From Microbacterium schleiferi (GTDB taxonomy: Bacteria; Actinomycetota; Actinomycetes; Actinomycetales; Microbacteriaceae): a stretch of DNA of 64,000 bases. Positions 1-64,000 of the stretch are shown piece after piece. Under the pieces are notes generated by a model. It was not told the DNA's origin and did no database searches. It worked only from the letters and a program-made list of their open reading frames with translations. Made by a program: the position numbers and the translations under genes. The stretch's first letter is position 1. Each line of letters opens with the position of its first letter. The stretch spans positions 1-64,000 of the forward strand of contig NZ_JAJGNI010000007.1 in the NCBI RefSeq assembly GCF_020781975.1. Direction: 5' to 3'.

Positions 1-227
1 TCCTAGCCATCCCTTGGATTCTCGCTTCCCCAGCGCCGTGCTGGAATCAGCGTGTCCAAGATCAGGGGTCAAGCGCCAAGCAGTTGTGTGTTCGACATGT
101 GAGTTCCTCTCCGCTGTCGGTGGCTCCTTGCCATGGGTAGTACTTTTCTGGCGAACACTGGGCGCAAGATAGGACATATTCCGGGCGACTTTGTGGGCGC
201 ACGGCAGACGACTGAACGGGAGCAAGC

Positions 228-1013
228 GTGGACGTGCAGGTCACACCGCCAGACGTCACAGAGATCGCGCGTTCACTCAAAGCAGTCGTCGCGCAGGGGC
301 TCCCGGTACGCCCAAAGTTCACGGACGAGACTGTCCTCGGGCTACGCGGGGTGGTAGCCCGGAGTATCGCGCCAGATGACCGACTGAGTCGTATCAAGGC
401 CTTCGATGATTTGCTCGCCCGGCTTCTGGTGCACTACCCAGACGATGAACTCGGAGAAGCAGCGCGCATCCTTTTCGGCCTTGCACCGGGAACGCGTGGT
501 ACGAACCTCACCCGACGTCGGTCGGCTGCTGCCGATTCGATTGAGCGCGATCCCGAGCACTTCCGTAAGCGCATCGAGCCAGGAATCATTTCGGAAGTCG
601 CATGGCAGCTGCACCGCGACTCCCAGAACTACATCCCGCGCGGTCGTGCCGTGCCCCCACCGCTTGAATCAAGCGGCGACAGTCCGACGATTCGCGTCGG
701 TGACGTCGCGAACGCGGATGCCGCGCAACATCAGGAACTACTGTCCCGGCTATGGGCGCACGTCTACGCGCTACGAGCAGAGATCTTGCGCGTAGAGCGA
801 CTCAAGACGTGGCCACATGACCCAACCGAACCCAGCACCAGCGAACGGGTGCTCACCGAAGCGATCGAAGCGCGCGACTACGAAGTCGAGGCAGTCAAGC
901 GCCTAATCCAGCTCTACATCGACGAATACGGGCAGAGAATCCAGCACGGCGATGCCGAATTCGATGCCACCGCGTTGCTCCGCCTCGCAGGCTGGGAGAA
1001 CGATCCTTCCTGA
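228..1013 (+). CDS. Hypothetical protein, 261 aa
   Basis: I do not recognise this protein. The GTG start has a GGGAG Shine-Dalgarno about six bases upstream. The sequence is soluble, charged and apparently helical, with no signal peptide, membrane segment or obvious catalytic motif. The last 80 residues are rich in Glu/Arg and could form a coiled coil. It stands alone on the plus strand, with 180 bp before the next gene. Its codon use looks like normal high-GC coding sequence, which is the main reason for calling it real. Confidence 0.65.
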   Translation: MDVQVTPPDVTEIARSLKAVVAQGLPVRPKFTDETVLGLRGVVARSIAPDDRLSRIKAFDDLLARLLVHYPDDELGEAARILFGLAPGTRGTNLTRRRSAAADSIERDPEHFRKRIEPGIISEVAWQLHRDSQNYIPRGRAVPPPLESSGDSPTIRVGDVANADAAQHQELLSRLWAHVYALRAEILRVERLKTWPHDPTEPSTSERVLTEAIEARDYEVEAVKRLIQLYIDEYGQRIQHGDAEFDATALLRLAGWENDPS

Positions 1014-1193
1014 TTCACCCCGCGCGTGTTCAAGGTGTCCGTCTGTGCACGTTGTAGCGCTTTTCGCAACGATCGCGACTGGAAGATTGACGTCCGGGTC
1101 GGACCGTTCATACTCAGCGTCACTCCTCGTCGGTCTGCGGCGTAGACGATCCCACCCGGGGATCGCCCGTCGCTTCCGATGAGGAGGCTCACC

Positions 1194-1514
1194 ATGAGTG
1201 AGAACACCCCCGCCGAAGTGCCAGCATCGGCACTCGGCCCGATGCGCACCCTCGCCGTGCGCATCACCGACGGTCTGCGGGCACAGCTGGACGTCCTCGC
1301 CCAGCTCAACGACCGCACCGTCACCGAAGAGATCCGCCTGGCTCTCGAGTCCTGGGTCGAGTCAAGCAAGACCGACCCGAAAGTCCTCGAACGAGCCGAG
1401 ACAGTACGAGCCGAGATCGAGCGTGAAGCAAGAACCAAGCAAAGCGCCATCGAGGCCATCTTCGGAACCGTCGCGTCATCACGACCGGCGCGTGGCAAGC
1501 AGGCACAAGCCTGA
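1194..1514 (+). CDS. Ribbon-helix-helix (Arc/MetJ-type) protein
   Basis: Small 106-aa protein. Residues about 22-60 have the ribbon-helix-helix pattern: a short strand (TLAVRITD), then two amphipathic helices (LRAQLDVLAQL and TVTEEIRLALESWV). Such proteins dimerise and bind DNA through the strand, often as antitoxins or plasmid/element regulators. The C-terminal half is a charged helix ending in a basic tail. The start at 1194 is chosen because GAGGAGG lies eight bases upstream; a start five codons earlier lacks this. No toxin gene follows: the next gene is convergent, behind a terminator hairpin. An antitoxin role is therefore not supported here, and a stand-alone regulator is the simplest reading. 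Confidence 0.75.
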   Translation: MSENTPAEVPASALGPMRTLAVRITDGLRAQLDVLAQLNDRTVTEEIRLALESWVESSKTDPKVLERAETVRAEIEREARTKQSAIEAIFGTVASSRPARGKQAQA

Positions 1515-1574
1515 GAGGTCGGGGCGGATTGCACGCGTGGGTTTCGGCCCCGTCGCGTATCCGCAAACAACAAC

Positions 1575-1604
1575 AGCCCGCCAGACATCTTCGTCTGGCG
1601 GGCT
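1575..1604. terminator. Bidirectional intrinsic terminator hairpin
   Basis: Perfect 12-bp stem (AGCCCGCCAGAC and its complement) with a 6-nt loop, lying between the convergent ribbon-helix-helix gene and the prepilin gene. The T-tract is weak on both sides, so it is probably shared by the two convergent transcripts. Confidence 0.75.
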
Positions 1605-1626
1605 TCCAACATTCGCATGAGTACGC

Positions 1627-2625
1627 CTACAGCGGTGGTCCGGTCGATGTCGAGTTGTTCGGCGTTCCGTTCCATATCCAACCGTTGGAATCTCCGTCCG
1701 CGAATCCGTATAGCTCAGAGCCTTGCGTCAGCATGGGCTGAGCTGCGTCGAAGGTCGCCCCGGTCGGCAAGGTCGTCGCATTGCTGATCCGCCCCTGGGC
1801 ATAGACAGTGCCCGAGGAGGTAGGAACGAACGTGCAGGAAACTCTCGTCCATGAGTTCGGCGTCACGGTTGGCGTTGCACACGAAGAGTTCCCAGTACCG
1901 GAGTAGAAGACAACCGGCGCCACAACCACTGACAAGGAGGCGCGAACCCAGTTCGACCAGGTGTAGGTTGTGCCTGCAGTGAGCGCATTTGTAGATGTCC
2001 ATGAGAGCCCGTGCACATATGAGCCGCTCGTTGCGGCGGTCGTAACAGTTGCGCGTTGGTAACTCACCCCCGCTGGCCCGCCCGATGTCGGCCACGAGAA
2101 CGTGGCAGCGCCGTTTCCGACTTCTGTAGCGAACCGTGAGCTTGAGCTCGACTGAGTCAGTCGGGCGAGGTTCGTGATTGCCGCAACGCCGTTGACATCA
2201 TGGCCTGCACACCCGCCCGCCGTAGGCGAGCTCGCGCTATTGCTGACGAAGTAGCTGACGCTGTTCTTCGTGGTCGTGAGGCAGAACGTCTTCGGATTCG
2301 CGGCGTTGTCGACGCGGTACTGATACGACGTGTCGCCGCTGTTCGCCAGACCTGCCGTCGCCAAGTCTGCAGGATAGGTATCCGCATGCTCGACGGCGTA
2401 TCCCGCGATCGTTGTGTACGCCTGCTTCGCCGCAGCTTGCGCGGCGGACGCCTTCGCGCGGTCTTGGATGCCGTTGTACGCCACGATCGTGATGGCCGCG
2501 AGAATCGCGATCACAACGATGACGATGAGCAGCTCCACGATGGTGAAGCCGCGCCCTCTTGAAGAAGCGGCTGCGGGGGAGTCGTGACGGCTTTCAAAAC
2601 TGGTGCGGGATGCCCTTCGCGCCAT
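1627..2625 (-). CDS. Type IV prepilin-like protein with N-terminal methylation motif
   Basis: 332 aa. After a charged leader of about 26 residues comes a class III signal, GFTIVELLIVIVVIAILAAI, the site where prepilin peptidase cuts between Gly and Phe and where Glu+5 aids pilin assembly. The following helix (YNGIQDRAKASAAQAAAKQAY) is the usual pilin stalk. The C-terminal 180 residues are Ser/Thr-rich, predicted all-beta, and resemble an extracellular carbohydrate-binding-type sandwich, with two cysteines near residues 251 and 267. The gene is alone: no pilT, pilB or prepilin peptidase is in the window, so it must use an assembly system encoded elsewhere. Likely surface-exposed adhesive minor pilin. 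Confidence 0.8.
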   Translation of the reverse strand: MARRASRTSFESRHDSPAAASSRGRGFTIVELLIVIVVIAILAAITIVAYNGIQDRAKASAAQAAAKQAYTTIAGYAVEHADTYPADLATAGLANSGDTSYQYRVDNAANPKTFCLTTTKNSVSYFVSNSASSPTAGGCAGHDVNGVAAITNLARLTQSSSSSRFATEVGNGAATFSWPTSGGPAGVSYQRATVTTAATSGSYVHGLSWTSTNALTAGTTYTWSNWVRASLSVVVAPVVFYSGTGNSSCATPTVTPNSWTRVSCTFVPTSSGTVYAQGRISNATTLPTGATFDAAQPMLTQGSELYGFADGDSNGWIWNGTPNNSTSTGPPL

Positions 2626-2719
2626 ATCTGCCCCTGACTATGAAGCATGAGCTGCTTCCTGACAAGAGGTACGACGTCGTAGAAATCACAACGTCCGTCG
2701 CCCTCGATACGCTCACAGC

Positions 2720-3301
2720 GTGGTGGATACGAAACAGACGAAGACGATCGGTGAGCATCACGTCGCCGCAGAACTTGCCCGTAGGGGATGGGCTCCAGCG
2801 CTCACTCGCGACGGTCTGGAGCGCACCGACATTTTGGCGGTGCTTGCGGAAGGTGCCGAGCGTCGGCTCGTCGAGGTGCAGGTCAAGGCTGCGCGTGGTC
2901 CACGTATGGAGTCGATCAGCTGGCCGATCGGAACCAAGTCGCAGGCACCGAGCCTTCACGATCGCGAATACTTCGTGATGGTCGCCATCCCGCACGATCT
3001 GAACCAGCATCCGCGCAACTTCGTCGTCCCGCGCATCCACGTTGCTGCGGCGGCGTGGATCGCGCACATGGACTGGCTCACTGATCCGGATGCGCCGGCT
3101 GGCAAGCGCAATGCACCCGTGGAGCGCTCCCGAGTGTCACTCGGCACGTTTGTAGCGTATGAAGACCGTTGGGATCTGCTTGAGGTCGACCAGAGCTCCG
3201 TGCCAGTTCTCTTGCCAGCCTCTTACCGTGACCTCGCGTTGTTGGGCCGAGTTGGGCTGCCGCCCGATCACGAGGTGCACCGTGGAATACCAACGTGGTG
3301 A
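2720..3301 (+). CDS. PD-(D/E)XK nuclease-like protein
   Basis: 193 aa. The first 65 residues follow the archaeal-resolvase/PD-(D/E)XK layout: a Glu in an N-terminal helix (IGEHHVAAELARRGW), an Asp (ERTDILAV) and the E-x-K pair in a strand (RRLVEVQVKAA). These are the metal-binding and catalytic residues of the fold. The C-terminal half is not recognised. The GTG start is the first in frame after the upstream stop. The stop overlaps the start of the next gene, so the two are co-translated. It lies near the edge of a defence-rich region and could be a restriction-type nuclease, but substrate and partner cannot be read from the sequence. Confidence 0.6.
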   Translation: MVDTKQTKTIGEHHVAAELARRGWAPALTRDGLERTDILAVLAEGAERRLVEVQVKAARGPRMESISWPIGTKSQAPSLHDREYFVMVAIPHDLNQHPRNFVVPRIHVAAAAWIAHMDWLTDPDAPAGKRNAPVERSRVSLGTFVAYEDRWDLLEVDQSSVPVLLPASYRDLALLGRVGLPPDHEVHRGIPTW

Positions 3302-3849
3302 GCGAGTCGGAAGACGCCTGGTACGCGCGTCTTCGAGAGGAATATCGACCCGAGCACGTTCGTCTGCTTCTCATCGGGGAGAGCGCCCCGAGCGACCATG
3401 GTGTCTCTTCACGTCGAAACTTCTTCTACGCCGACCATCTCGGCTACGACAATCTCTACCGTGGCGTGGTCGAGGCGATGTATGACCTGCGCGCGCTTCG
3501 GACGAAGTCACACGAGAAAAGACCGTGGCTTCGAAGACTGCAAGCCGACGGCGTATTCCTAATCGACCTCGTCCCATTTCCGGTCAACGCCATGCGGAGC
3601 CGGAAGGAACGGATGGAAGTGCTGCGGGCCAATGTCCCTGGCTGCGTCGAGCGGGCCGCGTCACTTCAGCCAGTCGGCGTCATCATGTGCAGTCGCGATG
3701 TCTATTCCTTTCTCGCTGATCCGCTGCGTGCGGCGAACGTGCCACTGCTTCACGACGTTCCGCTGAGCTTCCCGCTCGGCAACACTCGCGCGCAGTTCGT
3801 GCAGGGGTTCCGTGAAGCGCGCTCGCGGCTCAGAGGCTCCGCTGGCTGA
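3295..3849 (+). CDS. Hypothetical protein, possible uracil-DNA-glycosylase fold
   Basis: 184 aa, start overlapping the stop of the PD-(D/E)XK-like gene, so a two-gene operon. The pattern LLLIGESAPS near residue 25 followed by a Phe-Phe-Tyr motif (RRNFFYADHLGY) resembles the glycine-rich/aromatic first motif of some uracil-DNA-glycosylase superfamily members. GVFLIDLVPFPVN and PVGVIMCSRDVYSFL would be later core strands. The canonical catalytic motifs cannot be assigned with confidence. If the fold is right, it would pair a base-recognising protein with a nuclease. This is inference only; treat as hypothetical. Confidence 0.5.
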   Translation: MVSESEDAWYARLREEYRPEHVRLLLIGESAPSDHGVSSRRNFFYADHLGYDNLYRGVVEAMYDLRALRTKSHEKRPWLRRLQADGVFLIDLVPFPVNAMRSRKERMEVLRANVPGCVERAASLQPVGVIMCSRDVYSFLADPLRAANVPLLHDVPLSFPLGNTRAQFVQGFREARSRLRGSAG

Positions 3850-3853
3850 GTCG

Positions 3854-4207
3854 CTAGGCCTTCCCTATCACCGTCATTCCACACTTCGTGCATTGCCAGG
3901 CTTTGGAGCGACGTTCGGTTCGTCCCTTGCAAGCCGGACAGCTCGGCGGCAGCTTGAGGAAATCGAAGGTCATCGCGTCCGTCACCGCTCGGAGCTTCTC
4001 GTCGGGGACTACGTAGTCGGGGTCCCAGGCGATGAAAGTTCCGTTCTGGTTCGACGTCTGCAGGCGTAGCCCGGCTGCCTTCATGGCTCGTCGAAGCTCG
4101 CGGCGGAACTCGGCAAGGTCGACCGGGAGATTCTCGGATGCCGTGTGGAAGCTGCCCTCTTCGCGAATATGGGCGACGTACCACGAGTAGTTGACGTCCA
4201 TGCCCAT
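3854..4207 (-). CDS. Hypothetical protein with C-terminal zinc ribbon
   Basis: 117 aa, convergent with the preceding pair. The last 30 residues contain CPAC and CTKC spaced by about 16 residues, a two-knuckle zinc ribbon of the kind used for nucleic-acid or protein contacts. The N-terminal 85 residues have no recognised domain. The start shown is the first Met; the second (MDVNYSW) is equally possible. No operon partner is evident. Confidence 0.55.
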   Translation of the reverse strand: MGMDVNYSWYVAHIREEGSFHTASENLPVDLAEFRRELRRAMKAAGLRLQTSNQNGTFIAWDPDYVVPDEKLRAVTDAMTFDFLKLPPSCPACKGRTERRSKAWQCTKCGMTVIGKA

Positions 4208-4270
4208 GGCGTCACCCTATGAGACCTACGACTCTTTGCGCAGTATCTGAGAGCGGCTACGGTCCGAAAC

Positions 4271-5695
4271 ATGCCGACGAACCCAGTTCCGCTCAATCCG
4301 CCGCAGCTTGAAATCCTTAGCTGGATCCAGAACGGCTGCCCAGTTGGGACCTATGACGAAGGTTTCCAGCACCGCGTCAGTGCGCGGGCGCTTGAGCGGC
4401 GCGGACTTGTCCGCGTGCGGGGCCATGGCGCATCTTGGTCCGCGGCAATCACCGAGAAAGGCACCTACTACTTGGAGCACGGCGACTATGCGCCCGACGC
4501 GAGCACGCTCCTTCGGGTGGCGCCGCCCAACACGAAGCCTGTGACAGTCTCGCCCGTCAAGAAGGTGTCGAAGCCGCGCCCGAAGGCACCGCCGCGCATC
4601 GGGCCGACCGACGCCATGATGATCGCGCTCGCGGAGGCGAACGATCACCGCATGGCTATTGAGACCGAGCAGTTACAGCGCTACACGCAGCTGGCAAAGA
4701 CCGCCGAGCGTTTCAAGAAGATCCCCGAGGGTATGCAGGTGGTCGTCACGCACAATTGGCGCGCCCGTACTGCGGAGGTGGCGCTGCTACCGCTCCCCGA
4801 GTGGCGGACCCGCATTCTCGATCCAATTGCCATCCCGACTACGCTGCGCGGCGCTTCGGACGCGATCACGACGATCGGTGCGCGCGACGATCTGAACATT
4901 CGCTCGAGTGAGAAGAACCGGGCACTGCGCCTGCTGCGGGCTCTGGCGGATGAAGCTCAGTGCCGCGGATATCTCGTCAAGGCCGTCCCGCTGCCGCGGA
5001 AAGACCGCTGGGGATTCGCGAGTCGCGACGAGGAGCATGTCGGGTTCCTCAATATCGCGCTCCTTCCCGATGAGTACCGACTCACGATCCACCAGATCAG
5101 TGAGCAGGTCGAGCATGTGGCGACCAAGACTGAGCTGGCCCGTGCGGGGCGTGGCTATGCCGTGCCGAAGTGGGATCGCGTTCCCACTCAGCGCTTGGGG
5201 ATCCGCATCGACACGAGGGGCCGATCCTTCTGGGGATCAGAGTGGGTTGACAAATCTACGCGGCCACTCGACGTGGCGCTGGCGCAGATTCTTCAGGAGC
5301 TGGAGCTGCGTCACGAGGCTGCCGAAGCAGATCGCGCAGAGGAAGAACGGCGACGACTCCAGCGGAGGCGCGAGTGGGAGCATGCGCGGGAGCTGGCAAT
5401 TCAAGCGCTGACCAACGAGGTTCGCGCGGAAGCCGTCTCGTCGCGCATTGCCCGCTGGGAGGAGGCGGCACGAATTCGGGCGTACATCGCGCACGTCGAG
5501 ACGCACACAGTGCCACTGCTCAGCGAGACGGATCTGGCGGACACCCGCGAGTGGCTTGCGTGGGCAGAAAGCTACGCGGAGAAGCTTGACCCGGCGGGGG
5601 AGAAGCTCCGCCTTCCGGACCCGCCTGATCCAACGCCGACCGCACTGCAGCCATTCATGGGGTCTTTGAGTCCGTACGGGCCGGAGCGGTACTGA
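4271..5695 (+). CDS. Large hypothetical protein with winged-helix-like N-terminus and coiled coil
   Basis: 474 aa, not recognised by family. Residues about 8-65 look like a winged helix (LNPPQLEILSWIQNG, ALERRGLVRV, ITEKGTYYLEHG). A Lys/Pro-rich linker follows, then a middle domain of about 200 residues containing a basic stretch (RALRLLRALADEAQCRGYL). Residues about 345-400 form a strongly charged coiled coil (AEADRAEEERRRLQRRREWE). The layout suggests a DNA-associated protein, but no catalytic motif is visible. It is the last gene before the restriction-modification operon and is separated from it by a promoter. Confidence 0.55.
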   Translation: MPTNPVPLNPPQLEILSWIQNGCPVGTYDEGFQHRVSARALERRGLVRVRGHGASWSAAITEKGTYYLEHGDYAPDASTLLRVAPPNTKPVTVSPVKKVSKPRPKAPPRIGPTDAMMIALAEANDHRMAIETEQLQRYTQLAKTAERFKKIPEGMQVVVTHNWRARTAEVALLPLPEWRTRILDPIAIPTTLRGASDAITTIGARDDLNIRSSEKNRALRLLRALADEAQCRGYLVKAVPLPRKDRWGFASRDEEHVGFLNIALLPDEYRLTIHQISEQVEHVATKTELARAGRGYAVPKWDRVPTQRLGIRIDTRGRSFWGSEWVDKSTRPLDVALAQILQELELRHEAAEADRAEEERRRLQRRREWEHARELAIQALTNEVRAEAVSSRIARWEEAARIRAYIAHVETHTVPLLSETDLADTREWLAWAESYAEKLDPAGEKLRLPDPPDPTPTALQPFMGSLSPYGPERY

Positions 5696-5718
5696 CGATG
5701 GCCATCCCCGGCATGCTC

Positions 5719-5747
5719 TTGGCAAGAATCCCTGATAAAAGTACAAT
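5719..5747 (+). promoter_or_regulatory. Sigma-70-type promoter for the hsd operon
   Basis: TTGGCA, 17-nt spacer, TACAAT: a near-consensus housekeeping promoter in the only AT-rich stretch upstream of hsdM. It leaves a 5' leader of roughly 155 nt. It is the only good promoter seen for the six-gene operon that follows. Confidence 0.55.
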
Positions 5748-5908
5748 TACTACCAGTAGCTACGGCGGTTCCGAGTCATACTCCCGGTCAGTAGCTCCCA
5801 CTCGAGGTGACCCAGTTCCCCGGTTGTGTCCGATGGCGCCGCTAGGTTGAGATCACCTGAGCTCATCAACTTATGTGCGCCCGGTGGCGCAAGGAGAATT
5901 GCGAACCA

Positions 5909-7474
5909 ATGACGCCCACAACCAAGGAAGCTCAGCGAGCCGAACTGCACAAGACCATCTGGCGCATCGCCAACGACCTGCGCGGCAGCGTCGACGGGTG
6001 GGACTTCAAGAGCTACGTACTCGGCATGCTCTTCTACCGATTCATCTCGGAGAACCTCACCGCCTACATCAACAAGGGTGAGCACGAGGCTGGCGAGACT
6101 GACTTCGACTACGCGCGCCTCCCCGACGCTGAGGCGGAGTTCGGGCGCAAGGAGACGGTTTCGGAGAAGGGTTTCTACGTCCTCCCTTCGGAGCTCTTCC
6201 TGAACGTGCGTCGTCGCGCAGCCAAGGACGAGAACTTGAACGAGACGCTGGAGCGCGTCTTCAAGAACATCGAAGGCTCGGCGGTCGGGACCGACAGTGA
6301 GGATGACCTCAAGGGCCTCTTCGACGACCTCGACGTGAACAGCTCGAAGCTCGGCAACACCGTCGCCAAGCGCAACGAGAAGCTCGTGAAGCTGCTCGAT
6401 GCCATTGGGGACCTGCCGCTCGGCAACTTCGAGGACAACTCGATCGACCTCTTCGGCGACGCATACGAGTACCTCATGCAGATGTACGCCTCGCAGGCTG
6501 GCAAGTCTGGCGGTGAGTACTACACCCCGCAGGAAGTATCGGAGGTGCTTGCCCGCATCACGGTCATGGGTAAGAAGCGGGTGAACAAGGTCTACGACCC
6601 TGCTGCCGGGTCGGGCTCACTGCTGCTCAAGTTCGCGAAGGTCCTCGGCCGCGAGAACGTCGGCGGCTTCTTCGGCCAGGAGATCAACCTCACCACGTAC
6701 AACCTCGCGCGCATCAACATGTTCCTCCACGACGTCAACTACGAGAAGTTCGACATCGCGCACGGCGACACCCTGCTCGACCCGCAGCACTGGGATGACG
6801 AGCCCTTCGAGGCGATCGTTTCTAATCCGCCCTACTCCATCAAATGGGAGGGCGACGCCAACCCGCTCCTGATCAACGACGAGCGCTTCGCGCCGGCTGG
6901 TGTGCTCGCACCGAAGTCCAAGGCCGACCTCGCCTTCACGATGCACATCCTGAGCTGGCTCGCCGTGAACGGCACGGCGGCCATCGTTGAGTTCCCTGGC
7001 GTGCTCTACCGCGGGGGAGCGGAGCAGAAGATCCGCAAGTACCTCATCGACAATAACTACGTCGATGCCGTGATCCAGCTGCCTGCAGATCTCTTCTTCG
7101 GCACCACGATCGCGACCTGCATCATCGTGCTCAAGAAGTCCAAGACCGATAACTCGGTGCTGTTTATCAACGCGTCGGACGAGTTCAAGCGTGTCGGCAA
7201 CAAGAACAAGCTGACGCCGGACAACCAGCAGAACATTCTGATGGCGCTCGACGTGCGGGAAGACGAGAAGCACTTCGCGAAGCTCGTCGCGAACGAGGAC
7301 ATCGCGGTCAACAACTACAACATCTCCGTCTCGTCGTACGTCGAGGAGGAAGACACCCGCGAGGTAGTCGACATCACGGCACTCAACGAAGAGATTGCCG
7401 AGATCGTCGCGCGACAGGCTGAGCTGCGAATCTCAATTGACGAGATCGTCGCGGACCTGGAGGGTTCGCAGTGA
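5909..7474 (+). CDS. hsdM: Type I restriction-modification system, methyltransferase subunit HsdM
   Basis: 521 aa. N6-adenine methyltransferase subunit that, with HsdS, methylates the host's recognition sites. Residues about 10-150 form the HsdM N-terminal helical domain (ELHKTIWRIANDLRGSVDGW). The SAM-binding motif I is DPAAGSGSLLL near residue 229 and the catalytic motif IV is NPPYS near residue 305, both intact. The start at 5909 follows an AAGGAG ribosome site; an in-frame start 36 bases upstream gives an atypical basic leader. The stop overlaps the hsdS start (GTGA), indicating coupled translation. First gene of a six-gene operon. Confidence 0.97.
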   Translation: MTPTTKEAQRAELHKTIWRIANDLRGSVDGWDFKSYVLGMLFYRFISENLTAYINKGEHEAGETDFDYARLPDAEAEFGRKETVSEKGFYVLPSELFLNVRRRAAKDENLNETLERVFKNIEGSAVGTDSEDDLKGLFDDLDVNSSKLGNTVAKRNEKLVKLLDAIGDLPLGNFEDNSIDLFGDAYEYLMQMYASQAGKSGGEYYTPQEVSEVLARITVMGKKRVNKVYDPAAGSGSLLLKFAKVLGRENVGGFFGQEINLTTYNLARINMFLHDVNYEKFDIAHGDTLLDPQHWDDEPFEAIVSNPPYSIKWEGDANPLLINDERFAPAGVLAPKSKADLAFTMHILSWLAVNGTAAIVEFPGVLYRGGAEQKIRKYLIDNNYVDAVIQLPADLFFGTTIATCIIVLKKSKTDNSVLFINASDEFKRVGNKNKLTPDNQQNILMALDVREDEKHFAKLVANEDIAVNNYNISVSSYVEEEDTREVVDITALNEEIAEIVARQAELRISIDEIVADLEGSQ

Positions 7475-8655
7475 GTCGTGTGGATGACTTGATCGCCGAG
7501 CACGCGCCCAACGGCGTGGAGTTCCGCACACTCGGCGACGTCGCGCGATTCGTTCGCGGCAACGGCATGCCCAAGACCGATCTCGTTGATGAAGGCGTCG
7601 GCGCCATCCACTACGGCCAGATCTATACCAGGTACGGCGTCTGGGCGACCGAAACGATCTCATTCGTGGCGCCGGAGACGGCCATGAAGCTTGCGAAGGC
7701 GCAGCCCGGCGACATCATCATCACCAACACCAGCGAGAACGTCGAGGACGTCGGAAAGGCCGTCGCCTGGCTCGGTTCGGAACCGATCGTTACCGGCGGT
7801 CACGCCACGGTGATCCAGCACGACCTCGACCCCAAGTACCTCGCATATTGGTTCCAGTCCGAGTCCTTCTCCTTGCAGAAGCGTGGGCTCGCTACCGGTA
7901 CGAAAGTGATCGACGTTTCGGCGCGCCAGCTGGCGAAGGTGCGACTTCCCGTCCCGCCTATCGAGGTGCAACGGGAGATCGTGGGAATCTTGGATAAGTT
8001 CACCTCGCTGGAAGCGGAGCTGGAAGCGGAGCTGGAAGCGGAGCTGGAAGCGCGGCGACGCCAGTACATCCACTACCGACGCGAACTGCTCGATCTTGGC
8101 GCTGAGACGCCCTTCAGTGCGCTTGGAGACTTGGCTAGGAACCTCGATAGCCGCCGGAAGCCAGTAACCAAAGCCGCGCGAACCTCTGGAGAGATCCCCT
8201 ACTACGGAGCCTCCGGTGTGGTCGACTACGTGAGCGGCTACATCTTCGACGGTGACTATCTGTTGGTTTCCGAGGACGGAGCGAATCTGCTCGCTCGGTC
8301 CACCCCAATCGCCTTCTCAATCAACGGCAAGACCTGGGTCAACAACCACGCGCACGTTCTCGAGTTTGATACGTACGTTGAACGCCGCTTTGTCGAGATC
8401 TACCTCAACTCGATAGATCTGTCTCCCTTCGTCTCCGGTGCCGCCCAGCCCAAGCTGAACAAAGCGAACCTCAATCGGATCCCGGTGCCAAACCCCCCTA
8501 TCGGTGAGAAGCAGCGCATCGTGGCGCTTCTCGACAAGTTCGACGCGCTTGTCAACAACCTGAGCGTGGGACTACCCGCCGAGATCGCTGCCCGCCGCAA
8601 GCAGTACGCCTTCTATCGCGACCAGCTCTTCACCTTTGAGGAGACTGCGGCATGA
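7471..8655 (+). CDS. hsdS: Type I restriction-modification system, specificity subunit HsdS
   Basis: 394 aa. Reads the bipartite DNA target for HsdM and HsdR. Two target-recognition domains are visible: residues about 15-165 and about 205-345, each followed by a conserved helix (IEVQREIVGILDKFTSLE and IGEKQRIVALLDKFDALV). The first spacer helix contains a tandem Leu-Glu-Ala-Glu repeat encoded by a 12-bp DNA repeat, which sets the distance between the two half-sites. The start is GTG overlapping the hsdM stop by four bases; the stop overlaps the hsdR start in the same way. Confidence 0.97.
   Translation: MSRVDDLIAEHAPNGVEFRTLGDVARFVRGNGMPKTDLVDEGVGAIHYGQIYTRYGVWATETISFVAPETAMKLAKAQPGDIIITNTSENVEDVGKAVAWLGSEPIVTGGHATVIQHDLDPKYLAYWFQSESFSLQKRGLATGTKVIDVSARQLAKVRLPVPPIEVQREIVGILDKFTSLEAELEAELEAELEARRRQYIHYRRELLDLGAETPFSALGDLARNLDSRRKPVTKAARTSGEIPYYGASGVVDYVSGYIFDGDYLLVSEDGANLLARSTPIAFSINGKTWVNNHAHVLEFDTYVERRFVEIYLNSIDLSPFVSGAAQPKLNKANLNRIPVPNPPIGEKQRIVALLDKFDALVNNLSVGLPAEIAARRKQYAFYRDQLFTFEETAA
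8008..8055 (+). repeat. 12-bp tandem repeat in the hsdS spacer helix
   Basis: Three perfect copies of CTGGAAGCGGAG and a fourth that ends in CGG, encoding LEAE-LEAE-LEAE-LEAR. It lies exactly between the two target-recognition domains. In-frame 12-bp units of this type are known in EcoR124-type HsdS (TAEL repeats), where gain or loss of a unit changes the spacer length of the recognised sequence. Confidence 0.95.
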
Positions 8656-11600
8656 GTGAAGCCCTGCCTCGCAAGTACGACCCGATCGCAGTCTCGGCCG
8701 AGTCCACGGTCGTCGCGGAGTACGTTCCAGACGCCCACGCGTCGGCCGCATACCAGTCAGAGTCCGCACTTGAGCAGGAACTGATCCGACTCCTGGAGTC
8801 CCAGGCATACGAGTACCTGCCGGTTACATCTGAGGCGCAGCTCGTGGCAAACCTGCGCACCCAGCTCGAGTCGTTGAACCACATGACCTTCTCCGACGCA
8901 GAGTGGACGGACTTCTTCGACTCCAAGATCGCGGGCAAGAACGACGGCATCGTCGAGAAGACCGTGCGCATGCAGGAGGACCACGTCCAGCTCCTGAAGC
9001 GGGACGACGGTTCGACGAAGAACATCGCTCTGCTGGACAAGCAGAACATTCACAACAACCGGCTACAGGTCATCAACCAGTACGAGATCGGTCAGGGCGA
9101 GGGTGGCGCGAACTACGCGAACCGCTACGACGTCACGGTCTTGGTCAACGGGCTGCCGATGGTGCACATCGAGCTCAAGCGTCGTGGTGTTGACATCCGT
9201 GAGGCGTTCAATCAGATCAACCGCTACCAGCGCGACAGCTTCTGGGCCGGCTCTGGTCTGTTCGAGTACGTGCAGCTGTTCGTGATCAGCAACGGAACGC
9301 TGACGAAGTACTACTCGAACACCACCCGTACCCAGCACATCAGTGAGGGCAAGAAGCAGGCCAAGGGCCGGAAGACCTCGAACTCGTTCGAGTTCACGTC
9401 ATGGTGGGCGGACGCGCAGAACAAGCCGATCACGGACCTGACTTCATTCGCGAAGACGTTCTTCGCCAAGCACACGCTGCTGAACATTCTCACCCGCTAC
9501 TGCGTGCTCACCGCAGATCGGCTACTGCTGGTGATGCGCCCGTATCAGATCGTTGCGACCGAGCGGTTACTGCAGCGCATCGACATCGCCACGAACTACA
9601 AGCAGCTCGGCACCGTTGCCGCGGGAGGCTACGTCTGGCACACGACCGGTTCGGGCAAGACGCTGACGAGCTTCAAGACGGCGCAGCTGGCATCGAAGCT
9701 GCCAAGCGTCGACAAGGTGCTGTTCGTCGTGGACCGCAAGGACCTCGATTACCAGACGATGCGCGAGTACGACCGCTTCGAGAAGGGCGCGGCGAACTCC
9801 AACACGTCAACGGCGGTTCTGAAGAAGCAGCTCGAGGACTCGAACGCGCGGATCATCATCACCACGATCCAGAAGCTGTCGACGTTCATAAAGGCCAACA
9901 AGGGCCATACGGTCACGAACGACCACGTCGTGATCATCTTTGACGAGTGCCACCGTTCGCAGTTCGGTGACATGCACACGGACATCACCCGCGCGTTCAA
10001 GCGCTACAACCTTTTCGGCTTCACAGGTACCCCGATCTTCGCGGTCAACGCCGGCACAGGCGGCAACCCGCAGCTCAAGACCACCGAGCAAGCCTTCGGC
10101 GAGAAGCTCCACACCTACACGATCGTCGACGCGATCACCGACAAGAACGTGCTGCCGTTCCGCATCGACTACGTCAACACCGTCAAGGTCGGCACCATCG
10201 TCGACAAGCAGGTGTCGGCCATCGACACCGAGAAGGCGCTGCTCGCGCCGGAGCGCATCAGTCAGGTCGTGCAGTACACGCTCGAGCATTTCGACCAGAA
10301 GACCAAGCGTTCCTCGAGCTACGAGCACTCCGTCGTGACGAACGTCGCCGAGTCGACACGTGCGCGCCGACAGGCCGAAGCCGTCCGCGAGCGCAAGCGG
10401 GTGCGCGGATTCAACGCCATCTTCGCGACGGCCTCGATCGATGCGGCGCGTCGCTACTACAACCACTTCCAGATCCAGCAGGAGGCACTGCCTGCCGAAC
10501 GCCGCCTGAAGATCGGCCTGATCTACTCCTACGGCGCGAACGATGCCAGCGACGACGGGATTCTCGACGACGAGGCCTTCGACACCGATGCGCTGAGTAC
10601 GGACGCGCGCGGCTTCCTCGAGGATGCGATCCAGGACTACAACGACATCTTCGGCACGAGCTACGACACCAGCGCGGACAAGTTCCAGAACTACTACAAG
10701 GACCTCTCGCAGCGACTCAAGAACCGGGAGCTCGATCTCGTCATCGTGGTCACCATGTTCCTCACTGGCTTCGACGCGACGACCCTGAACACGCTCTTCG
10801 TCGACAAGAACCTGCGCGCGCACGGCCTGATCCAGGCGTACTCGCGCACCAACCGCATCCTCAACTCGGTCAAGACGTACGGCAACATCGTCGCCTTCCG
10901 TGACCTCGAAGAAGAGACCAACGCCGCCCTCGAACTGTTCGGCAACAAGGACGCCCGCGGCGTCGTGCTCCTTAAGCCGTACGGCGACTACTACGGCGAG
11001 TACGCAGAGAAGGTCAACGAGCTGCTGACTTCGTTCCCACTCGGGCAGCAGATCATCGGCGAAGCTGCGCAGAAGGAGTTCATCCAGCTGTTCGGACAGG
11101 TCCTGCGGCTTGAGAACATCCTCACCTCGTTCGATGACTTCGCCGGGAACGAGATCCTCACGGAGAGGCAAGGGCAGGACTACCGCAGCGTTTACCTCGA
11201 TCTGTACGCCGAATTCCGCAAGGACAAGGACGCCGATAAGGAACTCATCAACGATGACGTCGTGTTCGAGATCGAGCTGATCAAGCAGGTCGAGATCAAC
11301 GTCGACTACATCCTGATGCTCGTCCAGAAGTACCGCAGCCAGCACGGCGACGGTGAGGACAAGGAGATCCGCGCCGAGATTTCGCGTGCCGTCGACGCCA
11401 GCCCGACCCTGCGCAACAAGAAGGATCTCATCGAAGCCTTCGTCGACTCCGTCTCGGTTGACGGCGCTATCGACGAGGAGTGGCAGGCCTTCATCGCTGC
11501 CAAGCGCGAGGCCGAACTAGAAGCGATCATCGAGGACGAGCGACTCCGCGCCGACGCCACTCGCGCATTCATCGAGATCGCGTTCCGCGACGGAGCGCTC

Positions 11601-11753
11601 CGCACGACTGGAACGGCGATCACCAAGGTGCTTCCGCCTGCTTCCCGGTTCTCTGCCGATGGCGGCCACGGAGAGAAGAAGCAGCGCGTCATCGAGAAGC
11701 TCGGAACCTTCTTTGAGCGGTTCTTCGGGCTGAGTGGTGGAGGCGGATCGTGA
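8652..11753 (+). CDS. hsdR: Type I restriction endonuclease subunit HsdR
   Basis: 1033 aa, full length for the family. The N-terminal 250 residues hold the HsdR nuclease domain (PD-(D/E)XK type; the strand MVHIELKRRGVD carries the E-x-K pair). The SF2 translocase follows: Walker A TTGSGKT near residue 331, DEAD-like box DECH near residue 431, motif III FTGTP, and motif VI region QAYSRTNRI. HsdR translocates DNA and cuts unmodified DNA when bound to HsdM/HsdS. The ATG overlaps the hsdS stop, and the TGA stop overlaps the GTG of the downstream CD-NTase, so restriction and the next defence module are translationally linked. Confidence 0.97.
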   Translation: MSEALPRKYDPIAVSAESTVVAEYVPDAHASAAYQSESALEQELIRLLESQAYEYLPVTSEAQLVANLRTQLESLNHMTFSDAEWTDFFDSKIAGKNDGIVEKTVRMQEDHVQLLKRDDGSTKNIALLDKQNIHNNRLQVINQYEIGQGEGGANYANRYDVTVLVNGLPMVHIELKRRGVDIREAFNQINRYQRDSFWAGSGLFEYVQLFVISNGTLTKYYSNTTRTQHISEGKKQAKGRKTSNSFEFTSWWADAQNKPITDLTSFAKTFFAKHTLLNILTRYCVLTADRLLLVMRPYQIVATERLLQRIDIATNYKQLGTVAAGGYVWHTTGSGKTLTSFKTAQLASKLPSVDKVLFVVDRKDLDYQTMREYDRFEKGAANSNTSTAVLKKQLEDSNARIIITTIQKLSTFIKANKGHTVTNDHVVIIFDECHRSQFGDMHTDITRAFKRYNLFGFTGTPIFAVNAGTGGNPQLKTTEQAFGEKLHTYTIVDAITDKNVLPFRIDYVNTVKVGTIVDKQVSAIDTEKALLAPERISQVVQYTLEHFDQKTKRSSSYEHSVVTNVAESTRARRQAEAVRERKRVRGFNAIFATASIDAARRYYNHFQIQQEALPAERRLKIGLIYSYGANDASDDGILDDEAFDTDALSTDARGFLEDAIQDYNDIFGTSYDTSADKFQNYYKDLSQRLKNRELDLVIVVTMFLTGFDATTLNTLFVDKNLRAHGLIQAYSRTNRILNSVKTYGNIVAFRDLEEETNAALELFGNKDARGVVLLKPYGDYYGEYAEKVNELLTSFPLGQQIIGEAAQKEFIQLFGQVLRLENILTSFDDFAGNEILTERQGQDYRSVYLDLYAEFRKDKDADKELINDDVVFEIELIKQVEINVDYILMLVQKYRSQHGDGEDKEIRAEISRAVDASPTLRNKKDLIEAFVDSVSVDGAIDEEWQAFIAAKREAELEAIIEDERLRADATRAFIEIAFRDGALRTTGTAITKVLPPASRFSADGGHGEKKQRVIEKLGTFFERFFGLSGGGGS

Positions 11754-12577
11754 GCACGACCGCCAGTGCGTGGATGTCAGAGTTGACCACCTACTACACG
11801 CCCACAGCATCACAGTTCGACGGTGCCAAGAGCCACAAGGACTCGATCGAGACCCGCCTCGACAACACTCTTGGTGTCTATCGCATGTTTGAGATCGGAT
11901 CGTTGCGGCACGGCACGGGCGTATGGCACTACAGCGACGCCGACTACCTGGTGTCACTGAAGGGAATCCAACCCTCGTCGCCGTGGACCATGCTGACCAA
12001 AGCGAAGGAATCGCTTCAGGCCCGCTTCCCATCGACCTCTATAACCATCCGCCAGCCTGCAGTCGTCTGCAACTTCTCCGACGGTGTCGTCGAGGTAGTA
12101 CCTGGCTACATTGCCGCCGGCGGCGGGTACATGATCGCGAACCCCTCTGGCGGATGGATGAAGAGCTTCCCCGAGGACCACAACAAGTACGTCAACGAGA
12201 TCAATTCGAAGCACAGCGGTGGCGCGAAGAAGTTAGCTCGCCACCTGAAGATCTGGAAATACAAGCGAAGCGTGCCAGTCTCCTCGTGCTACCTGGAGAT
12301 GAAGGCGGCGAAACACCTCAGTGACGAGACTAGCTACAACCCGATCATCGATCTCTACTACGCACTCAAGCACCTGCAGACAGTGCAACTCGCGTCGATG
12401 AACGACCCCACCGGCCTCGGGTCGCGCTTCGGCTCATGTTCGTCTGACGCGACGAAGAAGGATGCGCTGTCCAAGCTCGACACGGCCGTTGGCCGTGCGA
12501 AGAAGGCCATGGATTATTACGTGGCGAACGACGACGAGAACGCAATCACGCAGTTGAAGCTGCTGTTCAACAGGTAA
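11750..12577 (+). CDS. CD-NTase/SMODS-type nucleotidyltransferase (first copy)
   Basis: 275 aa. Residues about 48-66 carry the nucleotidyltransferase signature: Gly-Ser in FEIGSLRHGTG, then Asp-x-Asp in HYSDADYLVSL, with a third acidic residue in VVEVVPGY (Glu where Asp is more usual). This is the CD-NTase (SMODS) catalytic core, which makes cyclic di- or oligonucleotide signals in CBASS defence. The C-terminal half fits the helical OAS-like domain (KKLARHLKIWKYKR). The GTG start overlaps the hsdR stop by four bases, so it is translated from the restriction operon. Six bases downstream begins a four-TM effector. Product nucleotide cannot be predicted. Confidence 0.88.
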   Translation: MSTTASAWMSELTTYYTPTASQFDGAKSHKDSIETRLDNTLGVYRMFEIGSLRHGTGVWHYSDADYLVSLKGIQPSSPWTMLTKAKESLQARFPSTSITIRQPAVVCNFSDGVVEVVPGYIAAGGGYMIANPSGGWMKSFPEDHNKYVNEINSKHSGGAKKLARHLKIWKYKRSVPVSSCYLEMKAAKHLSDETSYNPIIDLYYALKHLQTVQLASMNDPTGLGSRFGSCSSDATKKDALSKLDTAVGRAKKAMDYYVANDDENAITQLKLLFNR

Positions 12578-12582
12578 ATCCC

Positions 12583-13494
12583 ATGGCAGAGCACGCCGAA
12601 TACGAAGCCCCCGCCAGCGCCGAGATGGCGGCCCGTCAGAATAGCGACGATGCACTTCGCCTGCTCCTTGCTCAGCGACGGCTCCACTCGCGGGCCAAGA
12701 AATGGCAGAGCTTCCGCTGGATCGGCCTGGTTCTTCTCGGTGTTGCTGCGCCGTTCGTCTCGGTACTCATTCCCGGCTCGGCGGTCGCGGTCGGTGCGGT
12801 GACGGGACTCTGGCTTTTTGTCGGCCGAACTGTGCTCGCTTGGTTTGAAACGCGCAGCATGACACGGGCGGCCGCGATTCAGGAGTTGCTCGACCTCTAC
12901 ATCTTTAAGATGCCGGCGACCATCGAACGCACTTCAGTACCAAGCCTCGAGGACATCGCCGTCCTGGCGGCGGCGCCAGGCGGCCTACGAGCTACGGCCA
13001 ATAAGGAGAAGCTCCTAGACTGGTACCCGATCGCCGCAGATCACCCCGGTAGCGAAACTGTCGCGATAGCTCAGCGAGCGAACGCCTCTTACACCGGGCG
13101 ACTGATCCGTACGGCGGTCTGGGTTTGGGCGGGACTAACGCTAGCCTGGCTCGTCTTCCTCACCATCTGGAGCTCCGTCAGCGCGCTCAGCTTCGGTGCC
13201 ATCCTCCTGGGAGTCATCTTCCCGGTTCTGCCTGCTGCCCTCGACGTCGTCGAGTACCTGCTCAGCACATGGCGGGCAGCCCAGGACAGGGAAGATCTTG
13301 CCAACACAATCCAGTCGCGCATCGAAGGCGACGCCCCGATTCTTGGGCAAGAGCTCGTCGCCTGGCAGGTGCAGATGTATGACCTCCGACGGACCACACC
13401 GCAGGCTCCTGATTGGCTCTACAACCTGACTCGCAGTAGGAACGAAGCCGCGATGCACGCGGCTGCGGACGAACTCCGGAGAAAGAAGCAGTGA
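12583..13494 (+). CDS. SMODS-associated four-TM (S-4TM family) putative pore-forming effector
   Basis: 303 aa with four hydrophobic segments in two hairpins: about residues 46-64 and 67-88, then 176-196 and 203-226. The segments are separated by a roughly 85-residue cytoplasmic region and followed by a charged 75-residue tail. Length and topology match the S-4TM effectors encoded beside SMODS nucleotidyltransferases, thought to damage the inner membrane when the cyclic nucleotide is made. It sits between two CD-NTase genes, six bases after one and overlapping the other by four bases. This position, more than sequence alone, supports the effector role. No lipase, nuclease or protease motif is present. 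Confidence 0.85.
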   Translation: MAEHAEYEAPASAEMAARQNSDDALRLLLAQRRLHSRAKKWQSFRWIGLVLLGVAAPFVSVLIPGSAVAVGAVTGLWLFVGRTVLAWFETRSMTRAAAIQELLDLYIFKMPATIERTSVPSLEDIAVLAAAPGGLRATANKEKLLDWYPIAADHPGSETVAIAQRANASYTGRLIRTAVWVWAGLTLAWLVFLTIWSSVSALSFGAILLGVIFPVLPAALDVVEYLLSTWRAAQDREDLANTIQSRIEGDAPILGQELVAWQVQMYDLRRTTPQAPDWLYNLTRSRNEAAMHAAADELRRKKQ

Positions 13495-14363
13495 CCGTCA
13501 CGACCGCGCAGGCCTTCAGCAAGTTTCTTGAGGACATCACCGCCACCGATCACCAGAAGTCGACTTTCATCCCCAACCGGAAGGCATCCGTCGACACAGA
13601 CCTGACGAAGGCTTTCCCGTCTACCTCTGACATGCCCTACTGGAAGGGCATCCTCATGGGATCTGCGTCGAAGGGCACCATCATCCGCCCGCTGGACGAC
13701 ATCGATTTACTTGCTGTTTTCTCAAACGAGAATGGCGCGTGGAGCAAGTACGCCTACGACTCGAAGAGCTTCATCTATCGAGTCAGGAACGCGTACGACG
13801 GCTTCAAGACGCAGCAGGTCGGCACCCGCGGTCAAGCAGTCCGCGTGTTCTATCAGTCCGGAGGCCACGTCGATGTCGCACCCGTGTTCCACCAGGGCAA
13901 CGACATCTATCACCTCCCAAATGGCACCGGTGGTTGGCTACTCACCGCGCCGACCGTCGCGAACTCCTGGTACTTCGAGAAGAATAGGGCGCTTGGTTAT
14001 CACCTCAGCCCCGTTGTGCGCCTCCTAAAGGCTTGGAATCGGGCTCATTCCAAGCACTTCCGTTCCTTCCATCTAGAAACTGTCGCGGCCACGACATTCG
14101 GCTCGCTCGGTAGCAACTACCGAGAAGCCCTGCAGAAGTTTTTTGAGTGGGCGCCGAGCTATCTCAGCGTGAGCGATCCTGGCGGCCAGGGCGGCGACCT
14201 GAGCACCTACCTCACGTCGAGCGGACGGCAGGAACTGCTCAACGCGCTGAGCGCTGCTGCTGACCGCGCGAAGCGAGCCAACGAGGCGGAAGGCCGGGGC
14301 GATCACGCGGAAGCGAAGCGGCTCTGGCGAATCGTCCTTGGCAGCGCGTTCCCCGTTTCTTAG
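13491..14363 (+). CDS. CD-NTase/SMODS-type nucleotidyltransferase (second copy)
   Basis: 290 aa. Catalytic motifs are complete: Gly-Ser in MGSASKGTIIRP near residue 57, Asp-x-Asp in LDDIDLLAVF near residue 69, and the third Asp in GGHVDVAPVF near residue 126. The helical domain contains the typical LLKAWNRAHSKHFRSFHLE segment. It is clearly different in sequence from the upstream CD-NTase, so it is not a recent duplicate. GTG start overlapping the effector stop by four bases; last gene of the six-gene operon. It may make a second signal, or form a hetero-complex with the first enzyme. Confidence 0.88.
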   Translation: MTVTTAQAFSKFLEDITATDHQKSTFIPNRKASVDTDLTKAFPSTSDMPYWKGILMGSASKGTIIRPLDDIDLLAVFSNENGAWSKYAYDSKSFIYRVRNAYDGFKTQQVGTRGQAVRVFYQSGGHVDVAPVFHQGNDIYHLPNGTGGWLLTAPTVANSWYFEKNRALGYHLSPVVRLLKAWNRAHSKHFRSFHLETVAATTFGSLGSNYREALQKFFEWAPSYLSVSDPGGQGGDLSTYLTSSGRQELLNALSAAADRAKRANEAEGRGDHAEAKRLWRIVLGSAFPVS

Positions 14364-14393
14364 TACGTGGCCCTCGAGATCACCGCCGCGCGA

Positions 14394-15806
14394 CTATGCC
14401 CTCGAAGCCGACGGTTTGTTGTCGTTACGGGCGTCGATGACCACGATTGATTCCTCGCCGGCAAGCTTCAGCTCGCCGAGGATGCGATCCACCTTCGCCT
14501 GTTGTTCGGCGGTGTAGCAGACGATGACCTTGACGGACTTGCGCACCCCGTTGGCCTTCTCGTAAATCGCAACCTGATTCTCGAGATTGCGCTTGAGCTG
14601 GCTGTTGCTCGCGAGTTTGAACTCGATCAGAGACTTGTCGAACGCGCCCTTGCTGACCTTGAAGTCGACGGGGCCACGACCGTTGTTCACCTCTCGATTC
14701 ACATCGAACTCGGTCCGGTACCAGATCAGGCCGAAGAAGATCTGGACATCCGTTTCCCGCGAGAACGGGCGGTCGCGTCGGTTAATCACCAGGTAGCCGT
14801 CGTTGTTCTCGATGTAGTCCTTGAATGCCTTCGCGCGGACGAGCGACTCCTCATAGCTGCCGAGAGGCAGTTCGTAGAGGTTGCTGCCCTGCTCGATCGC
14901 GGGGATCGCCTCACGGACTTGCTCCACAAGCGCGTCGTAGACCTCGCGCCGACGGTCGGCGCTAAGGGCCTCGGCGTGATCGCCGTTCTCTTCCTGGCGG
15001 CGGATGTAGTAGTCGACCAGCTCCGGGAACTTCCAGATCGTGTCCTGCGCCGCCTGCGCGTACTCCTTGGGCGACGGACGCTCGCTCAGCCGTGAGCGGA
15101 AGTAGCTGTCGATCTGACCGCGCATCTGATCATCGTCGATCGCATCGGGGAGATGAGGGAAGCTGTGGATCATGTCGCCGTGGTTGATCCAGGTGTCGTC
15201 GCTCGTGAGGATGTCAAACGGCGTCAACAGAACGAAGTCACTGCCGAGCTTCGGCAAGTAGTAGCGCTTTGTCTTCCACGCCTTGGTGGCGTAGTCGAAC
15301 TCAGCTCGGGTCACGGCGAATGTCGCACAGTCCTCGGGCTCGAGGTGCTGTTGCGCGAACGTCTGTGTGTACTGGAGGAGATAGTCCTTGATGAGGTTGG
15401 TCGTGAAGTCGCTGATGTTGTCACGGCCCACCCCCTTGCCAATGAGCGCCAGCTTCTCTAGGTGTGGACTCTGTGTGATCAACTCGTCGCCGAAGTTGCT
15501 GAAGATTGATCCAAGGGCGCGGTGAAGTTCGCGCGCGAACTTCGGGCCAAGGCCACTCCCGCCGTTGCCAAGGACCGTGAACCCGAGCCAGTTCTGCTTG
15601 ACCTCCTTGAAGGAGTACAGGTTCTTTATAACCGCGTCATCCAGGTTGGGGTCGGCCTCGTCCCGGAGGAACTTGAGGTACTTGATGATGCTCTCGTGGA
15701 GTTCCTGGTACTCGGGCTTGTCGCTGTGGAACAGCAGGAAGGGGTCGATGAAGACAGGCAGGTCCGAGACGACACTCACGTTGAAAGCGCCATACTCTTC
15801 GAGCAC
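14394..15806 (-). CDS. Hypothetical protein with PD-(D/E)XK-like C-terminal domain
   Basis: 470 aa from GTG 15806, convergent with the CBASS-like operon 30 bp away. Residues about 365-425 show a PD-(D/E)XK-type core: an Asp in GPVDFKVSKG and an E-x-K in SLIEFKLASN, followed by a helix QLKRNLENQVAIYEKA. The N-terminal 340 residues are unrecognised. The reading frame stays open and protein-like for 17 codons upstream (ELYFSDQFNVAPD) to a stop at 15858-15860. No ATG, GTG or TTG occurs there, only ATA at 15846-15848, where a Met would fit. The true start is therefore uncertain. Likely a nuclease-type accessory gene of the defence island. Confidence 0.6.
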   Translation of the reverse strand: MLEEYGAFNVSVVSDLPVFIDPFLLFHSDKPEYQELHESIIKYLKFLRDEADPNLDDAVIKNLYSFKEVKQNWLGFTVLGNGGSGLGPKFARELHRALGSIFSNFGDELITQSPHLEKLALIGKGVGRDNISDFTTNLIKDYLLQYTQTFAQQHLEPEDCATFAVTRAEFDYATKAWKTKRYYLPKLGSDFVLLTPFDILTSDDTWINHGDMIHSFPHLPDAIDDDQMRGQIDSYFRSRLSERPSPKEYAQAAQDTIWKFPELVDYYIRRQEENGDHAEALSADRRREVYDALVEQVREAIPAIEQGSNLYELPLGSYEESLVRAKAFKDYIENNDGYLVINRRDRPFSRETDVQIFFGLIWYRTEFDVNREVNNGRGPVDFKVSKGAFDKSLIEFKLASNSQLKRNLENQVAIYEKANGVRKSVKVIVCYTAEQQAKVDRILGELKLAGEESIVVIDARNDNKPSASRA

Positions 15807-15894
15807 ATCGGGCGCGACATTGAACTGGTCTGAGAAGTAGAGTTCTATGCTCTGATTTTACGCGACGAGGTCATTCCGACAAAGCATGAACGCA

Positions 15895-16293
15895 TTACTT
15901 GTCGTTCGTCTCCAGTGCATCGAATCCCGTCGGCGGGCGAAGCATCACGCCCGCATCGAGGATCGCAACGCGCATCGTCTCCTGATTCACCTTCACTCGC
16001 TCCGCGACCTGCGAAAGCGACAACCCTGATTCATACAGCCGTGCCGCCTCGCTCACCTGCTCCGCCGTCAGCGGCTGCCGTCGCACGACCACACTGTTCG
16101 CCCGCAGGATGCCGAGGATGGTGGACTTGGCGACACCGTACGCCTGCGCGAGGGCCGTCGACGTCTCGCCCGCTTCGTATCGCTCGATCACGGCAGCTCG
16201 CGCCTCATCGGTCAGGCGCGTCCACTTCCGGCGCGTAGCGGTGGTCTCGCCCGGGGTTAGAACATCCGCGGAATCTCGCAGGATTCGGCGCAT
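15895..16293 (-). CDS. Double helix-turn-helix protein (resolvase-type HTH), copy A
   Basis: About 133 codons from the ATG shown. Two HTH units are visible: one in ERYEAGETSTALAQAYGVAK, one in ARLYESGLSLSQVAERVKV, both of the Hin/resolvase C-terminal type. No recombinase catalytic domain is attached. A paralogue with the same architecture lies 3 kb away in the same orientation. The open frame extends 55 codons further upstream into a hydrophobic stretch, but only the short part LVYLCSTNS is shared with the paralogue, so the shorter start is preferred. Probably a DNA-binding protein linked to the mobility or control of the intervening genes. Confidence 0.6.
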   Translation of the reverse strand: MRRILRDSADVLTPGETTATRRKWTRLTDEARAAVIERYEAGETSTALAQAYGVAKSTILGILRANSVVVRRQPLTAEQVSEAARLYESGLSLSQVAERVKVNQETMRVAILDAGVMLRPPTGFDALETNDK

Positions 16294-16317
16294 CGCGGCG
16301 GTCGTGACCCCTGTTTC

Positions 16318-16345
16318 CGAATTTGTGGAACAGAGGTAAACAAGG
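16318..16345. repeat. 28-bp direct repeat, left copy
   Basis: Identical to 19270-19297 over 28 bp, beginning CGAATTTGTGGAACAGAGG. It lies immediately upstream of HTH gene copy A; the other copy has the same place relative to copy B. The sequence just outside diverges at once on one side. It could be coding (an N-terminal extension of both HTH genes), an operator, or a recombination site. Confidence 0.7.
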
Positions 16346-16643
16346 CCGACCAAAATGATTATGGTTATCAGTAGCGATAACAGAGGTAGAAGACGTCGAT
16401 TTCGGCGTCTTTTCCGTGTCCCGGTACATGCTTCGTCTTTGCTGCGCATTTTCATCACCTCTGTAAAGAGGTTCGAGTCCTACAAGGTCCTTGGCCCCGG
16501 TGCACAATTCTCGGTACATATCGACCCCCGTCGGATGTACCGAGAGGCTCACGATTACGTCCGACCACGTGATGCTTATGAATGCATTTTGTGGGGGAGT
16601 GGCGCATACTCAGCGCATAACTCAATGGGGAGACTCGCGTGCT

Positions 16644-17081
16644 GTGCCACGACTTACCGACTCTGTCTATCTTGCCCATCGCCATCGACTCATGACGGCA
16701 TGGGAGTTTCGTTCGGATCTCTTCGGATACTTGGCGTATTTCGAGCAACGCGATCTGCACCACTTCTTCGCGCCGAGTAAAGAGTTCTACGACGATGATG
16801 CCCTCACCTATCGACGCGAGGTGACAAAGCTCTCCCCGAGCTTGCCAAGTCAGGCCGGGCGGGCGTATGCGCACTTCGAGCGAATCTTGGCAGAGAGGAT
16901 GGAGCGCCGCATCAGCCCACGCGCCCAGGCAGTCCGGACAAAGGGCTTGCCTCGCCCGCCGCGAGAGACGACGGTCAGAGGGATCGCGCGGCCGGACCTC
17001 GACATACGGCGACTGGCGCGATTACTGGTGGATGTATCGGTGGCAGATTCAGATAGCCCTGGCCGCACCAGACCTCGTTGA
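16644..17081 (+). CDS. Hypothetical protein, ~145 aa
   Basis: Not recognised. The GTG at 16644 is preferred because protein-like composition starts there (VPRLTDSVYLAHRHRLMTAWEF); the open frame upstream reads like non-coding DNA. The product is soluble, rich in aromatic and basic residues, with a basic C-terminal tail. It is the first of three plus-strand genes lying between the two paralogous HTH genes. About 100 bp separate it from the next. Confidence 0.45.
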   Translation: MPRLTDSVYLAHRHRLMTAWEFRSDLFGYLAYFEQRDLHHFFAPSKEFYDDDALTYRREVTKLSPSLPSQAGRAYAHFERILAERMERRISPRAQAVRTKGLPRPPRETTVRGIARPDLDIRRLARLLVDVSVADSDSPGRTRPR

Positions 17082-17181
17082 CGTCGGAGAACTGTGGAGC
17101 TACATACCGCTCATGCTTGTACCTATGTACTACATCGCTACGTCATGATACTATGGAGATACTAAGAAACGGAGGAGCCCT

Positions 17182-18057
17182 ATGGACCAGCAAAGAACAG
17201 TCAAGATCGAGATCAGCGGGAAGTTGTCGTATGCCGATGACATCACTCTTAGCCAGGCAGCACAGATCATCGCGTTCATCGACTCCTCCAGCTCCACGGA
17301 GATCCTGGCCCCCGGTGCGAGCACGCAGCTTGCACCGGTGACGCTTACGTCGACGACGGCTCGCTCCGCTTCGGCGAACCCGCGCGACGCAATCGACACG
17401 ACAGGCGCGAAGACAAACCCGGAGAAGATCGTGGCACTCGCGAGTACGGTCCTCGATGGCGAGAAGGACACCTTCACGCTCGACGAGATCAAACCCCTCT
17501 TCCGACGCGCACGAGAGGCAACGCCAAAGAACCTTAGTCGGGACCTCGACAACGCTGTTCGTTCAGGGTGGGTTGCTGACGCAGACCAGAAGGGCGAGTT
17601 CTATCTCACCTCAACGGGTCACGATGTCCTCGACAACGGTTTCGACAGCATTCGTAGCGAGAAGTCAACGCGCACCGCAAGCTCGCGCCGGCCTCGAACG
17701 AACGGCAGCTCTCGACCGCGCAAGACAACGGTTGAGGTACCCGCTCTCTTCAAGGAAGTCGACCCCATTCCGACATCGATTGACGGACTCCCCGACTACA
17801 ACAAGCTCACGACGAACAGGGACCGCTTCCTGTGGGTTCTCCGCCTCGCTAAGGAGATTGGCGCAGACGGACTGGAGAACAGTGAGATCGTCTGGGTAAG
17901 CGACCACCTCGGCGCTGGGCTCCCCGGCAAGCAGATGACAAACCTGTTCGAACGAGCGCGACAGAAGGGGCACGTCAATCGCTCAACGCAGACTGGCAAG
18001 ATCCGCCTAAGCCCAGACGGAGAGGCTGCGCTGAAGGCGTTGAGTGCTGAGTCGTAA
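17182..18057 (+). CDS. Hypothetical DNA-binding-like protein, 291 aa
   Basis: Not recognised. Starts at ATG after a good GGAGGAG site. Residues about 1-50 form a compact domain (KIEISGKLSYADDITLSQAAQIIAFI). Residues about 75-140 and 205-290 both read like winged-helix units (LFRRAREATPKNLSRDLDNAVRSGWV and LFERARQKGHVNRSTQTGKIRLSPDG); the two units resemble each other. A Ser/Arg-rich linker (TRTASSRRPRTNGSSRPRK) joins them. The next gene starts three bases after the stop, so the two are an operon. A repressor or DNA-recognition component is plausible; no catalytic motif is seen. Confidence 0.6.
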   Translation: MDQQRTVKIEISGKLSYADDITLSQAAQIIAFIDSSSSTEILAPGASTQLAPVTLTSTTARSASANPRDAIDTTGAKTNPEKIVALASTVLDGEKDTFTLDEIKPLFRRAREATPKNLSRDLDNAVRSGWVADADQKGEFYLTSTGHDVLDNGFDSIRSEKSTRTASSRRPRTNGSSRPRKTTVEVPALFKEVDPIPTSIDGLPDYNKLTTNRDRFLWVLRLAKEIGADGLENSEIVWVSDHLGAGLPGKQMTNLFERARQKGHVNRSTQTGKIRLSPDGEAALKALSAES

Positions 18058-18059
18058 GC

Positions 18060-18821
18060 ATGGATCAAGCACACATTGCGACTGAGCTGTCAAAGTCTGT
18101 CGACGGGACGCTTGCGACGCAGCTCATAGAAGAGGCTGTCGGCGTCGAGGAGGCCTTTCGTCTCCGGCGATGGAAGAACACCGAACTCGACGGTGGCCGG
18201 TTTGCAGAGGTGGCATCACGGCTGATCTATTCGATCGACTCCGGCAATGTGAACCTGACGAAATCAGTAGATGATTGCCTGCGCTACGTCGACAACGAAC
18301 AGGTCTCGCACAGTTTTCCTGAGCGACAGGCCGCGATTCACCTCGCCAAGGTGCTGCGGTCGATCTACAAGCTACGCAGCCAGCGTGGCGCTGTTCACGT
18401 ATCTCCCACCTACACAGCGAACGAGATTGACTCGCGGCTCATTGTCGAATCCGTTCGATGGATCTTGGCCGAGATTCTGCGACTCTTCGTGACGTCAGAC
18501 CGAGAGGAACTTGCGACCACGATTCGATCACTCGCACGCTTCCCGCAACCGCTCATCCGCATCTACGGCGAAAAGGCGCTTCTACAGTCGACAAGCTTCA
18601 CGGCCGAAGAGGAAGTCCTCGCGCACCTCATGTTCGCCGACGATGGACTGTCGCAACCAGAACTCGTATCCCTGATCCCGAAAGACGGATCGGGCACGCG
18701 GCGCGCAATCGCGAAGTTGGCGTCCTCGAAGTACCGGGAAATTGTCTTGAGAGGTGGCGTCTACCTCATCACAGACCTGGGCATAGCCCGCATCGAGTCG
18801 AAGGTAGCAAACCTCACGTAG
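18060..18821 (+). CDS. Hypothetical protein, possible HEPN-like domain plus C-terminal HTH
   Basis: 253 aa, starting three bases after the previous stop. Residues about 75-145 are helical with an Arg...His element (LRSQRGAVHVSP) followed by a long helix (SRLIVESVRWILAEILRLF). This is reminiscent of HEPN RNase domains, in which an R-x4-6-H motif is catalytic, but spacing is not exact and the call is tentative. The last 70 residues resemble a winged helix (ALPLL-type: EEEVLAHLMFADDGLSQPEL). With the preceding gene it forms a two-gene unit that looks like a toxin-regulator or abortive-infection pair. Confidence 0.55.
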   Translation: MDQAHIATELSKSVDGTLATQLIEEAVGVEEAFRLRRWKNTELDGGRFAEVASRLIYSIDSGNVNLTKSVDDCLRYVDNEQVSHSFPERQAAIHLAKVLRSIYKLRSQRGAVHVSPTYTANEIDSRLIVESVRWILAEILRLFVTSDREELATTIRSLARFPQPLIRIYGEKALLQSTSFTAEEEVLAHLMFADDGLSQPELVSLIPKDGSGTRRAIAKLASSKYREIVLRGGVYLITDLGIARIESKVANLT

Positions 18822-18852
18822 CGATCCGTCCTCATTGCCAGTCCGACCGCGC

Positions 18853-19260
18853 TCACTCCAGCCCCGGAGAGCGAGCTCGTGTTGGTTCGCGCAAAGCAAC
18901 GCCGACCCTCAGGATTGCCGTGCGCATCGTCTCCTGATTTACCTCGAGCCGCTCAGCAACTTTCGATAGCGACAATCCGGACTTATACAACTTCGCTGCC
19001 TCGCTCACCTGTTCCGCTGTCAGCGGCTGCCGTCGCACGACCACGCTGTTCGCCCGCAGGATGCCGAGGATCGTGCACTTCGCGACACCATACGCTTCCG
19101 CGAGGGCCGTCGACGTCTCGCCCGCCTCATACCGTGCAACGACCTCGGCTCGTGCCTCGTCGCCAAGCTTCGTCCACTTCCGACGCGCCGCAGGTGGCTC
19201 GCGAAAGGTTCGAACATCCGCGGAATCACGCCGAATCCGGCGCAGCGCAGCCGCATCCAC
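18853..19260 (-). CDS. Double helix-turn-helix protein (resolvase-type HTH), copy B
   Basis: Paralogue of the gene at 15895-16293, about 136 codons from the GTG shown. Both HTH units are conserved (ARYEAGETSTALAEAYGVAK and AKLYKSGLSLSKVAERLEV), joined by the identical stretch ILRANSVVVRRQPLTAEQVS. It is in the same orientation as copy A, and both have the same 28-bp repeat upstream. It is the last gene before the integrase of the conjugative element. Confidence 0.6.
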   Translation of the reverse strand: MDAAALRRIRRDSADVRTFREPPAARRKWTKLGDEARAEVVARYEAGETSTALAEAYGVAKCTILGILRANSVVVRRQPLTAEQVSEAAKLYKSGLSLSKVAERLEVNQETMRTAILRVGVALREPTRARSPGLE

Positions 19261-19269
19261 CCCCGTTAG

Positions 19270-19297
19270 CGAATTTGTGGAACAGAGGTAAACAAGG
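19270..19297. repeat. 28-bp direct repeat, right copy
   Basis: Second copy of the repeat at 16318-16345. The two copies bracket 2.95 kb holding HTH copy B and the three unknown plus-strand genes. It lies only 10 bp from the integrase terminator. Confidence 0.7.
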
Positions 19298-19306
19298 TCG
19301 ACGCAA

Positions 19307-19341
19307 AAGCCCAGGTGAGAGTAGGTTTCTCGCCTGGGCTT
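19307..19341 (-). terminator. Intrinsic terminator of the integrase gene
   Basis: 14-bp stem (AAGCCCAGGTGAGA with its complement, one G:T pair) and a 7-nt loop. On the minus strand the stem is followed by TTTTGC, so it terminates transcription coming from the integrase, which ends 169 bp upstream of it. Confidence 0.7.
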
Positions 19342-19509
19342 CATCATGTCCGGGGGTCGTTTTCCGTGGTCCCCCTCTGGTCCCCCCGTCGCTCTCGCCG
19401 GCGGTCACCTGTGGCCGACCGGGGCGCCTTGAACCCGCTTCCTGTGGATAAGGGGACCAAAAGGGGACCAGAACGCTTCCGGGAGCACTCCCGCGGGCAT
19501 CGGAGCGCA

Positions 19510-20739
19510 TCACAGGCCCTTGGGTGCCGGGCTGCTGCGCCGGGCGTGCTTGCGTTGTCCGGCGGCGGAGAGGAACGCGTTGGCCTGCTCGGCGGCAGAG
19601 GCGAGGTGACGGTCGTCGGGGTGCAGATAGCCGCGGGTGGTCTCCATCGAGGCGTGCCCGAGGATGTCTTGGAGGACGTGCAGCGGGATACCGGCGTCGG
19701 CCATCCAGGTCGCCCCGGTGTGGCGCAGGCCGTGCCGGGTGAGGTCGGGCAGTCCGAGCTTTGCGACGACGCCGTCCCAGTTGGTGGCGTCGCGGACGGT
19801 CGCGGTGGTGAGGTAGCCGCCCTTCGGGCCGACCAGCAACGAGTCCTCGGGCTGCTTGCCGTTGGTGAGGCGTTCCAGCACGGGCCGCAGCGGTTCCAGG
19901 ATCGGCACGCGGCGTTCTTTGCGGCTCTTTGTCGGCTTGGTGACCAGACCGCCTTTGCCGGGGAAAACCTGTCGGCGGATCACGACGAGGTTCTTGCCGA
20001 AGTCCACGTCTCCGACCTGCAACCCGGACACCTCCGACGACCGTGCGGCGAGTAGCGCGGCGAGCATCACGAAGTCGCTGTAGGACTGATGCACCTTCCC
20101 GCACGCCTTGGCGAGCCGGTTGAGGGTCTTCATGTCCGGGATTGCGTGCGCCCGCGGAGAGGACTGCTCGGCGGACTGGCTGCGGAAGGCGTTGCGGTTC
20201 AGGCTCCGCTTGGCACGGTTCTTCGCGGGGTTGATCTGGATCAGCCCGTCCCGCACGGCCTCATCGAGCACCCTCACGAGCGGGGCGATGGTGTTCTTGA
20301 TGGTCGACGCGCCGTGGCGCTGCTCCCACTCGTCGATGGTGCGGTCGATGATGCCCGCGGTGATCTGGGTGACAGGCAGGTGCCCGAGCGCGGGCAACAC
20401 CCGCAGTTTCAGCCCATACCCATAGGTCTCGCCCGTGGAGGTCGGGTCCAGGCCCCGTGCCCACCGGTCGCCGATGGAGGTGACGAACTCCAGCAGCGTC
20501 ATGGACACGTCCATGCCCTTGGTCGATGAGTTGCGGAGCTGGTCGAAGAAGGCGTGTGCGGCCGCCTCGTCCCGCACGATCTCCGATCGGATGACCCGGC
20601 GCTTCGTGGTCGGGTCGGTCCACCGGGCGCGGGCGCGGATGCCGTAGGAGCGGCGCTCCATGTCCGTGGAGACCTTCACGCCGATCGGCGGGACCGGCTT
20701 GGGCTCGGCGGTCGGCTGCGGTTCAGCCCTCCGAGGCAT
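19510..20739 (-). CDS. int: Tyrosine-type site-specific integrase
   Basis: 409 aa. Core-binding SAM-like domain at about residues 85-190 (TLLEFVTSIGDRW...) and catalytic domain at about 215-390. The active-site residues are visible: Arg in AARSSEVSGLQVGD, Lys in TKSRKERRVPI, H-x-x-R in DLTRHGLRHTGA, His in LQDILGHAS, and the nucleophilic Tyr in ETTRGYLHPDD. The N-terminus contains an AP2-like arm-binding part (YGIRARARWTDPTTKRR). ATG 20739 is chosen because it overlaps the excisionase stop; an earlier in-frame ATG gives a spurious leader. It drives integration and, with the excisionase, excision of the conjugative element to its right. Confidence 0.95.
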   Translation of the reverse strand: MPRRAEPQPTAEPKPVPPIGVKVSTDMERRSYGIRARARWTDPTTKRRVIRSEIVRDEAAAHAFFDQLRNSSTKGMDVSMTLLEFVTSIGDRWARGLDPTSTGETYGYGLKLRVLPALGHLPVTQITAGIIDRTIDEWEQRHGASTIKNTIAPLVRVLDEAVRDGLIQINPAKNRAKRSLNRNAFRSQSAEQSSPRAHAIPDMKTLNRLAKACGKVHQSYSDFVMLAALLAARSSEVSGLQVGDVDFGKNLVVIRRQVFPGKGGLVTKPTKSRKERRVPILEPLRPVLERLTNGKQPEDSLLVGPKGGYLTTATVRDATNWDGVVAKLGLPDLTRHGLRHTGATWMADAGIPLHVLQDILGHASMETTRGYLHPDDRHLASAAEQANAFLSAAGQRKHARRSSPAPKGL

Positions 20740-20938
20740 AGTCGTGTTCCAGTTCAGCCAGCCAGCGGTCCACGGCATCGAGCCGGTAGCGGGCGATACC
20801 GCCGAGCCGCAGGAACGGCGGCCCGGTGCCGGCGGAGCGCCACCGCGACAGGGTGGACTCCGAGACCTTCAAGTACGCGGCGACCTCCCGGCTGTCCAGC
20901 AGGGGCGAGACGACCAGTGCCTCGGTCTTGTCGCTCAC
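20723..20938 (-). CDS. xis: Excisionase-type helix-turn-helix protein
   Basis: 71 aa, MerR-like winged helix of the AlpA/excisionase class: LLDSREVAAYLKVSESTLSRW is the HTH, followed by a wing (GIARYRLDAVDRWL). It overlaps the integrase start by 17 bases and overlaps the stop-start of the upstream gene, so int and xis are co-expressed. Such proteins bend DNA at the attachment site to promote excision. Confidence 0.9.
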   Translation of the reverse strand: MSDKTEALVVSPLLDSREVAAYLKVSESTLSRWRSAGTGPPFLRLGGIARYRLDAVDRWLAELEHDYASEG

Positions 20939-21522
20939 GACACTTCTCCGGTGCCCGGGTCGAGGTCGCGGTAGAAGGCTTCCTCGGCCTCGCGGCGGGC
21001 CTGGACGTCGGCCATGACGAACTCCACGAACTCGGCGTCGCGGTCGGTGATCGGGATGTCCTCAATGGGGTCGCGGGGTTCTTCGCCGGGCCAGACGGTC
21101 TGCCTGGTGGGGCGGTCGTGGTCGAGCCGGGTGCCGCAGGCGGCGACCCATTCGCGGAGCCGCTGGCGGGCGTCGGCGAAGTCGCGGTGCCAGCCGAGCG
21201 GTGCGCTGCCGTTCTGGTCGGGGTCGTAGGCGCAGAGCCAGTGCAGGTGCAGCGCGCTCAGCTCCCACAGCAGCTCGGGGTGCATGTGCCAGGCGGGCGG
21301 GATCACGGAGGCGGGGAGCCCGTAGGTGTGGCGCAGCCAGTCCACCCAGCGGTTGAGCTCCAACCACTCGGCCTCGGCGTCCTCGGCGCTCAGCAGGTTC
21401 CAGTTGATCGGGTGCGGGGGCTCGGCGATCAGCGGCTCGTCGTAACCGTCGTCGTCCATCTCGTCCATATCCGAGCCGGGAACGTCGTTCGTCGTGGCGT
21501 CGCCGTGAGGTTCGTCGGACAT
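20935..21522 (-). CDS. DUF4913-like conjugative-element protein
   Basis: 195 aa. The core (NWNLLSAEDAEAEWLELNRW ... WHMHPELLWELSALHLHW) resembles a domain found beside TraG-type coupling proteins in actinobacterial elements (DUF4913-like). The N-terminus is an acidic Asp/Glu/Met stretch. Start 21522 is chosen for the AGGAG site and because the open frame before it reads as noise. Overlaps xis by four bases. Function unknown; it travels with int/xis and traG. Confidence 0.7.
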   Translation of the reverse strand: MSDEPHGDATTNDVPGSDMDEMDDDGYDEPLIAEPPHPINWNLLSAEDAEAEWLELNRWVDWLRHTYGLPASVIPPAWHMHPELLWELSALHLHWLCAYDPDQNGSAPLGWHRDFADARQRLREWVAACGTRLDHDRPTRQTVWPGEEPRDPIEDIPITDRDAEFVEFVMADVQARREAEEAFYRDLDPGTGEVS

Positions 21523-21601
21523 GCTGTGCTCCTGTCTGCTCTCCGGCCCCGGTGGCACCGGGCCGTTGTGGCGGGCAGGTGCTCCTTGCTGCGACCGGAG
21601 T

Positions 21602-23380
21602 TCAGGTGTGGGAGCGGCGCAGTAGGGCTTCGATCTCGGCACGGTCGGCGGTGAGCTGGCCGGCGTCGGGGCGCTTGGGCCAGGGGTGCAGGTCGGTGAC
21701 GATCGGGGGCGCGGAGCGCAGCAGCACGATCCCGGTCCCGAACGGGAGCCGGCGGATGCGGTCGGGCGGGAAGATCGGTACCCGGCGGACGGACCTCTGG
21801 TTGGAGCGGGTGCCGTGGTCGCCCAGCGTCACGGAGTCGGTGTATTCGTCGCGTTCCCCGACCAGGGCGCTGAGGTCTTGCAGGTCCCGGCTGTTGGATG
21901 CGCCGCCGAGGATGACCTTGACGATGGAGGCGTCCCAGATCGCGTTCGCCTGGTGCTCGTTCCACTTGTCCCGCGCCTGCGCGAGCGATTGGAGCACCGG
22001 CATCGTCGTGATCCCGGACCCGCCGCCTTCGGCCATCAGCGTCGGCAGCGACGGCAATGGCGAGAGGTTGGCTATCTCATCCAGCGCCAGCAGCATCGGC
22101 GGATCGAGCCGAGCGCCGGATGATCGCGCGGCCAGGCGGCGGGCGGTCTCGATGAGGTCTTCCACGAGCGCGGCGACCAGCGCGGCGCTGGCTCCCGCAC
22201 CGGACCCGGTTGCCAGCAGGAACAACGTGCCGCGGTCGCGGATGAACGCTTCGGGGTCGAAGCCCTCACCGGGGCCGGGTGATACGGCGTCGAGCACGCG
22301 CGGGTCGGCCAGCGATCCGAGAGCCAGGGAGACGCCCTGCCAGATGGAGTCGCGGGTGCGGGGGTCGGAGTCGATCATCGCTTCCAGCGACTCGGCCCAT
22401 CCGGTTGCCGCCTGGGTGGAGCCGGTCAGGATCGCCACCGCGTCGGCGGCCGCGGTCGGATCGAGAGTCCACCGGAACAGCTCGGCGGGCGGGCGGTGGT
22501 CGATCGCTGCCGCGTGCAGCAGGGCTTGGAGCGCGGCCCGTGTCTTGCCCTCCCAGAAGCCTCCGCTGTCGACGCCGCCTGCGGACAGGCCGGTGCCGGC
22601 GGCGAGCCCGGTGGCGCGGATCATCGCGGTCTGCGGTGACTCGCAGCCCCGGATCGGTGACCAGCGCAGACCGGCGGGCAGACCCTCGGCCAAGTGTTGC
22701 GGGTCGAAGATCGCGACGGGGCCGATCCTGCGGCGGGCGCGCATGGTCGCGGTGAGGTTGTCCGGCCTGGTCGAGGTGACGACGACGGCACCGGGCGCGT
22801 CGAGGATCGCCGGGATCACCAGGTGCAGGCCCTTCCCGGAGCGGGGCGGCCCGATGACCATGATCGAGTCCTCAACCGAGGCCCACACGCCGGCGCCCTT
22901 GGAGGTGCCGAGCCGGTAGCCCACGTCCCGCGGCCGAGGATCGCTCAGACCGGGGCGCAGGTTTCCCGCGCGGCGCAGCAGCGCCTTCTCTGACGCAGCG
23001 GCGGCGACTTCGTGCCGGGTGGCGATCCCGGCCATGCGGCGCGGGTCGGTCTCGATCCGGTGGGTGTGGCGGCGCAGCCGCAGCCACGCCCATAGCCCGC
23101 CGGTCGCGAGGCCGGCGAGCAGCAGCCCGGCGACGATCCAGTAGACGACCGAGTTCAGGCCGTCCGCGTCGAGCGCCGAGCCGGGATCACCAGGGCGGAA
23201 CAGCACTCCGACCCCGGAAGCGGGATCGCCGGCCGGCTGCGGTGTGCCGGTCAGGAACGCGGCCACCGATCCAGCGGCGCGCAGGATCAACGCGACGCCG
23301 AACAGGACGACCAGGCCGATCATTGCGGCGTTGGTCAGCTCGTCCCCGAACGAGCCGGTCTGCCGGCCCTGCTCGTTCAC
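21602..23380 (-). CDS. traG: Type IV coupling protein, TraG/VirD4-like ATPase
   Basis: 592 aa from GTG 23380. Two N-terminal membrane segments (AAMIGLVVLFGVALILRAAG and VYWIVAGLLLAGLATGGLW) anchor a cytoplasmic ATPase. Walker A is IGPPRSGKGLHLV near residue 175; Walker B lies in PPMLLALDEIANL; ITTMPVLQSLAQAR is the conserved motif 3 region. Coupling proteins deliver the relaxase-DNA complex to the secretion channel. The start overlaps the stop of the upstream gene (GTGA). About 200 bases of open frame before the GTG are Arg/His-rich noise. Confidence 0.92.
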   Translation of the reverse strand: MNEQGRQTGSFGDELTNAAMIGLVVLFGVALILRAAGSVAAFLTGTPQPAGDPASGVGVLFRPGDPGSALDADGLNSVVYWIVAGLLLAGLATGGLWAWLRLRRHTHRIETDPRRMAGIATRHEVAAAASEKALLRRAGNLRPGLSDPRPRDVGYRLGTSKGAGVWASVEDSIMVIGPPRSGKGLHLVIPAILDAPGAVVVTSTRPDNLTATMRARRRIGPVAIFDPQHLAEGLPAGLRWSPIRGCESPQTAMIRATGLAAGTGLSAGGVDSGGFWEGKTRAALQALLHAAAIDHRPPAELFRWTLDPTAAADAVAILTGSTQAATGWAESLEAMIDSDPRTRDSIWQGVSLALGSLADPRVLDAVSPGPGEGFDPEAFIRDRGTLFLLATGSGAGASAALVAALVEDLIETARRLAARSSGARLDPPMLLALDEIANLSPLPSLPTLMAEGGGSGITTMPVLQSLAQARDKWNEHQANAIWDASIVKVILGGASNSRDLQDLSALVGERDEYTDSVTLGDHGTRSNQRSVRRVPIFPPDRIRRLPFGTGIVLLRSAPPIVTDLHPWPKRPDAGQLTADRAEIEALLRRSHT

Positions 23381-23889
23381 GGCAGTCGCCGGATGATCAT
23401 GGTGCCGGAGACCCGGCCGAACAGGATGACCTCGATGACCCCGCCGGCCCGGTCGACGCTGACTCCGGCCGGGTCGATGAGGGCGCGGGCGGTGCCGGTG
23501 TGGGCGGCGTCGGTGTGCCCGGTGACGATGGCGAGCGCCACGTCCTCGCCGGGAACGAACCCCTCGCCCTCGACGGTGTGGAACACCGGCCCGGCCGGCG
23601 CCTCCGGTTCCGGTTCGTGCTCGGCGCGGGAACGCCGACGGCGGGCGGCGATGATGTCGGTAAAGGTCGTGCCGTCCGCTTCGCGGACCTCGACCCTGGC
23701 CGGTGTCGTCCGGTCGTTCGTGGCGCGGTCGATGATCTGCCCGAACGAGGATCGTCGCCACGGCGGCGCGAAAGGGTCGGGGTCCAGCCGTTTCCCGTCG
23801 ACGGTGACAGTCACGGTGCCGTCCTCGTGCACATCGAGCACGACGAGCGGGATCGAGACCGGGACGGGCTCAGGCTCAGGCTTCCTCAT
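23377..23889 (-). CDS. Hypothetical protein of the conjugation operon
   Basis: 170 aa, four-base overlap with traG. Begins with a Pro/Glu run (MRKPEPEPVPVSIPLVVLDV) and contains a beta-rich region. No membrane segment or recognised motif. Position between the VirB4-like and TraG-like genes is constant in elements of this layout, so it is probably a structural or assembly component; function unknown. Confidence 0.6.
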   Translation of the reverse strand: MRKPEPEPVPVSIPLVVLDVHEDGTVTVTVDGKRLDPDPFAPPWRRSSFGQIIDRATNDRTTPARVEVREADGTTFTDIIAARRRRSRAEHEPEPEAPAGPVFHTVEGEGFVPGEDVALAIVTGHTDAAHTGTARALIDPAGVSVDRAGGVIEVILFGRVSGTMIIRRLP

Positions 23890-23979
23890 GAACCCGAGGT
23901 GAGCCAGAACCGCACCCGGTCGGACGCCCCACGGCAGACCCGGCTTCCACCGTTAGCCTTTCAACAGAGGAGGAGCGAG

Positions 23980-24795
23980 ATGACTGACCAGGAGGGGTTT
24001 CGGCCGAGTGGCCAGCAGGCCAGAACCGGCAAATGCACCCTCTGCGGGAGCCGAGCCAAGCTCACCCAAGCTCACGTGCCGCCGAAGGCAGCCTTCAACC
24101 GGGGAAGCTTCGCTTGGGGCGGCACAACGGCGGATAACCGCCTCGCCTACGGACGACCGAGGCTCGGGGGCGCGAGCCGGTACGCGCACTGTGAGGCTTG
24201 CCGTGCAAGCACGTCGCCTTGGGATGACGAGTACATCAGGTGGGCGCACTGTTTCGCCGGCCACTTGCTCCACTCGCATTGGAAGGGCCAGCGGACCCAC
24301 ATCACCGGCGAACTTACCGACGTGCGTCCCGGCAGATTCATCCGCGCAACGATCGCGGGCATGACGGCCCTGACTCCAAACCTCATCGACTCGCACGCTG
24401 ATCTTGTTCGTATCGTGCGCGAAGGCATCCCAGCCCAACCGCCCGAAGGTATGAGGTTCCTGGCAGCCATCGCGCCGGACAGAAGCCCGGCCCATGTAGA
24501 GGGCAGCCACGAGGCGCTGGTTGTCCGCATGTCACAAGACAGCGATAGCGGTGAGTGGGCGACCGCGACTACACCGGCGGCATCGGCAGTGATTCACTTC
24601 GCTCCTTTCAGCCTGCTGCTTGCAGAGCGACAGCTCGTTGACTCTTTCCCTCACGTCGACTGCACCGAGTGGTTGCAGCTCGGAGTGGATGACATCGCCA
24701 ATGTGCGGATTGCCCTCCCGATAGTCGACCTTCCTAGGACACCAACTGCGCCGGTGCCCATTGCGATGCTTCAGTTCATGGAGGCCCGCGCATGA
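23980..24795 (+). CDS. HNH-like zinc-binding protein, cargo gene in the conjugation operon
   Basis: 271 aa on the strand opposite to the conjugation genes. The N-terminus has CTLCGSRAKLTQAHVPPKAAF followed by HCEACRAS, i.e. C-x2-C, a His in an A-H-V-P-P-K motif, and C-x2-C. This is the treble-clef layout of HNH-type nucleases of the E-H-V-P-P-K kind. The remaining 200 residues are unrecognised. ATG 23980 follows AGAGGAGGAG, an excellent ribosome site. The 3' end overlaps the convergent VirB4-like gene by 25 bases. Independent expression inside a transfer operon suggests a cargo (defence or addiction) gene. Confidence 0.65.
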   Translation: MTDQEGFRPSGQQARTGKCTLCGSRAKLTQAHVPPKAAFNRGSFAWGGTTADNRLAYGRPRLGGASRYAHCEACRASTSPWDDEYIRWAHCFAGHLLHSHWKGQRTHITGELTDVRPGRFIRATIAGMTALTPNLIDSHADLVRIVREGIPAQPPEGMRFLAAIAPDRSPAHVEGSHEALVVRMSQDSDSGEWATATTPAASAVIHFAPFSLLLAERQLVDSFPHVDCTEWLQLGVDDIANVRIALPIVDLPRTPTAPVPIAMLQFMEARA

Positions 24796-26279
24796 TCCTG
24801 GGTGCCGGTCATGCGGGCGGTGGTGTCGAATGCGGCCAGCTCGGCGGGGTGGAGTTGGTGCTGCACCACGAAGGCCCGGTCCTTGATCCGCCAGAGCCCT
24901 TGCCCGGTGCCGAGTCCGGGCAGCAGGCGGCGTTCGGTGCCGGTCAGCCCGAGCGCGACGGCGGTGGGGCCGAGCTGATCGCTCTCCTGCCGGTAGACGA
25001 TCCTCGTCTCCGCATTTGCCAGCAGGCTGTTCGCCAGTGCCCGGTTTGCCGACCCGGCATCGCCGACGTTCTCCAGGTCGGTGAGCTTGTGGAACACGAG
25101 CAGATTCGCCAGCCCGTAGTGCCTCGCCAGCCGCCAGTGCGCGTCCATCCTGCGCAGGAGCGCCGGGTGGGACATGAGCCGCCATGCCTCGTCGTAGACG
25201 ACCCATCTGCGGCCCCCGTTGGGGTCGAGCAGGGCGGCTTCCATCCATGCCGATGAGCAGGTCATCAGCACCGAAATCAGCGTGCTGTTCTCGGTGACGC
25301 GCGAGAGGTCGAGGCTGACCATCGGCAACGACGGGTCGAACCTGACGGTGCTCGGCCCGTCGAACAGGCCGGCCAGGTCGCCGGCGACGAGGCGGCGCAG
25401 CGCGTGGCCGACTTGGCGGCCGTCCTCGGTGAGCCGGCCGTCCGGGTCGTCGGCTGGGTCGGGGCGCAGCAGCCGGTCGACCACCATCGGCATGATCGGC
25501 ACGTCCGCGTCGCGCACCGCGCCGGCCAGGGCGGTGTCGATCGCGGTGTGCTCCAGCGGCGCCAGCCGCCGATCCAGCACCGTCTCGGTCAAGGCTCCGA
25601 GCAGATCGCGGCGTCGCGCGGCGAGGGTGGTGGCCCACTCCTGGTCGGACAGGCCGCCGGGCCGGTAGCCCTCATCGAGTGGGTTGAGCCTGTTGCCCAT
25701 CCCGTGCCCGAGGATGATCGCTTTCCCGCCGACTGTTTCCGCGACGTCGGAGTGCTCACCTTTGGGGTCGCCGGGGACATAGACCCTGTACCCGAAGGGC
25801 AGACTGCGGGTGTAGAGGCTCTTGGCGAGCGACGATTTCCCGGAGCCGACGATCCCGGCCAGGATCAGGTTCGGCGCGGTGATGATGCCCCTGCGGTACA
25901 GCTCCCACGGGTCGTACACGAACGATGAGCCGCTGTAGAGGTCTTGGCCGATGAAGATTCCCGCGGCTCCGAGCCCGGCTTCGGCCAGGAACGGGTATTG
26001 CCCGGCGAGCACGGCGCTGGTGTCCTGATGCCGGGGCACCCGGAACCGGCCCGGTGTCCTCAGCGCCGCCGGGCCGGGCTCGCCGGCGGCGGGCAGGTAG
26101 ACCGTGGCGCGGCGTTCGGCCCGTTCGGCGGTGGCCTTGGCCTGGGCCGCTTCCTTCTCGACGTGACGCTGCTCGGCGATGAGGCGGGCGGCGGCTTGCC
26201 GCCGCTGCTTGCGCAGCCGGCGCCGCTCCGAGGCGGGGGCGACGAGGACAGCGGTATACAGCTTCTCGCCCCGGCTCAC
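24771..26279 (-). CDS. VirB4/TraC-type conjugation ATPase (C-terminal-type subunit)
   Basis: 502 aa. Walker A GIVGSGKSSLAKS near residue 150; Walker B with the following Glu in RRWVVYDEAWRLMSHP; RHYGLANLLVFHKLTDLENV is the motif 3 region. It lacks the roughly 400-residue N-terminal domain of a full VirB4; that role is probably taken by the separate SCO6880-like gene upstream, so VirB4 is split. A Lys/Arg/Glu-rich coiled coil covers residues 20-75. GTG 26279 overlaps the preceding stop. Powers pilus assembly/DNA transfer at the inner membrane. Confidence 0.9.
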   Translation of the reverse strand: MSRGEKLYTAVLVAPASERRRLRKQRRQAAARLIAEQRHVEKEAAQAKATAERAERRATVYLPAAGEPGPAALRTPGRFRVPRHQDTSAVLAGQYPFLAEAGLGAAGIFIGQDLYSGSSFVYDPWELYRRGIITAPNLILAGIVGSGKSSLAKSLYTRSLPFGYRVYVPGDPKGEHSDVAETVGGKAIILGHGMGNRLNPLDEGYRPGGLSDQEWATTLAARRRDLLGALTETVLDRRLAPLEHTAIDTALAGAVRDADVPIMPMVVDRLLRPDPADDPDGRLTEDGRQVGHALRRLVAGDLAGLFDGPSTVRFDPSLPMVSLDLSRVTENSTLISVLMTCSSAWMEAALLDPNGGRRWVVYDEAWRLMSHPALLRRMDAHWRLARHYGLANLLVFHKLTDLENVGDAGSANRALANSLLANAETRIVYRQESDQLGPTAVALGLTGTERRLLPGLGTGQGLWRIKDRAFVVQHQLHPAELAAFDTTARMTGTQDHARASMN

Positions 26280-26743
26280 AACGACCGCCCCCGCCTCCCG
26301 GAGACCCAGCCGCCGGCGGGACGGTCGAACCATGACGAGTCCGGCGCCGGGCGAGGCTGCTGTGGCATGTCCGGTTTGGGCTGCGGCGGGTCCTCAATGC
26401 CGAGCAGGGCCAGCGCGTCCGCGTTCTGGCAAGCGGCCTCAGCGACCCATCCGGGAAACAGGCCCTCGTGCTCGGGCCTGCTGCCGGGGTTGTCGATGGC
26501 GTACTGGCGGGCGTCGCCGGCCGCGGCCAGGTAGGCGGCGAGGTCGCGCATCGCGCGGTCCGGGGCGACCGGGGCTCCGGCGCCGGTGAACAGGTCCCGG
26601 CCGTCGATCGTCTGCCCGGTCGCGGTGCCCTTGATGCGGTAGGCGTATCGCTGGTGCTCGCCCAGCGGCGAGTCCGGCCAGACGGTCAAGGTGAGCGTCC
26701 CGACTTGCCGGGACATCGGAGCGGTGGGGTATGCGCTGTTCAT
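26276..26743 (-). CDS. Hypothetical protein of the conjugation operon
   Basis: 155 aa, four-base overlap with the VirB4-like gene. The N-terminal 60 residues are beta-rich (VGTLTLTVWPDSPLGEHQRY) and contain GQTIDGRDLFTGAGAPV. The C-terminus is Pro-rich (PPQPKPDMPQQPRPAP). No membrane segment. Conserved position suggests a cytoplasmic accessory of the transfer machinery; function unknown. Confidence 0.6.
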   Translation of the reverse strand: MNSAYPTAPMSRQVGTLTLTVWPDSPLGEHQRYAYRIKGTATGQTIDGRDLFTGAGAPVAPDRAMRDLAAYLAAAGDARQYAIDNPGSRPEHEGLFPGWVAEAACQNADALALLGIEDPPQPKPDMPQQPRPAPDSSWFDRPAGGWVSGRRGRSL

Positions 26744-26784
26744 GCCGGGCAGGTGCGCACCGGCGCGTCTCTGCGCTGGCTACG

Positions 26785-27575
26785 TCAGAGCGACAGCCCG
26801 CGGGCCTGCTTGACCGCGGCAACGCCGGGATGCTCGAACCAGCCCCCGTCACGGACGGCGCTGCGTCGAGCTGCCGTCTCGCGACCGGCGGTGTTGCGGG
26901 TCGGCGGGACGTGCGCCGTGGTGGGCGGGTCGATGGCGTCTTCGGCGGGGATCAGGTGCCGCCGGTAGAGGGCGACGTGCCCGGCCTGGAGGTTGTAGGT
27001 CATGGCGTAGTCGCCGGTCTCGGCCTGCCGGTCTCCGGGATAGACGGGGGCGGTGTCGTGGACATCCCCGTTCTCGAAGGCGGCGTTGGTGGTCTCGTCG
27101 CCGTAGTCCCACATGGACAGATGCTCGATGCCCGCCTCGTCGCCGCCTCGGTCGATGAGGTCGAGAGTCTGGTCGGCTTCCTCGCCTTGGAGGAACACGA
27201 CGCCGATCCACCGCTCGACACGTCGGTCCTGCGGGTTCCAGACGATCCGGCCTGACTGGTTGAAGGCGGTGCCGAGGCGGTCGTCGGCCTGGTCGATGAG
27301 GGCGCCGCCTGGTGTAGCTCGTCGGCGGCCGCCAGCGCCGCGGCCGCGCCGGCGGCGTGGTCGCGGGCGTCGTCGGTGACGTGGTGCTGACGGGTCAGGT
27401 GGGCGGTGGCGAGCTGGTCGAGCACCTGCCGCAGCGATCGCAGCCCGCCCAGCAGGTCGCCGATCACGGCGTAGGTGTCGGCCGGGTTCTCGAAGGTGCG
27501 GGTGGCGTGCGCGAGCCCGTGCAACGCCTCGTAGGCTTCGCGGGCATCGGTGATGGGATTCGTGAACGTCGGCAT
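26785..27575 (-). pseudogene. Conjugative-element hypothetical gene(s) broken by a 1-base frameshift
   Basis: The frame from ATG 27575 (MPTFTNPITDAREAYEALHG, with a GGAGG site) reads as good protein to about 27310 (ALAAADELHQAA). The protein-like reading then continues in another frame as ALIDQADDRLGTAFNQSGRI ... RWIGVVFLQGEEADQTLDLI down to a stop at 26785. The junction reads GCGGCGCCCTC; one more G would restore the frame. So either one gene has lost a base, or the first gene is frameshifted into the second. The downstream part from ATG 27198 (137 aa) could still be made alone. Sequencing error is the main alternative. Confidence 0.6.
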
Positions 27576-27654
27576 GACGGCCTCCATGACTTTGGTGTCC
27601 GCCAGGTGCGCGTCGCCCGGTCCACTGTCCGTCGCCCTCCGTAGGCTGGTAGCC

Positions 27655-28515
27655 ATGTCCTATGTCGCTACGGTGTTGCGCGTGATGATCGCCTCGCCCT
27701 CAGATGTGACCGAGGCTCGCGACGCCGTTGAGAAGGCGGTGCACGGCTGGAATGATGCGAACGCTAGGAATAAGGGCGTGATCCTGCAGCCGTGGCGATG
27801 GGAGACATCAGCAGTCCCTGTCATGGGAGCTCATCCGCAGAAGCTCATCAATGCGCAGGGCGTCGATGATTCCGACATCGTGTTCGCGCTGTTCGGCGGA
27901 CGGCTCGGTTCACCGACGCCTGACGCCATCTCGGGAACTGCCGAGGAAGTGGATCGGGCGCTTGAGCTGGGCAAGCCTGTCCATCTGTACTTCTCGACCG
28001 CCCCGCTGCCGAACGACATCGATACTGCGCAGCTCGACGCCCTCCGTGCCTTCAAGAAGGATATGCAAGACCGCGGTCTCCTGGGCGAGTTCAACAACTC
28101 CGAGCAGCTCAATCACGAGGTCTGGAAAGCGATCGAGCATGACATCGTCGCCCTGAAACTGGACTCGATACCCGCCGCGCAGTCGCAGCCAAGCGGAGTG
28201 GACTTCTTGGTTCAGCCCCATCAAGAGCGTGAAGTCTCGGGAGTGAACTCGAAGGGTGCTCCGCGCTACACGACGAAGCACTGGCTCGACATCACAAACA
28301 CTGGCGATCGCGACGCGGAAGGCGTGGCGTTCGAGAGCGTCGGCGAGGACAGCGCCATGTTCATCGCTGGTCCGGAAGGTCCCACAACGATCCACCGTGG
28401 CCAGACCCGGCGACTGCCTGTGATGTTCACCTTCGGAGGGTCGGGCGACCCGGTTCTTCGCATTCAATGGGCCGAAGATGATGAAGACAAGCATCGAGAC
28501 TTCCACGTTGGGTAG
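27655..28515 (+). CDS. DUF4062-like protein, cargo gene in the conjugation operon
   Basis: 286 aa, opposite strand to the transfer genes on both sides. Residues 1-155 resemble DUF4062-type Rossmann domains seen at the N-terminus of signalling and NTPase proteins: VLRVMIASPSDVTEARDAVE, then VPVMGAHPQKLIN, then DDSDIVFALFGGRLGSPTPD and GTAEEVDRALELGKPVHLYF. Residues about 190-286 form a separate beta-rich domain (HWLDITNTGDRDAEGVAF). ATG 27655 is chosen because homologous-looking sequence begins there. With the HNH-like gene at 23980 it is one of two reversed insertions in the operon, both likely cargo. A TIR/SLOG-like sensing role is possible but unproven. Confidence 0.6.
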   Translation: MSYVATVLRVMIASPSDVTEARDAVEKAVHGWNDANARNKGVILQPWRWETSAVPVMGAHPQKLINAQGVDDSDIVFALFGGRLGSPTPDAISGTAEEVDRALELGKPVHLYFSTAPLPNDIDTAQLDALRAFKKDMQDRGLLGEFNNSEQLNHEVWKAIEHDIVALKLDSIPAAQSQPSGVDFLVQPHQEREVSGVNSKGAPRYTTKHWLDITNTGDRDAEGVAFESVGEDSAMFIAGPEGPTTIHRGQTRRLPVMFTFGGSGDPVLRIQWAEDDEDKHRDFHVG

Positions 28516-28525
28516 CAGCCTGTAG

Positions 28526-29992
28526 CTACACCGTGCGGCACAGCGGCAGCGCGGCCGCCGTGAACGCGACCGCTTGCTGGCCGACGAGCCTGCGGGTCTC
28601 GCAGGAGGCTTGGATCGCGGCTTGTTCGATCGCGGCGACCGCGGCGTCTAGCTCGTCGACGCTGGGGGCGGAGACGGAGATGAGCCCGGAGACTCGCAGA
28701 ATCCCGTGGCCGGCGGTCAGGTCGGCTTCCTGTTGCAGCACGTCCTGGTATTCGGCGGTCTGGGCCGCGTCCGCGATCTGCCCGATCCGGGCGCGCTGGG
28801 CTGCATCCGAGATGTGCTCGACCTTCTTCTTGCGGATGTCGCGGGCCGCCTGGTCCGAGCGCATCGGGGTGTAGATCAGCGACACCGACCGCTGGATACC
28901 GGTGGAGAGCAGCACCGGCGCGAGGAACCCCGGATAGACGAGGCTGCGGGGCCACTCCGAGACCCACAAGACGGTATGCCAGGCGGAGTCGGTGCGCAGG
29001 TTGCCCCAGGTCTCGGTGACCGCGACCGGGCCGGCGGCGGCGAGCTCCTGCCCGAGCCTCCCGTGGCGCTCCAAGGTCGCGGCCACGGCCGGGTCATACG
29101 CCGAGCGCAGGATGACCGCGACCTGGCCGGGACCGAGCCACCCCGAAGGGGTCAAATCCGCCGACCGCAGCGCGGCAACCAGGGTCGCCATCTCCTGCCG
29201 AAGCACCGCGGCCGCACCGCGGATGCCGCCGCCGGCGGTCCTGATCTGTCGAGCCGCGACCTTCATGTCCAGGGAGAGGCTGACCGTGGTGGCGTGCCTT
29301 TCCCCGGCGGGGCCGGCCCGCTCGATCAGCTCGCGGTAGGTGGTCGCGGCCCAGGAGCCGTCGTCGGTGCCGTGCTCGGCCCACCACTCGGCCAGCCCGC
29401 TACCGGAGTCCGGCAGGGTCCGTTCGAGCACTTGCAGGGTCGCGATTCTCCCGGAGCGGCAGACCGTGGCGAGCACCCGTCCCCACGAGGTGATGCGGCG
29501 CTCCTGCTCGCCGGGGTCCAGCAGGATGAATGCCGGATGGGTCACTTCCGTCACGACCGTCAAGGTCGCCTGGCGGGGGTCGTGGATCATGCATGCCCCG
29601 GTCTCGGGGTCCAGGTGCTCCCGCAGCCGGGCCATGTCGCCGGGCAGCGCGAGAGTGCCGGCCGGGCGGGGCTTGACGATCCGGCGCCGGTAGAGCAGTT
29701 GCCCGCCGGTGGAGCGCCACAGCCACCAGAGCGCGACCGGGAGCCATTCGACCATTGGCCTGCCTGCGACCGGCACCCAGGTGAGCACGACGGCGAGCAG
29801 CCAGACCGGGGCGGTGTAGGCCAGCAGCATCCCGGCGCCGCCGTAGAATGCGGCCAACAGCGCCAAGCCGCCGATGCCGAGGGTGACGAGCTGAGAGACC
29901 GAGAGGCCGAGCAGCACCCCGCGGCGGGCGAGCCGGCTGAACTTCATCGGCGTCAGCTCGCTACCGGGTGTCTTCTGTTCCGTGGTGGGCAT
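28526..29992 (-). CDS. SCO6880-family conjugation protein (VirB4 N-terminal-like partner)
   Basis: 488 aa. Two or three N-terminal membrane segments (VTLGIGGLALLAAFYGGAGM and PVWLLAVVLTWVPVAG) resemble the PrgI/VirB3-like part. The rest resembles the N-terminal domain of VirB4 ATPases without Walker motifs (LATVCRSGRIATLQVLERT, LSLDMKVAARQIRTAGG, IRKKKVEHISDAAQRAR). In actinobacterial elements this protein precedes a short VirB4-like ATPase, as here. Start MPTTEQK is chosen over an earlier ATG because it abuts the upstream stop. Inner-membrane component of the transfer channel. Confidence 0.85.
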   Translation of the reverse strand: MPTTEQKTPGSELTPMKFSRLARRGVLLGLSVSQLVTLGIGGLALLAAFYGGAGMLLAYTAPVWLLAVVLTWVPVAGRPMVEWLPVALWWLWRSTGGQLLYRRRIVKPRPAGTLALPGDMARLREHLDPETGACMIHDPRQATLTVVTEVTHPAFILLDPGEQERRITSWGRVLATVCRSGRIATLQVLERTLPDSGSGLAEWWAEHGTDDGSWAATTYRELIERAGPAGERHATTVSLSLDMKVAARQIRTAGGGIRGAAAVLRQEMATLVAALRSADLTPSGWLGPGQVAVILRSAYDPAVAATLERHGRLGQELAAAGPVAVTETWGNLRTDSAWHTVLWVSEWPRSLVYPGFLAPVLLSTGIQRSVSLIYTPMRSDQAARDIRKKKVEHISDAAQRARIGQIADAAQTAEYQDVLQQEADLTAGHGILRVSGLISVSAPSVDELDAAVAAIEQAAIQASCETRRLVGQQAVAFTAAALPLCRTV

Positions 29993-30000
29993 GGCAGGTA

Positions 30001-31335
30001 TCACTCCTTGCCCCACGGCGATGCCGTGGGGTTGGACGGCTCCGTGGGCGTCCGCGGTTGCGGCGTGGACGGCGGCGGCGTCTGCGACGGCGGCGGGGTA
30101 CCGCCGTTCTGCCCGCTCGCGGCGTCCGCGGCGGTCTCGGCCTGACCGGCCAGCGCGTGCCCGGCCTTCGGCCCGGCCTCGGCGGCATCCTTGGCGACCT
30201 TCGCTCCGACCACGACGGCTGCCTCCGGTCCCGCGCCCGCCGCCGAAGCGCCGGCCTCGGCGCCCACGGTTTCACCGCCGGCCACGGCAGGTGCCTGCGC
30301 CGGGGCGGGCGACGGCGGAGGCGTGCCACCTGATCCTGCATCCGACCCGCCGCCATTGGGGTCTTCGAGAACCTTCTTCGGCTCACCGCCGCCCTGGGGC
30401 TTGGACGGGATCGGGACGGGACGGTTGAGCGCGTTCTTCGCCTCCTGCTCGGTCCCCATCTGCTGGTACAGGTCGAAGCCCACGAAGGAGACAAAGCGGT
30501 AGACCATGTACGGCGCAAAGGCCGCGATGCCCATGAGCACGATGCCGGTGATCGGCTCGGTGACCGCGGCGATGTCCAGCTCGATCGGGGTGGCGATCTG
30601 CGTGATCGCCAGCAAGAAGATGACGACGAGCACGAGCTTGCTGATGATGAGCGCGATCACGAACGCCGCCCATTTCCCGATCCACCCTTTGGTCGCGTCC
30701 CAGGACGCGCCAGCGAACGCGATCGGTGCCAGCACCACGCCGACCAGTAGCAGCGCCTTGCGGATCAGCAGGCTGAACCAGACGATCGCGACGGCGGCGA
30801 TCATCAGCCCAGCCAGGAAGATCGTCACGATCGCGCCGACGCCGGGGGCGGCGATGTTGATGCCGGTCAGCCCGGCGGCGAGCAGGATGATCTTGTCGCC
30901 CATCGTCCCGGTGGTCTCGCCGGACGCCTGGATGATGCCGATGCAGAGCTGGTCCACGATTTCCAGCGCGAGTGCCGTCAGCGTGACGACCACGAACGCG
31001 CCCAGCACCGATTTCGCCGCGCCGAGCGCGGCTCTGGACAGCGCGGTCGGGTCTCGGCGTATCAGCCCGGTGATGAGTTGCAGACAGAAGAAGATCAGGA
31101 CGAGGAAGACCCCGATGCCGAAGATCAGGTTGTAGACGCTGGTGAACCCGTCCGTCTGGACATCGACCAGCGTGGTCGTGTCGAACACCGACCACATCGC
31201 CTCGATCAGCCAGCCGGCCGCGCCACCCATCGCCTGGGCGAGCCAGTCGAACGGGGCGGCCACGACCGTCGCAGCGGCCTCGCCGGCCACGTCGCAGACG
31301 GTCGAAATCACGGGAACGTCGCAGACACCCATCAC
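30001..31335 (-). CDS. TrbL/VirB6-like polytopic conjugation protein
   Basis: 444 aa. Six or seven hydrophobic segments lie between residues about 70 and 290 (for example GVFLVLIFFCLQLITGLI, GAIVTIFLAGLMIAAVAIVW, LVLVVIFLLAITQIATPI). They are followed by a long, probably disordered Pro/Ala/Gly-rich cytoplasmic tail from about residue 300. This is the layout of VirB6/TrbL channel proteins. It starts 27 bp after the small pilin-like gene and is followed nine bases later by the SCO6880-like gene. Confidence 0.85.
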   Translation of the reverse strand: MMGVCDVPVISTVCDVAGEAAATVVAAPFDWLAQAMGGAAGWLIEAMWSVFDTTTLVDVQTDGFTSVYNLIFGIGVFLVLIFFCLQLITGLIRRDPTALSRAALGAAKSVLGAFVVVTLTALALEIVDQLCIGIIQASGETTGTMGDKIILLAAGLTGINIAAPGVGAIVTIFLAGLMIAAVAIVWFSLLIRKALLLVGVVLAPIAFAGASWDATKGWIGKWAAFVIALIISKLVLVVIFLLAITQIATPIELDIAAVTEPITGIVLMGIAAFAPYMVYRFVSFVGFDLYQQMGTEQEAKNALNRPVPIPSKPQGGGEPKKVLEDPNGGGSDAGSGGTPPPSPAPAQAPAVAGGETVGAEAGASAAGAGPEAAVVVGAKVAKDAAEAGPKAGHALAGQAETAADAASGQNGGTPPPSQTPPPSTPQPRTPTEPSNPTASPWGKE

Positions 31336-31362
31336 GAATCTCCTGCTGTGTGACCGGCCGTC

Positions 31363-31632
31363 TCAGACGGCCTGGCCGACGTTCCAGAAGAAGTTCACGA
31401 GCGTCACCGCCGCGCCGCAGATCACCGCGGCACCGCAGGAGATGAGGACGCCCAGCTTGCCCCTGCCCGCCAGGTGCGGGTTCGAGCTGTTGGCGCCGTA
31501 GGCCCACACGATCGCGCTCACGATCAAGGCCAAGACGGACAGGATCAGGCCGACCGTCATCACGGCGCCGACGATGGTGCGGAGCTGTTCGATGCCGGGC
31601 AGTCCTGAGCTGTTGGGGTCAATGTCGATCAC
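31363..31632 (-). CDS. Small two-TM conjugation protein (VirB2/TrbC-like)
   Basis: 89 aa from GTG 31632, which follows a GAGGGAG site; the longer open frame is non-coding in character. Two hydrophobic segments (AVMTVGLILSVLALIVSAIVW and LISCGAAVICGAAVTLVNFF) separated by a short basic loop (NPHLAGRGKLG): the hairpin topology of VirB2/TrbC pilins. It is similar to the next upstream gene and to an orphan copy at 39601, so the family is present three times. Confidence 0.8.
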   Translation of the reverse strand: MIDIDPNSSGLPGIEQLRTIVGAVMTVGLILSVLALIVSAIVWAYGANSSNPHLAGRGKLGVLISCGAAVICGAAVTLVNFFWNVGQAV

Positions 31633-31759
31633 GGCGGTTACTCCCTCGCTGAGCGGATGGCTTGTGGCGGCGAGGTAGGCCGTTGAGCGACTGGACGCCG
31701 GCGAGCGTGTGAAGGCATGGGAAAGGCCCGCCTGCAGGCGGGCCTTCACTCGGTGCGGT

Positions 31760-32026
31760 TCAGAGCTGGTTGCCGAGGGCGATGAGCCAGTTCACCCACG
31801 CCACTCCCGCGCCGGCGAGCGCGGCGGCGCCGATGCCGACGAGCACCCCGACCCGGCCTTTGGAGGCGAGGGCGGGGTTGCCGTGCGACGCGCCCAACGC
31901 CCAGCAGATCGCGGAGACGATGACCATGAGAACCGCGACGATCAGCACGATCGTCAGCAGGGCGCCGATGACCTGTTTCAGATCGCCGATGCCGCCCAGC
32001 CCGTCGAAGTCGGGGAACACTCCCAT
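31760..32026 (-). CDS. Small two-TM conjugation protein (VirB2/TrbC-like)
   Basis: 88 aa. MGVFPDFDGLGGIGDLKQVI, then two hydrophobic segments (ALLTIVLIVAVLMVIVSAIC and GIGAAALAGAGVAWVNWLI) around a loop GNPALASKGRVG. Its ATG overlaps the stop of the wall-hydrolase gene (TGATG), which fixes the start. Close relative of the orphan gene at 39601-39867, which shares the start MxVFPDxxGxGG. Confidence 0.85.
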   Translation of the reverse strand: MGVFPDFDGLGGIGDLKQVIGALLTIVLIVAVLMVIVSAICWALGASHGNPALASKGRVGVLVGIGAAALAGAGVAWVNWLIALGNQL

Positions 32027-33663
32027 CACGCACCGCCGGCTTGGACGGTGATGTGCAGGTGGTCGAAGTGCCCGCCGGTCACGTTGCCGGGGTCGTGCAT
32101 CCCGCCGCCGTTGTAGGGGCGCCAGCCTTCGGCGTCGCGGGCCAGGGACCATATCGTGCCTTGCCAGATCAGGTACTCCACGCCCAAGACCTCGGCATGG
32201 TCTTTCAACCAGTTCGTGAGCGCCCATCCGGCTTCGAGCTGCGCGGGCGTCGGGTACTGCCTGATCGCGTTGCCGAACGTCACGTCACAGGCGCGGCCCA
32301 GCGGATGCTCGGAGACGGTACCGGGACGGGGCGAGTAGCACGCCCACGAGGTGTCGGGGAAGGCGGCGCGGGCCTGGGCCATGACGTGCGCCATGCGCGC
32401 GGTGATCTGCCCCGAGCTGGTGGGGTCATCGACCATCCGGTCGGGGTCGCCGTCCAGCGGTGCCGACGCGCCCGCGGTGCCGCCGCTGGTGTCGCATCCA
32501 GCGGGGCTGCCGACGGTGGCTTCGGGCAGGTCGGCCGCGTTGTGGTCGTTGAGCCACTTGGCCGCGTCGACGGCCTCGCCGCTGGTGCCGCCGGGCCGGA
32601 CCTCGAAGTGCAGGTGCGGGCCCGTGCTATTGCCGGAGCTGCCGACATCGCCGATGTGCTGGCCCGCGGTCACCCGGTCACCCGTCGAGACGTGGATGCC
32701 GGACTGCCACATATGCGCGTAGGCCGTCGCCACCGTCGCGCCGTCGATCTGGTGCTCGATGACGATGAGCCCGCCGTAGCCGCCGGAGAACTCGGCCACG
32801 GTCACGGTCCCGTCCGCGGCGGCGAGGATCGGCGTGCCGTCCGGTGCGGCGAAGTCGGTGCCGGTGTGGAACGACGGCTCCCCGGTGATCGGGTGGATGC
32901 GCGGCCCGAACGGAGAAGTCAGCACCCACGTCCCCTCGGGCAGCGGGAACACGACCCGCGAGGACTCCGCGACCGGGCCTGCCGCCAACGGGGCGGCGGC
33001 TGGGCCGGCCGCGCCCGTCGCGCCGGTGAGGGCGTCGAGGATGCGTTCGGCGACCGGCTCGTAGTTGCGGTAGCGGTCCGGGTAGGCACTGACCTCGACG
33101 GCCTGCGCGGCCTCGCCGGGGTCCATCTGCGCCCAGCCAGGAATGTCCAGCAGGCCACGCGGCGAGGGATAGTTCGGGCCCTCGGGTCCGCCGTAGAACG
33201 CGCGGGCCTGATAGGTCGTGTCCATCAGCTCCGCGACGGTTCCCCACCCGGCTTGCGGGCGCATCTGAAACAAACCGAGGGAGTCGTGGTCGCCGCCGTT
33301 GCCGTCGTTGGGGTAGTTCGCGGACTCGGGGTAGGCGCTCGTGTTGGCGAGCTGGCGCAGGGTGCTCTCGGTGAGCGCGGCGATCAGCGCGATCTTGATG
33401 CCGGGCCGGCCCACGCCCTCGATGCCGCCTCCGACCGTGATGATCGTCGCCGCGTGCGTGAGCTGGGTCTTGTTCAGCGTGAACGTGGTGCCGTCCTGCG
33501 TGGTGACGGTCAACGAGTCAGGAACGTTGCCCACCGTGACGCTGCCGCCGGGGACTGCGCAGTTCGCGGCGGCCGGATTCATCAGCACGCCGATCGACAG
33601 CAGGAGACAGGCCGGGCCGAACAGGACGAAGGCGAGTCCGAGCATGAGGAGCTTCTTGACCAC
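32026..33663 (-). CDS. Three-domain cell-wall hydrolase of the conjugation apparatus
   Basis: 545 aa from GTG 33663 (AGAGGG site upstream). An N-terminal signal-anchor (LLMLGLAFVLFGPACLLLSI) exports it. Residues about 65-185 look like a transglycosylase domain (IALIAALTESTLRQLANTS, DHDSLGLFQMRPQAGWG). Residues about 240-365 are an M23 zinc endopeptidase (HTGTDFAAPDG, AYAHM, STGPHLHFEV). The last 140 residues carry HPLGRACDVTFG and HFDHLHITV, a D-Ala-D-Ala-carboxypeptidase-like zinc motif. It should open the peptidoglycan for the transfer channel. The stop overlaps the start of a pilin-like gene. Confidence 0.88.
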   Translation of the reverse strand: MVKKLLMLGLAFVLFGPACLLLSIGVLMNPAAANCAVPGGSVTVGNVPDSLTVTTQDGTTFTLNKTQLTHAATIITVGGGIEGVGRPGIKIALIAALTESTLRQLANTSAYPESANYPNDGNGGDHDSLGLFQMRPQAGWGTVAELMDTTYQARAFYGGPEGPNYPSPRGLLDIPGWAQMDPGEAAQAVEVSAYPDRYRNYEPVAERILDALTGATGAAGPAAAPLAAGPVAESSRVVFPLPEGTWVLTSPFGPRIHPITGEPSFHTGTDFAAPDGTPILAAADGTVTVAEFSGGYGGLIVIEHQIDGATVATAYAHMWQSGIHVSTGDRVTAGQHIGDVGSSGNSTGPHLHFEVRPGGTSGEAVDAAKWLNDHNAADLPEATVGSPAGCDTSGGTAGASAPLDGDPDRMVDDPTSSGQITARMAHVMAQARAAFPDTSWACYSPRPGTVSEHPLGRACDVTFGNAIRQYPTPAQLEAGWALTNWLKDHAEVLGVEYLIWQGTIWSLARDAEGWRPYNGGGMHDPGNVTGGHFDHLHITVQAGGA

Positions 33664-33676
33664 GACGCGCCCTCTG

Positions 33677-34366
33677 TCATCGCAGCGGGTTGTCGAGCTG
33701 CGACAGGCGCAGCACATGACACAGGCCGGTGCGGAACTCCGGTGCCGGAGGCGGGCAGGCAAGGAACACGGTGAACGACACCGGATGCTCGCTCGTGACC
33801 GTCTCGCCGTTCCAGACGCCCTCGCGGTGCCGGGTTCCCTCGATCGTGACCGCGGTCGCACCACGCGGGAGCTGGCCGGGCTGGGCCTGCTCGACCGCGG
33901 TGTCCCATGCCTCGGGCACGAACCAGGACTCGATGGTGAGGTGCTGGGTGGTGGCGTACTTGCGCAGCTCGATCCACGCCTCCCGCGACGGCAGATAGGA
34001 CGCGATGTCGGCGGCGAGGCCGGCCTGCTCGGTGCCGGACGGATCACCCACCGCGAGGATCACGCTGGTGTAGTCCAAGGGCATCAGCCCCGAGCCGGTA
34101 TCCCACGCGAACAGGGCCTCGGCGAGGTTGCGGGCGAACTCGTCGGGATCACTGGACGGTCTGATCTGCGGCAGCCGTGGCGTGCTCGGCCCGGTCTCGC
34201 CCGGCGCGGTGACGGTGGGATCTGATCCGGGATCGGGTGCGGTGGGTCGTTGCGGGCCGGCGATCAGCCCGTAGACGCCGATGCCGACCAGGATCAGCAG
34301 GACGAGGCCGGCGGCGATCACGGCGATCAGGCGGCCACGGGACCAAGAGGCGGGATTCGTCTTCAT
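33677..34366 (-). CDS. Membrane-anchored conjugation protein (VirB8/TcpC-like role)
   Basis: 229 aa. One N-terminal membrane segment (LIAVIAAGLVLLILVGIGVY) after a short basic cytosolic tail, a Pro/Thr-rich linker, then an extracytoplasmic domain of about 160 residues (FARNLAEALFAWDTGSGLMP). Topology and position before the wall hydrolase fit VirB8/TcpC-type scaffold proteins, but sequence alone does not prove it. Thirteen bases separate its stop from the hydrolase start. Confidence 0.65.
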   Translation of the reverse strand: MKTNPASWSRGRLIAVIAAGLVLLILVGIGVYGLIAGPQRPTAPDPGSDPTVTAPGETGPSTPRLPQIRPSSDPDEFARNLAEALFAWDTGSGLMPLDYTSVILAVGDPSGTEQAGLAADIASYLPSREAWIELRKYATTQHLTIESWFVPEAWDTAVEQAQPGQLPRGATAVTIEGTRHREGVWNGETVTSEHPVSFTVFLACPPPAPEFRTGLCHVLRLSQLDNPLR

Positions 34367-34415
34367 ATCGCCAGGTGCTCGCCGCCCGGAACGACGACAG
34401 CGACGGCGACCTGGG

Positions 34416-35435
34416 TCAGAGGGCGCGTAGCAGCGGCCGACCGGCCTGCTCGGCGGCGACGGTGGCGCGGGCGGTGCGGAGCTGATCGACGAACTCGGTG
34501 GTGCCCTCGACTGTGGCGAAGAACGCCTCGGCCTGCTCGTCAGTGAGCTCGACGGCCAGCTCGTCCACGTCGTAGTGGGTCCACCACGCTTCCAGGTCGC
34601 CCCAGGTCAGCACGAACGCCCGCACCGGGTACCGCGCCGGCTCCTCGTCCTCAACGACCGGGCGACGCTTCGGCGTGGCCGGCTTGCTGGCTTTGCTGGC
34701 CTTGGCGGCGTGGACGCGGGCCAGGGCTTCGTCGGCCAGCTCGTGCAACCGCCGGTCCCGCTCGCTGTCCGCCTCGGCTTGGGTGTCGCGCAGGCGCTGG
34801 AAGATCGGGTTGACCGCCGCGCCGGCTTCGATCTGCGCCAGCCCGTCCCGCGCCTGGGCACGCACCGCCTCGGAGACAGTCGGATCGTCGGCCAGGTGTT
34901 GCAGGTAGCCGATCTGTTCCAGCCGGCTGTAGGACGCCGAGCCGGTCACCATCCGCGCCGCCTGCGTCCGAGCATCCCCGAGCTGGTGCTGATCCGATGG
35001 TCCCGCTGAATCGGCGGGACCATGCTGGCCCGGCTCGTGGCCCTCGTGGAACTGGGTCTTGGCCTTGCGGCGGGCGGCGTCCTCGGCCATGAGTTCCTTG
35101 ATCTCCCGGTACAAGGCGGCGGCCTCGATCGGGGTGAGCGGCTTATGGAGCTGGTTGTCGTCCTGCTCGGCCAGCAGATGTCCCAGCCGGTCCGAGATAC
35201 CGGAGCGCACCCACACGCTGACGCGGCGCCAGCCGAGCTTCTTGATCGCCGCCATCCGGCGCGCCCCGCACACCAGCACTCCGTCCGGGGTGATCGTCGG
35301 GGGCTGCAACAGGCCGTCCCGGTCGATCGACGCCGCGAGCGCGTCGAGGTCGCCCAGGTCCGTGCGGTGCCGGTTGCCGATCGTGATGGAGTCCACCGCC
35401 CGTTCCAGCTCGATGTGCCCGGCCGGCGCGCTCAT
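34416..35435 (-). CDS. ParB/RepB-type nuclease-domain protein
   Basis: 339 aa. N-terminal ParB domain: NRHRTDLGDLDALAASIDRDGLLQPP and the nucleotide-binding box GARRMAAIKKLGW. A central HTH region (LTPIEAAALYREIKELM, then GSASYSRLEQIGYL) and an Ala/Lys-rich linker follow, ending in a small acidic domain. No ParA is adjacent in the window. In integrative elements such proteins can stabilise the excised form or regulate transfer genes. ATG overlaps the upstream stop by four bases. Confidence 0.85.
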   Translation of the reverse strand: MSAPAGHIELERAVDSITIGNRHRTDLGDLDALAASIDRDGLLQPPTITPDGVLVCGARRMAAIKKLGWRRVSVWVRSGISDRLGHLLAEQDDNQLHKPLTPIEAAALYREIKELMAEDAARRKAKTQFHEGHEPGQHGPADSAGPSDQHQLGDARTQAARMVTGSASYSRLEQIGYLQHLADDPTVSEAVRAQARDGLAQIEAGAAVNPIFQRLRDTQAEADSERDRRLHELADEALARVHAAKASKASKPATPKRRPVVEDEEPARYPVRAFVLTWGDLEAWWTHYDVDELAVELTDEQAEAFFATVEGTTEFVDQLRTARATVAAEQAGRPLLRAL

Positions 35436-36199
35436 CCCGCACCCCGCGCCTTCGTCGTGCCCGGCGCGGCCAGCGAGAGGGTGAGCACGAGGTCGTCATC
35501 GCGCAGCAGCACCGGCAGCGTCTCGCCGATCAGCAGCCGCAACAGCACGCCCCGTCCCGCGCCGGTCGCCGCGAGCGCCGGGTCCGGACTGCCGAGCAGG
35601 GCGCGCAGCAGCACCGCCCAGGAGCGTCCCGGAAGGTCGATCAGGGCTCGGGCGTGCTTGTCGCGTCGCAGCGTCTCGTAGGCGGTGTGCCGGTTCCCGA
35701 CGCGGGTCAGCGCCACGCAGACGTGCTCCACCGCCGAGCGTGCCGTGCCCTCGGGCCAGTCCAGCAGCATCAGCAGCGTGATCGCGTCCTCCACCGCCGA
35801 CGCCGCGGTGGTCGCCGCCGGCTCGGCCGGTGCCTGCTCTTCGGTGTCGTCGCGGTCGTGGGCGTCCTTGATCTGGAACGCGGGATGGTAGTCGCTCAGG
35901 ACGTTCTCGCGGTCGGAGAGCCGTTCGGGGTCGTGGAAAATCGAGTAGCGGGGCCGGCGTGCCTGGTGGGTCGAGCACAGCAGCCCTTGGCCGCGTTCCT
36001 CGGCGATGCAGGTGATCCGCACCGCGTGCGTGATGACCGCCCACGGGTCATCGGCGGTGCGGGCGGCCTTGGTGCGCATCACGTCGAACGCCGCCGACGC
36101 GGCCTCCCACGGATCGAGCCGGTGCTTGTGCGCCAGCGCCGCGTACTTCTCGGCCGCGAAGACCATCAGCTCTGCCGCTACCGGGTCGTGCTCCCACGC
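35432..36199 (-). pseudogene. Conjugative-element hypothetical gene, 5' end lost at IS3 junction
   Basis: The frame from ATG 36166 gives 244 aa, but coding-like sequence in the same frame continues upstream (AWEHDPVAAELMVFAAEKYA) until it meets the IS3 remnant near 36200. The 5' end and promoter are therefore missing. No family is recognised; it contains a helical core (EDAITLLMLLDWPEGTARSA, RALIDLPGRSWAVLLRALLG). Overlaps parB by four bases. Whether the remainder is expressed is unknown; it would need a promoter from the IS. Confidence 0.65.
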
Positions 36200-37418
36200 G
36201 CCTGCAAGGCGAGATCACGATCGCCGAAGCCGCCCGCCGCGAGAAGGTGTCCGAGCAAGCGATCGGGAACTGGAAGCGCCAGTTCCTCGAGGGCGGCAAG
36301 GCCGGCATCGAGGCGGGCAAGTCCAAACCCTCGACCCGGGAGCAGCAGCTCGAGGATGAGGTCGCGGAGTTGACGCAGGCCCTCGGTGAGGCGGCGGTCG
36401 AGATCCGGGTGTGGAAGAAGAGCGCGGAGGGCCGGCTGGGCCCTTCGAGGACCTCGAGGTGATCCGTTTGGAGGCGGGCATGCCGACGTCGAGGTTCTGC
36501 AAGCTGACGGGCGTGCCCGAGCGTTCGTATCGCCGCTGGCAGGCCAAAGCGAGAGCGGATCGCCCGCCGAAGGGTCCGTGGCCGCAGCCCGCGCGGGACG
36601 CGGCCAGGCCGCTCGCGACCAAGCACGCGCTGGCGCATCCGGCGTGGGGTCATCGGAAGATCTGGGCGATGACCCGCCACGACGGGCACCGGGTGTCGCA
36701 GGCGACCGTGCTGCGCCTGCTGCGCGATGACGGGCTGATCCTGCCGTCGGAGTATCAGAAGCAGCGCCGTGAGCTCGCGAGAGACCGTAAGGCGGCGTTC
36801 GCGAGGAACCCGACGGGCCCGAACCAGGTGTGGCAGCTGGACTTCAGCGAGTTCGAGACCACCCAGGGTGGGACGTGGCGGATCGCGGGGTGCCGGGATT
36901 GGTTCTCCAAGGTCGAGCACCCCTTCCATACCTCGCCCACGGCGAACCAGCATGACGCGATCGCCGCCGTCGAGCTCGCCCTGACCGACTACGAGCGCAT
37001 GTTCGGGCACCCCCTCGTCGATCAGTGTCAGGTCGACCCGGAGACCGGCGAGCTGCTGCCGGTCGTGACCCTCGTGACTGACAATGGTGGCCCGTTCCGG
37101 TCGATGAACTTCGAGTTGTTCATCTTGCGTCACCCCGAGCTGCGGCACGTCCGCACTCGGGTGAAATCGCCCGGGCAGAACGGGTCACGCGAACGCGGGT
37201 TCGGGACGCTGAAGTATGAGCGGCTGTTCCTCGACGAGATCCCCGACGCGTTGACCCTGATCGAGCGCGCCGAGGACTACCGGGTCGAGTACAACACCGA
37301 GCGGCCTCACGAGGCGATCGCCTGGAACCGGCCGATGGAGGTGCACCTGGGCCTGGCCGACCCCACCATCCCCACCTTCGAAAGAGAAGAAATCCTGCCA
37401 ACTACTTGCCGCGGGACA
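36200..37418 (+). mobile_element. IS3-family insertion sequence, left end deleted
   Basis: Contains the 3' part of orfA and a complete orfB. The right end is recognisable as ...GGGACA at 37413-37418 (TGTCCC outward). The left end and the first 30 or so codons of orfA are missing, and the DNA joins directly to a truncated conjugation gene. One deletion thus removed both the IS end and the neighbouring gene's start. The left boundary is accurate to about five bases. Confidence 0.75.
36202..36462 (+). pseudogene. IS3-family transposase orfA, 5'-truncated
   Basis: Reads LQGEITIAEAARREKVSEQA then NWKRQFLEGGKAG and the leucine-zipper part (LEDEVAELTQALGEAAVEIR) before the stop. This is the HTH/leucine-zipper protein of IS3 elements, but the first part of the HTH domain and the start codon are missing. 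The stop overlaps the orfB start (GTGA). A programmed frameshift normally makes the OrfAB fusion; here only the remnant could be made from GTG 36247. Confidence 0.8.
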
Positions 37419-37439
37419 CTTTTGATGCTGCCGAGATAG
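36459..37439 (+). CDS. IS3-family transposase orfB (DDE integrase)
   Basis: About 326 aa. HTH_21-like region (LATKHALAHPAWGHRKIWAM) then the rve catalytic core: Asp in VWQLDFSEFET, Asp in LVTDNGGPFRS and Glu in GSRERGFGTLKYE, so the DDE triad is intact. The last residues run across the right inverted repeat. GTG overlaps the orfA stop; a start at 36411 in the overlap is also open. With orfA truncated, autonomous transposition is unlikely. Confidence 0.88.
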   Translation: MIRLEAGMPTSRFCKLTGVPERSYRRWQAKARADRPPKGPWPQPARDAARPLATKHALAHPAWGHRKIWAMTRHDGHRVSQATVLRLLRDDGLILPSEYQKQRRELARDRKAAFARNPTGPNQVWQLDFSEFETTQGGTWRIAGCRDWFSKVEHPFHTSPTANQHDAIAAVELALTDYERMFGHPLVDQCQVDPETGELLPVVTLVTDNGGPFRSMNFELFILRHPELRHVRTRVKSPGQNGSRERGFGTLKYERLFLDEIPDALTLIERAEDYRVEYNTERPHEAIAWNRPMEVHLGLADPTIPTFEREEILPTTCRGTLLMLPR

Positions 37440-37544
37440 ATCTCGACAGTTAGGTGCGACAGCGATGCACGATGCATGGTTCTCGGCGCGGAGATTCTTC
37501 TGCGCGAGCGGGAATAAATCTGCGTGCTCGTGCGTCACCCAGAG

Positions 37545-37569
37545 TAAAATTGAGTCGAGGTGACTCAAT
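37545..37569 (+). promoter_or_regulatory. HAIR-like HspR operator overlapping the hsp20 promoter
   Basis: ATTGAGT, 7 nt, ACTCAAT (37549-37569) is a perfect inverted repeat with the arm and spacer geometry of the HspR operator HAIR (CTTGAGT-N7-ACTCAAG). Only the outermost base differs. A TAAAAT box (37545-37550) overlaps it, and hsp20 begins 17 bases downstream. Binding of a repressor here would block RNA polymerase. Confidence 0.8.
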
Positions 37570-37585
37570 ACACGAGAGGAGAGTG

Positions 37586-38086
37586 ATGATGCTGTTCGAT
37601 ACGTTCAAGGAACTGGACCGGATCAGCTCGGCGTTCTTCTCCGGGTTCCCGGAGTCTGCGCTGAGTTCCGCGCCGATCAACCTCTACCGGGAGGATGATC
37701 GTTATGTAGTGGAGGCCGATCTTCCGGGGTTCGACACGTCGTCGATCGACGTCTCCGCTGAGGCGGGGCTGCTGACCATCCGCGCGGACCGCGATACCTC
37801 ACGGGAGGACCGCGGCGAGCGCTGGCTGGTCCGCGAGCGCAGTTCCGCGCGCGTGGTTCGGCAGCTTGCGCTGAGCGACGAGGTGGATCTGGATGCGATC
37901 GCGGCCGACTATCGAGATGGCGTTCTGAAGATCACGCTGCCGGTGAGAGCCGATGCGCTCCCGCGCAAGGTCGCTGTCGCCGTCGAAGGATCCTCGTCCT
38001 CTACCCCGCACGCGATCGGGGCGGGCGTGGCCGAGAAGGAGGTCGCGGACCCAAAAGCCCGACCCGCGCATTCGGTCGACTCCTGA
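37586..38086 (+). CDS. hsp20: Small heat-shock protein, Hsp20/alpha-crystallin family
   Basis: 166 aa. The alpha-crystallin domain spans residues about 30-125: PINLYREDDRYVVEADLPGF, SIDVSAEAGLLTIRADR, then the signature DYRDGVLKITLPV. It ends in a disordered C-terminal tail. ATP-independent holdase that keeps unfolding proteins soluble. The start is the first of two ATG codons after GAGGAG. A HAIR-like operator lies directly upstream, and an HspR-like regulator is encoded 7 kb away in the same island. A GC-rich hairpin follows the gene. Confidence 0.95.
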   Translation: MMLFDTFKELDRISSAFFSGFPESALSSAPINLYREDDRYVVEADLPGFDTSSIDVSAEAGLLTIRADRDTSREDRGERWLVRERSSARVVRQLALSDEVDLDAIAADYRDGVLKITLPVRADALPRKVAVAVEGSSSSTPHAIGAGVAEKEVADPKARPAHSVDS

Positions 38087-38096
38087 CCCGGTGGCT

Positions 38097-38122
38097 GCCC
38101 GGGGCCCGGAAGGGCCCCGGGC
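38097..38122 (+). terminator. GC-rich hairpin after hsp20
   Basis: Perfect 11-bp stem (GCCCGGGGCCC and complement) with a GGAA tetraloop, eleven bases after the hsp20 stop. No T-tract follows, so it may terminate only partly or protect the hsp20 message while letting the redox genes be transcribed. Confidence 0.65.
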
Positions 38123-38183
38123 TCCGGATGCGCGGGAACGTTCCCGTTCACGTCGTCCGTTCTCGGAGAACGGGGGTTGCGTG

Positions 38184-38831
38184 ATGGACGCCTTCGATCT
38201 GTTGGACTCGGCGACGAGCATCGAGACCGCCCCCGTCGTAGAGCCTGCGGACGATCTGGCTGCGGTTCGCGAACTCTATCGGAGCGCGCCTCCGATGGGC
38301 GGATCCCGGGTGACGACGGGTCTGGAGCCGGGGACGCGGGCGCCGGACTTCGCGCTCCCGGCCGCGGACGGCACGATCGTGCGGCTCTCGGAGCTGCGCG
38401 GGTCTCCGGTGGCGCTGGTGTTTTATCCGTTGGACTGGAGTCCGGGATGCAGTGTGCAACTGGAGCTGTACCAACAGGAGTATGACGAGTTCGCATCCCG
38501 CGGCATCCGGCTGCTGGGCATCTCGGTCGACTCGATCTACAGTCATGGCGCGTGGGCTGCGGTGCGCGGCATCCGCTACCCGCTGCTGAGCGACTTCCAG
38601 CCACGGGGTGAGACGGCCCGCGCGTACAACGTGTGGCGGAACGCCGACGGGCACAGCGAACGCGCCGTCTACTTGGTCGACGCCGACGGGATCATCCGCT
38701 GGGCTCACGTGTCCGAGCGGCTGAAGGAGCTGCCGGACTTCGACGCGCTCGTTGACGCCCTCGACCTCGTCGCGGTCGAGGAGCACAACGACGACAACGA
38801 GCGCAACAACGACGACAAGGAGGTGCAGTGA
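38184..38831 (+). CDS. Peroxiredoxin, AhpC/TSA family
   Basis: 215 aa. Thioredoxin-fold peroxidase: GTRAPDFALPAADGTIVRLS opens the domain, and the peroxidatic motif PLDWSPGCSVQ near residue 90 holds the active-site Cys (Ser replaces the usual Thr). A second conserved Cys for an intramolecular disulfide is not evident, so it may be a 1-Cys type needing a partner thiol. The acidic/Asn-rich C-terminal tail (EEHNDDNERNNDDKEVQ) is unusual. The stop overlaps the glutaredoxin start, forming a three-gene redox operon with thioredoxin. Confidence 0.9.
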   Translation: MDAFDLLDSATSIETAPVVEPADDLAAVRELYRSAPPMGGSRVTTGLEPGTRAPDFALPAADGTIVRLSELRGSPVALVFYPLDWSPGCSVQLELYQQEYDEFASRGIRLLGISVDSIYSHGAWAAVRGIRYPLLSDFQPRGETARAYNVWRNADGHSERAVYLVDADGIIRWAHVSERLKELPDFDALVDALDLVAVEEHNDDNERNNDDKEVQ

Positions 38832-39136
38832 TGACGATCTGGGATGTCACCCCCACCCGCCCTCGGCGCGCGCCCCGCACGCGAACGGTGCCGGTGGCGA
38901 TCTACGGCAACCGCTGGTGCGGGATCACGCAGCTGATCCGCCGGGCGCTGGATCGGGCAGGTGTCGGATACGATTACGTCGACCTCGACGACCATCCCTC
39001 CGTGCATGCACGCCTGGAGGCGCTAACGGGCGGACGGCTGCGCACTCCGGTCGTGCACATCGACGGGGAGTGGCTCATGGAGCCCAGCCTCCGCCAGGTC
39101 CATGCCGTCCTCGCCCGGCACGGGGTGTGGCTGTGA
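38831..39136 (+). CDS. Glutaredoxin-like protein
   Basis: 101 aa. Thioredoxin fold with YGNRWCGITQLIRRALDRAG near residue 26: a single Cys followed by Gly-Ile-Thr, so a monothiol-type site rather than CPYC. The cis-Pro segment is LRTPVVHIDG. ATG 38831 is preferred because AAGGAGG lies six bases upstream; it overlaps the peroxiredoxin stop. It may reduce the neighbouring peroxiredoxin (actinobacteria may use mycothiol in place of glutathione). Confidence 0.85.
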   Translation: MTIWDVTPTRPRRAPRTRTVPVAIYGNRWCGITQLIRRALDRAGVGYDYVDLDDHPSVHARLEALTGGRLRTPVVHIDGEWLMEPSLRQVHAVLARHGVWL

Positions 39137-39555
39137 GCGTCGTGACGTGCCCGGGGTGCGCGGCGAAGAACCGCGTGCCCCAGGCGCGTCCGGGCAGGGT
39201 GCGCTGCGCCAAATGCCACACCGACCTGCCCTGGCTCGTGGACGCCGACGATGACTCGTTTGACACGGTGGTCGGGGAGGCGACACTCCCCGTGCTGGTG
39301 GACGTGTGGGCGCCCTGGTGCGGCCCGTGCCGGCAGATCTCGCCGGTCGTGGACCAGCTCTCCCGCGACCTCGCCGGACGCCTCAAGGTCGCCAAGGTCA
39401 ACGCGGACACTTCGCCACGCATCTCCCAACGCCACGCCGTCTCCTCGATCCCCACCCTTCTGGTCTACCGCGACGGGGAAGAAGTAGACCGCATGGTCGG
39501 CGCCGTTCCCGCGCCGCAGCTGCGCGCCTGGGTCGAACGTTCCCTCAACACCTGA
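39133..39555 (+). CDS. trxC: Thioredoxin with N-terminal zinc finger (TrxC/thioredoxin-2 type)
   Basis: 140 aa. N-terminal CPGC and CAKC form the zinc-binding module typical of thioredoxin-2; the catalytic WAPWCGPCRQISP is complete and the cis-Pro segment is VSSIPTLLVYRDG. GTG start overlaps the glutaredoxin stop by four bases. Likely electron donor to the peroxiredoxin two genes upstream. Zinc-finger thioredoxins are associated with oxidative and heat stress. Confidence 0.93.
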   Translation: MSVVTCPGCAAKNRVPQARPGRVRCAKCHTDLPWLVDADDDSFDTVVGEATLPVLVDVWAPWCGPCRQISPVVDQLSRDLAGRLKVAKVNADTSPRISQRHAVSSIPTLLVYRDGEEVDRMVGAVPAPQLRAWVERSLNT

Positions 39556-39600
39556 CAGAACCCAATTAGGCGATGGCATCCGCACGGCGGAACGCATGGC

Positions 39601-39867
39601 TCAGAGCCCAGTGCCGACGTCCAGCAGGAAGTTGAGCCAGGCCACGCCGGCCCCGGCCAGCATCGCAGCGCCGACCGCGGCGAACAGTCCTGTGCGGGCT
39701 TTGGTCGCGGCTTGGTGACTGCCACAGGATGATGCGACCGCCCACGCGATGGCGCAGACGATGAGCATGAGCACAGCGGTGACGAGGACAGCCATGAGCA
39801 GCGCGCCGACGATCTCGTGGAGCTGGGCAGCACCCCCGACGCCACCGAGGTCGGGGAACACGTCCAT
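39601..39867 (-). CDS. Orphan VirB2/TrbC-like conjugation protein cut off from its operon
   Basis: 88 aa. Same length, topology and start motif as the pilin-like gene at 31760-32026 (MDVFPDLGGVGGAAQLHEIV, then two hydrophobic segments). An IS256-family element begins two bases upstream of its ATG. The sequence CTGATG at the start retains the TGATG stop-start overlap seen in the intact operon, so the upstream hydrolase-like gene was lost except for its stop codon. No ribosome site or promoter of its own is left. It appears to be a remnant of a conjugative element. Confidence 0.8.
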   Translation of the reverse strand: MDVFPDLGGVGGAAQLHEIVGALLMAVLVTAVLMLIVCAIAWAVASSCGSHQAATKARTGLFAAVGAAMLAGAGVAWLNFLLDVGTGL

Positions 39868-39869
39868 CA

Positions 39870-41208
39870 GGGTGTGTCCGATTAACGGTGGATCTGGCCG
39901 AGCGCATGGTTAGTCGATTCGGCCTTCGAATGCGATCGCGAACGCATTCAGTGCCGGCTTCCACCTCGTCGCCCAGCGTGCCCTGCCCCTGCCGGTGGGG
40001 TCAAGCGAGCGGGTCACGAGGTAGAGGCACTTCAGCGCCGCAGCGTCGTTGGGGAAGTGCCCGCGCGCCCTCACGGCGCGGCGGTAGCGGGCGTTGAGGG
40101 ACTCGATCGCGTTTGTCGAGCAGATGACCCGGCGGATCTCGACGTCCCAGTCCAGGAACGGCACGAACTCGGACCACGCGTTCTGCCAGAGCTTCGTGAT
40201 CGCTGGATACTGCCCGCCCCACTTCGCGTCGAACTCCTCGAACCGCTCGACCGCGGCAGCCTCGGTCGGGGCGGTATAGACGGGGCGGAGGTCCTTGCCC
40301 ATCTCTTCCCAGTAGTGCCGGGACGCGAACCGGAACGTGTTACGGATCAGATGGATGATGCAGGTCTGCACCGTCGCGAGCGGCCACGCCGTGTTGATCG
40401 ACTCTGGCAGACCCTTGAGGCCGTCGCAGACGACGATGCACACGTCCTCGACGCCGCGGTTCTTGATCTCGGTGAGGACACCGAGCGCCTCACCGCCATC
40501 GCCGGCCCAGATGCCGAGGATGTCGCGTTCCCCGTTCACGGTCACGCCGACGGCGAGATAGAACGGTTTGTTGCGCACCTGCCCGTCCCGGACCTTCACC
40601 ACCAGAGCATCAATGAACACCACAGGATAGACGCGATCCAGCGGACGGTTCTGCCATTCGGTCATCTCCTCGATCACCTTGTCCGTGATCCTCGAGATCG
40701 TGTCCTTGGACACCGACGCCCCGTAGACGTCGTCGAAGTGCGCGGCGACCTCCCCGGTCGTCAGCCCACGCGCGGTGAGCGAGAGCACGATCTCGTCGAC
40801 CCCGGTCAACCGCCGCTGCCGCTTCTTGACGATCTTCGGGTCGAACGACCCGTCCCGGTCCCGAGGAACCTCGATCTGAACGGGACCAACCTCGGTCAGC
40901 ACGGTCTTCGACCTCGTCCCGTTGCGCGCATTCTCGCTGGTCGACACAGCGTGCTTCTCATAGCCGGGGTGCTCGGTCATCTCCGCCTCGAGCGCCGTCT
41001 CCAGCACCCGCTTCGTCAGTCCGTTCAGCAACCCGTCCGGGCCGACGAGGTCGACGCCCCGTTCCTTCGCTTGCTTCAGCAGCTGCTCCGCGAGCTGCTG
41101 CTCGTCGATGATCTCCCCCCGTCACAGGATCGATCATCTCGATGACATCGGTCATCACCCTTCCTTTCGGTCAGGCCCGACCAGATCCACCGTTAGTCAG
41201 ACAGTCCC
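39870..41208 (-). mobile_element. IS256-family insertion sequence, copy 1
   Basis: 1339 bp bounded by imperfect inverted repeats: GGGTGTGTCCGATTAACGG at the transposase 3' side and GGGACTGTCTGACTAACGG at the 5' side, both continuing into TGGATCTGG. No matching 8-bp target duplication: the flanks are GTCCATCA and GTCATGTC. Related to, but not identical with, copy 2 at 47133 and in opposite orientation. Its ends abut the pilin-like gene and the glycosyltransferase stop codon. Confidence 0.9.
39910..41155 (-). pseudogene. IS256-family (mutator) transposase, frameshifted at a G6 run, copy 1
   Basis: The N-terminus (MTDVIEMIDPVTG) is in one frame and the rest from ...LNGLTKRVLETALEAEMTEH in another. 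The switch is at six G residues (CCCCCC at 41115-41120 on the plus strand), where five would keep frame. The downstream frame holds the mutator core: Asp in VVFIDALVVKVRDG, Asp in VVCDGLKGLPES and Glu in CSTNAIESLNARY. Relative to copy 2 it lacks four codons (GDGGEALGV instead of GDGGEGAKFWLGV). Either decayed or expressed by slippage on the G-run. Confidence 0.8.
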
Positions 41209-41209
41209 G

Positions 41210-42361
41210 TCATGTCCTGTCGCTCCGCCTCCGGGGTTCCGATGCGTCGGCGGTCCCGGTCATTGTTCGAATCTCCGCGGTTCCCTCGGCAAGCATGCGG
41301 TAGATGCGCTCGTATCCCGCGGCCATCACGGGGAGGTCGAAGCGTTGCTCGGCATCGTTCCGGCACATATGCGGGTCGATCTCCGAGGCGCGCTGGACCG
41401 CCTCGACGAGCTGGTCGGCAGCGTCGGCGATGAAACCGTTCTCCCCATGTCGCACGATCTCGGGGACGCTTCCCCGGCGCGTGGCGATCACGGGCGTGCC
41501 GCAGGCGAGCGCTTCAGCCATCACCATCCCGAAGGGCTCCTCCCACTGGATCGGGAACAGCAGGCACGCGGCGTTCGCGAACAGTTCGCGTTTGAGGTGC
41601 GTATCGGCCTCGCCGATGTATTCGGCGTCGTGGGAGAGCAGGGGGCGGACTTCTCGGTCGAAGTACGCCTTCTCCGAGGGTTCGGTGAGCTTTCCGGCGA
41701 GGATGATCTTCCGCCCTGCGCGACGGGCGGTCTCGATGGCGACGTGCGCTCCCTTGTCGGGGCTGAACCGACCCAGCCAGAGCACCGTGTCCGACTTCTG
41801 CTCTCGGAAGGGGAAGGCCGCGACATCGATGGCGTTGTGGACGGTGCCCACCCAGTTCAGCTCTGGTGCCTGTCGTCGCTGGGCGTCGGAGATCGCGATG
41901 ATGCCGACCGTCGATCCGAGGCGACGGTGGTAATCACCGTTCTCACCGGCGACCGGACCATGCATGGTCACGACGGTGGGCTGTCGTCGGTGCCGCGCGA
42001 GCAGCGGGCCGGCCGCGGAATGATCGTGGACTATGTCCACGTCGAGTTCGTCCATGATCCGTCCTACTTCGGCGGCGAGCACGAGCTCGGGCATCACGCT
42101 CGATCCGAGCAGATGCGACGGAGGCGTGTCGTACACGGGTCTGAAGTCCTGTGCGCGCGTTCTGGACCTGCCGGACCCGACGAGGGTGACCTCGTGCCCG
42201 CGGTCGACCAATTGGTCGACCAGTCCGGCCACGACAGTCTCGGTGCCTCCGTATCCCGCGGGGGGAAGCTCGAACCATGGCGGCGCGATCATGCCGATCT
42301 TGAGCGGTTGCCCGCTCTCGTGCGGTGTCGCGGTGTCTTGCCGTTCGACGATGAGTGACAT
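41210..42361 (-). CDS. Glycosyltransferase family 4-type protein
   Basis: 383 aa, GT-B fold. N-terminal Rossmann part begins IGMIAPPWFELPPAGYGGTE, a glycine-rich acceptor loop typical of GT4 enzymes. The donor-binding half has VLWLGRFSPDKG and the E-x7-E signature EEPFGMVMAEALACGTPV. It transfers a sugar from a nucleotide-sugar to an acceptor in the cytosol; substrate unknown. Its stop codon begins two bases outside IS256 copy 1. Divergent from the glycogen-debranching-like gene, from which it is separated by a HAIR-like inverted repeat, so the two are probably co-regulated, perhaps in trehalose or glycogen-type osmolyte metabolism. Confidence 0.88.
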   Translation of the reverse strand: MSLIVERQDTATPHESGQPLKIGMIAPPWFELPPAGYGGTETVVAGLVDQLVDRGHEVTLVGSGRSRTRAQDFRPVYDTPPSHLLGSSVMPELVLAAEVGRIMDELDVDIVHDHSAAGPLLARHRRQPTVVTMHGPVAGENGDYHRRLGSTVGIIAISDAQRRQAPELNWVGTVHNAIDVAAFPFREQKSDTVLWLGRFSPDKGAHVAIETARRAGRKIILAGKLTEPSEKAYFDREVRPLLSHDAEYIGEADTHLKRELFANAACLLFPIQWEEPFGMVMAEALACGTPVIATRRGSVPEIVRHGENGFIADAADQLVEAVQRASEIDPHMCRNDAEQRFDLPVMAAGYERIYRMLAEGTAEIRTMTGTADASEPRRRSDRT

Positions 42362-42436
42362 GAGTTACTCCCAAGAGTGTTCGTTCCCGGAATCACATCT
42401 CCCTTCCCCATCGAAGAGTTGCTCGCACTATAGATC

Positions 42437-42457
42437 CATGTAACTTACCGTTACAAG
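42437..42457. promoter_or_regulatory. HAIR-like inverted repeat in a divergent promoter region
   Basis: CATG-N13-CAAG with internal arms TGTAAC/GTTACA. Length and spacing equal the HspR operator (CTTG-N13-CAAG); one outer base differs. It lies in the AT-rich part of the intergenic region between the divergent glycosyltransferase and debranching-enzyme genes, next to a TATAGG box, so it could control both. Confidence 0.5.
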
Positions 42458-42507
42458 TATAGGTATGGTGGTCTCGAGCGAGAGTTCGAGTGAGGAAGGA
42501 GCGCGAA

Positions 42508-44628
42508 GTGGCTTCCGAAGCAGACCTGGAAGCGCGAGGCCTGGTCGGTGATGATCAGCCCGGACCCCACGGGATCGGAGCGGTTCCGCAGCTCCAGGGC
42601 TCCGTGACGTTGGTGGAAGGCTCCTCGTTCTGCGTGTCGCAGCCCAACGGGGATATCGTCCCCCACCGCAGCGACGGGCTGTTCGTGAGGGACACCAGAG
42701 TGCTCTCGCGGTGGCAGTTGCGTATCGACGGGCATGAGGTCGAGCCGCTCACCGTGCTGCCTGCTGAGCCTTTCGAGTGCCGTTTCGTGGGTCGTATCCC
42801 CACCCGACCGGGACAGGTCGAGCCCACGGTGATCGTCGAGCGCCATCGGATGGTCGGGCAGGGCATGCGGGAGGACATCGTGGTGTCCAACTTCGGGGCC
42901 GAGTCTGCAGGACTCGACATCGTTCTGCATCTCGATGCCGATTTCGCCGACCTCTTCGAGGTGAAGGAGGCGAGACCCGTGCGCGCTCTCGGAGTCTCGT
43001 CGACGGCGAGCTCTGACTCGGTCTCCTTCCTCGTGTCCGCGTCGTCAGGAGAGGAGCGCGGGGTGCGCGTGTACGCGCCGGGAGCGCAGGCCGTTCCAGG
43101 GGTCCTCACCTTCCGCACGGTGGTGCCTGCTCATGGACAGTGGCAGACCAGTGTCGAGGTTCTTCCGATCGTCGCAGGCGACGAACTGGCGGCGTCTTTC
43201 CCCCTTGACCGGCCGCTGGCCCATACCGAGCCTGCGCGGCGGATGCAGGGATGGCACGAGGCGGCACCGGTCATCGAGGTCGGCAACACCGTGCTCGCCC
43301 AGGCTCTTTCGACCAGCGAACGTGATCTCGGTGCCTTGCGGATCGTGGACCCCGAGCATCCCGAGGACCAGGTGGTCGCGGCGGGCGCGCCGTGGTTCAT
43401 GGCCCTCTTCGGGCGTGACGCTCTGATCACCAGCTGGATGATGCTTCCCTACGCTCCCGGATTGGCGCTCGGGACCGCCCGAATGCTTGCGCGGCTACAG
43501 GGGACGAGGGAGCTGGCGATGGCTGAGGAGCAGCCGGGCAAGATTCTCCACGAAGTCCGGCACGGCGCGGATCTCTCCCTCACCCTGGGGGGCGAAAGCG
43601 TGTACTACGGCTCGGTGGATTCGACGCCGCTGTTCGTGATGCTGGTGGGCCGGGCACTGAGGTGGGGGGTCCCGTTGGAAGAGCTGGCCGAGCTCAAGCC
43701 TGCCGTGGACGCTGCGGTGCACTGGATCCGCACCTACGGCGACAGCGATGGAGACGGGTTCGTGGAGTACAAGCGGAGCACCGACCGCGGGCTCCTGAAC
43801 CAGGGATGGAAAGACAGCGGAGACTCGATCGCCCATGCCGATGGTTCCGTCGCGGAAGCGCCGATCGCGCTCGCGGAGGTGCAGGGGTACTGCTATGCGG
43901 CCTATCTCGCGGCTGCGGAGATCGAGGATGCTCTCGGTTCTGCGGCCGAGGCGCAACGTTTCCGCGAAGACGCGGAGAGGCTGCGACGTCGTTTCCACGA
44001 CGCATTCTGGATGCCGGAGGAGGGTTTCTATGCCCTCGCGCTCGACGCGAAGAAGCGGCCCGTCACGGTGATCTCCTCCAACATTGGGCATTGCCTATGG
44101 ACAGGCATCGTGAACGACGACGTCGCGGACGCCGTCATCGACCGGCTGGTCGCGCCGGACATGTTCACCGGCTTCGGCATTCGCACGCTCTCGGACCGTT
44201 CCGCCCGATACAACCCGGCGAGCTACCACAACGGCTCCGTGTGGCCGCACGATTCCGTCATCGCCGCTGCGGGGATGATCAGGTACAGGCGCGAAGACGC
44301 GGCGATCCGCGTGCTGTCCGGTCTTCTCGACGCTCTCGAGGCGTTCGGTGGCCGTCTTCCCGAGCTGTTCTGCGGGTTCGACCGTCGCGACAAGCCGGTG
44401 CCGGTTCCGTATCCCACATCTTGTTCACCGCAGGCATGGTCGGCGGCCACACCCTTCGAGCTGCTCAGGATCGCACTCGCGTTGGACGCCGACGAGCGTG
44501 GCGCGCTTGTGACGGTGGCGCCAGTTCCTGCGATGATCGGACAGGTGCAGATCCGCGGTCTGCCACTCGGTTCCGGGAGGGTCGACGTGGAGGCCGACCA
44601 GCATCACGCTCGTGTGATTCGAAACTGA
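42508..44628 (+). CDS. Amylo-alpha-1,6-glucosidase/glycogen-debranching-like protein
   Basis: 706 aa. The N-terminal domain (residues about 25-270) is the GDE N-terminal beta-sandwich: FCVSQPNGDIVPHRSDGLFV and RDTRVLSRWQLRIDG. The C-terminal (alpha/alpha)6 barrel carries APWFMALFGRDALITSWMM, the catalytic-side motif of GH15/GH133-like enzymes, plus DSGDSIAHADGS and SYHNGSVWPHDS. It probably trims alpha-1,6 branches or acts on related alpha-glucans. GTG 42508 follows GGAAGGAGC; a start 18 bases earlier is possible. Common in actinobacterial stress clusters beside a GT4 glycosyltransferase. Confidence 0.88.
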   Translation: MASEADLEARGLVGDDQPGPHGIGAVPQLQGSVTLVEGSSFCVSQPNGDIVPHRSDGLFVRDTRVLSRWQLRIDGHEVEPLTVLPAEPFECRFVGRIPTRPGQVEPTVIVERHRMVGQGMREDIVVSNFGAESAGLDIVLHLDADFADLFEVKEARPVRALGVSSTASSDSVSFLVSASSGEERGVRVYAPGAQAVPGVLTFRTVVPAHGQWQTSVEVLPIVAGDELAASFPLDRPLAHTEPARRMQGWHEAAPVIEVGNTVLAQALSTSERDLGALRIVDPEHPEDQVVAAGAPWFMALFGRDALITSWMMLPYAPGLALGTARMLARLQGTRELAMAEEQPGKILHEVRHGADLSLTLGGESVYYGSVDSTPLFVMLVGRALRWGVPLEELAELKPAVDAAVHWIRTYGDSDGDGFVEYKRSTDRGLLNQGWKDSGDSIAHADGSVAEAPIALAEVQGYCYAAYLAAAEIEDALGSAAEAQRFREDAERLRRRFHDAFWMPEEGFYALALDAKKRPVTVISSNIGHCLWTGIVNDDVADAVIDRLVAPDMFTGFGIRTLSDRSARYNPASYHNGSVWPHDSVIAAAGMIRYRREDAAIRVLSGLLDALEAFGGRLPELFCGFDRRDKPVPVPYPTSCSPQAWSAATPFELLRIALALDADERGALVTVAPVPAMIGQVQIRGLPLGSGRVDVEADQHHARVIRN

Positions 44629-44704
44629 GCGGCCGGACCCAGTCGCCGTCCGCGTGTTCAAAGATGCGTCCGTGAGATGCACGATGGAGAAGAAGGAATG
44701 AGAG

Positions 44705-45031
44705 ATGGCGGAGGTAAAGAGCAGCGAAGCGATGCCGCCCCTGTACCAGGACGACGCCCCCATTTACACGATCAGCCAGGTGGCTACCCTGCTCGGCATG
44801 CAGCAGGCTGCGCTTCGTCGACTGGACGACGAGGACATCGTGTCCCCAGAGCGCTCCGATGGTGGTCAACGGCGCTACTCGCGTCACGAGGTCGAGAGGC
44901 TTCGCGAGGTCCAGGACCTCACCGAGGCCGGGGTCACGCTTCCTGGCGTCAGAGAGGTTCTCGCCCTCCGGCGAAGGGTCGAGGCCCTCGAGCACGAGAT
45001 CAGCGAGTTGCGGTCGCGACCGACGGCCTGA
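44705..45031 (+). CDS. hspR: HspR-like MerR-family heat-shock regulator
   Basis: 108 aa. MerR winged helix at residues about 18-85: YTISQVATLLGMQQAALRRL, the wing SDGGQRRYSRHEVERL, and the downstream LREVQDLTEAGVTLPGVREV. This spacing matches HspR more than metal-sensing MerR proteins, and the metal-binding Cys residues are absent. It ends in a short coiled coil (RRRVEALEHEISELRSR). HspR represses heat-shock operons by binding HAIR repeats and is released upon heat stress with help from DnaK. Here it lies amid genes with HAIR-like sites upstream, so it is the likely island regulator. Confidence 0.87.
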   Translation: MAEVKSSEAMPPLYQDDAPIYTISQVATLLGMQQAALRRLDDEDIVSPERSDGGQRRYSRHEVERLREVQDLTEAGVTLPGVREVLALRRRVEALEHEISELRSRPTA

Positions 45032-45081
45032 CGCCGACTCGGTCGGAAGATTGGGCCGGCCGACGATCTCTTGACTCGTCT

Positions 45082-45276
45082 CTAGAGCTCCCGCTGATCC
45101 TCATCGTCGAGGGGAGTCTCGATCCGTTGCTCCCATGCGTCAATCGGGTCGGCGTCTTCCGGCAGCGGCACCGAGGTCGCGACCCGGTCGTCCGCCGCGC
45201 CGGGGCCCGCATCTATGTCCTGCTCCAGGGCATCCTCGAGGGGAACCTCAGGATCCTCACCCGGTTGCTTCGTCAT
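45082..45276 (-). CDS. Small acidic hypothetical protein
   Basis: 64 aa, strongly acidic, no hydrophobic segment (MTKQPGEDPEVPLEDALEQD at the start, PLDDEDQREL at the end). ATG follows AAGGAGGAGC, a near-perfect ribosome site, which is the main evidence that it is real. It lies on the opposite strand between hspR and htpX. Function unknown; probably disordered. Confidence 0.65.
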   Translation of the reverse strand: MTKQPGEDPEVPLEDALEQDIDAGPGAADDRVATSVPLPEDADPIDAWEQRIETPLDDEDQREL

Positions 45277-45512
45277 CCCCAGCTCCTCCTTATCCTCATC
45301 GCCTCATTCGCTGAATCTCAGATGCCTCGCCTGCTCGAAGTCGCCCACCGCGCTGCTGCGATGACTTCCGGAGCACGAGGTGGGACCTCGCGGCACCGGT
45401 GCGCAGCCGAGGGCAAGATCAACGCTTGCGTGCTGCACATACTGAGCCTGAAAACCTTCACCTAGAGTAGCAGGTTACTCGCAGATCGAGTTGAAGGATA
45501 GACGGAGCCACG

Positions 45513-45547
45513 TTAAACTTGACACGTAGCGACGCAAGTTTAATGAG
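45513..45547 (+). promoter_or_regulatory. htpX promoter with overlapping HAIR-like inverted repeat
   Basis: Perfect 9-bp arms TTAAACTTG and CAAGTTTAA, 13 nt apart (45513-45543). The core CTTG-N13-CAAG has exactly the HspR/HAIR spacing. A consensus -35 box TTGACA (45519-45524) lies within it, and a TAATGA -10-like box follows after 16 nt. Repressor binding would cover the promoter. The rest of the 290-bp intergenic region shows nothing else. Confidence 0.65.
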
Positions 45548-45566
45548 CCGGGGAGGTTGATGTCCA

Positions 45567-46451
45567 ATGCGTCGTTGGAACGGGCTCAAGACAGCTGTCC
45601 TGTTGGGTGCGCTGTCCGCGTTGATGCTCGTAGCAGGGTATGCGATCGCTGGCGGCTCGGGCCTCGCGGTCGCGGCGCTCTTGTCGCTGGCGATGAACGG
45701 TGCCGCCTACTTCTGGTCGGATCGTCTCGCGCTGCGCGCGATGGGAGCGCGTCGCGTGGGTGAGTGGGAGGCGCCCACTCTCATTGCGACGGTGCGGGAG
45801 CTGTCGGATGCTGCGGGCGTGCCGATGCCGAAGGTGTATATCAGCCCGTTGCCGCAGCCGAACGCGTTTGCCACGGGTCGTGACCCACGTCATGCGGCGG
45901 TATGCGTCACCGAAGGAATCCTGCGGCTGCTGACATGGCGTGAGCTTCGTGCCGTCCTAGCGCACGAGATGTCCCATGTGGTCAATCGAGACATCCTCGT
46001 CTCGAGCGTGGCCGCCGGTCTCGCGGGCGTGATCACTTCGCTGGCCAACTTTGCGTTTTTCCTGCCGGTGGGCGGCGACGATGAGGATGCCCCGAACCCG
46101 CTGGCGACGCTCGTCATGCTCGTTCTCGCGCCGGTCGCGGCCGCACTTATTCAACTCGCGATCAGCCGTACTCGCGAGTTCGAGGCCGACGCTGACGGTG
46201 CCGAGCTCGCCGACGATCCGCTCGCGTTGGCGGCGGCGTTGCAGAGGATCGAGGCAGGCGTGCACAGCGCGCCGCTGGTGAGCACGCCTGCGACCACCGC
46301 GAACGCCCACTTGATGATCGCGAACCCGCTCGCCGACGACGGGCTCGGTGGATTGTTCCGGACGCATCCGCCGACGTCTCAACGTGTGCGGCGACTGCTC
46401 GAACTCGCCGACGAACGCGGAGATCACCGACGCCCGGCGTCGATTCGCTGA
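45567..46451 (+). CDS. htpX: HtpX-like M48 membrane zinc metalloprotease
   Basis: 294 aa. Two N-terminal membrane segments (AVLLGALSALMLVAGYAIAG and GLAVAALLSLAMNGAAYFW), the zinc motif HEMSHVVNRD near residue 133, and the third ligand Glu in RTREFEADADGAEL. Two further membrane segments lie between these motifs. HtpX removes damaged membrane proteins during heat and envelope stress. Preceded by GGGGAGG, a TTGACA promoter and a HAIR-like repeat, and followed by a general-stress protein gene 47 bp downstream. Confidence 0.92.
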   Translation: MRRWNGLKTAVLLGALSALMLVAGYAIAGGSGLAVAALLSLAMNGAAYFWSDRLALRAMGARRVGEWEAPTLIATVRELSDAAGVPMPKVYISPLPQPNAFATGRDPRHAAVCVTEGILRLLTWRELRAVLAHEMSHVVNRDILVSSVAAGLAGVITSLANFAFFLPVGGDDEDAPNPLATLVMLVLAPVAAALIQLAISRTREFEADADGAELADDPLALAAALQRIEAGVHSAPLVSTPATTANAHLMIANPLADDGLGGLFRTHPPTSQRVRRLLELADERGDHRRPASIR

Positions 46452-46497
46452 GTATGGCGCACCACCGATAACCGCACCTTCGAAAGGAGAAACTCTG

Positions 46498-46968
46498 ATG
46501 ACCGAGAACAACGCAACCACGCCCGCTCGTGCACTCCTCGCCCGTTACGAGGATTATCAGGCCGCGCAGGCCGCCGTGGACAAGCTCGCCGATGCCGACT
46601 TCCCCGTTGAGCACGTCTCGATCGTCGGCTGGAATGTCCGGATCGAAGAGCAGGTGACCGGGCGCATGACGTTCGCTCGCGCCGCCGGCTACGGCGCGGC
46701 GAGCGGGGCATGGTTCGGCTTGCTGATCGGACTCGTACTGTCCCTGTTCACGCCAGGGATTCTCTGGCTCTGGACGGCACTGTGGGCGGTCGGCCTCGGC
46801 GCGCTCTGGGGAGCGATCTTCGGTCTCGCAGGGCACGGCATCTGGAGGGGCGGCCGCGACTTCTCATCCGTACAGCAACTCGCCGCTGAACACTGGGACG
46901 TCATGACCAGCCCGGACCATCTCGAACAGGCCCGGACGTTGCTCGCCGAAGCCCAGCCGCAACAGTAA
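46498..46968 (+). CDS. General stress protein 17M-like membrane protein
   Basis: 156 aa. The N-terminal 60 residues match the general stress protein 17M (YflT-like) domain: ALLARYEDYQAAQAAVDKLA and FPVEHVSIVGWNV. A Gly-rich hydrophobic hairpin follows (GAWFGLLIGLVLSLFTPGIL and ALWAVGLGALWGAIFGLAGH), as in bacterial homologues. ATG follows AAAGGAG. Same strand as htpX, probably the same transcript. Function poorly known; induced by general stress in relatives. Confidence 0.8.
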   Translation: MTENNATTPARALLARYEDYQAAQAAVDKLADADFPVEHVSIVGWNVRIEEQVTGRMTFARAAGYGAASGAWFGLLIGLVLSLFTPGILWLWTALWAVGLGALWGAIFGLAGHGIWRGGRDFSSVQQLAAEHWDVMTSPDHLEQARTLLAEAQPQQ

Positions 46969-47132
46969 CTAAGCCAACTCGTCAGCCACTCAACCCCGTA
47001 CGCGCGCAACCCGCGCGTCCAAGCGAACGGCTCTCGCGCGTCGCCGTGCGCGCCAACTGCCGCAAGCTGCGGCTGGGCGCCGTCGACCTCTTGGCGTCGT
47101 CCGCTCATCCAGCCGAGCTGATGCTTCTGCGA

Positions 47133-48482
47133 GGGACTGTCTGATTAACGGTGGATCTGGTCTGGCCTGACCGAAAGGAAGGGCGATGACCGATGTCATC
47201 GAGATGATCGATCCTGTGACGGGGGGAGATCATCGACGAGCAGCAGCTCGCGGAGCAGCTGCTGAAGCAAGCGAAGGAACAGGGTGTCGACCTCGTCGGC
47301 CCCCACGGGGTGCTGAACGGGCTCACCAAGCGGGTGCTGGAGACAGCGCTCGAGGCGGAGATGACCGAGCATCTTGGCTACGAGAAGCACGGCAACACGA
47401 TCGCCGAGAACGCTCGCAACGGGATCCGATCGAAGACGGTGCTGACGGAGGTCGGTCCCGTCGAGATCGACGTTCCCAGAGACCGTGAGGGGTCGTTCGA
47501 GCCGAAGATCGTCAAGAAGCGGCAGCGGCGGTTGACCGGGGTCGACGAGATCGTGCTCTCGCTCACCGCGCGTGGGCTGACGACCGGGGAGGTCGCCGCG
47601 CACTTCGACGACGTCTACGGGGCGTCGGTGTCGAAGGACACGATCTCGAGGATCACCGACAAGGTCATCGAGGAGATGACCGAATGGCAGAACCGTCCGC
47701 TGGATCGCGTCTATCCTGTGGTGTTCATTGATGCTCTGGTGGTGAAGGTCCGAGACGGCCAGGTGCGCAACAAACCGTTCTATCTCGCCGTCGGCGTGAC
47801 CGTGAACGGGGAACGCGACATCCTCGGCATCTGGGCCGGCGATGGCGGCGAGGGGGCGAAGTTCTGGCTCGGCGTGTTGACGGAGATCAAGAACCGTGGC
47901 GCCGAGGATGTCTGCATCGTCGTCTGTGACGGGCTGAAGGGTCTGCCGGAATCGATCAACACCGCCTGGCCGCTCGCGACGGTGCAGACCTGCATCATCC
48001 ATCTGATCCGCAACACGTTCCGGTTCGCGTCTCGCCATTACTGGGAAGAGATGGGCAAGGACCTCCGCCCCGTCTACACGGCGCCGACCGAAGCGGCCGC
48101 TCGTGAGCGATTCGTGGAGTTCGACGCGAAATGGGGTCAGCAGTATCCGGCGATCAGCAAGCTCTGGCAGAACGCCTGGAGTGAGTTCGTGCCGTTCCTG
48201 GACTGGGACGTGGAAATCCGACGGATCATCTGCAGCACGAACGCGATCGAGTCACTCAACGCCCGGTACCGCAGAGCAGTCCGGGCACGCGGGCATTTCC
48301 CGAACGACGCCGCCGCGCTGAAATGTCTCTACCTCGTGACCCGCTCGCTTGACCCGACCGGGCGCGGCAGGGCACGCTGGGCGACGAGGTGGAAGCCGGC
48401 GCTGAACGCGTTCGCGATCGCATTCGAAGGCCGAATCAACTAATGAACGCCAAACCAGATCCACCGTTTATCGGACACACCC
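47133..48482 (+). mobile_element. IS256-family insertion sequence, copy 2
   Basis: 1350 bp with inverted repeats GGGACTGTCTGATTAACGG (left) and GGGTGTGTCCGATAAACGG (right, outward reading). It is flanked by a perfect 8-bp target duplication, TTCTGCGA, at 47125-47132 and 48483-48490, so this is a simple insertion that has stayed where it landed. Opposite orientation to copy 1; the two bracket the glycosyltransferase-to-stress-protein genes. Confidence 0.95.
47186..48443 (+). pseudogene. IS256-family (mutator) transposase, frameshifted at a G6 run, copy 2
   Basis: N-terminal start MTDVIEMIDPVTG is followed by six G residues (47221-47226) that shift the frame; five G would continue into IIDEQQLAEQLLKQAKEQGV. 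The main frame from 47310 gives 377 aa with the full mutator core (DALVVKVRDG; VVCDGLKGLPESINT; CSTNAIESLNARYRRAVRAR). The same G6 occurs in copy 1 although the copies differ elsewhere, so the lesion is old or is a functional slippage site. The element carries all other features of an active IS. Confidence 0.8.
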
Positions 48483-48627
48483 TTCTGCGACGCAGCCAGG
48501 GGGACACCCTCCTGCAGAAACCGGACGGCTGTTCACAGCGAATCCTGGTGGTTCGGATTGCGCCCTAGCGGGGACGTCGCGTGGCGAGGAGCACCGGCGG
48601 CGGTGTTCTTACAGAGAGGAAAGAGTC

Positions 48628-48753
48628 TTGTCGGAAGTACCCGGGACCCGATGGTGGCGCTCGAGAACCTCAATGATCTTGCGGTCTCCTGCCGCGACTC
48701 TTGTCGCTGTTGTGGTGGCCATCGTGATCGCAATCGCTGTCGCGCTAGGTCAA
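48628..48753 (+). pseudogene. 5' fragment of a membrane-protein gene cut by an IS
   Basis: From TTG 48628, with AGAGAGGAAAGAG just upstream, the frame reads a basic 22-residue cytosolic stretch and then LVAVVVAIVIAIAVALGQAP, a clear transmembrane helix. At 48754 it runs into the terminal repeat of an IS256-family element, and no continuation is seen beyond the IS. It is a truncated gene of unknown identity, too short for standard ORF calling. Confidence 0.5.
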
Positions 48754-50164
48754 GCCCCAGGGAGTGGTGTAGTTCGGGTTCCTTCGATCTGTTGATGGTT
48801 CAGGCGGTGAGCTCGAGGGTGCTGTCGGTGTTCACCTTCTCCGTGCCGGTGTTGTCGACGAGGGTGAGTCGGGACTTCGCGAGGATCTCGAGCCCGAGGT
48901 AGCGGCGGCCTTCGGCCCATTCGTCGGTGATCTCGGTGAGGACGGCGCCGACGAGGCGGATGATCGCGCCGCGGTTGGGGAAGATGCCGACGGAGTCGGT
49001 GCGGCGACGGATCGCCCGGTTCAATCTCTCGTTGGGGTTGTTGGACCAGATCTGCTGCCAGAGCCCTTCGGGGAACCCGGTGAACGCGAGGATGTCAGCT
49101 CGGGGGGTGTCGAGGTGCTCGTGCGCGTCGGGGAGTTTCCCGTTGACGTAGTCCAGGAGCCGGTCGAACTGGGCGTTCACGGCGGCAGCGTCGGGTTGGT
49201 CGTAGACGGAGTGAAGCATCGCTTTCACCGCCGGCCACATAGTCTTCGGTGTCACGCTCATCAGGTTGGCCGCGTAATGGGTGCGGCAGCGTTGCCAGAC
49301 CGCGCCGGGCAGATTCGCCGCGATCGCCTCCACCAGGCCTGCGTGGGCGTCGGAGGTGACCAGGCGGACGCCGCCCAGGCCGCGGGCGACGAGGTCGGCG
49401 AAGAACGAGTTCCAGGCCGCCCCGGTCTCGGACGTCGCGACGCGGAGCCCGAGGACTTCGCGGCGCCCGTCGGCGTTGACGCCGGTCGCGACGAGCACGA
49501 CGGCGTTGATCACCCGACCGCCTTCACGGACTTTCATGGTGAGCGCGTCGGCGGCGACGAACGTGAACGGGCGCGAAACCCCCAGGGGTCGGTGCCGGAA
49601 CTGGGCGACGTGCTCGTCGAGATCCGCGGCCATCCGTGAGACCTGCGACTTCGACAGGTTGTGGATCCCAAGGGTCTTCACAAGCTTGTCCATCCGGCGG
49701 GTCGAGACGCCAGCGAGGTAGCAGTCCGCGACGACCGTGATCAGCGCCGACTCGGCGCATTTGCGGCGTTCGAGGAGCCATTCGGGGAAGTACGTGCCGG
49801 AGCGCAGCTTGGGGATCGCGACGTCGATCGTCCCAACCCGGGTGTCGAGGTCGCGGTGCCGCTAGCCGTTGCGCTGCGCCGCCCGGTCGGTGGAGCGTTG
49901 GCCCCATTCCGCGCCGACGACGGCGTCCGCGTCGGCGGACAGCAGCGCGTTGATCGTTGTCTGCAGCAACCTGCGCATCAGATCGGGAGACGCGTCGCCC
50001 AGCGCTTCCTGAAGCAGGCCAGCGGGGTCGACAATATGAGCTGCGGTCATCGTGAAGATGCCTTTCGAGTGGGATGTGAGGGTTTTTCTCGAAGGGAACT
50101 ACACGGTGACCGCACCATCTCTACGACGAGACCGGCCACCGCGAACTACACCACGCTACGGGGC
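48754..50164 (-). mobile_element. IS256-family insertion sequence, degenerate third element
   Basis: About 1411 bp. Ends share GCCCC-N5-GTGGTGTAGTTC in inverted orientation (48754-48775 and its complement ending at 50164). No target duplication is obvious. The element is unrelated at the terminal-repeat level to copies 1 and 2. It separates a truncated membrane-protein gene from the L,D-transpeptidase gene, whose ATG is only 48 bp from the right end. Confidence 0.8.
48800..50050 (-). pseudogene. IS256-family transposase with in-frame amber stop
   Basis: The first part (MTAAHIVDPAGLLQEALGD ... WGQRSTDRAAQRNG) ends at a TAG at 49863-49865. The same frame then continues as RHRDLDTRVGTIDVAIPKLR down to 48800 without another stop. 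In this family a Tyr (TAC/TAT) would be expected at the stop (NG-Y-RHRD), so one base change made the nonsense codon. The downstream part holds the mutator core (FVAADALTMKVREG; LVTSDAHAGLVEAI; NNPNERLNRAIRRRTDSVG). The element should be immobile unless the codon is suppressed. Confidence 0.88.
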
Positions 50165-50212
50165 ACTACTTCGGCGCTTGTGGGGGTCTTCGTCAGCGCC
50201 GACGATGGATGC

Positions 50213-51124
50213 ATGGCCACGACGCGCACGCTCACCCGACGAAACGCGGGATGGATCGCGCTTGCTGTCGCCGGTGTCCTCGTCGCGGCGGCGCTCGTCG
50301 CCGCATCGATCGTCGCGTCGGGGCGGGGCGAACCGCTCGCGGCAGCGCCGACGCCCACGCCTACGCCCACAGTCGAACCCGCGGCGACACCGACACCCAC
50401 CCTGGTCGGGCCCGCCGCTGACACGACCGACTACGACCTGGCCGGACTCCCTGAGATCACCGTCTTCGCCATCGTTCCCGAGCTGCCCGTCGACGACGAT
50501 CCTTTCGGCCGGCTGACCGGGGTCGCCGCTCGCGCGGCGGGCGCCGCGGTCCCTGTGTTTGCCGAGCCCGGTGGCGCTCCGGTGGCGTCGCTTCCGCGCG
50601 ATTACTACTACGACGGCACCGTGGTGCCGGTGATCGAGCAGCACGACGCATGGGTGAAGGTCATGCTCGTGGGCCGCCAGGCCTATCCCTCCGGGGGAAA
50701 CTCCGGGCAACTCACCGGATGGCTCCGGACGCAGGACGTCGAGTTTACGGCGCAAGAGGCGGTCGTCGAGGTCTCCCTCGGCGACCGCACCATCGACATC
50801 GTTCGTGGGGAGGGGCGGCAGCGCATCGCCGCCGACTTCGGGTCCGGCGTGGAGGCGACGCCGACGCCCCTCGGTCGTTCGTTCATCATGACGGTGCGCA
50901 CCGAGCCGAGCTTCGCGTACACGAGGGGGAACCCGATCACCTACCTGTCGGTGCAGAGTCCGACTCTCGACGGATTCGACGGCGGCGATGTCGCCGTGAC
51001 CGCCTTTCACTATCACGACACACGTTCCGGCCGGGTGTCGAACGGATGCCTGCGCGTCGACGAAGCCCCAGCCCACGCGCTCGCCGCGCTGCCGCTCGGA
51101 ACTCCGGTGATCATCCGAGAATGA
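50213..51124 (+). CDS. L,D-transpeptidase (YkuD domain)
   Basis: 303 aa. Signal-anchor at residues about 13-37 (GWIALAVAGVLVAAALVAAS), Thr/Pro linker, then an extracytoplasmic region. The YkuD domain occupies about residues 180-303. Its active-site motif is HYHDTRSGRVSNGCLRVDE: His and the catalytic Cys in S-N-G-C-L-R, where S-H-G-C is the commoner form. It crosslinks peptidoglycan through 3-3 bonds. No strong ribosome site precedes ATG 50213, and an IS ends 48 bp upstream, so the native promoter may be lost or displaced. Confidence 0.88.
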   Translation: MATTRTLTRRNAGWIALAVAGVLVAAALVAASIVASGRGEPLAAAPTPTPTPTVEPAATPTPTLVGPAADTTDYDLAGLPEITVFAIVPELPVDDDPFGRLTGVAARAAGAAVPVFAEPGGAPVASLPRDYYYDGTVVPVIEQHDAWVKVMLVGRQAYPSGGNSGQLTGWLRTQDVEFTAQEAVVEVSLGDRTIDIVRGEGRQRIAADFGSGVEATPTPLGRSFIMTVRTEPSFAYTRGNPITYLSVQSPTLDGFDGGDVAVTAFHYHDTRSGRVSNGCLRVDEAPAHALAALPLGTPVIIRE

Positions 51125-51163
51125 CGCTCGCGCGGATGCCGCGACGCCGGGTGCCGCACCGGG

Positions 51164-52906
51164 TCAGCGGCGGGGCGGGCGGCCTTCGCGCTTCGCGGAG
51201 TTGCCGAACCGGTCGGGCTTCAGCTCGATCAGCTTGCCGCTGATGCGTGTGTTCTCGAGGCGCTTCAGGGTGTCACGCGAGAGATCCGCGGGCAGCTCGA
51301 CAAGTGAGAAGTCGGGACGGATCTGGATCGCGCCGAAGTCCTCGCGGCGAAGGCCACCCTCGTTTGCAAGGGCTCCCACGATCTGGCGCGGCTCAACCTT
51401 GTGGCGCCGGCCGACGGAGATCCGGTAGGTCGTTCGGGGTCCGCCTCCGCTGCGCGGGCCGCGGTCGGAGCGGTCGCCACGGTCACGCCCGCCACGCTCG
51501 GGTCGATCCTGCGAATCACGCGAGAACCGAGGCTCGGGTGCGGCATCCGGTTCGAGCAGTAAAGGCGTATCGCCCTGCGCGACGATCGCGAGCGCTGCAG
51601 CGACATCCGCCTCGGGCACGTCGTGGTGCTCGACATAGTGGGCGATGATGTCGCGGAAGATGCCGATCTGAGCCGGATCGGCGAGCGCCGTAGTGATGGC
51701 ATCGTCGAAGCGCGTGAGTCGCGTGGCGTTGACGTCGTCGACGCTCGGCAGCTTCATCTCGGTCAGCGGCTGCCGGGTGGCTTTCTCGATCGCCGTCAGC
51801 ATTCGACGCTCGCGCGGGGTGACGAAGCTGATCGCAGCGCCCGTGCGACCGGCGCGTCCCGTGCGTCCGACGCGGTGGACATACGACTCGGTGTCGATGG
51901 GCAGGTCATAGTTGACGACGTGGCTGATGCGGTCGACGTCGAGACCGCGGGCCGCGACATCCGTGGCGACAAGGATGTCGAGCTTGCCGCTCTTGAGCTG
52001 GTTCACCGTGCGCTCGCGCTGCGCCTGGGCGACGTCGCCGCTGATCGCGGCGGCCGCGTATCCGCGGGCGCGCAGCTTCTCAGCGAGGGTCTCGGTCTCG
52101 TTCTTGGTGCGCGTGAAGACGATCATGCCCTCGAAGTTCTCGACCTCGAGGATGCGCGTGAGCGCATCCAGCTTCTGCGGGTACGACACCATCAGGTACC
52201 GCTGCGAGATGTTGGCCGAAGTCGTTGTCTTGCTCTTGACCGTGATCTCTTCGGGGTCGCTCAGATACTGTGCCGAGATGCGCCGGATCTGCGCCGGCAT
52301 GGTAGCTGAGAACAGGGCTACCTGTTTCGTAGCGGGGGTGTCGGCCAGGATCGACTCGACATCCTCGGCGAAACCCATCTTGAGCATCTCGTCGGCCTCA
52401 TCGAGCACCAGGTACTTCAGCTCCGACAGGTCGAGCGTGCCCTTGTCGAGGTGGTCCATGATGCGGCCGGGGGTGCCGACGACGATGTGCACGCCGCGGC
52501 GCAGTGCCGAGAGTTGCTGACCGTAGCCCTGACCGCCGTAGACGGGAAGGACGTGTACGCCGCGCAGGTGCGATGCGTACTTCTCGAACGCCTCGCACAC
52601 CTGCAGGGCGAGCTCGCGGGTGGGGGCGAGCACGAGCGCCTGCGGGGTCTTCTGCGACAGGTCCAGGCGGGAGAGGATCGGTAGCGCGAACGCTGCAGTC
52701 TTTCCCGTCCCCGTCTGAGCGAGACCGACGACGTCTCGTCCGGCGAGCAGGGGAGGGATCGTCGCAGCTTGGATGGCCGACGGCGTCTCGTATCCGACAT
52801 CCTCCAGCGCCTTCATGACCGCATGGTCGAGACCGAGCTGGGCAAAGGTGGGTTCGGATGCGAGGGGTTCGGCCTCGTCGGTCGCGTTCTCGAGGGAAGA
52901 GGCCAT
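51164..52906 (-). CDS. deaD: DEAD-box RNA helicase, DeaD/CsdA type
   Basis: 580 aa. Q motif (TFAQLGLDHAVMKALEDVGY), Walker A AQTGTGKT near residue 60, DEAD box VLDEADEML, SAT motif, and motif VI HRVGRTGRAGRTG. The C-terminal 75 residues are a DbpA-type RNA-binding domain (TYRISVGRRHKVEPRQIVGA), after a linker rich in Asp/Arg/Gly. Unwinds structured RNA in ribosome assembly and cold adaptation. ATG 52906 is used because sequence before it does not read as helicase. Shares no operon with neighbours; 77 bp follow to the cupin regulator. Confidence 0.95.
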   Translation of the reverse strand: MASSLENATDEAEPLASEPTFAQLGLDHAVMKALEDVGYETPSAIQAATIPPLLAGRDVVGLAQTGTGKTAAFALPILSRLDLSQKTPQALVLAPTRELALQVCEAFEKYASHLRGVHVLPVYGGQGYGQQLSALRRGVHIVVGTPGRIMDHLDKGTLDLSELKYLVLDEADEMLKMGFAEDVESILADTPATKQVALFSATMPAQIRRISAQYLSDPEEITVKSKTTTSANISQRYLMVSYPQKLDALTRILEVENFEGMIVFTRTKNETETLAEKLRARGYAAAAISGDVAQAQRERTVNQLKSGKLDILVATDVAARGLDVDRISHVVNYDLPIDTESYVHRVGRTGRAGRTGAAISFVTPRERRMLTAIEKATRQPLTEMKLPSVDDVNATRLTRFDDAITTALADPAQIGIFRDIIAHYVEHHDVPEADVAAALAIVAQGDTPLLLEPDAAPEPRFSRDSQDRPERGGRDRGDRSDRGPRSGGGPRTTYRISVGRRHKVEPRQIVGALANEGGLRREDFGAIQIRPDFSLVELPADLSRDTLKRLENTRISGKLIELKPDRFGNSAKREGRPPRR

Positions 52907-52983
52907 GGGTGTGACGCTAGTCGCTCCGTGGGTTCGGCGCGATTCCGCATCCGCGCGCGGCTGCGCGTGCCCGTCACCGCGTC

Positions 52984-53538
52984 TCAGGTGTGCAGGTGCG
53001 CACGCTGGCCCTCGCGATCGAAGACCATGACGAGCTCCGCCGGGTCGTTGATCGCGCTGATAGCGTGCGGGGTCATCGTCGAGAACTCCGCAGCCTCGCC
53101 CTGCGCGACCTCGATGTGCCGCCCGCCGAGCTGCAGGAGCACGCGCCCCTCGAGCACGAGGAACCAGTCGAAACCCGGATGCACGCGGGTCGCCGGGATC
53201 TCGCGCTCGGGTTCCAGGCGCATCTTCATCGCCATCGTGCGCCCGTCGACGCGGTTGAGTGCCCAGGTCGTGCGCGCTCCGTTGGTGTGCTGAGTGGGAC
53301 GGATGACGACGTCGTCGTCGTCCGCGGCGCGCAGTAGGTCGTCGACGCTCACCTGCAGTGCTTCTGCCAGCGGCACCAGCACGTCGATACTGAGCGCGCG
53401 CTTGCCGGTCTCGATCCTGCTGACCGTCGAGGCACTGAGGTTGCTGCGATCGGCGATCTCGTCGAGCGAATACCCGAGCGTGGTGCGGATGCTGCGCAAT
53501 CGCATCCGTGCGAGGGTCTCGACATTGGTACTGGCCAT
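52984..53538 (-). CDS. XRE-family regulator with C-terminal cupin domain
   Basis: 184 aa. HTH at residues about 13-65 (YSLDEIADRSNLSASTVSRI) followed by a cupin beta-barrel (VHPGFDWFLVLEGRVLLQLG and GEAAEFSTMTPHAISAI). The cupin binds a small ligand that modulates DNA binding. Divergent from the oxidoreductase-methyltransferase gene across 76 bp containing two overlapping inverted repeats, so it probably controls that gene and itself. Confidence 0.9.
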   Translation of the reverse strand: MASTNVETLARMRLRSIRTTLGYSLDEIADRSNLSASTVSRIETGKRALSIDVLVPLAEALQVSVDDLLRAADDDDVVIRPTQHTNGARTTWALNRVDGRTMAMKMRLEPEREIPATRVHPGFDWFLVLEGRVLLQLGGRHIEVAQGEAAEFSTMTPHAISAINDPAELVMVFDREGQRAHLHT

Positions 53539-53557
53539 GGGTCCAGCATCCGTCTCT

Positions 53558-53592
53558 CTTGCGAATACTGCAAGCTAGCATCCACTATTCGC
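53558..53592. promoter_or_regulatory. Candidate operator of the XRE-cupin regulator
   Basis: Two overlapping inverted repeats: CTTGC-N7-GCAAG (53558-53574) and GCGAATA-N18-TATTCGC (53561-53592). Both fall in the 76-bp region between the divergent regulator and oxidoreductase genes. Confidence 0.5.
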
Positions 53593-53614
53593 CAGACGGG
53601 CCTACCCTCGACGC

Positions 53615-55210
53615 ATGGGCAAACACGACTCGTCTCACCACAACTCTCACGGACCTGCGATGATCCGCCGGTGCGATGTGTCCGTCATCGGCGGCTCGGC
53701 TGCCGGGCTCGCTGGCGCACTCCAGCTCGTCCGCCAGCGCCGCTCGGTGATCCTGGTCGACGACGGCACACCGCGCAACGCGCCGGCCGAGCACATGCAC
53801 AGTTACCTCGGGCGCGAAGGCGCATCGCCGGAACAGCTCCGAGCGATCGGGCGAGAGGAAGTCCGCTCCTACGGCGGCGAGATCCTCTCGGGTCGCGTTC
53901 TCGATGTTCGCCGCGACGGCGAACGGTTCCGCGTCGAACTCTCCGGAGGTGGTGCCCTGCTCGCGCGTCGCGTGCTCGTGGCATCCGGGCTCACCGACGA
54001 ACTGCCCCCGATTGAGGGTCTGGCCGAGCGGTGGGGTCGCGAAGTGATCCACTGTCCGTTCTGTCACGGCTGGGAGGTGCGTGATCAGCGCGTCGTCCAG
54101 ATCGTGACGAGCCCCCTCGCCCTGCACCCGACCCCGCTCATGCGCCACCTGACCGACAGTCTCACTGTGATCTTGCACGATGGGGTGGAGGTGGATGCCG
54201 AGGCCGTGCGGCGACTTGAGGCATCAGGTGTCACCGTGATCGCCGCACCCGCGACCCGGGTGACGGATGCCGACGGCGCGCTCGGCATAGACCTCGCCGA
54301 CGGCACCCGAATCGCCGCCGATGCCGTGCTCGTCGGTGCCCGGTTCCATGCCCGCGTCGAAGCGCTGAGCGGCCTTGGGCTCGCAGCGACTCCGCATGCG
54401 ACCGGGTTCGGGGAGGTGCTCACGGCCGACGCGACAGGCCGAACGGCGGTGGACGGCGTTTTCGCGGCAGGTAACGTCGTCGACCCGAGCCTGCAGGTGC
54501 TTCCTGCCGCAGCGAACGGCAGCATGGTCGGTGCGCAGATCGCTTTCAGCCTCGCCGACGAGGACCTGGCCGCCGGTGACCGCCCGTCGGGCGTCGAAAC
54601 CGAATGGGACGGTCGCTACGGCGGCGAGCAAGTGTGGAGCGGGAATCCGAACGGCACACTCGTCGCCGAGGCATCCGCTCTCATTCCGGGAACCGCGCTG
54701 GATGTCGGCGCCGGCGAGGGCGCGGACGCGCTGTGGCTGTCGGCGAACGGATGGCGCGTCACGGCATCCGATGTCTCCTCCCGTGCTCTCGCGCGCGTCG
54801 AGCACGAAGCGCGGCGCCGGGGTCTTGCCGTGCGCACGTGGCACGTGAATGCCAACAGCGCCCGTCCCTACGGGGACGAGAGATTCGACCTCGTTTCGCT
54901 GCAGTACGGGTCGTTCGCCCGCACGCCAGACGGCAGGGGAGTGCGCAGCCTCCTCGACGCCGTGGCTCCGGGCGGCACCCTGCTGGTCGTCGCACACGAC
55001 ACCGCATGGGCGCGGGAGGCGGTCGACCCCGCCGAGCACACTCCGATGTTCGATCCGGATGCCTACGTCGGCGTCACCGAGATCGTCGCAGCGCTCGCTG
55101 CCGATGCCGGGTGGCGCATCGAGGTGCACGAGAAGCGGCCGCGTCCTGCCGGAGCGGTGAGTGGCCACCACGTCGAGGACGTCGTGCTGCGGGCTGGGCG
55201 AACCGTCTGA
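53615..55210 (+). CDS. Fusion of thioredoxin-reductase-like flavoprotein and SAM methyltransferase
   Basis: 531 aa. Residues about 20-325: FAD-dependent, thioredoxin-reductase-like oxidoreductase with the dinucleotide motif CDVSVIGGSAAGLAGALQL, redox Cys pair in CPFCHGWE and the FAD-binding GVFAAGNVVDP. Residues about 335-525: class I SAM-dependent methyltransferase (WDGRYGGEQVWSGNPNGTLV, motif I ALDVGAGEGADALWL). Such fusions occur in actinobacteria; a link to thiol, metalloid or xenobiotic detoxification is plausible but not shown. The N-terminus is His-rich (HDSSHHNSHG), and ATG at the MIRRCD position is an alternative start. Divergently controlled by the XRE-cupin gene. Confidence 0.9.
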   Translation: MGKHDSSHHNSHGPAMIRRCDVSVIGGSAAGLAGALQLVRQRRSVILVDDGTPRNAPAEHMHSYLGREGASPEQLRAIGREEVRSYGGEILSGRVLDVRRDGERFRVELSGGGALLARRVLVASGLTDELPPIEGLAERWGREVIHCPFCHGWEVRDQRVVQIVTSPLALHPTPLMRHLTDSLTVILHDGVEVDAEAVRRLEASGVTVIAAPATRVTDADGALGIDLADGTRIAADAVLVGARFHARVEALSGLGLAATPHATGFGEVLTADATGRTAVDGVFAAGNVVDPSLQVLPAAANGSMVGAQIAFSLADEDLAAGDRPSGVETEWDGRYGGEQVWSGNPNGTLVAEASALIPGTALDVGAGEGADALWLSANGWRVTASDVSSRALARVEHEARRRGLAVRTWHVNANSARPYGDERFDLVSLQYGSFARTPDGRGVRSLLDAVAPGGTLLVVAHDTAWAREAVDPAEHTPMFDPDAYVGVTEIVAALAADAGWRIEVHEKRPRPAGAVSGHHVEDVVLRAGRTV

Positions 55211-55238
55211 CCGACCCGCTGCGGAAGGTGGCGCGGCC

Positions 55239-55931
55239 TCAGCTGTCGAGCAGGCAGGACAGGCGCTTCTTGCGGCTGTTCTGGGTCACTATCCACGCGA
55301 CATCCGGATCGTCGGTATCCAGCGCGGCGAAGGCGGGAAGACCGTGCGTCGGGTCGGCGGCAACTGCCACGCTCCAGCAGTAGCCGAGCGCCAGGCGTAG
55401 GGTTCGGGAGTCGGGGGTCTTCCGTTCCTCAGGCTCCCGAGTCGCGAGATGCCGGGTCGCGCGCTCGCAGGCATCCAGGGCGAGCGATGCCATCCGCGGA
55501 TCCCGCAGCAGGCGCGGCTCGCAGATCGCCGCGACGGCGGCGCGCTGCACGAGGGGATGGGCGTGGTCGACCCACGCGTCCACGATCGACGCGAGCGCCG
55601 CGGGCTTTGTGTCGCCCAGGAGCTGGAGGCCCAGCGCGACTCCTTCGCGCACGCGCCACCGGGCGTCGGCGGCAAGCTCCAGCGCTCGCTTCTCGGATGC
55701 CGTGCCCTCGGCCCTCGCGCCGAGGGCGGCAGCAGCGCACGTCGCGTGATACTCGTCGCCGGTGGACAGGAGCGTGTCGATGGTGGTCTCGTCGGCCAGA
55801 GGTACATACGCCGAGACCAGCTCGAGGTTGGCGCGCGGTCCCGGAAGCCCCGAGTGCTCCGAGAGGTAGGCCGCCCACTCCGGGGTCGGCATCGCTCGCA
55901 ACGCAGCAGTCCACTGGGTGCGGCCGGTCAT
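55239..55931 (-). CDS. HEAT-repeat-like protein
   Basis: 230 aa of alpha-helical repeats: DEYHATCAAAALGARAEGTA, DARWRVREGVALGLQLLGD, and HPLVQRAAVAAICEPRLL are successive HEAT-type helix pairs. No enzymatic motif. HEAT proteins act as protein-interaction scaffolds. It is convergent with the oxidoreductase gene and alone on its transcript. Confidence 0.75.
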   Translation of the reverse strand: MTGRTQWTAALRAMPTPEWAAYLSEHSGLPGPRANLELVSAYVPLADETTIDTLLSTGDEYHATCAAAALGARAEGTASEKRALELAADARWRVREGVALGLQLLGDTKPAALASIVDAWVDHAHPLVQRAAVAAICEPRLLRDPRMASLALDACERATRHLATREPEERKTPDSRTLRLALGYCWSVAVAADPTHGLPAFAALDTDDPDVAWIVTQNSRKKRLSCLLDS

Positions 55932-55974
55932 ATCCCGACAGTTCGCCGCAGGGGTGGCCGGTGGATACGCGGAA

Positions 55975-56442
55975 CTAGGGCGCCGGAGCCCACACTTCTG
56001 CCGGGTCGATCCGCTGCGAGATCCGGCGACTCATCTCACCGAGCTGTGCGGCCTCCTCGTCGCTGAGTGTGTCGAACACGAACTCGCGAACGAGATCGTG
56101 ATGATCGGGCAGCGCCGACTCCACGAGGTTGTGGCCGGCCGCGGTCAGGATGCCGAGGGTGAACCGTCCGTCCGCCGTATCCGTCTCACGCCGAACGAGC
56201 CCGCGTCGCTCCAGCCGTGTGAACGCGCGGGACAGGCGCGAAAGCGTGGAACTCGCGTAGCCCGCCAGAGTGCTGAGGCGCAGTGTCCGCTCGGGCGCCG
56301 CGTCGAGGGCGTAGAGCAAGCCGAACTCGAAGTGCGTCAGTCCGCAACTCTCCTGCAGCTGCGCGTCAAGGGCTCGGGGGAGGCGCTCCACGAGGGTGGC
56401 AAGCGACGCCCACGTCGCGAGTTGCGCAGTAGTGAGGGGCAT
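55975..56442 (-). CDS. MarR-family transcriptional regulator
   Basis: 155 aa. Winged helix at residues about 35-105: FELGLLYALDAAPERTLRLS-type layout, with recognition helix AGYASSTLSRLSRAFTRLER and wing VRRETDTADGRFTLGILTAA. Divergent from a short-chain dehydrogenase; the 114-bp intergenic region holds a long palindrome that is the obvious operator. Probably represses itself and the dehydrogenase until a phenolic or similar ligand binds. Confidence 0.92.
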   Translation of the reverse strand: MPLTTAQLATWASLATLVERLPRALDAQLQESCGLTHFEFGLLYALDAAPERTLRLSTLAGYASSTLSRLSRAFTRLERRGLVRRETDTADGRFTLGILTAAGHNLVESALPDHHDLVREFVFDTLSDEEAAQLGEMSRRISQRIDPAEVWAPAP

Positions 56443-56457
56443 GGATCGAGCCTAGCC

Positions 56458-56518
56458 CGATTGACTTGCTCAGGAAAGTCATTCGACGTACGGTTGAGTT
56501 TCCTGAGCAAGTCAATCG
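56458..56518. promoter_or_regulatory. Long palindromic operator between marR and the SDR gene
   Basis: Perfect 20-bp arms (CGATTGACTTGCTCAGGAAA and its complement) separated by 21 bp. Each arm contains TTGACTTGC, itself a -35-like element for one of the two divergent promoters. A repressor covering both arms would shut both genes. Confidence 0.85.
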
Positions 56519-56556
56519 GCGAGCCTGCACCCGACGGACGCCAGAACGGAGCATCC

Positions 56557-57348
56557 ATGGACCTGCAACTGACCCGCAAGAGCGCCTTCGTGAGCGGATC
56601 GACCGGCGGAATCGGCTACGCGGTGGCGGACGCGCTCGCCGCCGAGGGAGTGCGGGTTATCGTCAACGGCCGCAGCGCCGAGAGGGTCGAAGAAGCCGTG
56701 GCGAGGCTCCACGTCGCTCATCCCGGCGCTGACGTCTCAGGGATTGCCGCCGACTTCGCAGACCCTGCGCAGGTCACCGACCTCATCGCGCGCCTCGGCG
56801 AGGTCGACGTGCTGATCAACAACGTGGGACTGTTCGGTCTCGGCGCCTTCGAAGAGATCGACGACGCACAGTGGCAGCACTACTTCGACGTCAACGTCAT
56901 GAGCGGCGTTCGGCTCTCGCGGGCGCTGCTTCCCGGGATGCTTGAGCGCGGATGGGGCCGCATCGTCTTCATCGGCAGCGAATCGGGCGTCTCGGTGCCC
57001 GCCGACATGATCCACTACGGCGTCACGAAGGCCGCCCTGATCGCCCTCGCCAACGGCCTGGCCAAGCGGACGCGCAGCACGGCCGTGACAGTGAACACGG
57101 TTCTCGGCGGCCCGACCTATTCAGATGGTGTGGCAGCTGCCATCGAACAGATCGCGCAGGCGCAGGGCGCGCCGATGGATGCGGTGAAGGATGCCGTGAT
57201 CGGCCAGAACGCGACGACCCTGCTCGAGCGGTTCATCGAGCCGACCGAGATCGCGGCGCTGGTCACGTATCTCGCGAGCCCGCTCGCGTCGGCAACCAAC
57301 GGAGCAGCTCTCCGCGCCGATGGTGGAGTGCTCACCACCATCGTGTGA
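56557..57348 (+). CDS. Short-chain dehydrogenase/reductase
   Basis: 263 aa, classical SDR. Cofactor motif SGSTGGIGYAVADAL at residues 13-27 (last Gly of TGxxxGxG replaced by Tyr-Ala), NNVG near residue 90, catalytic Ser in IGSESG, and YxxxK as HYGVTKAA near residue 155. NAD(P)H-dependent oxidoreductase of unknown substrate. Divergent from marR and sharing its operator, so likely induced by the same ligand. Confidence 0.93.
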   Translation: MDLQLTRKSAFVSGSTGGIGYAVADALAAEGVRVIVNGRSAERVEEAVARLHVAHPGADVSGIAADFADPAQVTDLIARLGEVDVLINNVGLFGLGAFEEIDDAQWQHYFDVNVMSGVRLSRALLPGMLERGWGRIVFIGSESGVSVPADMIHYGVTKAALIALANGLAKRTRSTAVTVNTVLGGPTYSDGVAAAIEQIAQAQGAPMDAVKDAVIGQNATTLLERFIEPTEIAALVTYLASPLASATNGAALRADGGVLTTIV

Positions 57349-57409
57349 GACCGGGCTTACCCACGCCTGAGCGCATCGAATCACCAGCCGTCATACCTAC
57401 GGTAGAAGC

Positions 57410-57823
57410 ATGACGGATGCGGGGTGGCGCAGTGGATCCGGCGTCCGCCGCGTCACGGCAGGTGTGGCGCTAGGCGCGGTTATCGCGGCAGGGCTCGGCG
57501 TTCACTTCCTGCTGCCCGACATGGCAGCTACCGACATCGCCGGTGACGCCCTCTACGCGGCGGCGGTCTATGCGTTCATCATCCTGCTCATCCCGCGGCG
57601 GCATCCGCTCCTTGTCGGTGCCATCGCACTGGCCTGGTGCGTGGGCATCGAGCTCTTCCAGCTCACCGGCGTTCCGCTTGCGGCGGGCGCCGCGTTTCCG
57701 CCGGCGATGCTCGTCCTCGGCACTGTCTTCGACCCGCGTGATCTGCTCGTGTACGGGGCGACGATCGTCATCGTCACGGCGACGGATGCCGTCATCCATC
57801 GCGTGCGGGATCACCGGCCCTGA
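57410..57823 (+). CDS. DUF2809-family membrane protein
   Basis: 137 aa, four predicted membrane segments (AGVALGAVIAAGLGVHFLLP, ALYAAAVYAFIILLIP, LLVGAIALAWCVGIELFQLT, LVYGATIVIVTATDAVI). The motif RRHPLLVGAIALAWCVGIE is typical of DUF2809. Function unknown. ATG 57410 is the first start after an upstream TACGGT box. Confidence 0.85.
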   Translation: MTDAGWRSGSGVRRVTAGVALGAVIAAGLGVHFLLPDMAATDIAGDALYAAAVYAFIILLIPRRHPLLVGAIALAWCVGIELFQLTGVPLAAGAAFPPAMLVLGTVFDPRDLLVYGATIVIVTATDAVIHRVRDHRP

Positions 57824-57866
57824 CGCTTCCCAGCCGAGATCGGTACGGTGGTCTGAATCTGGGCCG

Positions 57867-59639
57867 GTGGTGATCAAGGTGTGGGAGCGGTTGCGCGTGC
57901 GAGGTGTCGTCGCGATCTGGTGGCGGGACGTCACCGATGGCACGTTCTTCAATCGGTGGAGCGCGCTGCTGTCGTTCGTGCTTGCAGCCATCGTCGGCGT
58001 GCCCACGGTTCACGGGGCATCCGTCCAGGGCTACCTGCAGGCAGTCGTCATTGGGGCCCTCGGGTGGGTGGTGCTTGCGGCTCTCGCGCTGCCGGCAACG
58101 ATCGCCGAAAGGCGCCTGCGATCACGGCCCGCCCGCGGCATCGTCGTACTCACGACCCTCCTCGCTCTGTGCGTGGTGCGCACGCCGCTCAATGACGCGC
58201 TGAGTCTGTGGCTGTGGGATGTCGGGACGACGGGAGCGTTCGCGCCGCGTGTGATCACGAATATCGTGTCAGGGCTCGCGATGTTCTCCCTCGTCGCCAT
58301 CGCTCTGTCTGAATACGCCCGCCGGCGCGCGATTAGAGCACGCCTCGAGCGCGCGCTCGCGCCGATGCGGGCACGCCTGGAGCGGGCCCGGGTCCAGGCA
58401 GCTGAGGTTGATGAGGTGCTCGCGGCTACCGCACAGCGGCTCCGGGCCTCCCGCAACGTCATGCTCGCCCGTCCCGTCGACTTCGAGACCGTACGCGCCT
58501 ACGCCGAGAAGGTTCGCACCGAAAGTCACCTGCTTGAGGCGCGCGCTGACGCAGTCGATACTTCGGCGCCGGGATCCGGCCCCGTCGCCCTCGCTGCCGA
58601 GCGCCGACGCGGCGTCTCGGAGCGTCTCATGCCGCCGCCGTGGTTCGCGGTCGCGCTGGTCTACGGCTGTGCGACCTTGCCGTTCTCTCTTATGCACGGC
58701 GGAGTCGGGGTGGCGGCGCTCGGAATGGTCGGTCTGGTCCTGATAGACCTCGCTGGGGGGCTGGCCACTCGGCGCTTGCTTCCGGCGCCCGGCGCACGCA
58801 CTCGCCCGATCTTGTTCCTGCTGGTGTGGACGCTCGCCGGCATTGTCGTCGCCGCGATGTCACTCGCGTTGTTGCCGAGCATCGGCATGGTTGGTTTGGT
58901 CGGCATCATCACGATCCCGGGCCTTGCGATCGTGGTCTCGGTCTGCGTCGACGCGCTGCGTTCCGCGCACCTGGCCGCCACACAGTCGCAGCAGCTTCTC
59001 GCGGTCACAGCACGCGATGTGGCTGCAGAGAGCGCGCGCGCATCGGATCCCCTTCGCCATGCTGTAGGCATCCTGCACGGGGGAGTGCAGGGCCAGTGCG
59101 TCATACTCGCCGCGCACGCCGACGAGCGTCAGCCCACCGTCGCTGAGGTTGCTCAGTTCCGCGAGCGAACTGACGACGCGTTTGAGCGGATGCTGGGTCC
59201 GGTCAGTGACATCGAGGTTGGGCGCGGGTCGCGCCACGGTCCGCTCGGTTCCCTCGGTCGGGTGATTTCGGCGTGGCGGGCCGTGCTCGACATCGCCTAC
59301 ACCGCATCCGCTCATGCGCAGGCGGCGCTGCGCGACCGCGACACGGATGAGCGCGCCGCCGAGATCGTCACGGAAGCGTTCGTCAACGCGGTCAAGCACT
59401 CGGGTGCCCGGCACGCGGTCGTCACGCTCGCGACCGAAGACACCGGTCGCGTGCGGGTCAGGATTGTCTCGCCGGGCAGGCTTCCCGCGGCCGAGCAGCA
59501 GGCGTCGGGAATCGGAACGCGAAACGCCGACACCCGGATATACCAATCCGACGATGATGTCGTGCTCGAATCCTTCCTCGCCCCCGTCTCAGATGATCCC
59601 TCCGGTGTTTCTTCGGAGCCCTCTGCCGCGAGCTTCTAG
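57867..59639 (+). CDS. Membrane histidine-kinase-like protein
   Basis: About 590 aa from GTG 57867 (nearby GTG codons are alternatives). Two clusters of membrane segments (WSALLSFVLAAIVGVPTVHG onward, and ILFLLVWTLAGIVVAAMSLA onward) surround a coiled region (RARLERARVQAAEVDEVLAA). The cytosolic C-terminus has a HisKA_3-like phospho-acceptor region (AVGILHGGVQGQCVILAAHA) and a HATPase domain (N box VTEAFVNAVKHSGA, G box SGIGTRNA). Kinase-like ATP binding is well supported. No response regulator gene is adjacent, so it is an orphan sensor. Confidence 0.75.
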   Translation: MVIKVWERLRVRGVVAIWWRDVTDGTFFNRWSALLSFVLAAIVGVPTVHGASVQGYLQAVVIGALGWVVLAALALPATIAERRLRSRPARGIVVLTTLLALCVVRTPLNDALSLWLWDVGTTGAFAPRVITNIVSGLAMFSLVAIALSEYARRRAIRARLERALAPMRARLERARVQAAEVDEVLAATAQRLRASRNVMLARPVDFETVRAYAEKVRTESHLLEARADAVDTSAPGSGPVALAAERRRGVSERLMPPPWFAVALVYGCATLPFSLMHGGVGVAALGMVGLVLIDLAGGLATRRLLPAPGARTRPILFLLVWTLAGIVVAAMSLALLPSIGMVGLVGIITIPGLAIVVSVCVDALRSAHLAATQSQQLLAVTARDVAAESARASDPLRHAVGILHGGVQGQCVILAAHADERQPTVAEVAQFRERTDDAFERMLGPVSDIEVGRGSRHGPLGSLGRVISAWRAVLDIAYTASAHAQAALRDRDTDERAAEIVTEAFVNAVKHSGARHAVVTLATEDTGRVRVRIVSPGRLPAAEQQASGIGTRNADTRIYQSDDDVVLESFLAPVSDDPSGVSSEPSAASF

Positions 59640-59695
59640 TTTCCCTGTTCGGGCAGCTCGGAGGCCCGTCGGCTTTTGCCCCGCGGACCCGGGAA

Positions 59696-59710
59696 CATTG
59701 TGTAACAATG
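59696..59710. promoter_or_regulatory. Candidate GntR operator upstream of the exporter gene
   Basis: CATTGT-GTA-ACAATG, a perfect 6-bp-arm inverted repeat ending five bases before the GTG start. It resembles the short AT-rich operators of GntR proteins, and a GntR gene follows in the same operon. Confidence 0.5.
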
Positions 59711-59715
59711 CTGCG

Positions 59716-60645
59716 GTGACCGGAGTGATCGCCGTGGTGCTGGCAGCGCTGTGCTTCGCGACCACGGGAACGGCGCAGGCGCTCGCGGATGTCGATGCAT
59801 CCCCGCTCTCGGTCGGCGCTGCGCGCATCCTCATCGGGGGCGGGATTCTCGGCGCGATCGCCCTGGTGACGCGGCCACTGATGCCGCGCGCTGCGCCGTC
59901 AGCCGAAGCGGCCGTAGCTCGTAGGGCGCCTACCTGGGTCATCGTCACGGTCGGGGCGATCGGCGTGCTGGCCTACCAGCCAACGTTCTTCGCTGGCACA
60001 CGCCTGAATGGGGTAGCGGTCGGTACGGTCATCGCGTTGGGATCGGCGCCGATCGTGACCGGCATCCTCGATGCCCTCATCCGTCGGCGAATGCCGAGCC
60101 TGCGCTGGGGCGTCGCGACCGCCATCGCGCTGGTCGGCGTCGTTCTCGTCTCGGGTCTGGTCGGCGGCGCAGGAGCCGCGGGCGTCGGGCCGCTGGGAGT
60201 TCTTGCCTCGCTTGCCGCGGGCGCTTCGTATGCGCTCTATGCGCTGGCCAGCAAGCTGCTGATGGACCGCGGCTGGAGTTTCCAGACCGCGATGGGCGCC
60301 GTGTTCGGAGTGGCAGCGGTCGTGAGCCTGCCGCTTCTTCTTGCGAGTTCGCCCGGGTGGCTGGTCACCCCCGCGGGTCTCGCGCTCGCACTCTGGCTCG
60401 GCGTCGTCACGACTGCGGTCGCGTATCTGCTCTTCGGATGGGGTCTGCGGCGGCTCGCCCCGACCACGGTTGCGACGCTCACGCTCGCGGAGCCGCTCGG
60501 TGCGACGCTGCTCGGCGTCTGGGTGCTTCACGAGCACCTCACGGTGGCGTCGGCGATCGGTCTTGTCGTGCTCGCCCTCGGGCTCGTGGTGCTCTCACTG
60601 CCGACCGCCCGGAAGGAGAAGACGGATGTCTCCGCGCCGGCGTGA
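59716..60645 (+). CDS. EamA/DMT-family transporter
   Basis: 309 aa with ten hydrophobic segments arranged as two EamA repeats (VIAVVLAALCFATTGTAQAL at the start of the first; GVLASLAAGASYALYALASK at the start of the second, and PLGATLLGVWVLHEHLTVAS near the end). Exporter or permease for small metabolites such as amino acids. GTG 59716 is chosen from the palindrome and reading quality. Its 3' end overlaps the GntR gene by 20 bases, so regulator and transporter form an operon. Confidence 0.9.
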   Translation: MTGVIAVVLAALCFATTGTAQALADVDASPLSVGAARILIGGGILGAIALVTRPLMPRAAPSAEAAVARRAPTWVIVTVGAIGVLAYQPTFFAGTRLNGVAVGTVIALGSAPIVTGILDALIRRRMPSLRWGVATAIALVGVVLVSGLVGGAGAAGVGPLGVLASLAAGASYALYALASKLLMDRGWSFQTAMGAVFGVAAVVSLPLLLASSPGWLVTPAGLALALWLGVVTTAVAYLLFGWGLRRLAPTTVATLTLAEPLGATLLGVWVLHEHLTVASAIGLVVLALGLVVLSLPTARKEKTDVSAPA

Positions 60646-61306
60646 GAGCGAACCCGGTCCGACCCACGCGGCAGCGCTTGCGGACGCGCTGCGCGCCAGC
60701 ATCCTGTCCGGCGAGCTGGGTCTAGACGCTCCGCTTCGGGAAGAGCGCCTCGCCGCGGAGCACGCTGCGTCTCGACACACCGTGCGCGCCGCACTTCAGG
60801 CGCTCGCGGCAGAGCGGCTCGTGACGATTGCGCCCTACCGAGGAGCCCGCGTCGCCAACCTCGACGACGATGCGGTCGAAGCGCTCCAGGAGCTGCGCGG
60901 TGCGCTCGAGGCGGAAGCCGTTCGCCAGGTGAGCGCCAAGCACGGCACGCCGTGGCCGGCTGCTGTCACGCGTCCCGTGAAAGAGGCGATCGACCGGCTC
61001 GCGCTGGCCGAGGCATCAGGAGACTGGCTCGCAACAACGCGGGCGCACGCCGAGGTGCACCGTCTCATCGTGGAGGCAGCGGCAAGTCCACGGATTGCGC
61101 AGGCCCATCGGCAGCTGGAGTCCGAGATCCTGTTGCTCCTCACGCACGTCAGGCCGGACTATCCGGCGGGCTCGCTCGCCCGGGAGCACACTGGTTATCT
61201 TGACGAGATTCAGCGCGAAGGAGGGGACGCGGTCCGGGCACATCTGGCGCACTCGGCCGACCTCATCCGCGCCGCCCGCTGCCAGGCGGCCACCGACGAG
61301 CCGTAG
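60626..61306 (+). CDS. GntR-family regulator, FCD/FadR subfamily
   Basis: 226 aa. Winged helix at residues about 12-75: LADALRASILSGELGLDAPL, REERLAAEHAASRHTVRAAL, RLVTIAPYRGARV. The helical FCD effector domain follows (ELRGALEAEAVRQVSAKHG; His residues in HAEVHRLIVEAAAS and REHTGYLDEIQREG could bind metal). Overlaps the transporter gene it probably controls through the palindrome upstream of that gene. Confidence 0.92.
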   Translation: MSPRRRESEPGPTHAAALADALRASILSGELGLDAPLREERLAAEHAASRHTVRAALQALAAERLVTIAPYRGARVANLDDDAVEALQELRGALEAEAVRQVSAKHGTPWPAAVTRPVKEAIDRLALAEASGDWLATTRAHAEVHRLIVEAAASPRIAQAHRQLESEILLLLTHVRPDYPAGSLAREHTGYLDEIQREGGDAVRAHLAHSADLIRAARCQAATDEP

Positions 61307-62387
61307 CGGACGATCGTCGCGGGGTACGCCATTGCGCTCCCGTTCCAGACCGGCGCGGGCGCGGCGCAGTGGAGGCTTCCCCCTCCCGCCACGGCGAGAT
61401 CGACAGTCTGCTCGCGCCAGGTCTCGTCCGGGGTCGGGGTGGGTGCCGGGACCGACGAGCGCGGTCCGTCGAGGAGGGTCAGCGCCACCCGGGCGAGCGA
61501 GATGCCGACGTGCGACACCGCGCCGGTGAGGTGACGGAGCTCCAGCGCACTCATGACGGATGCCGCGAGCAGGTAGCCGGCTGTGTGGTCGAGCGCTTCC
61601 CCTGGCCGGTGTCCAGGAACTGCCAGTCGATCTCGGGAAGGCGGGGACTGTCGATGCGCAGCACGTCCGCCCCGAACAGTGCGAGGGTGCGGGTCGAGAC
61701 AGGTCCGGCGATCACCCGCGTGAGGTCGAGCACCCGGACGCCCGCGAGGGGCAGTGACGATGCCGGCTCCGTCAGCGGCGATGCGCCAGGGTCCGCCACG
61801 TCACGGCGCACGAGCGGGTAGGCGCGCACGGCGTCGGCGTGCGGATGCGTTCGCCACTCCTGCACTGTCCGAACCCGGCCGACGATCGCTCCTTCAGCGG
61901 CAGCGCGGTCTTCCCAGTGCGCACCCGTCGCGGTACGCAGTGCAGCGGCGATCGCCTCCTTGCCCGCGTCGTCTCCGAGCCCCAGCATCCGACGGAGCGC
62001 CGCCGCGTGGTGCGGATAGTTGCCGTGGGTTCTGACCCACCCGTCGGCGGTCTCGAAGAACCCGGATGCCGGGGCCCAGGCATCCGGTCTCTCGCCGTTC
62101 CAGGTGAAGACTTGCTCGCTGCGGTAGGCAGCAGTCACGCGAGGTCCGTCGAGAACGACCGGGATGAGGCTCGCCACGTCGACCTCGCGGCCAGTGCTGC
62201 GTGCGTACGCCAGGGAGGCGGCGGCAACCGATGCGGCCCCGACCGCTGTGGCGGCGAGCCGGGCGACGGGGAGAGGCGACGGCAACGTCACCGGACCCGC
62301 CGGCGGCCGCAGCGCGGCGACCAGCTCGGTGCGGCCGGTCGCCGCCGAGACGAGTTCCGAGGCGAGCTGCTCGAACGATGCTGACAT
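61210..62387 (-). pseudogene. CoA-transferase family III gene with internal deletion and frameshift
   Basis: From ATG 62387 the frame reads a CaiB/BaiF-type protein (ARLAATAVGAASVAAASLAY, then LAGVRVLDLTRVIAGPVSTR, LFGADVLRIDSPRLPEIDWQ) and then loses sense after GQGKRS near 61596. The C-terminal part (ALDHTAGYLLAASVMSALEL ... SLHCAAPAPVWNGSAMAYPA) follows at once in another frame. The central portion expected in this family, from the GKRS region to the last helix, is missing. The junction sits on GCGCTCGACCAC (61585-61596), which could have been a short direct repeat. Its start overlaps the stop of the hydrolase gene; its 3' end overlaps the GntR gene. Confidence 0.8.
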
Positions 62388-62695
62388 CAACGTCCTCCCT
62401 CGAGGTCACGGATGAATCCGCGGAGCAGGTCGAGTCCCTCCGGCCACGGGCCGTGGCCGCTGAGGACATTGATGTGTCCGGCGTCGCCAACATCGTGCGC
62501 GACGAGCACCACCGGCTCGCCAGCTTCCTGCACTGCAGTGCCGACGGCACGGTCCCAGTCGTCGGAGTCGGGTTCGTCCCAGGATGCCGGAGTGCTGCGC
62601 ACCCAGGCCGGATGCTGCGCTTGCCAGATCGACTGCCAGTGGCCGGGGGATGAACCACCGAGCCCCGGGACAACGACGACCGAAGCATCCTGCAT
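62387..62695 (-). pseudogene. RBBP9/YdeN-type alpha/beta hydrolase with internal deletion
   Basis: 102 aa, against about 180 for the family. The N-terminus is normal (VVVVPGLGGSSPGHWQSIWQ, then PVVLVAH, where the nucleophile Ser should follow). It then jumps directly to the C-terminal His loop (DAGHINVLSGHGPWPEGLDL). The Ser nucleophile and the middle of the fold are absent, while the frame is kept. ATG follows GGAGGAGG. It cannot be an active hydrolase. It is co-transcribed with the equally deleted CoA-transferase gene. Confidence 0.75.
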
Positions 62696-62810
62696 CGCAC
62701 TCCTCCTCCGTTCCCACTCGTACTCGCACCCGATTGTCTCCATCACATCGGGCGCGAGTCGCCGGCCAGAAGAGCCAATGTGCGTTTGCTGGCCCGTCGC
62801 AAACGACCGG

Positions 62811-63542
62811 TCAGCGGGCGTAGCGATCCACGAAGGTGCGGAGCATCCGGCTTGGATGCAGCACCTCGCGTTCACGGACGGCGGCGAGGGGAACGTGCAC
62901 CTCGGTCGGCGCGAAGTACCCGTAATCCGTGTATGCGTGGATGCGCGCGGTGATGCCGTTGACATCGAGCTCCGGGTGGAACTGCGTCGCATAGATGTTC
63001 TCGCGCACGCGGAACATCTGCACGGGGCAGGTGGTGGAGGAGGCGAGCAGCGTCGCCGAGGAGGGGAGCGAGCGCATCGCCTCCTTGTGCCCGACGAAAG
63101 CATCGAAGCGCGGAGGGATGCCGGCCAGCAGGGGGTCGGTGATCCCGGCATCCGTCAGCGACACCTCCACCACGCCGACCGGCTCACCGTAGGTGCGGTC
63201 GATGATGGCACCCTGGTGGGCGCCGACCGTTCCCACGCCGTAACAGGCGCCCAGGAACGGGAAGTCGCGCGCGACGACCTGGTCGAGGAGCGCATCGAAC
63301 TCTGCCTCGACGCGCCGCTGCACGGCGGATTTCTGCTCGGGCGGATCCGACGCGTTGAACGGTCCGCCGCCGACGAAGATCCCCGACAGGTCATCGAGGT
63401 CGAGCTCGGGCATCGGGCCTGCCTCGAGCCGCACCCGTCGCAGCTCAGACTCCGTGAGACCGGTGTAGCGCAGGAAAAGCTCGTACTCTTCATCGGCCGG
63501 ACCGTCCTCCGCGCGGGTCGCCAGCAGGATGAACGGCTTCAT
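62811..63542 (-). CDS. Class I glutamine amidotransferase-like protein
   Basis: 243 aa. Triad of the class I GATase fold is visible: nucleophile elbow LGACYGVGTVG, and FHPEL (His and Glu) near residue 192. It resembles stand-alone GMP-synthase-like amidotransferase proteins. No synthetase partner is adjacent, so its acceptor is unknown. Convergent with nothing; 115 bp separate it from the deleted hydrolase gene. Confidence 0.88.
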   Translation of the reverse strand: MKPFILLATRAEDGPADEEYELFLRYTGLTESELRRVRLEAGPMPELDLDDLSGIFVGGGPFNASDPPEQKSAVQRRVEAEFDALLDQVVARDFPFLGACYGVGTVGAHQGAIIDRTYGEPVGVVEVSLTDAGITDPLLAGIPPRFDAFVGHKEAMRSLPSSATLLASSTTCPVQMFRVRENIYATQFHPELDVNGITARIHAYTDYGYFAPTEVHVPLAAVREREVLHPSRMLRTFVDRYAR

Positions 63543-63683
63543 CCGCTCAGCTTAAGCGCCCCGAACGCCCGTTCATCCTGCAATCGGCACGCGCCGCGAA
63601 CATTCGGTTTCGGTGCCGTCGCGCCGTCACCGAGACCGCTGCTGTTACGGCGAAACGACCAACGGCAAAGGGGGCAGTAGGCC

Positions 63684-64000
63684 GTGAGCAGTGCGAAACA
63701 GGCAGGTCCGCGCGAGAACACATCCGCTTCAGCGCTATCGAGCGCCGCGAGGCGGTGGGTGATTCTCGCTGCCGCATGCGTTGTCGGCTTCATCGTCGTG
63801 TACGTGATCGCCGTGTTGACGGTGTGGGGGCAGGAGTGGGAGAACGCGGCTATCGCGGGCTCGGGCCAGGTTCTGCCCTGGGAAGCGACGGATGCCGACG
63901 ACAATCTCGATCTGATCCAGACGTGGTCGCTCGCCATTGCCGTGCTCGTGGTCGGCATCATCGGATTCGCGCGGCGGCAGGTGTGCACGGCCCTGGCGGG
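63684..64000 (+). CDS. PAP2-like membrane protein, partial (runs off the window)
   Basis: From GTG 63684 the frame is open to the window edge (105 codons). It has a basic N-terminus, a membrane segment (VILAAACVVGFIVVYVIAVL), a periplasmic loop (WENAAIAGSGQVLPWEATDA) and a second segment (LAIAVLVVGIIGFARRQ). The pattern resembles N-termini of PAP2-superfamily phosphatases in this group, but the phosphatase motifs would lie beyond the window. Confidence 0.55.
   Translation, partial: MSSAKQAGPRENTSASALSSAARRWVILAAACVVGFIVVYVIAVLTVWGQEWENAAIAGSGQVLPWEATDADDNLDLIQTWSLAIAVLVVGIIGFARRQVCTALA

What the first reader, a model, noticed from the sequence alone, without database searches (positions are those of the whole stretch)
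27655..28515. Second reverse-strand cargo gene, DUF4062-like with an extra beta domain
It combines a DUF4062-like Rossmann domain with an unrecognised C-terminal beta domain, and sits between two conserved conjugation genes on the opposite strand. DUF4062-type domains occur in signalling and defence proteins. It marks a second cargo site in the element.
Basis: inference. Interest (0 to 1): 0.5.

Follow-up and report, generated by a model that had tools for sequence, protein, structure and literature searches.

The report
Swappable TIR-like defence gene, conjugative element
A single gene tucked backwards between two DNA-transfer genes of a mobile element most likely makes an enzyme that destroys NAD to stop viral infection; it carries an immunoglobulin-like domain that may be its sensor, and it sits in a slot where related elements carry other genes, some of them defence genes, or nothing.

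Summary
Window 27655-28515 (+) is an intact 286-aa gene facing against the transfer genes around it. Its first half passes Pfam's DUF4062 cut-off. A family profile matches KpSwz, the solved DUF4062 NADase of the Swarozyc anti-phage system (E 6e-4), and puts our E98 on its apparent catalytic position; E98 is invariant in 20 of 20 aligned relatives. The second half is a confident all-beta, immunoglobulin-like sandwich (pLDDT 87.5), unlike KpSwz's winged portal-binding domain. The gap is a real cargo site: of 50 related SCO6880 loci fetched, 29 are empty, 18 filled, 3 undetermined. One of the 18 holds DUF4062, as do the window and three named genomes; others match PD-T7-1, PDC-M09A/B and PDC-S66, or look metabolic. 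The SCO6880 tree needs at least four changes of the DUF4062 state. Best reading: a one-gene NAD-depleting abortive-infection protein, working like SpbK or Swarozyc, with the Ig-like domain as probable sensor. NADase activity, trigger and phage protection are inferred, not shown. New variant of a known kind.

The parts
27655..28515 (+). 286-aa gene: DUF4062 TIR-like domain joined to an Ig-like domain
27655..28164 (+). N-terminal half (aa 1-170), DUF4062; probable catalytic Glu at aa 98 (codon 27946-27948)
   Evidence: Pfam aa 9-102; KpSwz profile match and E98 column; E98 invariant in 20 of 20 rows
28195..28512 (+). C-terminal Ig-like beta sandwich (aa 181-286)
   Evidence: AlphaFold pLDDT 87.5, pTM 0.76 for aa 171-286; structure searches
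28526..30016 (-). SCO6880-family transfer protein, right border of the cargo slot
   Evidence: NF042935 E 2e-139; used to find 50 related loci
27000..27575 (-). small core gene, left border of the slot (the mechanical ORF runs to 27656)
   Evidence: homology in relatives mostly begins at ORF residue 27-28
27576..28525 (.). cargo slot: holds the DUF4062 gene here; about 50 nt in the nearest relatives
   Evidence: 29 empty, 18 filled, 3 undetermined of 50 loci; junctions; tree

Best explanation
The gene encodes a one-protein anti-phage effector. The N-terminal DUF4062 domain is a TIR-like NAD+ hydrolase, held inactive until the C-terminal Ig-like domain binds something made by an invader (a phage structural protein such as the portal is the best guess). 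Binding clusters the proteins, the TIR-like domains become active through Glu98, NAD+ falls, and the infected cell stops before phage is released. The gene rides as exchangeable cargo in a fixed slot, facing against the transfer operon right after the SCO6880 stop codon of an actinobacterial conjugative element. Shown here: domain identity, a conserved Glu at the catalytic position, an Ig-like fold for the second domain, and a slot with empty, DUF4062 and other states. Inferred: NADase activity, autoinhibition, trigger, phage protection.
For: Pfam DUF4062 above cut-off; profile match to KpSwz, E 5.9e-4; E98 invariant in 20 of 20 rows and readable by eye in 7 of 7 further relatives; DUF4062 NADases defend by NAD+ depletion (PMC13174449); the C-domain is less conserved than the N-domain in 9 of 9 pairs and replaced by other stretches in relatives of other phyla, as expected of a sensor; the slot elsewhere holds matches to PD-T7-1, PDC-M09A/B, PDC-S66; relatives elsewhere lie beside GajA/GajB, PDC-M23A/B, dCTPase, RmrA; PADLOC candidate family PDC-S60 matches aa 7-184.
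Against: No activity was measured. The single-sequence match to KpSwz is weak (E 0.19), and the N-domain model is poor, with homoserine dehydrogenase and Ras-like folds scoring about as high as TIR domains. Some slot fillings look metabolic or metal-related, so the slot alone does not prove defence. In the preprint three of four purified human DUF4062 proteins showed no NADase activity. The neighbours sent to PADLOC were picked by eye, and 1 of 10 random control genes also hit. No phage record encodes a close relative or points to a trigger.
Confidence: 0.62

Rival explanations
1. Same NAD-depleting mechanism, but the trigger is a competing mobile element (proteins of an incoming plasmid or conjugative element), so the gene serves exclusion between elements rather than phage defence.
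For: The gene lies inside a conjugative element and relatives lie on plasmids; no close relative in phage records.
Against: The described DUF4062 and SpbK effectors respond to phage portals (PMC13174449, PMC11984713); nothing here identifies a trigger.
Confidence: 0.13
2. The DUF4062 domain makes a nucleotide signal (cyclic ADP-ribose type, as in Thoeris) for a separate effector.
For: TIR domains can do either (told in PMC13174449); the domain keeps the catalytic-type Glu.
Against: Inserted as a single gene in the window, L002, L003, L004 and L073, with core genes on both sides.
Confidence: 0.08
3. A nucleotide-processing or nucleotide-binding protein of the wider superfamily (2-deoxyribosyltransferase-like) with a household or regulatory role for the element.
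For: Weak Nuc_deoxyrib_tr match (E 0.062; 10 of 20 relatives at E up to 1).
Against: DUF4062 scores far better; patchy presence, 17 of 299 genomes of the family, and an exchangeable slot do not suit a household role.
Confidence: 0.08
4. An addiction gene: a toxic NADase that stabilises the element.
For: NADases are toxic when active (PMC13174449); in L028 and L130 a YfbU-like gene sits beside the DUF4062 gene.
Against: No such partner gene in the slot of the window, L002, L003, L004 or L073.
Confidence: 0.05

Closest known systems
Swarozyc (KpSwz), DUF4062 TIR-like NADase (PMC13174449, preprint, May 2026)
   Same: DUF4062 domain first, auxiliary domain second; conserved Glu in the same column; found near defence genes
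   Different: KpSwz has helical stalks and a winged/HTH auxiliary domain that binds the portal; here an Ig-like sandwich follows a short linker. Only a profile match, E 5.9e-4
SpbK of ICEBs1 (PMC11984713)
   Same: Single TIR NADase gene with a separate sensing part, carried by an integrative conjugative element
   Different: Classical TIR at the C-terminus, sensing part at the N-terminus; no sequence comparison was made here
PADLOC candidate PDC-S60
   Same: Our aa 7-184 match its first 187 positions, E 6e-25
   Different: The model is 906 positions long; the rest does not match
TEP1, NWD1, NPHP3 (eukaryotic DUF4062 proteins, as told in PMC13174449)
   Same: DUF4062 domain
   Different: NACHT ATPase beside DUF4062; our protein has no Pfam match to a NACHT domain

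Membership tests
DUF4062 (PF13271) | Score above Pfam's curated cut-off | tested here: met
   30.1 bits against 24.7; 17 of 20 relatives match at E up to 1
DUF4062 TIR-like NADase | Conserved catalytic Glu | tested here: met
   E98 aligns with the column of KpSwz E97 (the deposited chain shows Ala there, taken to be the E97A mutant, inference); invariant in 20 of 20 rows
DUF4062 TIR-like NADase | TIR-like fold | tested here: inconclusive
   Poor N-domain model; TIR domains among the best rows but not set apart from other Rossmann-like folds
DUF4062 TIR-like NADase | NAD+ hydrolysis | not testable with these tools
   Needs an assay
Swarozyc of KpSwz type | Winged/HTH auxiliary domain | tested here: not met
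   C-domain is predicted all-beta with pLDDT 87.5 and no helix
Swarozyc of KpSwz type | Activation by a phage portal | not testable with these tools
   Needs phage and protein assays
Cargo site of a conjugative element | Same core flanks with empty and differently filled states | tested here: met
   29 empty, 18 filled, 3 undetermined of 50 loci; junctions
Immunoglobulin-like domain | Ig-like beta sandwich | tested here: met
   Fold level only: alpha-2-macroglobulin domain Z 8.3, rmsd 2.7, 93 aligned; AP2 alpha ear Z 8.2, rmsd 3.0, 91 aligned; Pfam Ig-like hits only sub-threshold in single relatives

The most novel reading that the evidence does not exclude
An actinobacterial branch of DUF4062 NADases senses its trigger with an Ig-like domain, a recognition module different from KpSwz's winged portal-binding domain, and the gap behind SCO6880 is a standing docking slot into which conjugative elements repeatedly swap single defence genes, some of which also move between sites of one element.
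Probability: 0.4. Interest if true: 0.62.

Novelty: new variant of a known kind. Interest (0 to 1): 0.5.

Why it matters
It suggests a second, Ig-like sensing solution for a newly described NADase family that is also present in the human vault protein TEP1, in a one-gene system that is easy to test. The slot is also a practical place to look for new defence genes: reading the SCO6880 gap gave matches to PD-T7-1, PDC-M09A/B and PDC-S66 models and opposite-strand genes with no Pfam or PADLOC match, such as those in L069 and L071.

Tried and rejected
Two scans of viral contigs found no relative; a third, with the broad alignment, could not run because no stretch was conserved enough. The phage records gave no match at E 0.01. 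NCBIfam gave no family for the protein. Pfam on 10 cargo proteins of this slot and of the window's other site matched none of 10. A search for the C-domain apart from DUF4062 found, in 394 genomes of the class, five DUF4062 proteins and one short protein (L129) that seems to start with a membrane helix, and in plasmids three places in DUF4062 genes or remnants; no swap to another effector was seen. Foldseek on the full model ranked EF-Tu and lumazine synthase high; rejected, because the superpositions are poor (rmsd 8-20 A) and the N-domain model is weak. KpSwz does not appear in the structural lists; the library ends in April 2026, so this says nothing. The way cargo enters is open: no terminal repeats stand out by eye in the junctions, but no repeat search was run; homologous recombination through the core flanks is the simplest guess. 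The promoter/terminator scan found one promoter-like site, which lies inside the gene, and no terminator; nothing was built on it. An alignment of two window pieces was uninformative. dN/dS is usable only for the closest pair; the other pairs are near saturation.

Results against the reading, and rows dropped: L083 and L110 count as filled by length (597 and 505 nt) but show no convincing separate cargo ORF. L081 (399 nt) was counted as empty because its gap holds a same-strand ORF that begins like the left core gene. L111 was too short for the tree, which therefore has 53 of 54 rows. The clustering of the DUF4062 state on the tree is no tighter than many shuffles (36 of 500 as low), as expected for cargo that moves.

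Papers: PMC13174449 was read as abstract, parts 1-3 of 6 and figure legends; its supplement, with the domain architectures (S1D, S1E), was not seen, so an Ig-like auxiliary domain may already be shown there; the terms 'immunoglobulin' and 'Ig-like' do not occur in its main text. PMC11984713: abstract and passages. PMC2782261, the one paper that holds 'SCO6880': search listing only. PD-T7-1, Gabija and Thoeris as defence systems are recalled beyond PADLOC's labels and PMC11984713's mention of Thoeris. A search for 'DUF4062' found 9 papers; 'Swarozyc' found 0 although PMC13174449 uses the name, probably because of an accented letter. No search was made that could show this slot to be undescribed, apart, none of whose listings named it.

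Full report
What is there. The finding names window 27655-28515. It is a complete gene on the plus strand (ATG 27655, stop 28515, 286 aa). It is 'reverse' only relative to the transfer genes, which run on the minus strand. To its right, with 10 nt between the two stop codons, lies an SCO6880-family protein (28526-30016; NF042935, E 2e-139), followed by an SCO6881-like protein (below that model's cut-off). To its left is a small core gene (ORF 27000-27656). In relatives its homology mostly starts at residue 27-28, so the true start is probably near 27575 and about 79 nt separate the two divergent genes. Further left are a VirB4-like ATPase (below the models' cut-offs), a VirD4-like coupling protein (Pfam T4SS-DNA_transf and TraG-D_C above cut-off) and a tyrosine recombinase. 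The gene is poorer in G+C than the blocks beside it (0.61-0.63 against 0.69-0.74).

The N-terminal domain. Pfam's DUF4062 matches aa 9-102 above its cut-off. A preprint of May 2026 (PMC13174449; parts 1-3 of 6 and figure legends read) reports that DUF4062 is a TIR-like NADase family, that the Klebsiella protein KpSwz ('Swarozyc') defends against phages by NAD+ depletion, that its E97 is catalytic, and that its auxiliary domain binds the phage portal. It also reports no activity for three of four human DUF4062 proteins tested. The direct match of our protein to the KpSwz chain is weak (E 0.19). A profile of 20 sequences reaches it at E 5.9e-4 over profile positions 67-197. In both alignments our E98 stands on an Ala of the deposited chain; as the preprint's structures use E97A, this is most simply the catalytic position (inference). 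E98 is one of nine columns invariant in all 20 rows, and the same Glu can be read in 7 of 7 further relatives from a cyanobacterium, Bacillota, Pseudomonadota and Streptomyces (by eye). The AlphaFold model from eight sequences is poor in this half. Re-aligned with PDB chains, plant TIR domains (RRS1: Z 10.8, rmsd 3.6, 133 aligned; L6: Z 9.7, rmsd 4.7, 141 aligned) and Cat1 (Z 9.4, rmsd 3.1, 125 aligned) are near the top, but homoserine dehydrogenase (Z 10.7) and Ras-like folds (Z 8-10) score about as high. The fold is consistent with TIR, not proven by this.

The C-terminal domain. Predicted alone (aa 171-286) it is confident: mean pLDDT 87.5, pTM 0.76, eight strands, no helix. Structure comparison returns immunoglobulin-like sandwiches: an alpha-2-macroglobulin domain (Z 8.3, rmsd 2.7, 93 aligned), the AP2 alpha ear (Z 8.2, rmsd 3.0, 91 aligned), major sperm protein (Z 7.3, rmsd 2.7, 82 aligned) (Foldseek's best E is 7e-3). 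Such values mark a common arrangement and name no family. By sequence, Pfam gives only sub-threshold Ig-like hits in single relatives. This is not KpSwz's winged/HTH domain. It is less conserved than the N-domain in 9 of 9 pairs with the window protein (for example 0.39 against 0.74 identity to L008). Seven relatives of other groups keep the N-domain but differ after it; by eye only the Streptomyces one looks Ig-like and one is cut short. This is what one expects of an effector with exchangeable sensors. I found no case of this C-domain on another known effector.

The slot. I located SCO6880 genes in 299 genomes of the window's family (48 with a match at E 1e-30, the window's own included), took 50 of the 68 listed places other than the window (18 weak or fragmentary places left out), and measured the distance from the SCO6880 stop to the next core gene. 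In 28 it is at most 157 nt, and one more (L081, 399 nt) holds only an ORF that begins like the left core gene: 29 empty. In 18 it is 505 nt or more: filled, although L083 and L110 show no convincing cargo ORF. In 3 no next core gene was found in the stretch. The nearest relatives of the window's element, with SCO6880 97% and 96% identical, are empty (48 and 47 nt; L062, L063). A DUF4062 gene of the same family fills the gap in one of the 18 (L073, 64% identity) and, among named genomes, in Microbacterium sorbitolivorans (L002, 96%), Actinomyces provencensis (L003, 80%) and a Propionicimonas MAG (L004, 80%). Junctions place the insert directly after the SCO6880 stop and just before a GCGC(TC)ACCTGGC stretch that the window shares with the empty L062 and L063. 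On the SCO6880 tree (quick method, 53 rows) the DUF4062 state needs at least 4 changes for 5 rows. The sharpest pair is L073 and L076: SCO6880 97% identical, one carrying DUF4062, the other the two-gene candidate PDC-M09A/B. Other fillings: a PD-T7-1 match in L093 (E 7e-159), a PDC-S66 match in L078 (E 4e-9), a relative of the window's other cargo gene (23902-24795) in L066 (two adjacent pieces, 63% and 73%), and, judged by eye from the ORF starts only, glyoxalase-like genes, ArsR with cation efflux, and MerR with an MFS transporter. So not everything there is defence. Most cargo ORFs face against the operon, as here; in L076, L099, L100 and L102 they run with it. In G141 (L010) the DUF4062 gene lies in the same kind of element but at another site, between the relatives of window 31760 and 31363. 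Thus one slot takes different genes, and one gene family uses different slots.

Other neighbourhoods. Relatives outside this element lie within about 80-360 nt of GajB (L008, with GajA and PDC-S65 beyond), PDC-M23A with M23B beyond (L131), dCTPase (L134) and RmrA (L132, which has two DUF4062 genes). Those of L132 and L134 are distant (about 30% identity). Of the ORFs sent to PADLOC at E 1e-3, 6 of 10 hit, 5 of 10 and 4 of 10; several hits are weak. These ORFs were chosen by eye, so the rates are biased upward. In a control of 10 ORFs drawn at random from two stretches of the window's own contig, 1 of 10 hit, a Ser/Thr-kinase-like protein that matches many generic models. PMC13174449 reports that over half of bacterial DUF4062 genes neighbour a defence homologue. 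The family is patchy: 17 of 299 genomes of the window's family and 14 of 394 of its class have a match at the thresholds used, the window's own genome included.

Mechanism. Shown: domain make-up, conserved Glu at the catalytic position, purifying selection against the closest relative (dN/dS 0.02 in the N-domain, 0.12 in the C-domain), slot dynamics. Inferred from family knowledge: NAD+ hydrolysis, activation by clustering, abortive infection. Guess: a phage portal or other structural protein as trigger. A close functional parallel is SpbK, a TIR NADase carried by the Bacillus element ICEBs1 and switched on by a phage portal (PMC11984713, abstract and passages). Such a gene would protect the element together with its host.

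Verdict. The protein is a DUF4062 member. It is not a KpSwz-type Swarozyc, because the auxiliary domain differs, but it probably works like one. It is a new variant of a known kind in a recurrently refilled cargo slot.

Noticed in passing
window 5873-14363 (+): Type I restriction-modification genes (MTase, specificity, REase) directly followed by two CD-NTase cyclases around a 4TM effector, a CBASS-like set with two cyclases. Lies in the lower-G+C part left of the integrase gene.
   Followed up: no
window 14394-15806 (-): Protein with a partial PADLOC match to candidate PDC-M36A (E 1e-17).
   Followed up: no
window 23902-24795 (+): The element's other opposite-strand cargo gene, between the VirD4-like and VirB4-like genes. 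No Pfam or PADLOC match; its relative sits in the DUF4062 slot of L066, so cargo is shared between sites.
   Followed up: partly
L132 5611-7854: Two different DUF4062 genes with beta-type tails, convergent, with an RmrA-like gene 78 nt from one of them.
   Followed up: partly
L028 11227-11997 and L130 4392-5174: YfbU-like proteins (34% identical to each other) beside the DUF4062 gene in two unrelated contexts; a possible partner absent from the window.
   Followed up: partly
L130 9418-10437: A second protein whose start reads like a canonical DUF4062 domain, about 3 kb from the DUF4062/Ig-like gene (by eye; no PADLOC match).
   Followed up: no
L029 8001-9709; L009 3891-4332; L140 4001-4573: Broken copies: split by a transposase gene (Rothia plasmid), interrupted reading frame (Actinomadura), short copy ending before an IS3 transposase, next to phage terminase genes (Salmonella plasmid record).
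   Followed up: no
L071 1504-2772 and L075 4793-6076: Slot cargo ORFs of 422 and 427 aa that look related by eye and have no PADLOC match; possibly an undescribed cargo family.
   Followed up: no
plasmids collection, Enterococcus records: 154 Enterococcus plasmid records match the protein; the Enterococcus rows seen match only parts of its first 183 residues at 30-37% identity.
   Followed up: no
window 39910-41031 (-): Mutator-family transposase (E 7e-124); a 66% identical relative lies about 6.5 kb from the DUF4062 gene in Actinomadura L006.
   Followed up: no
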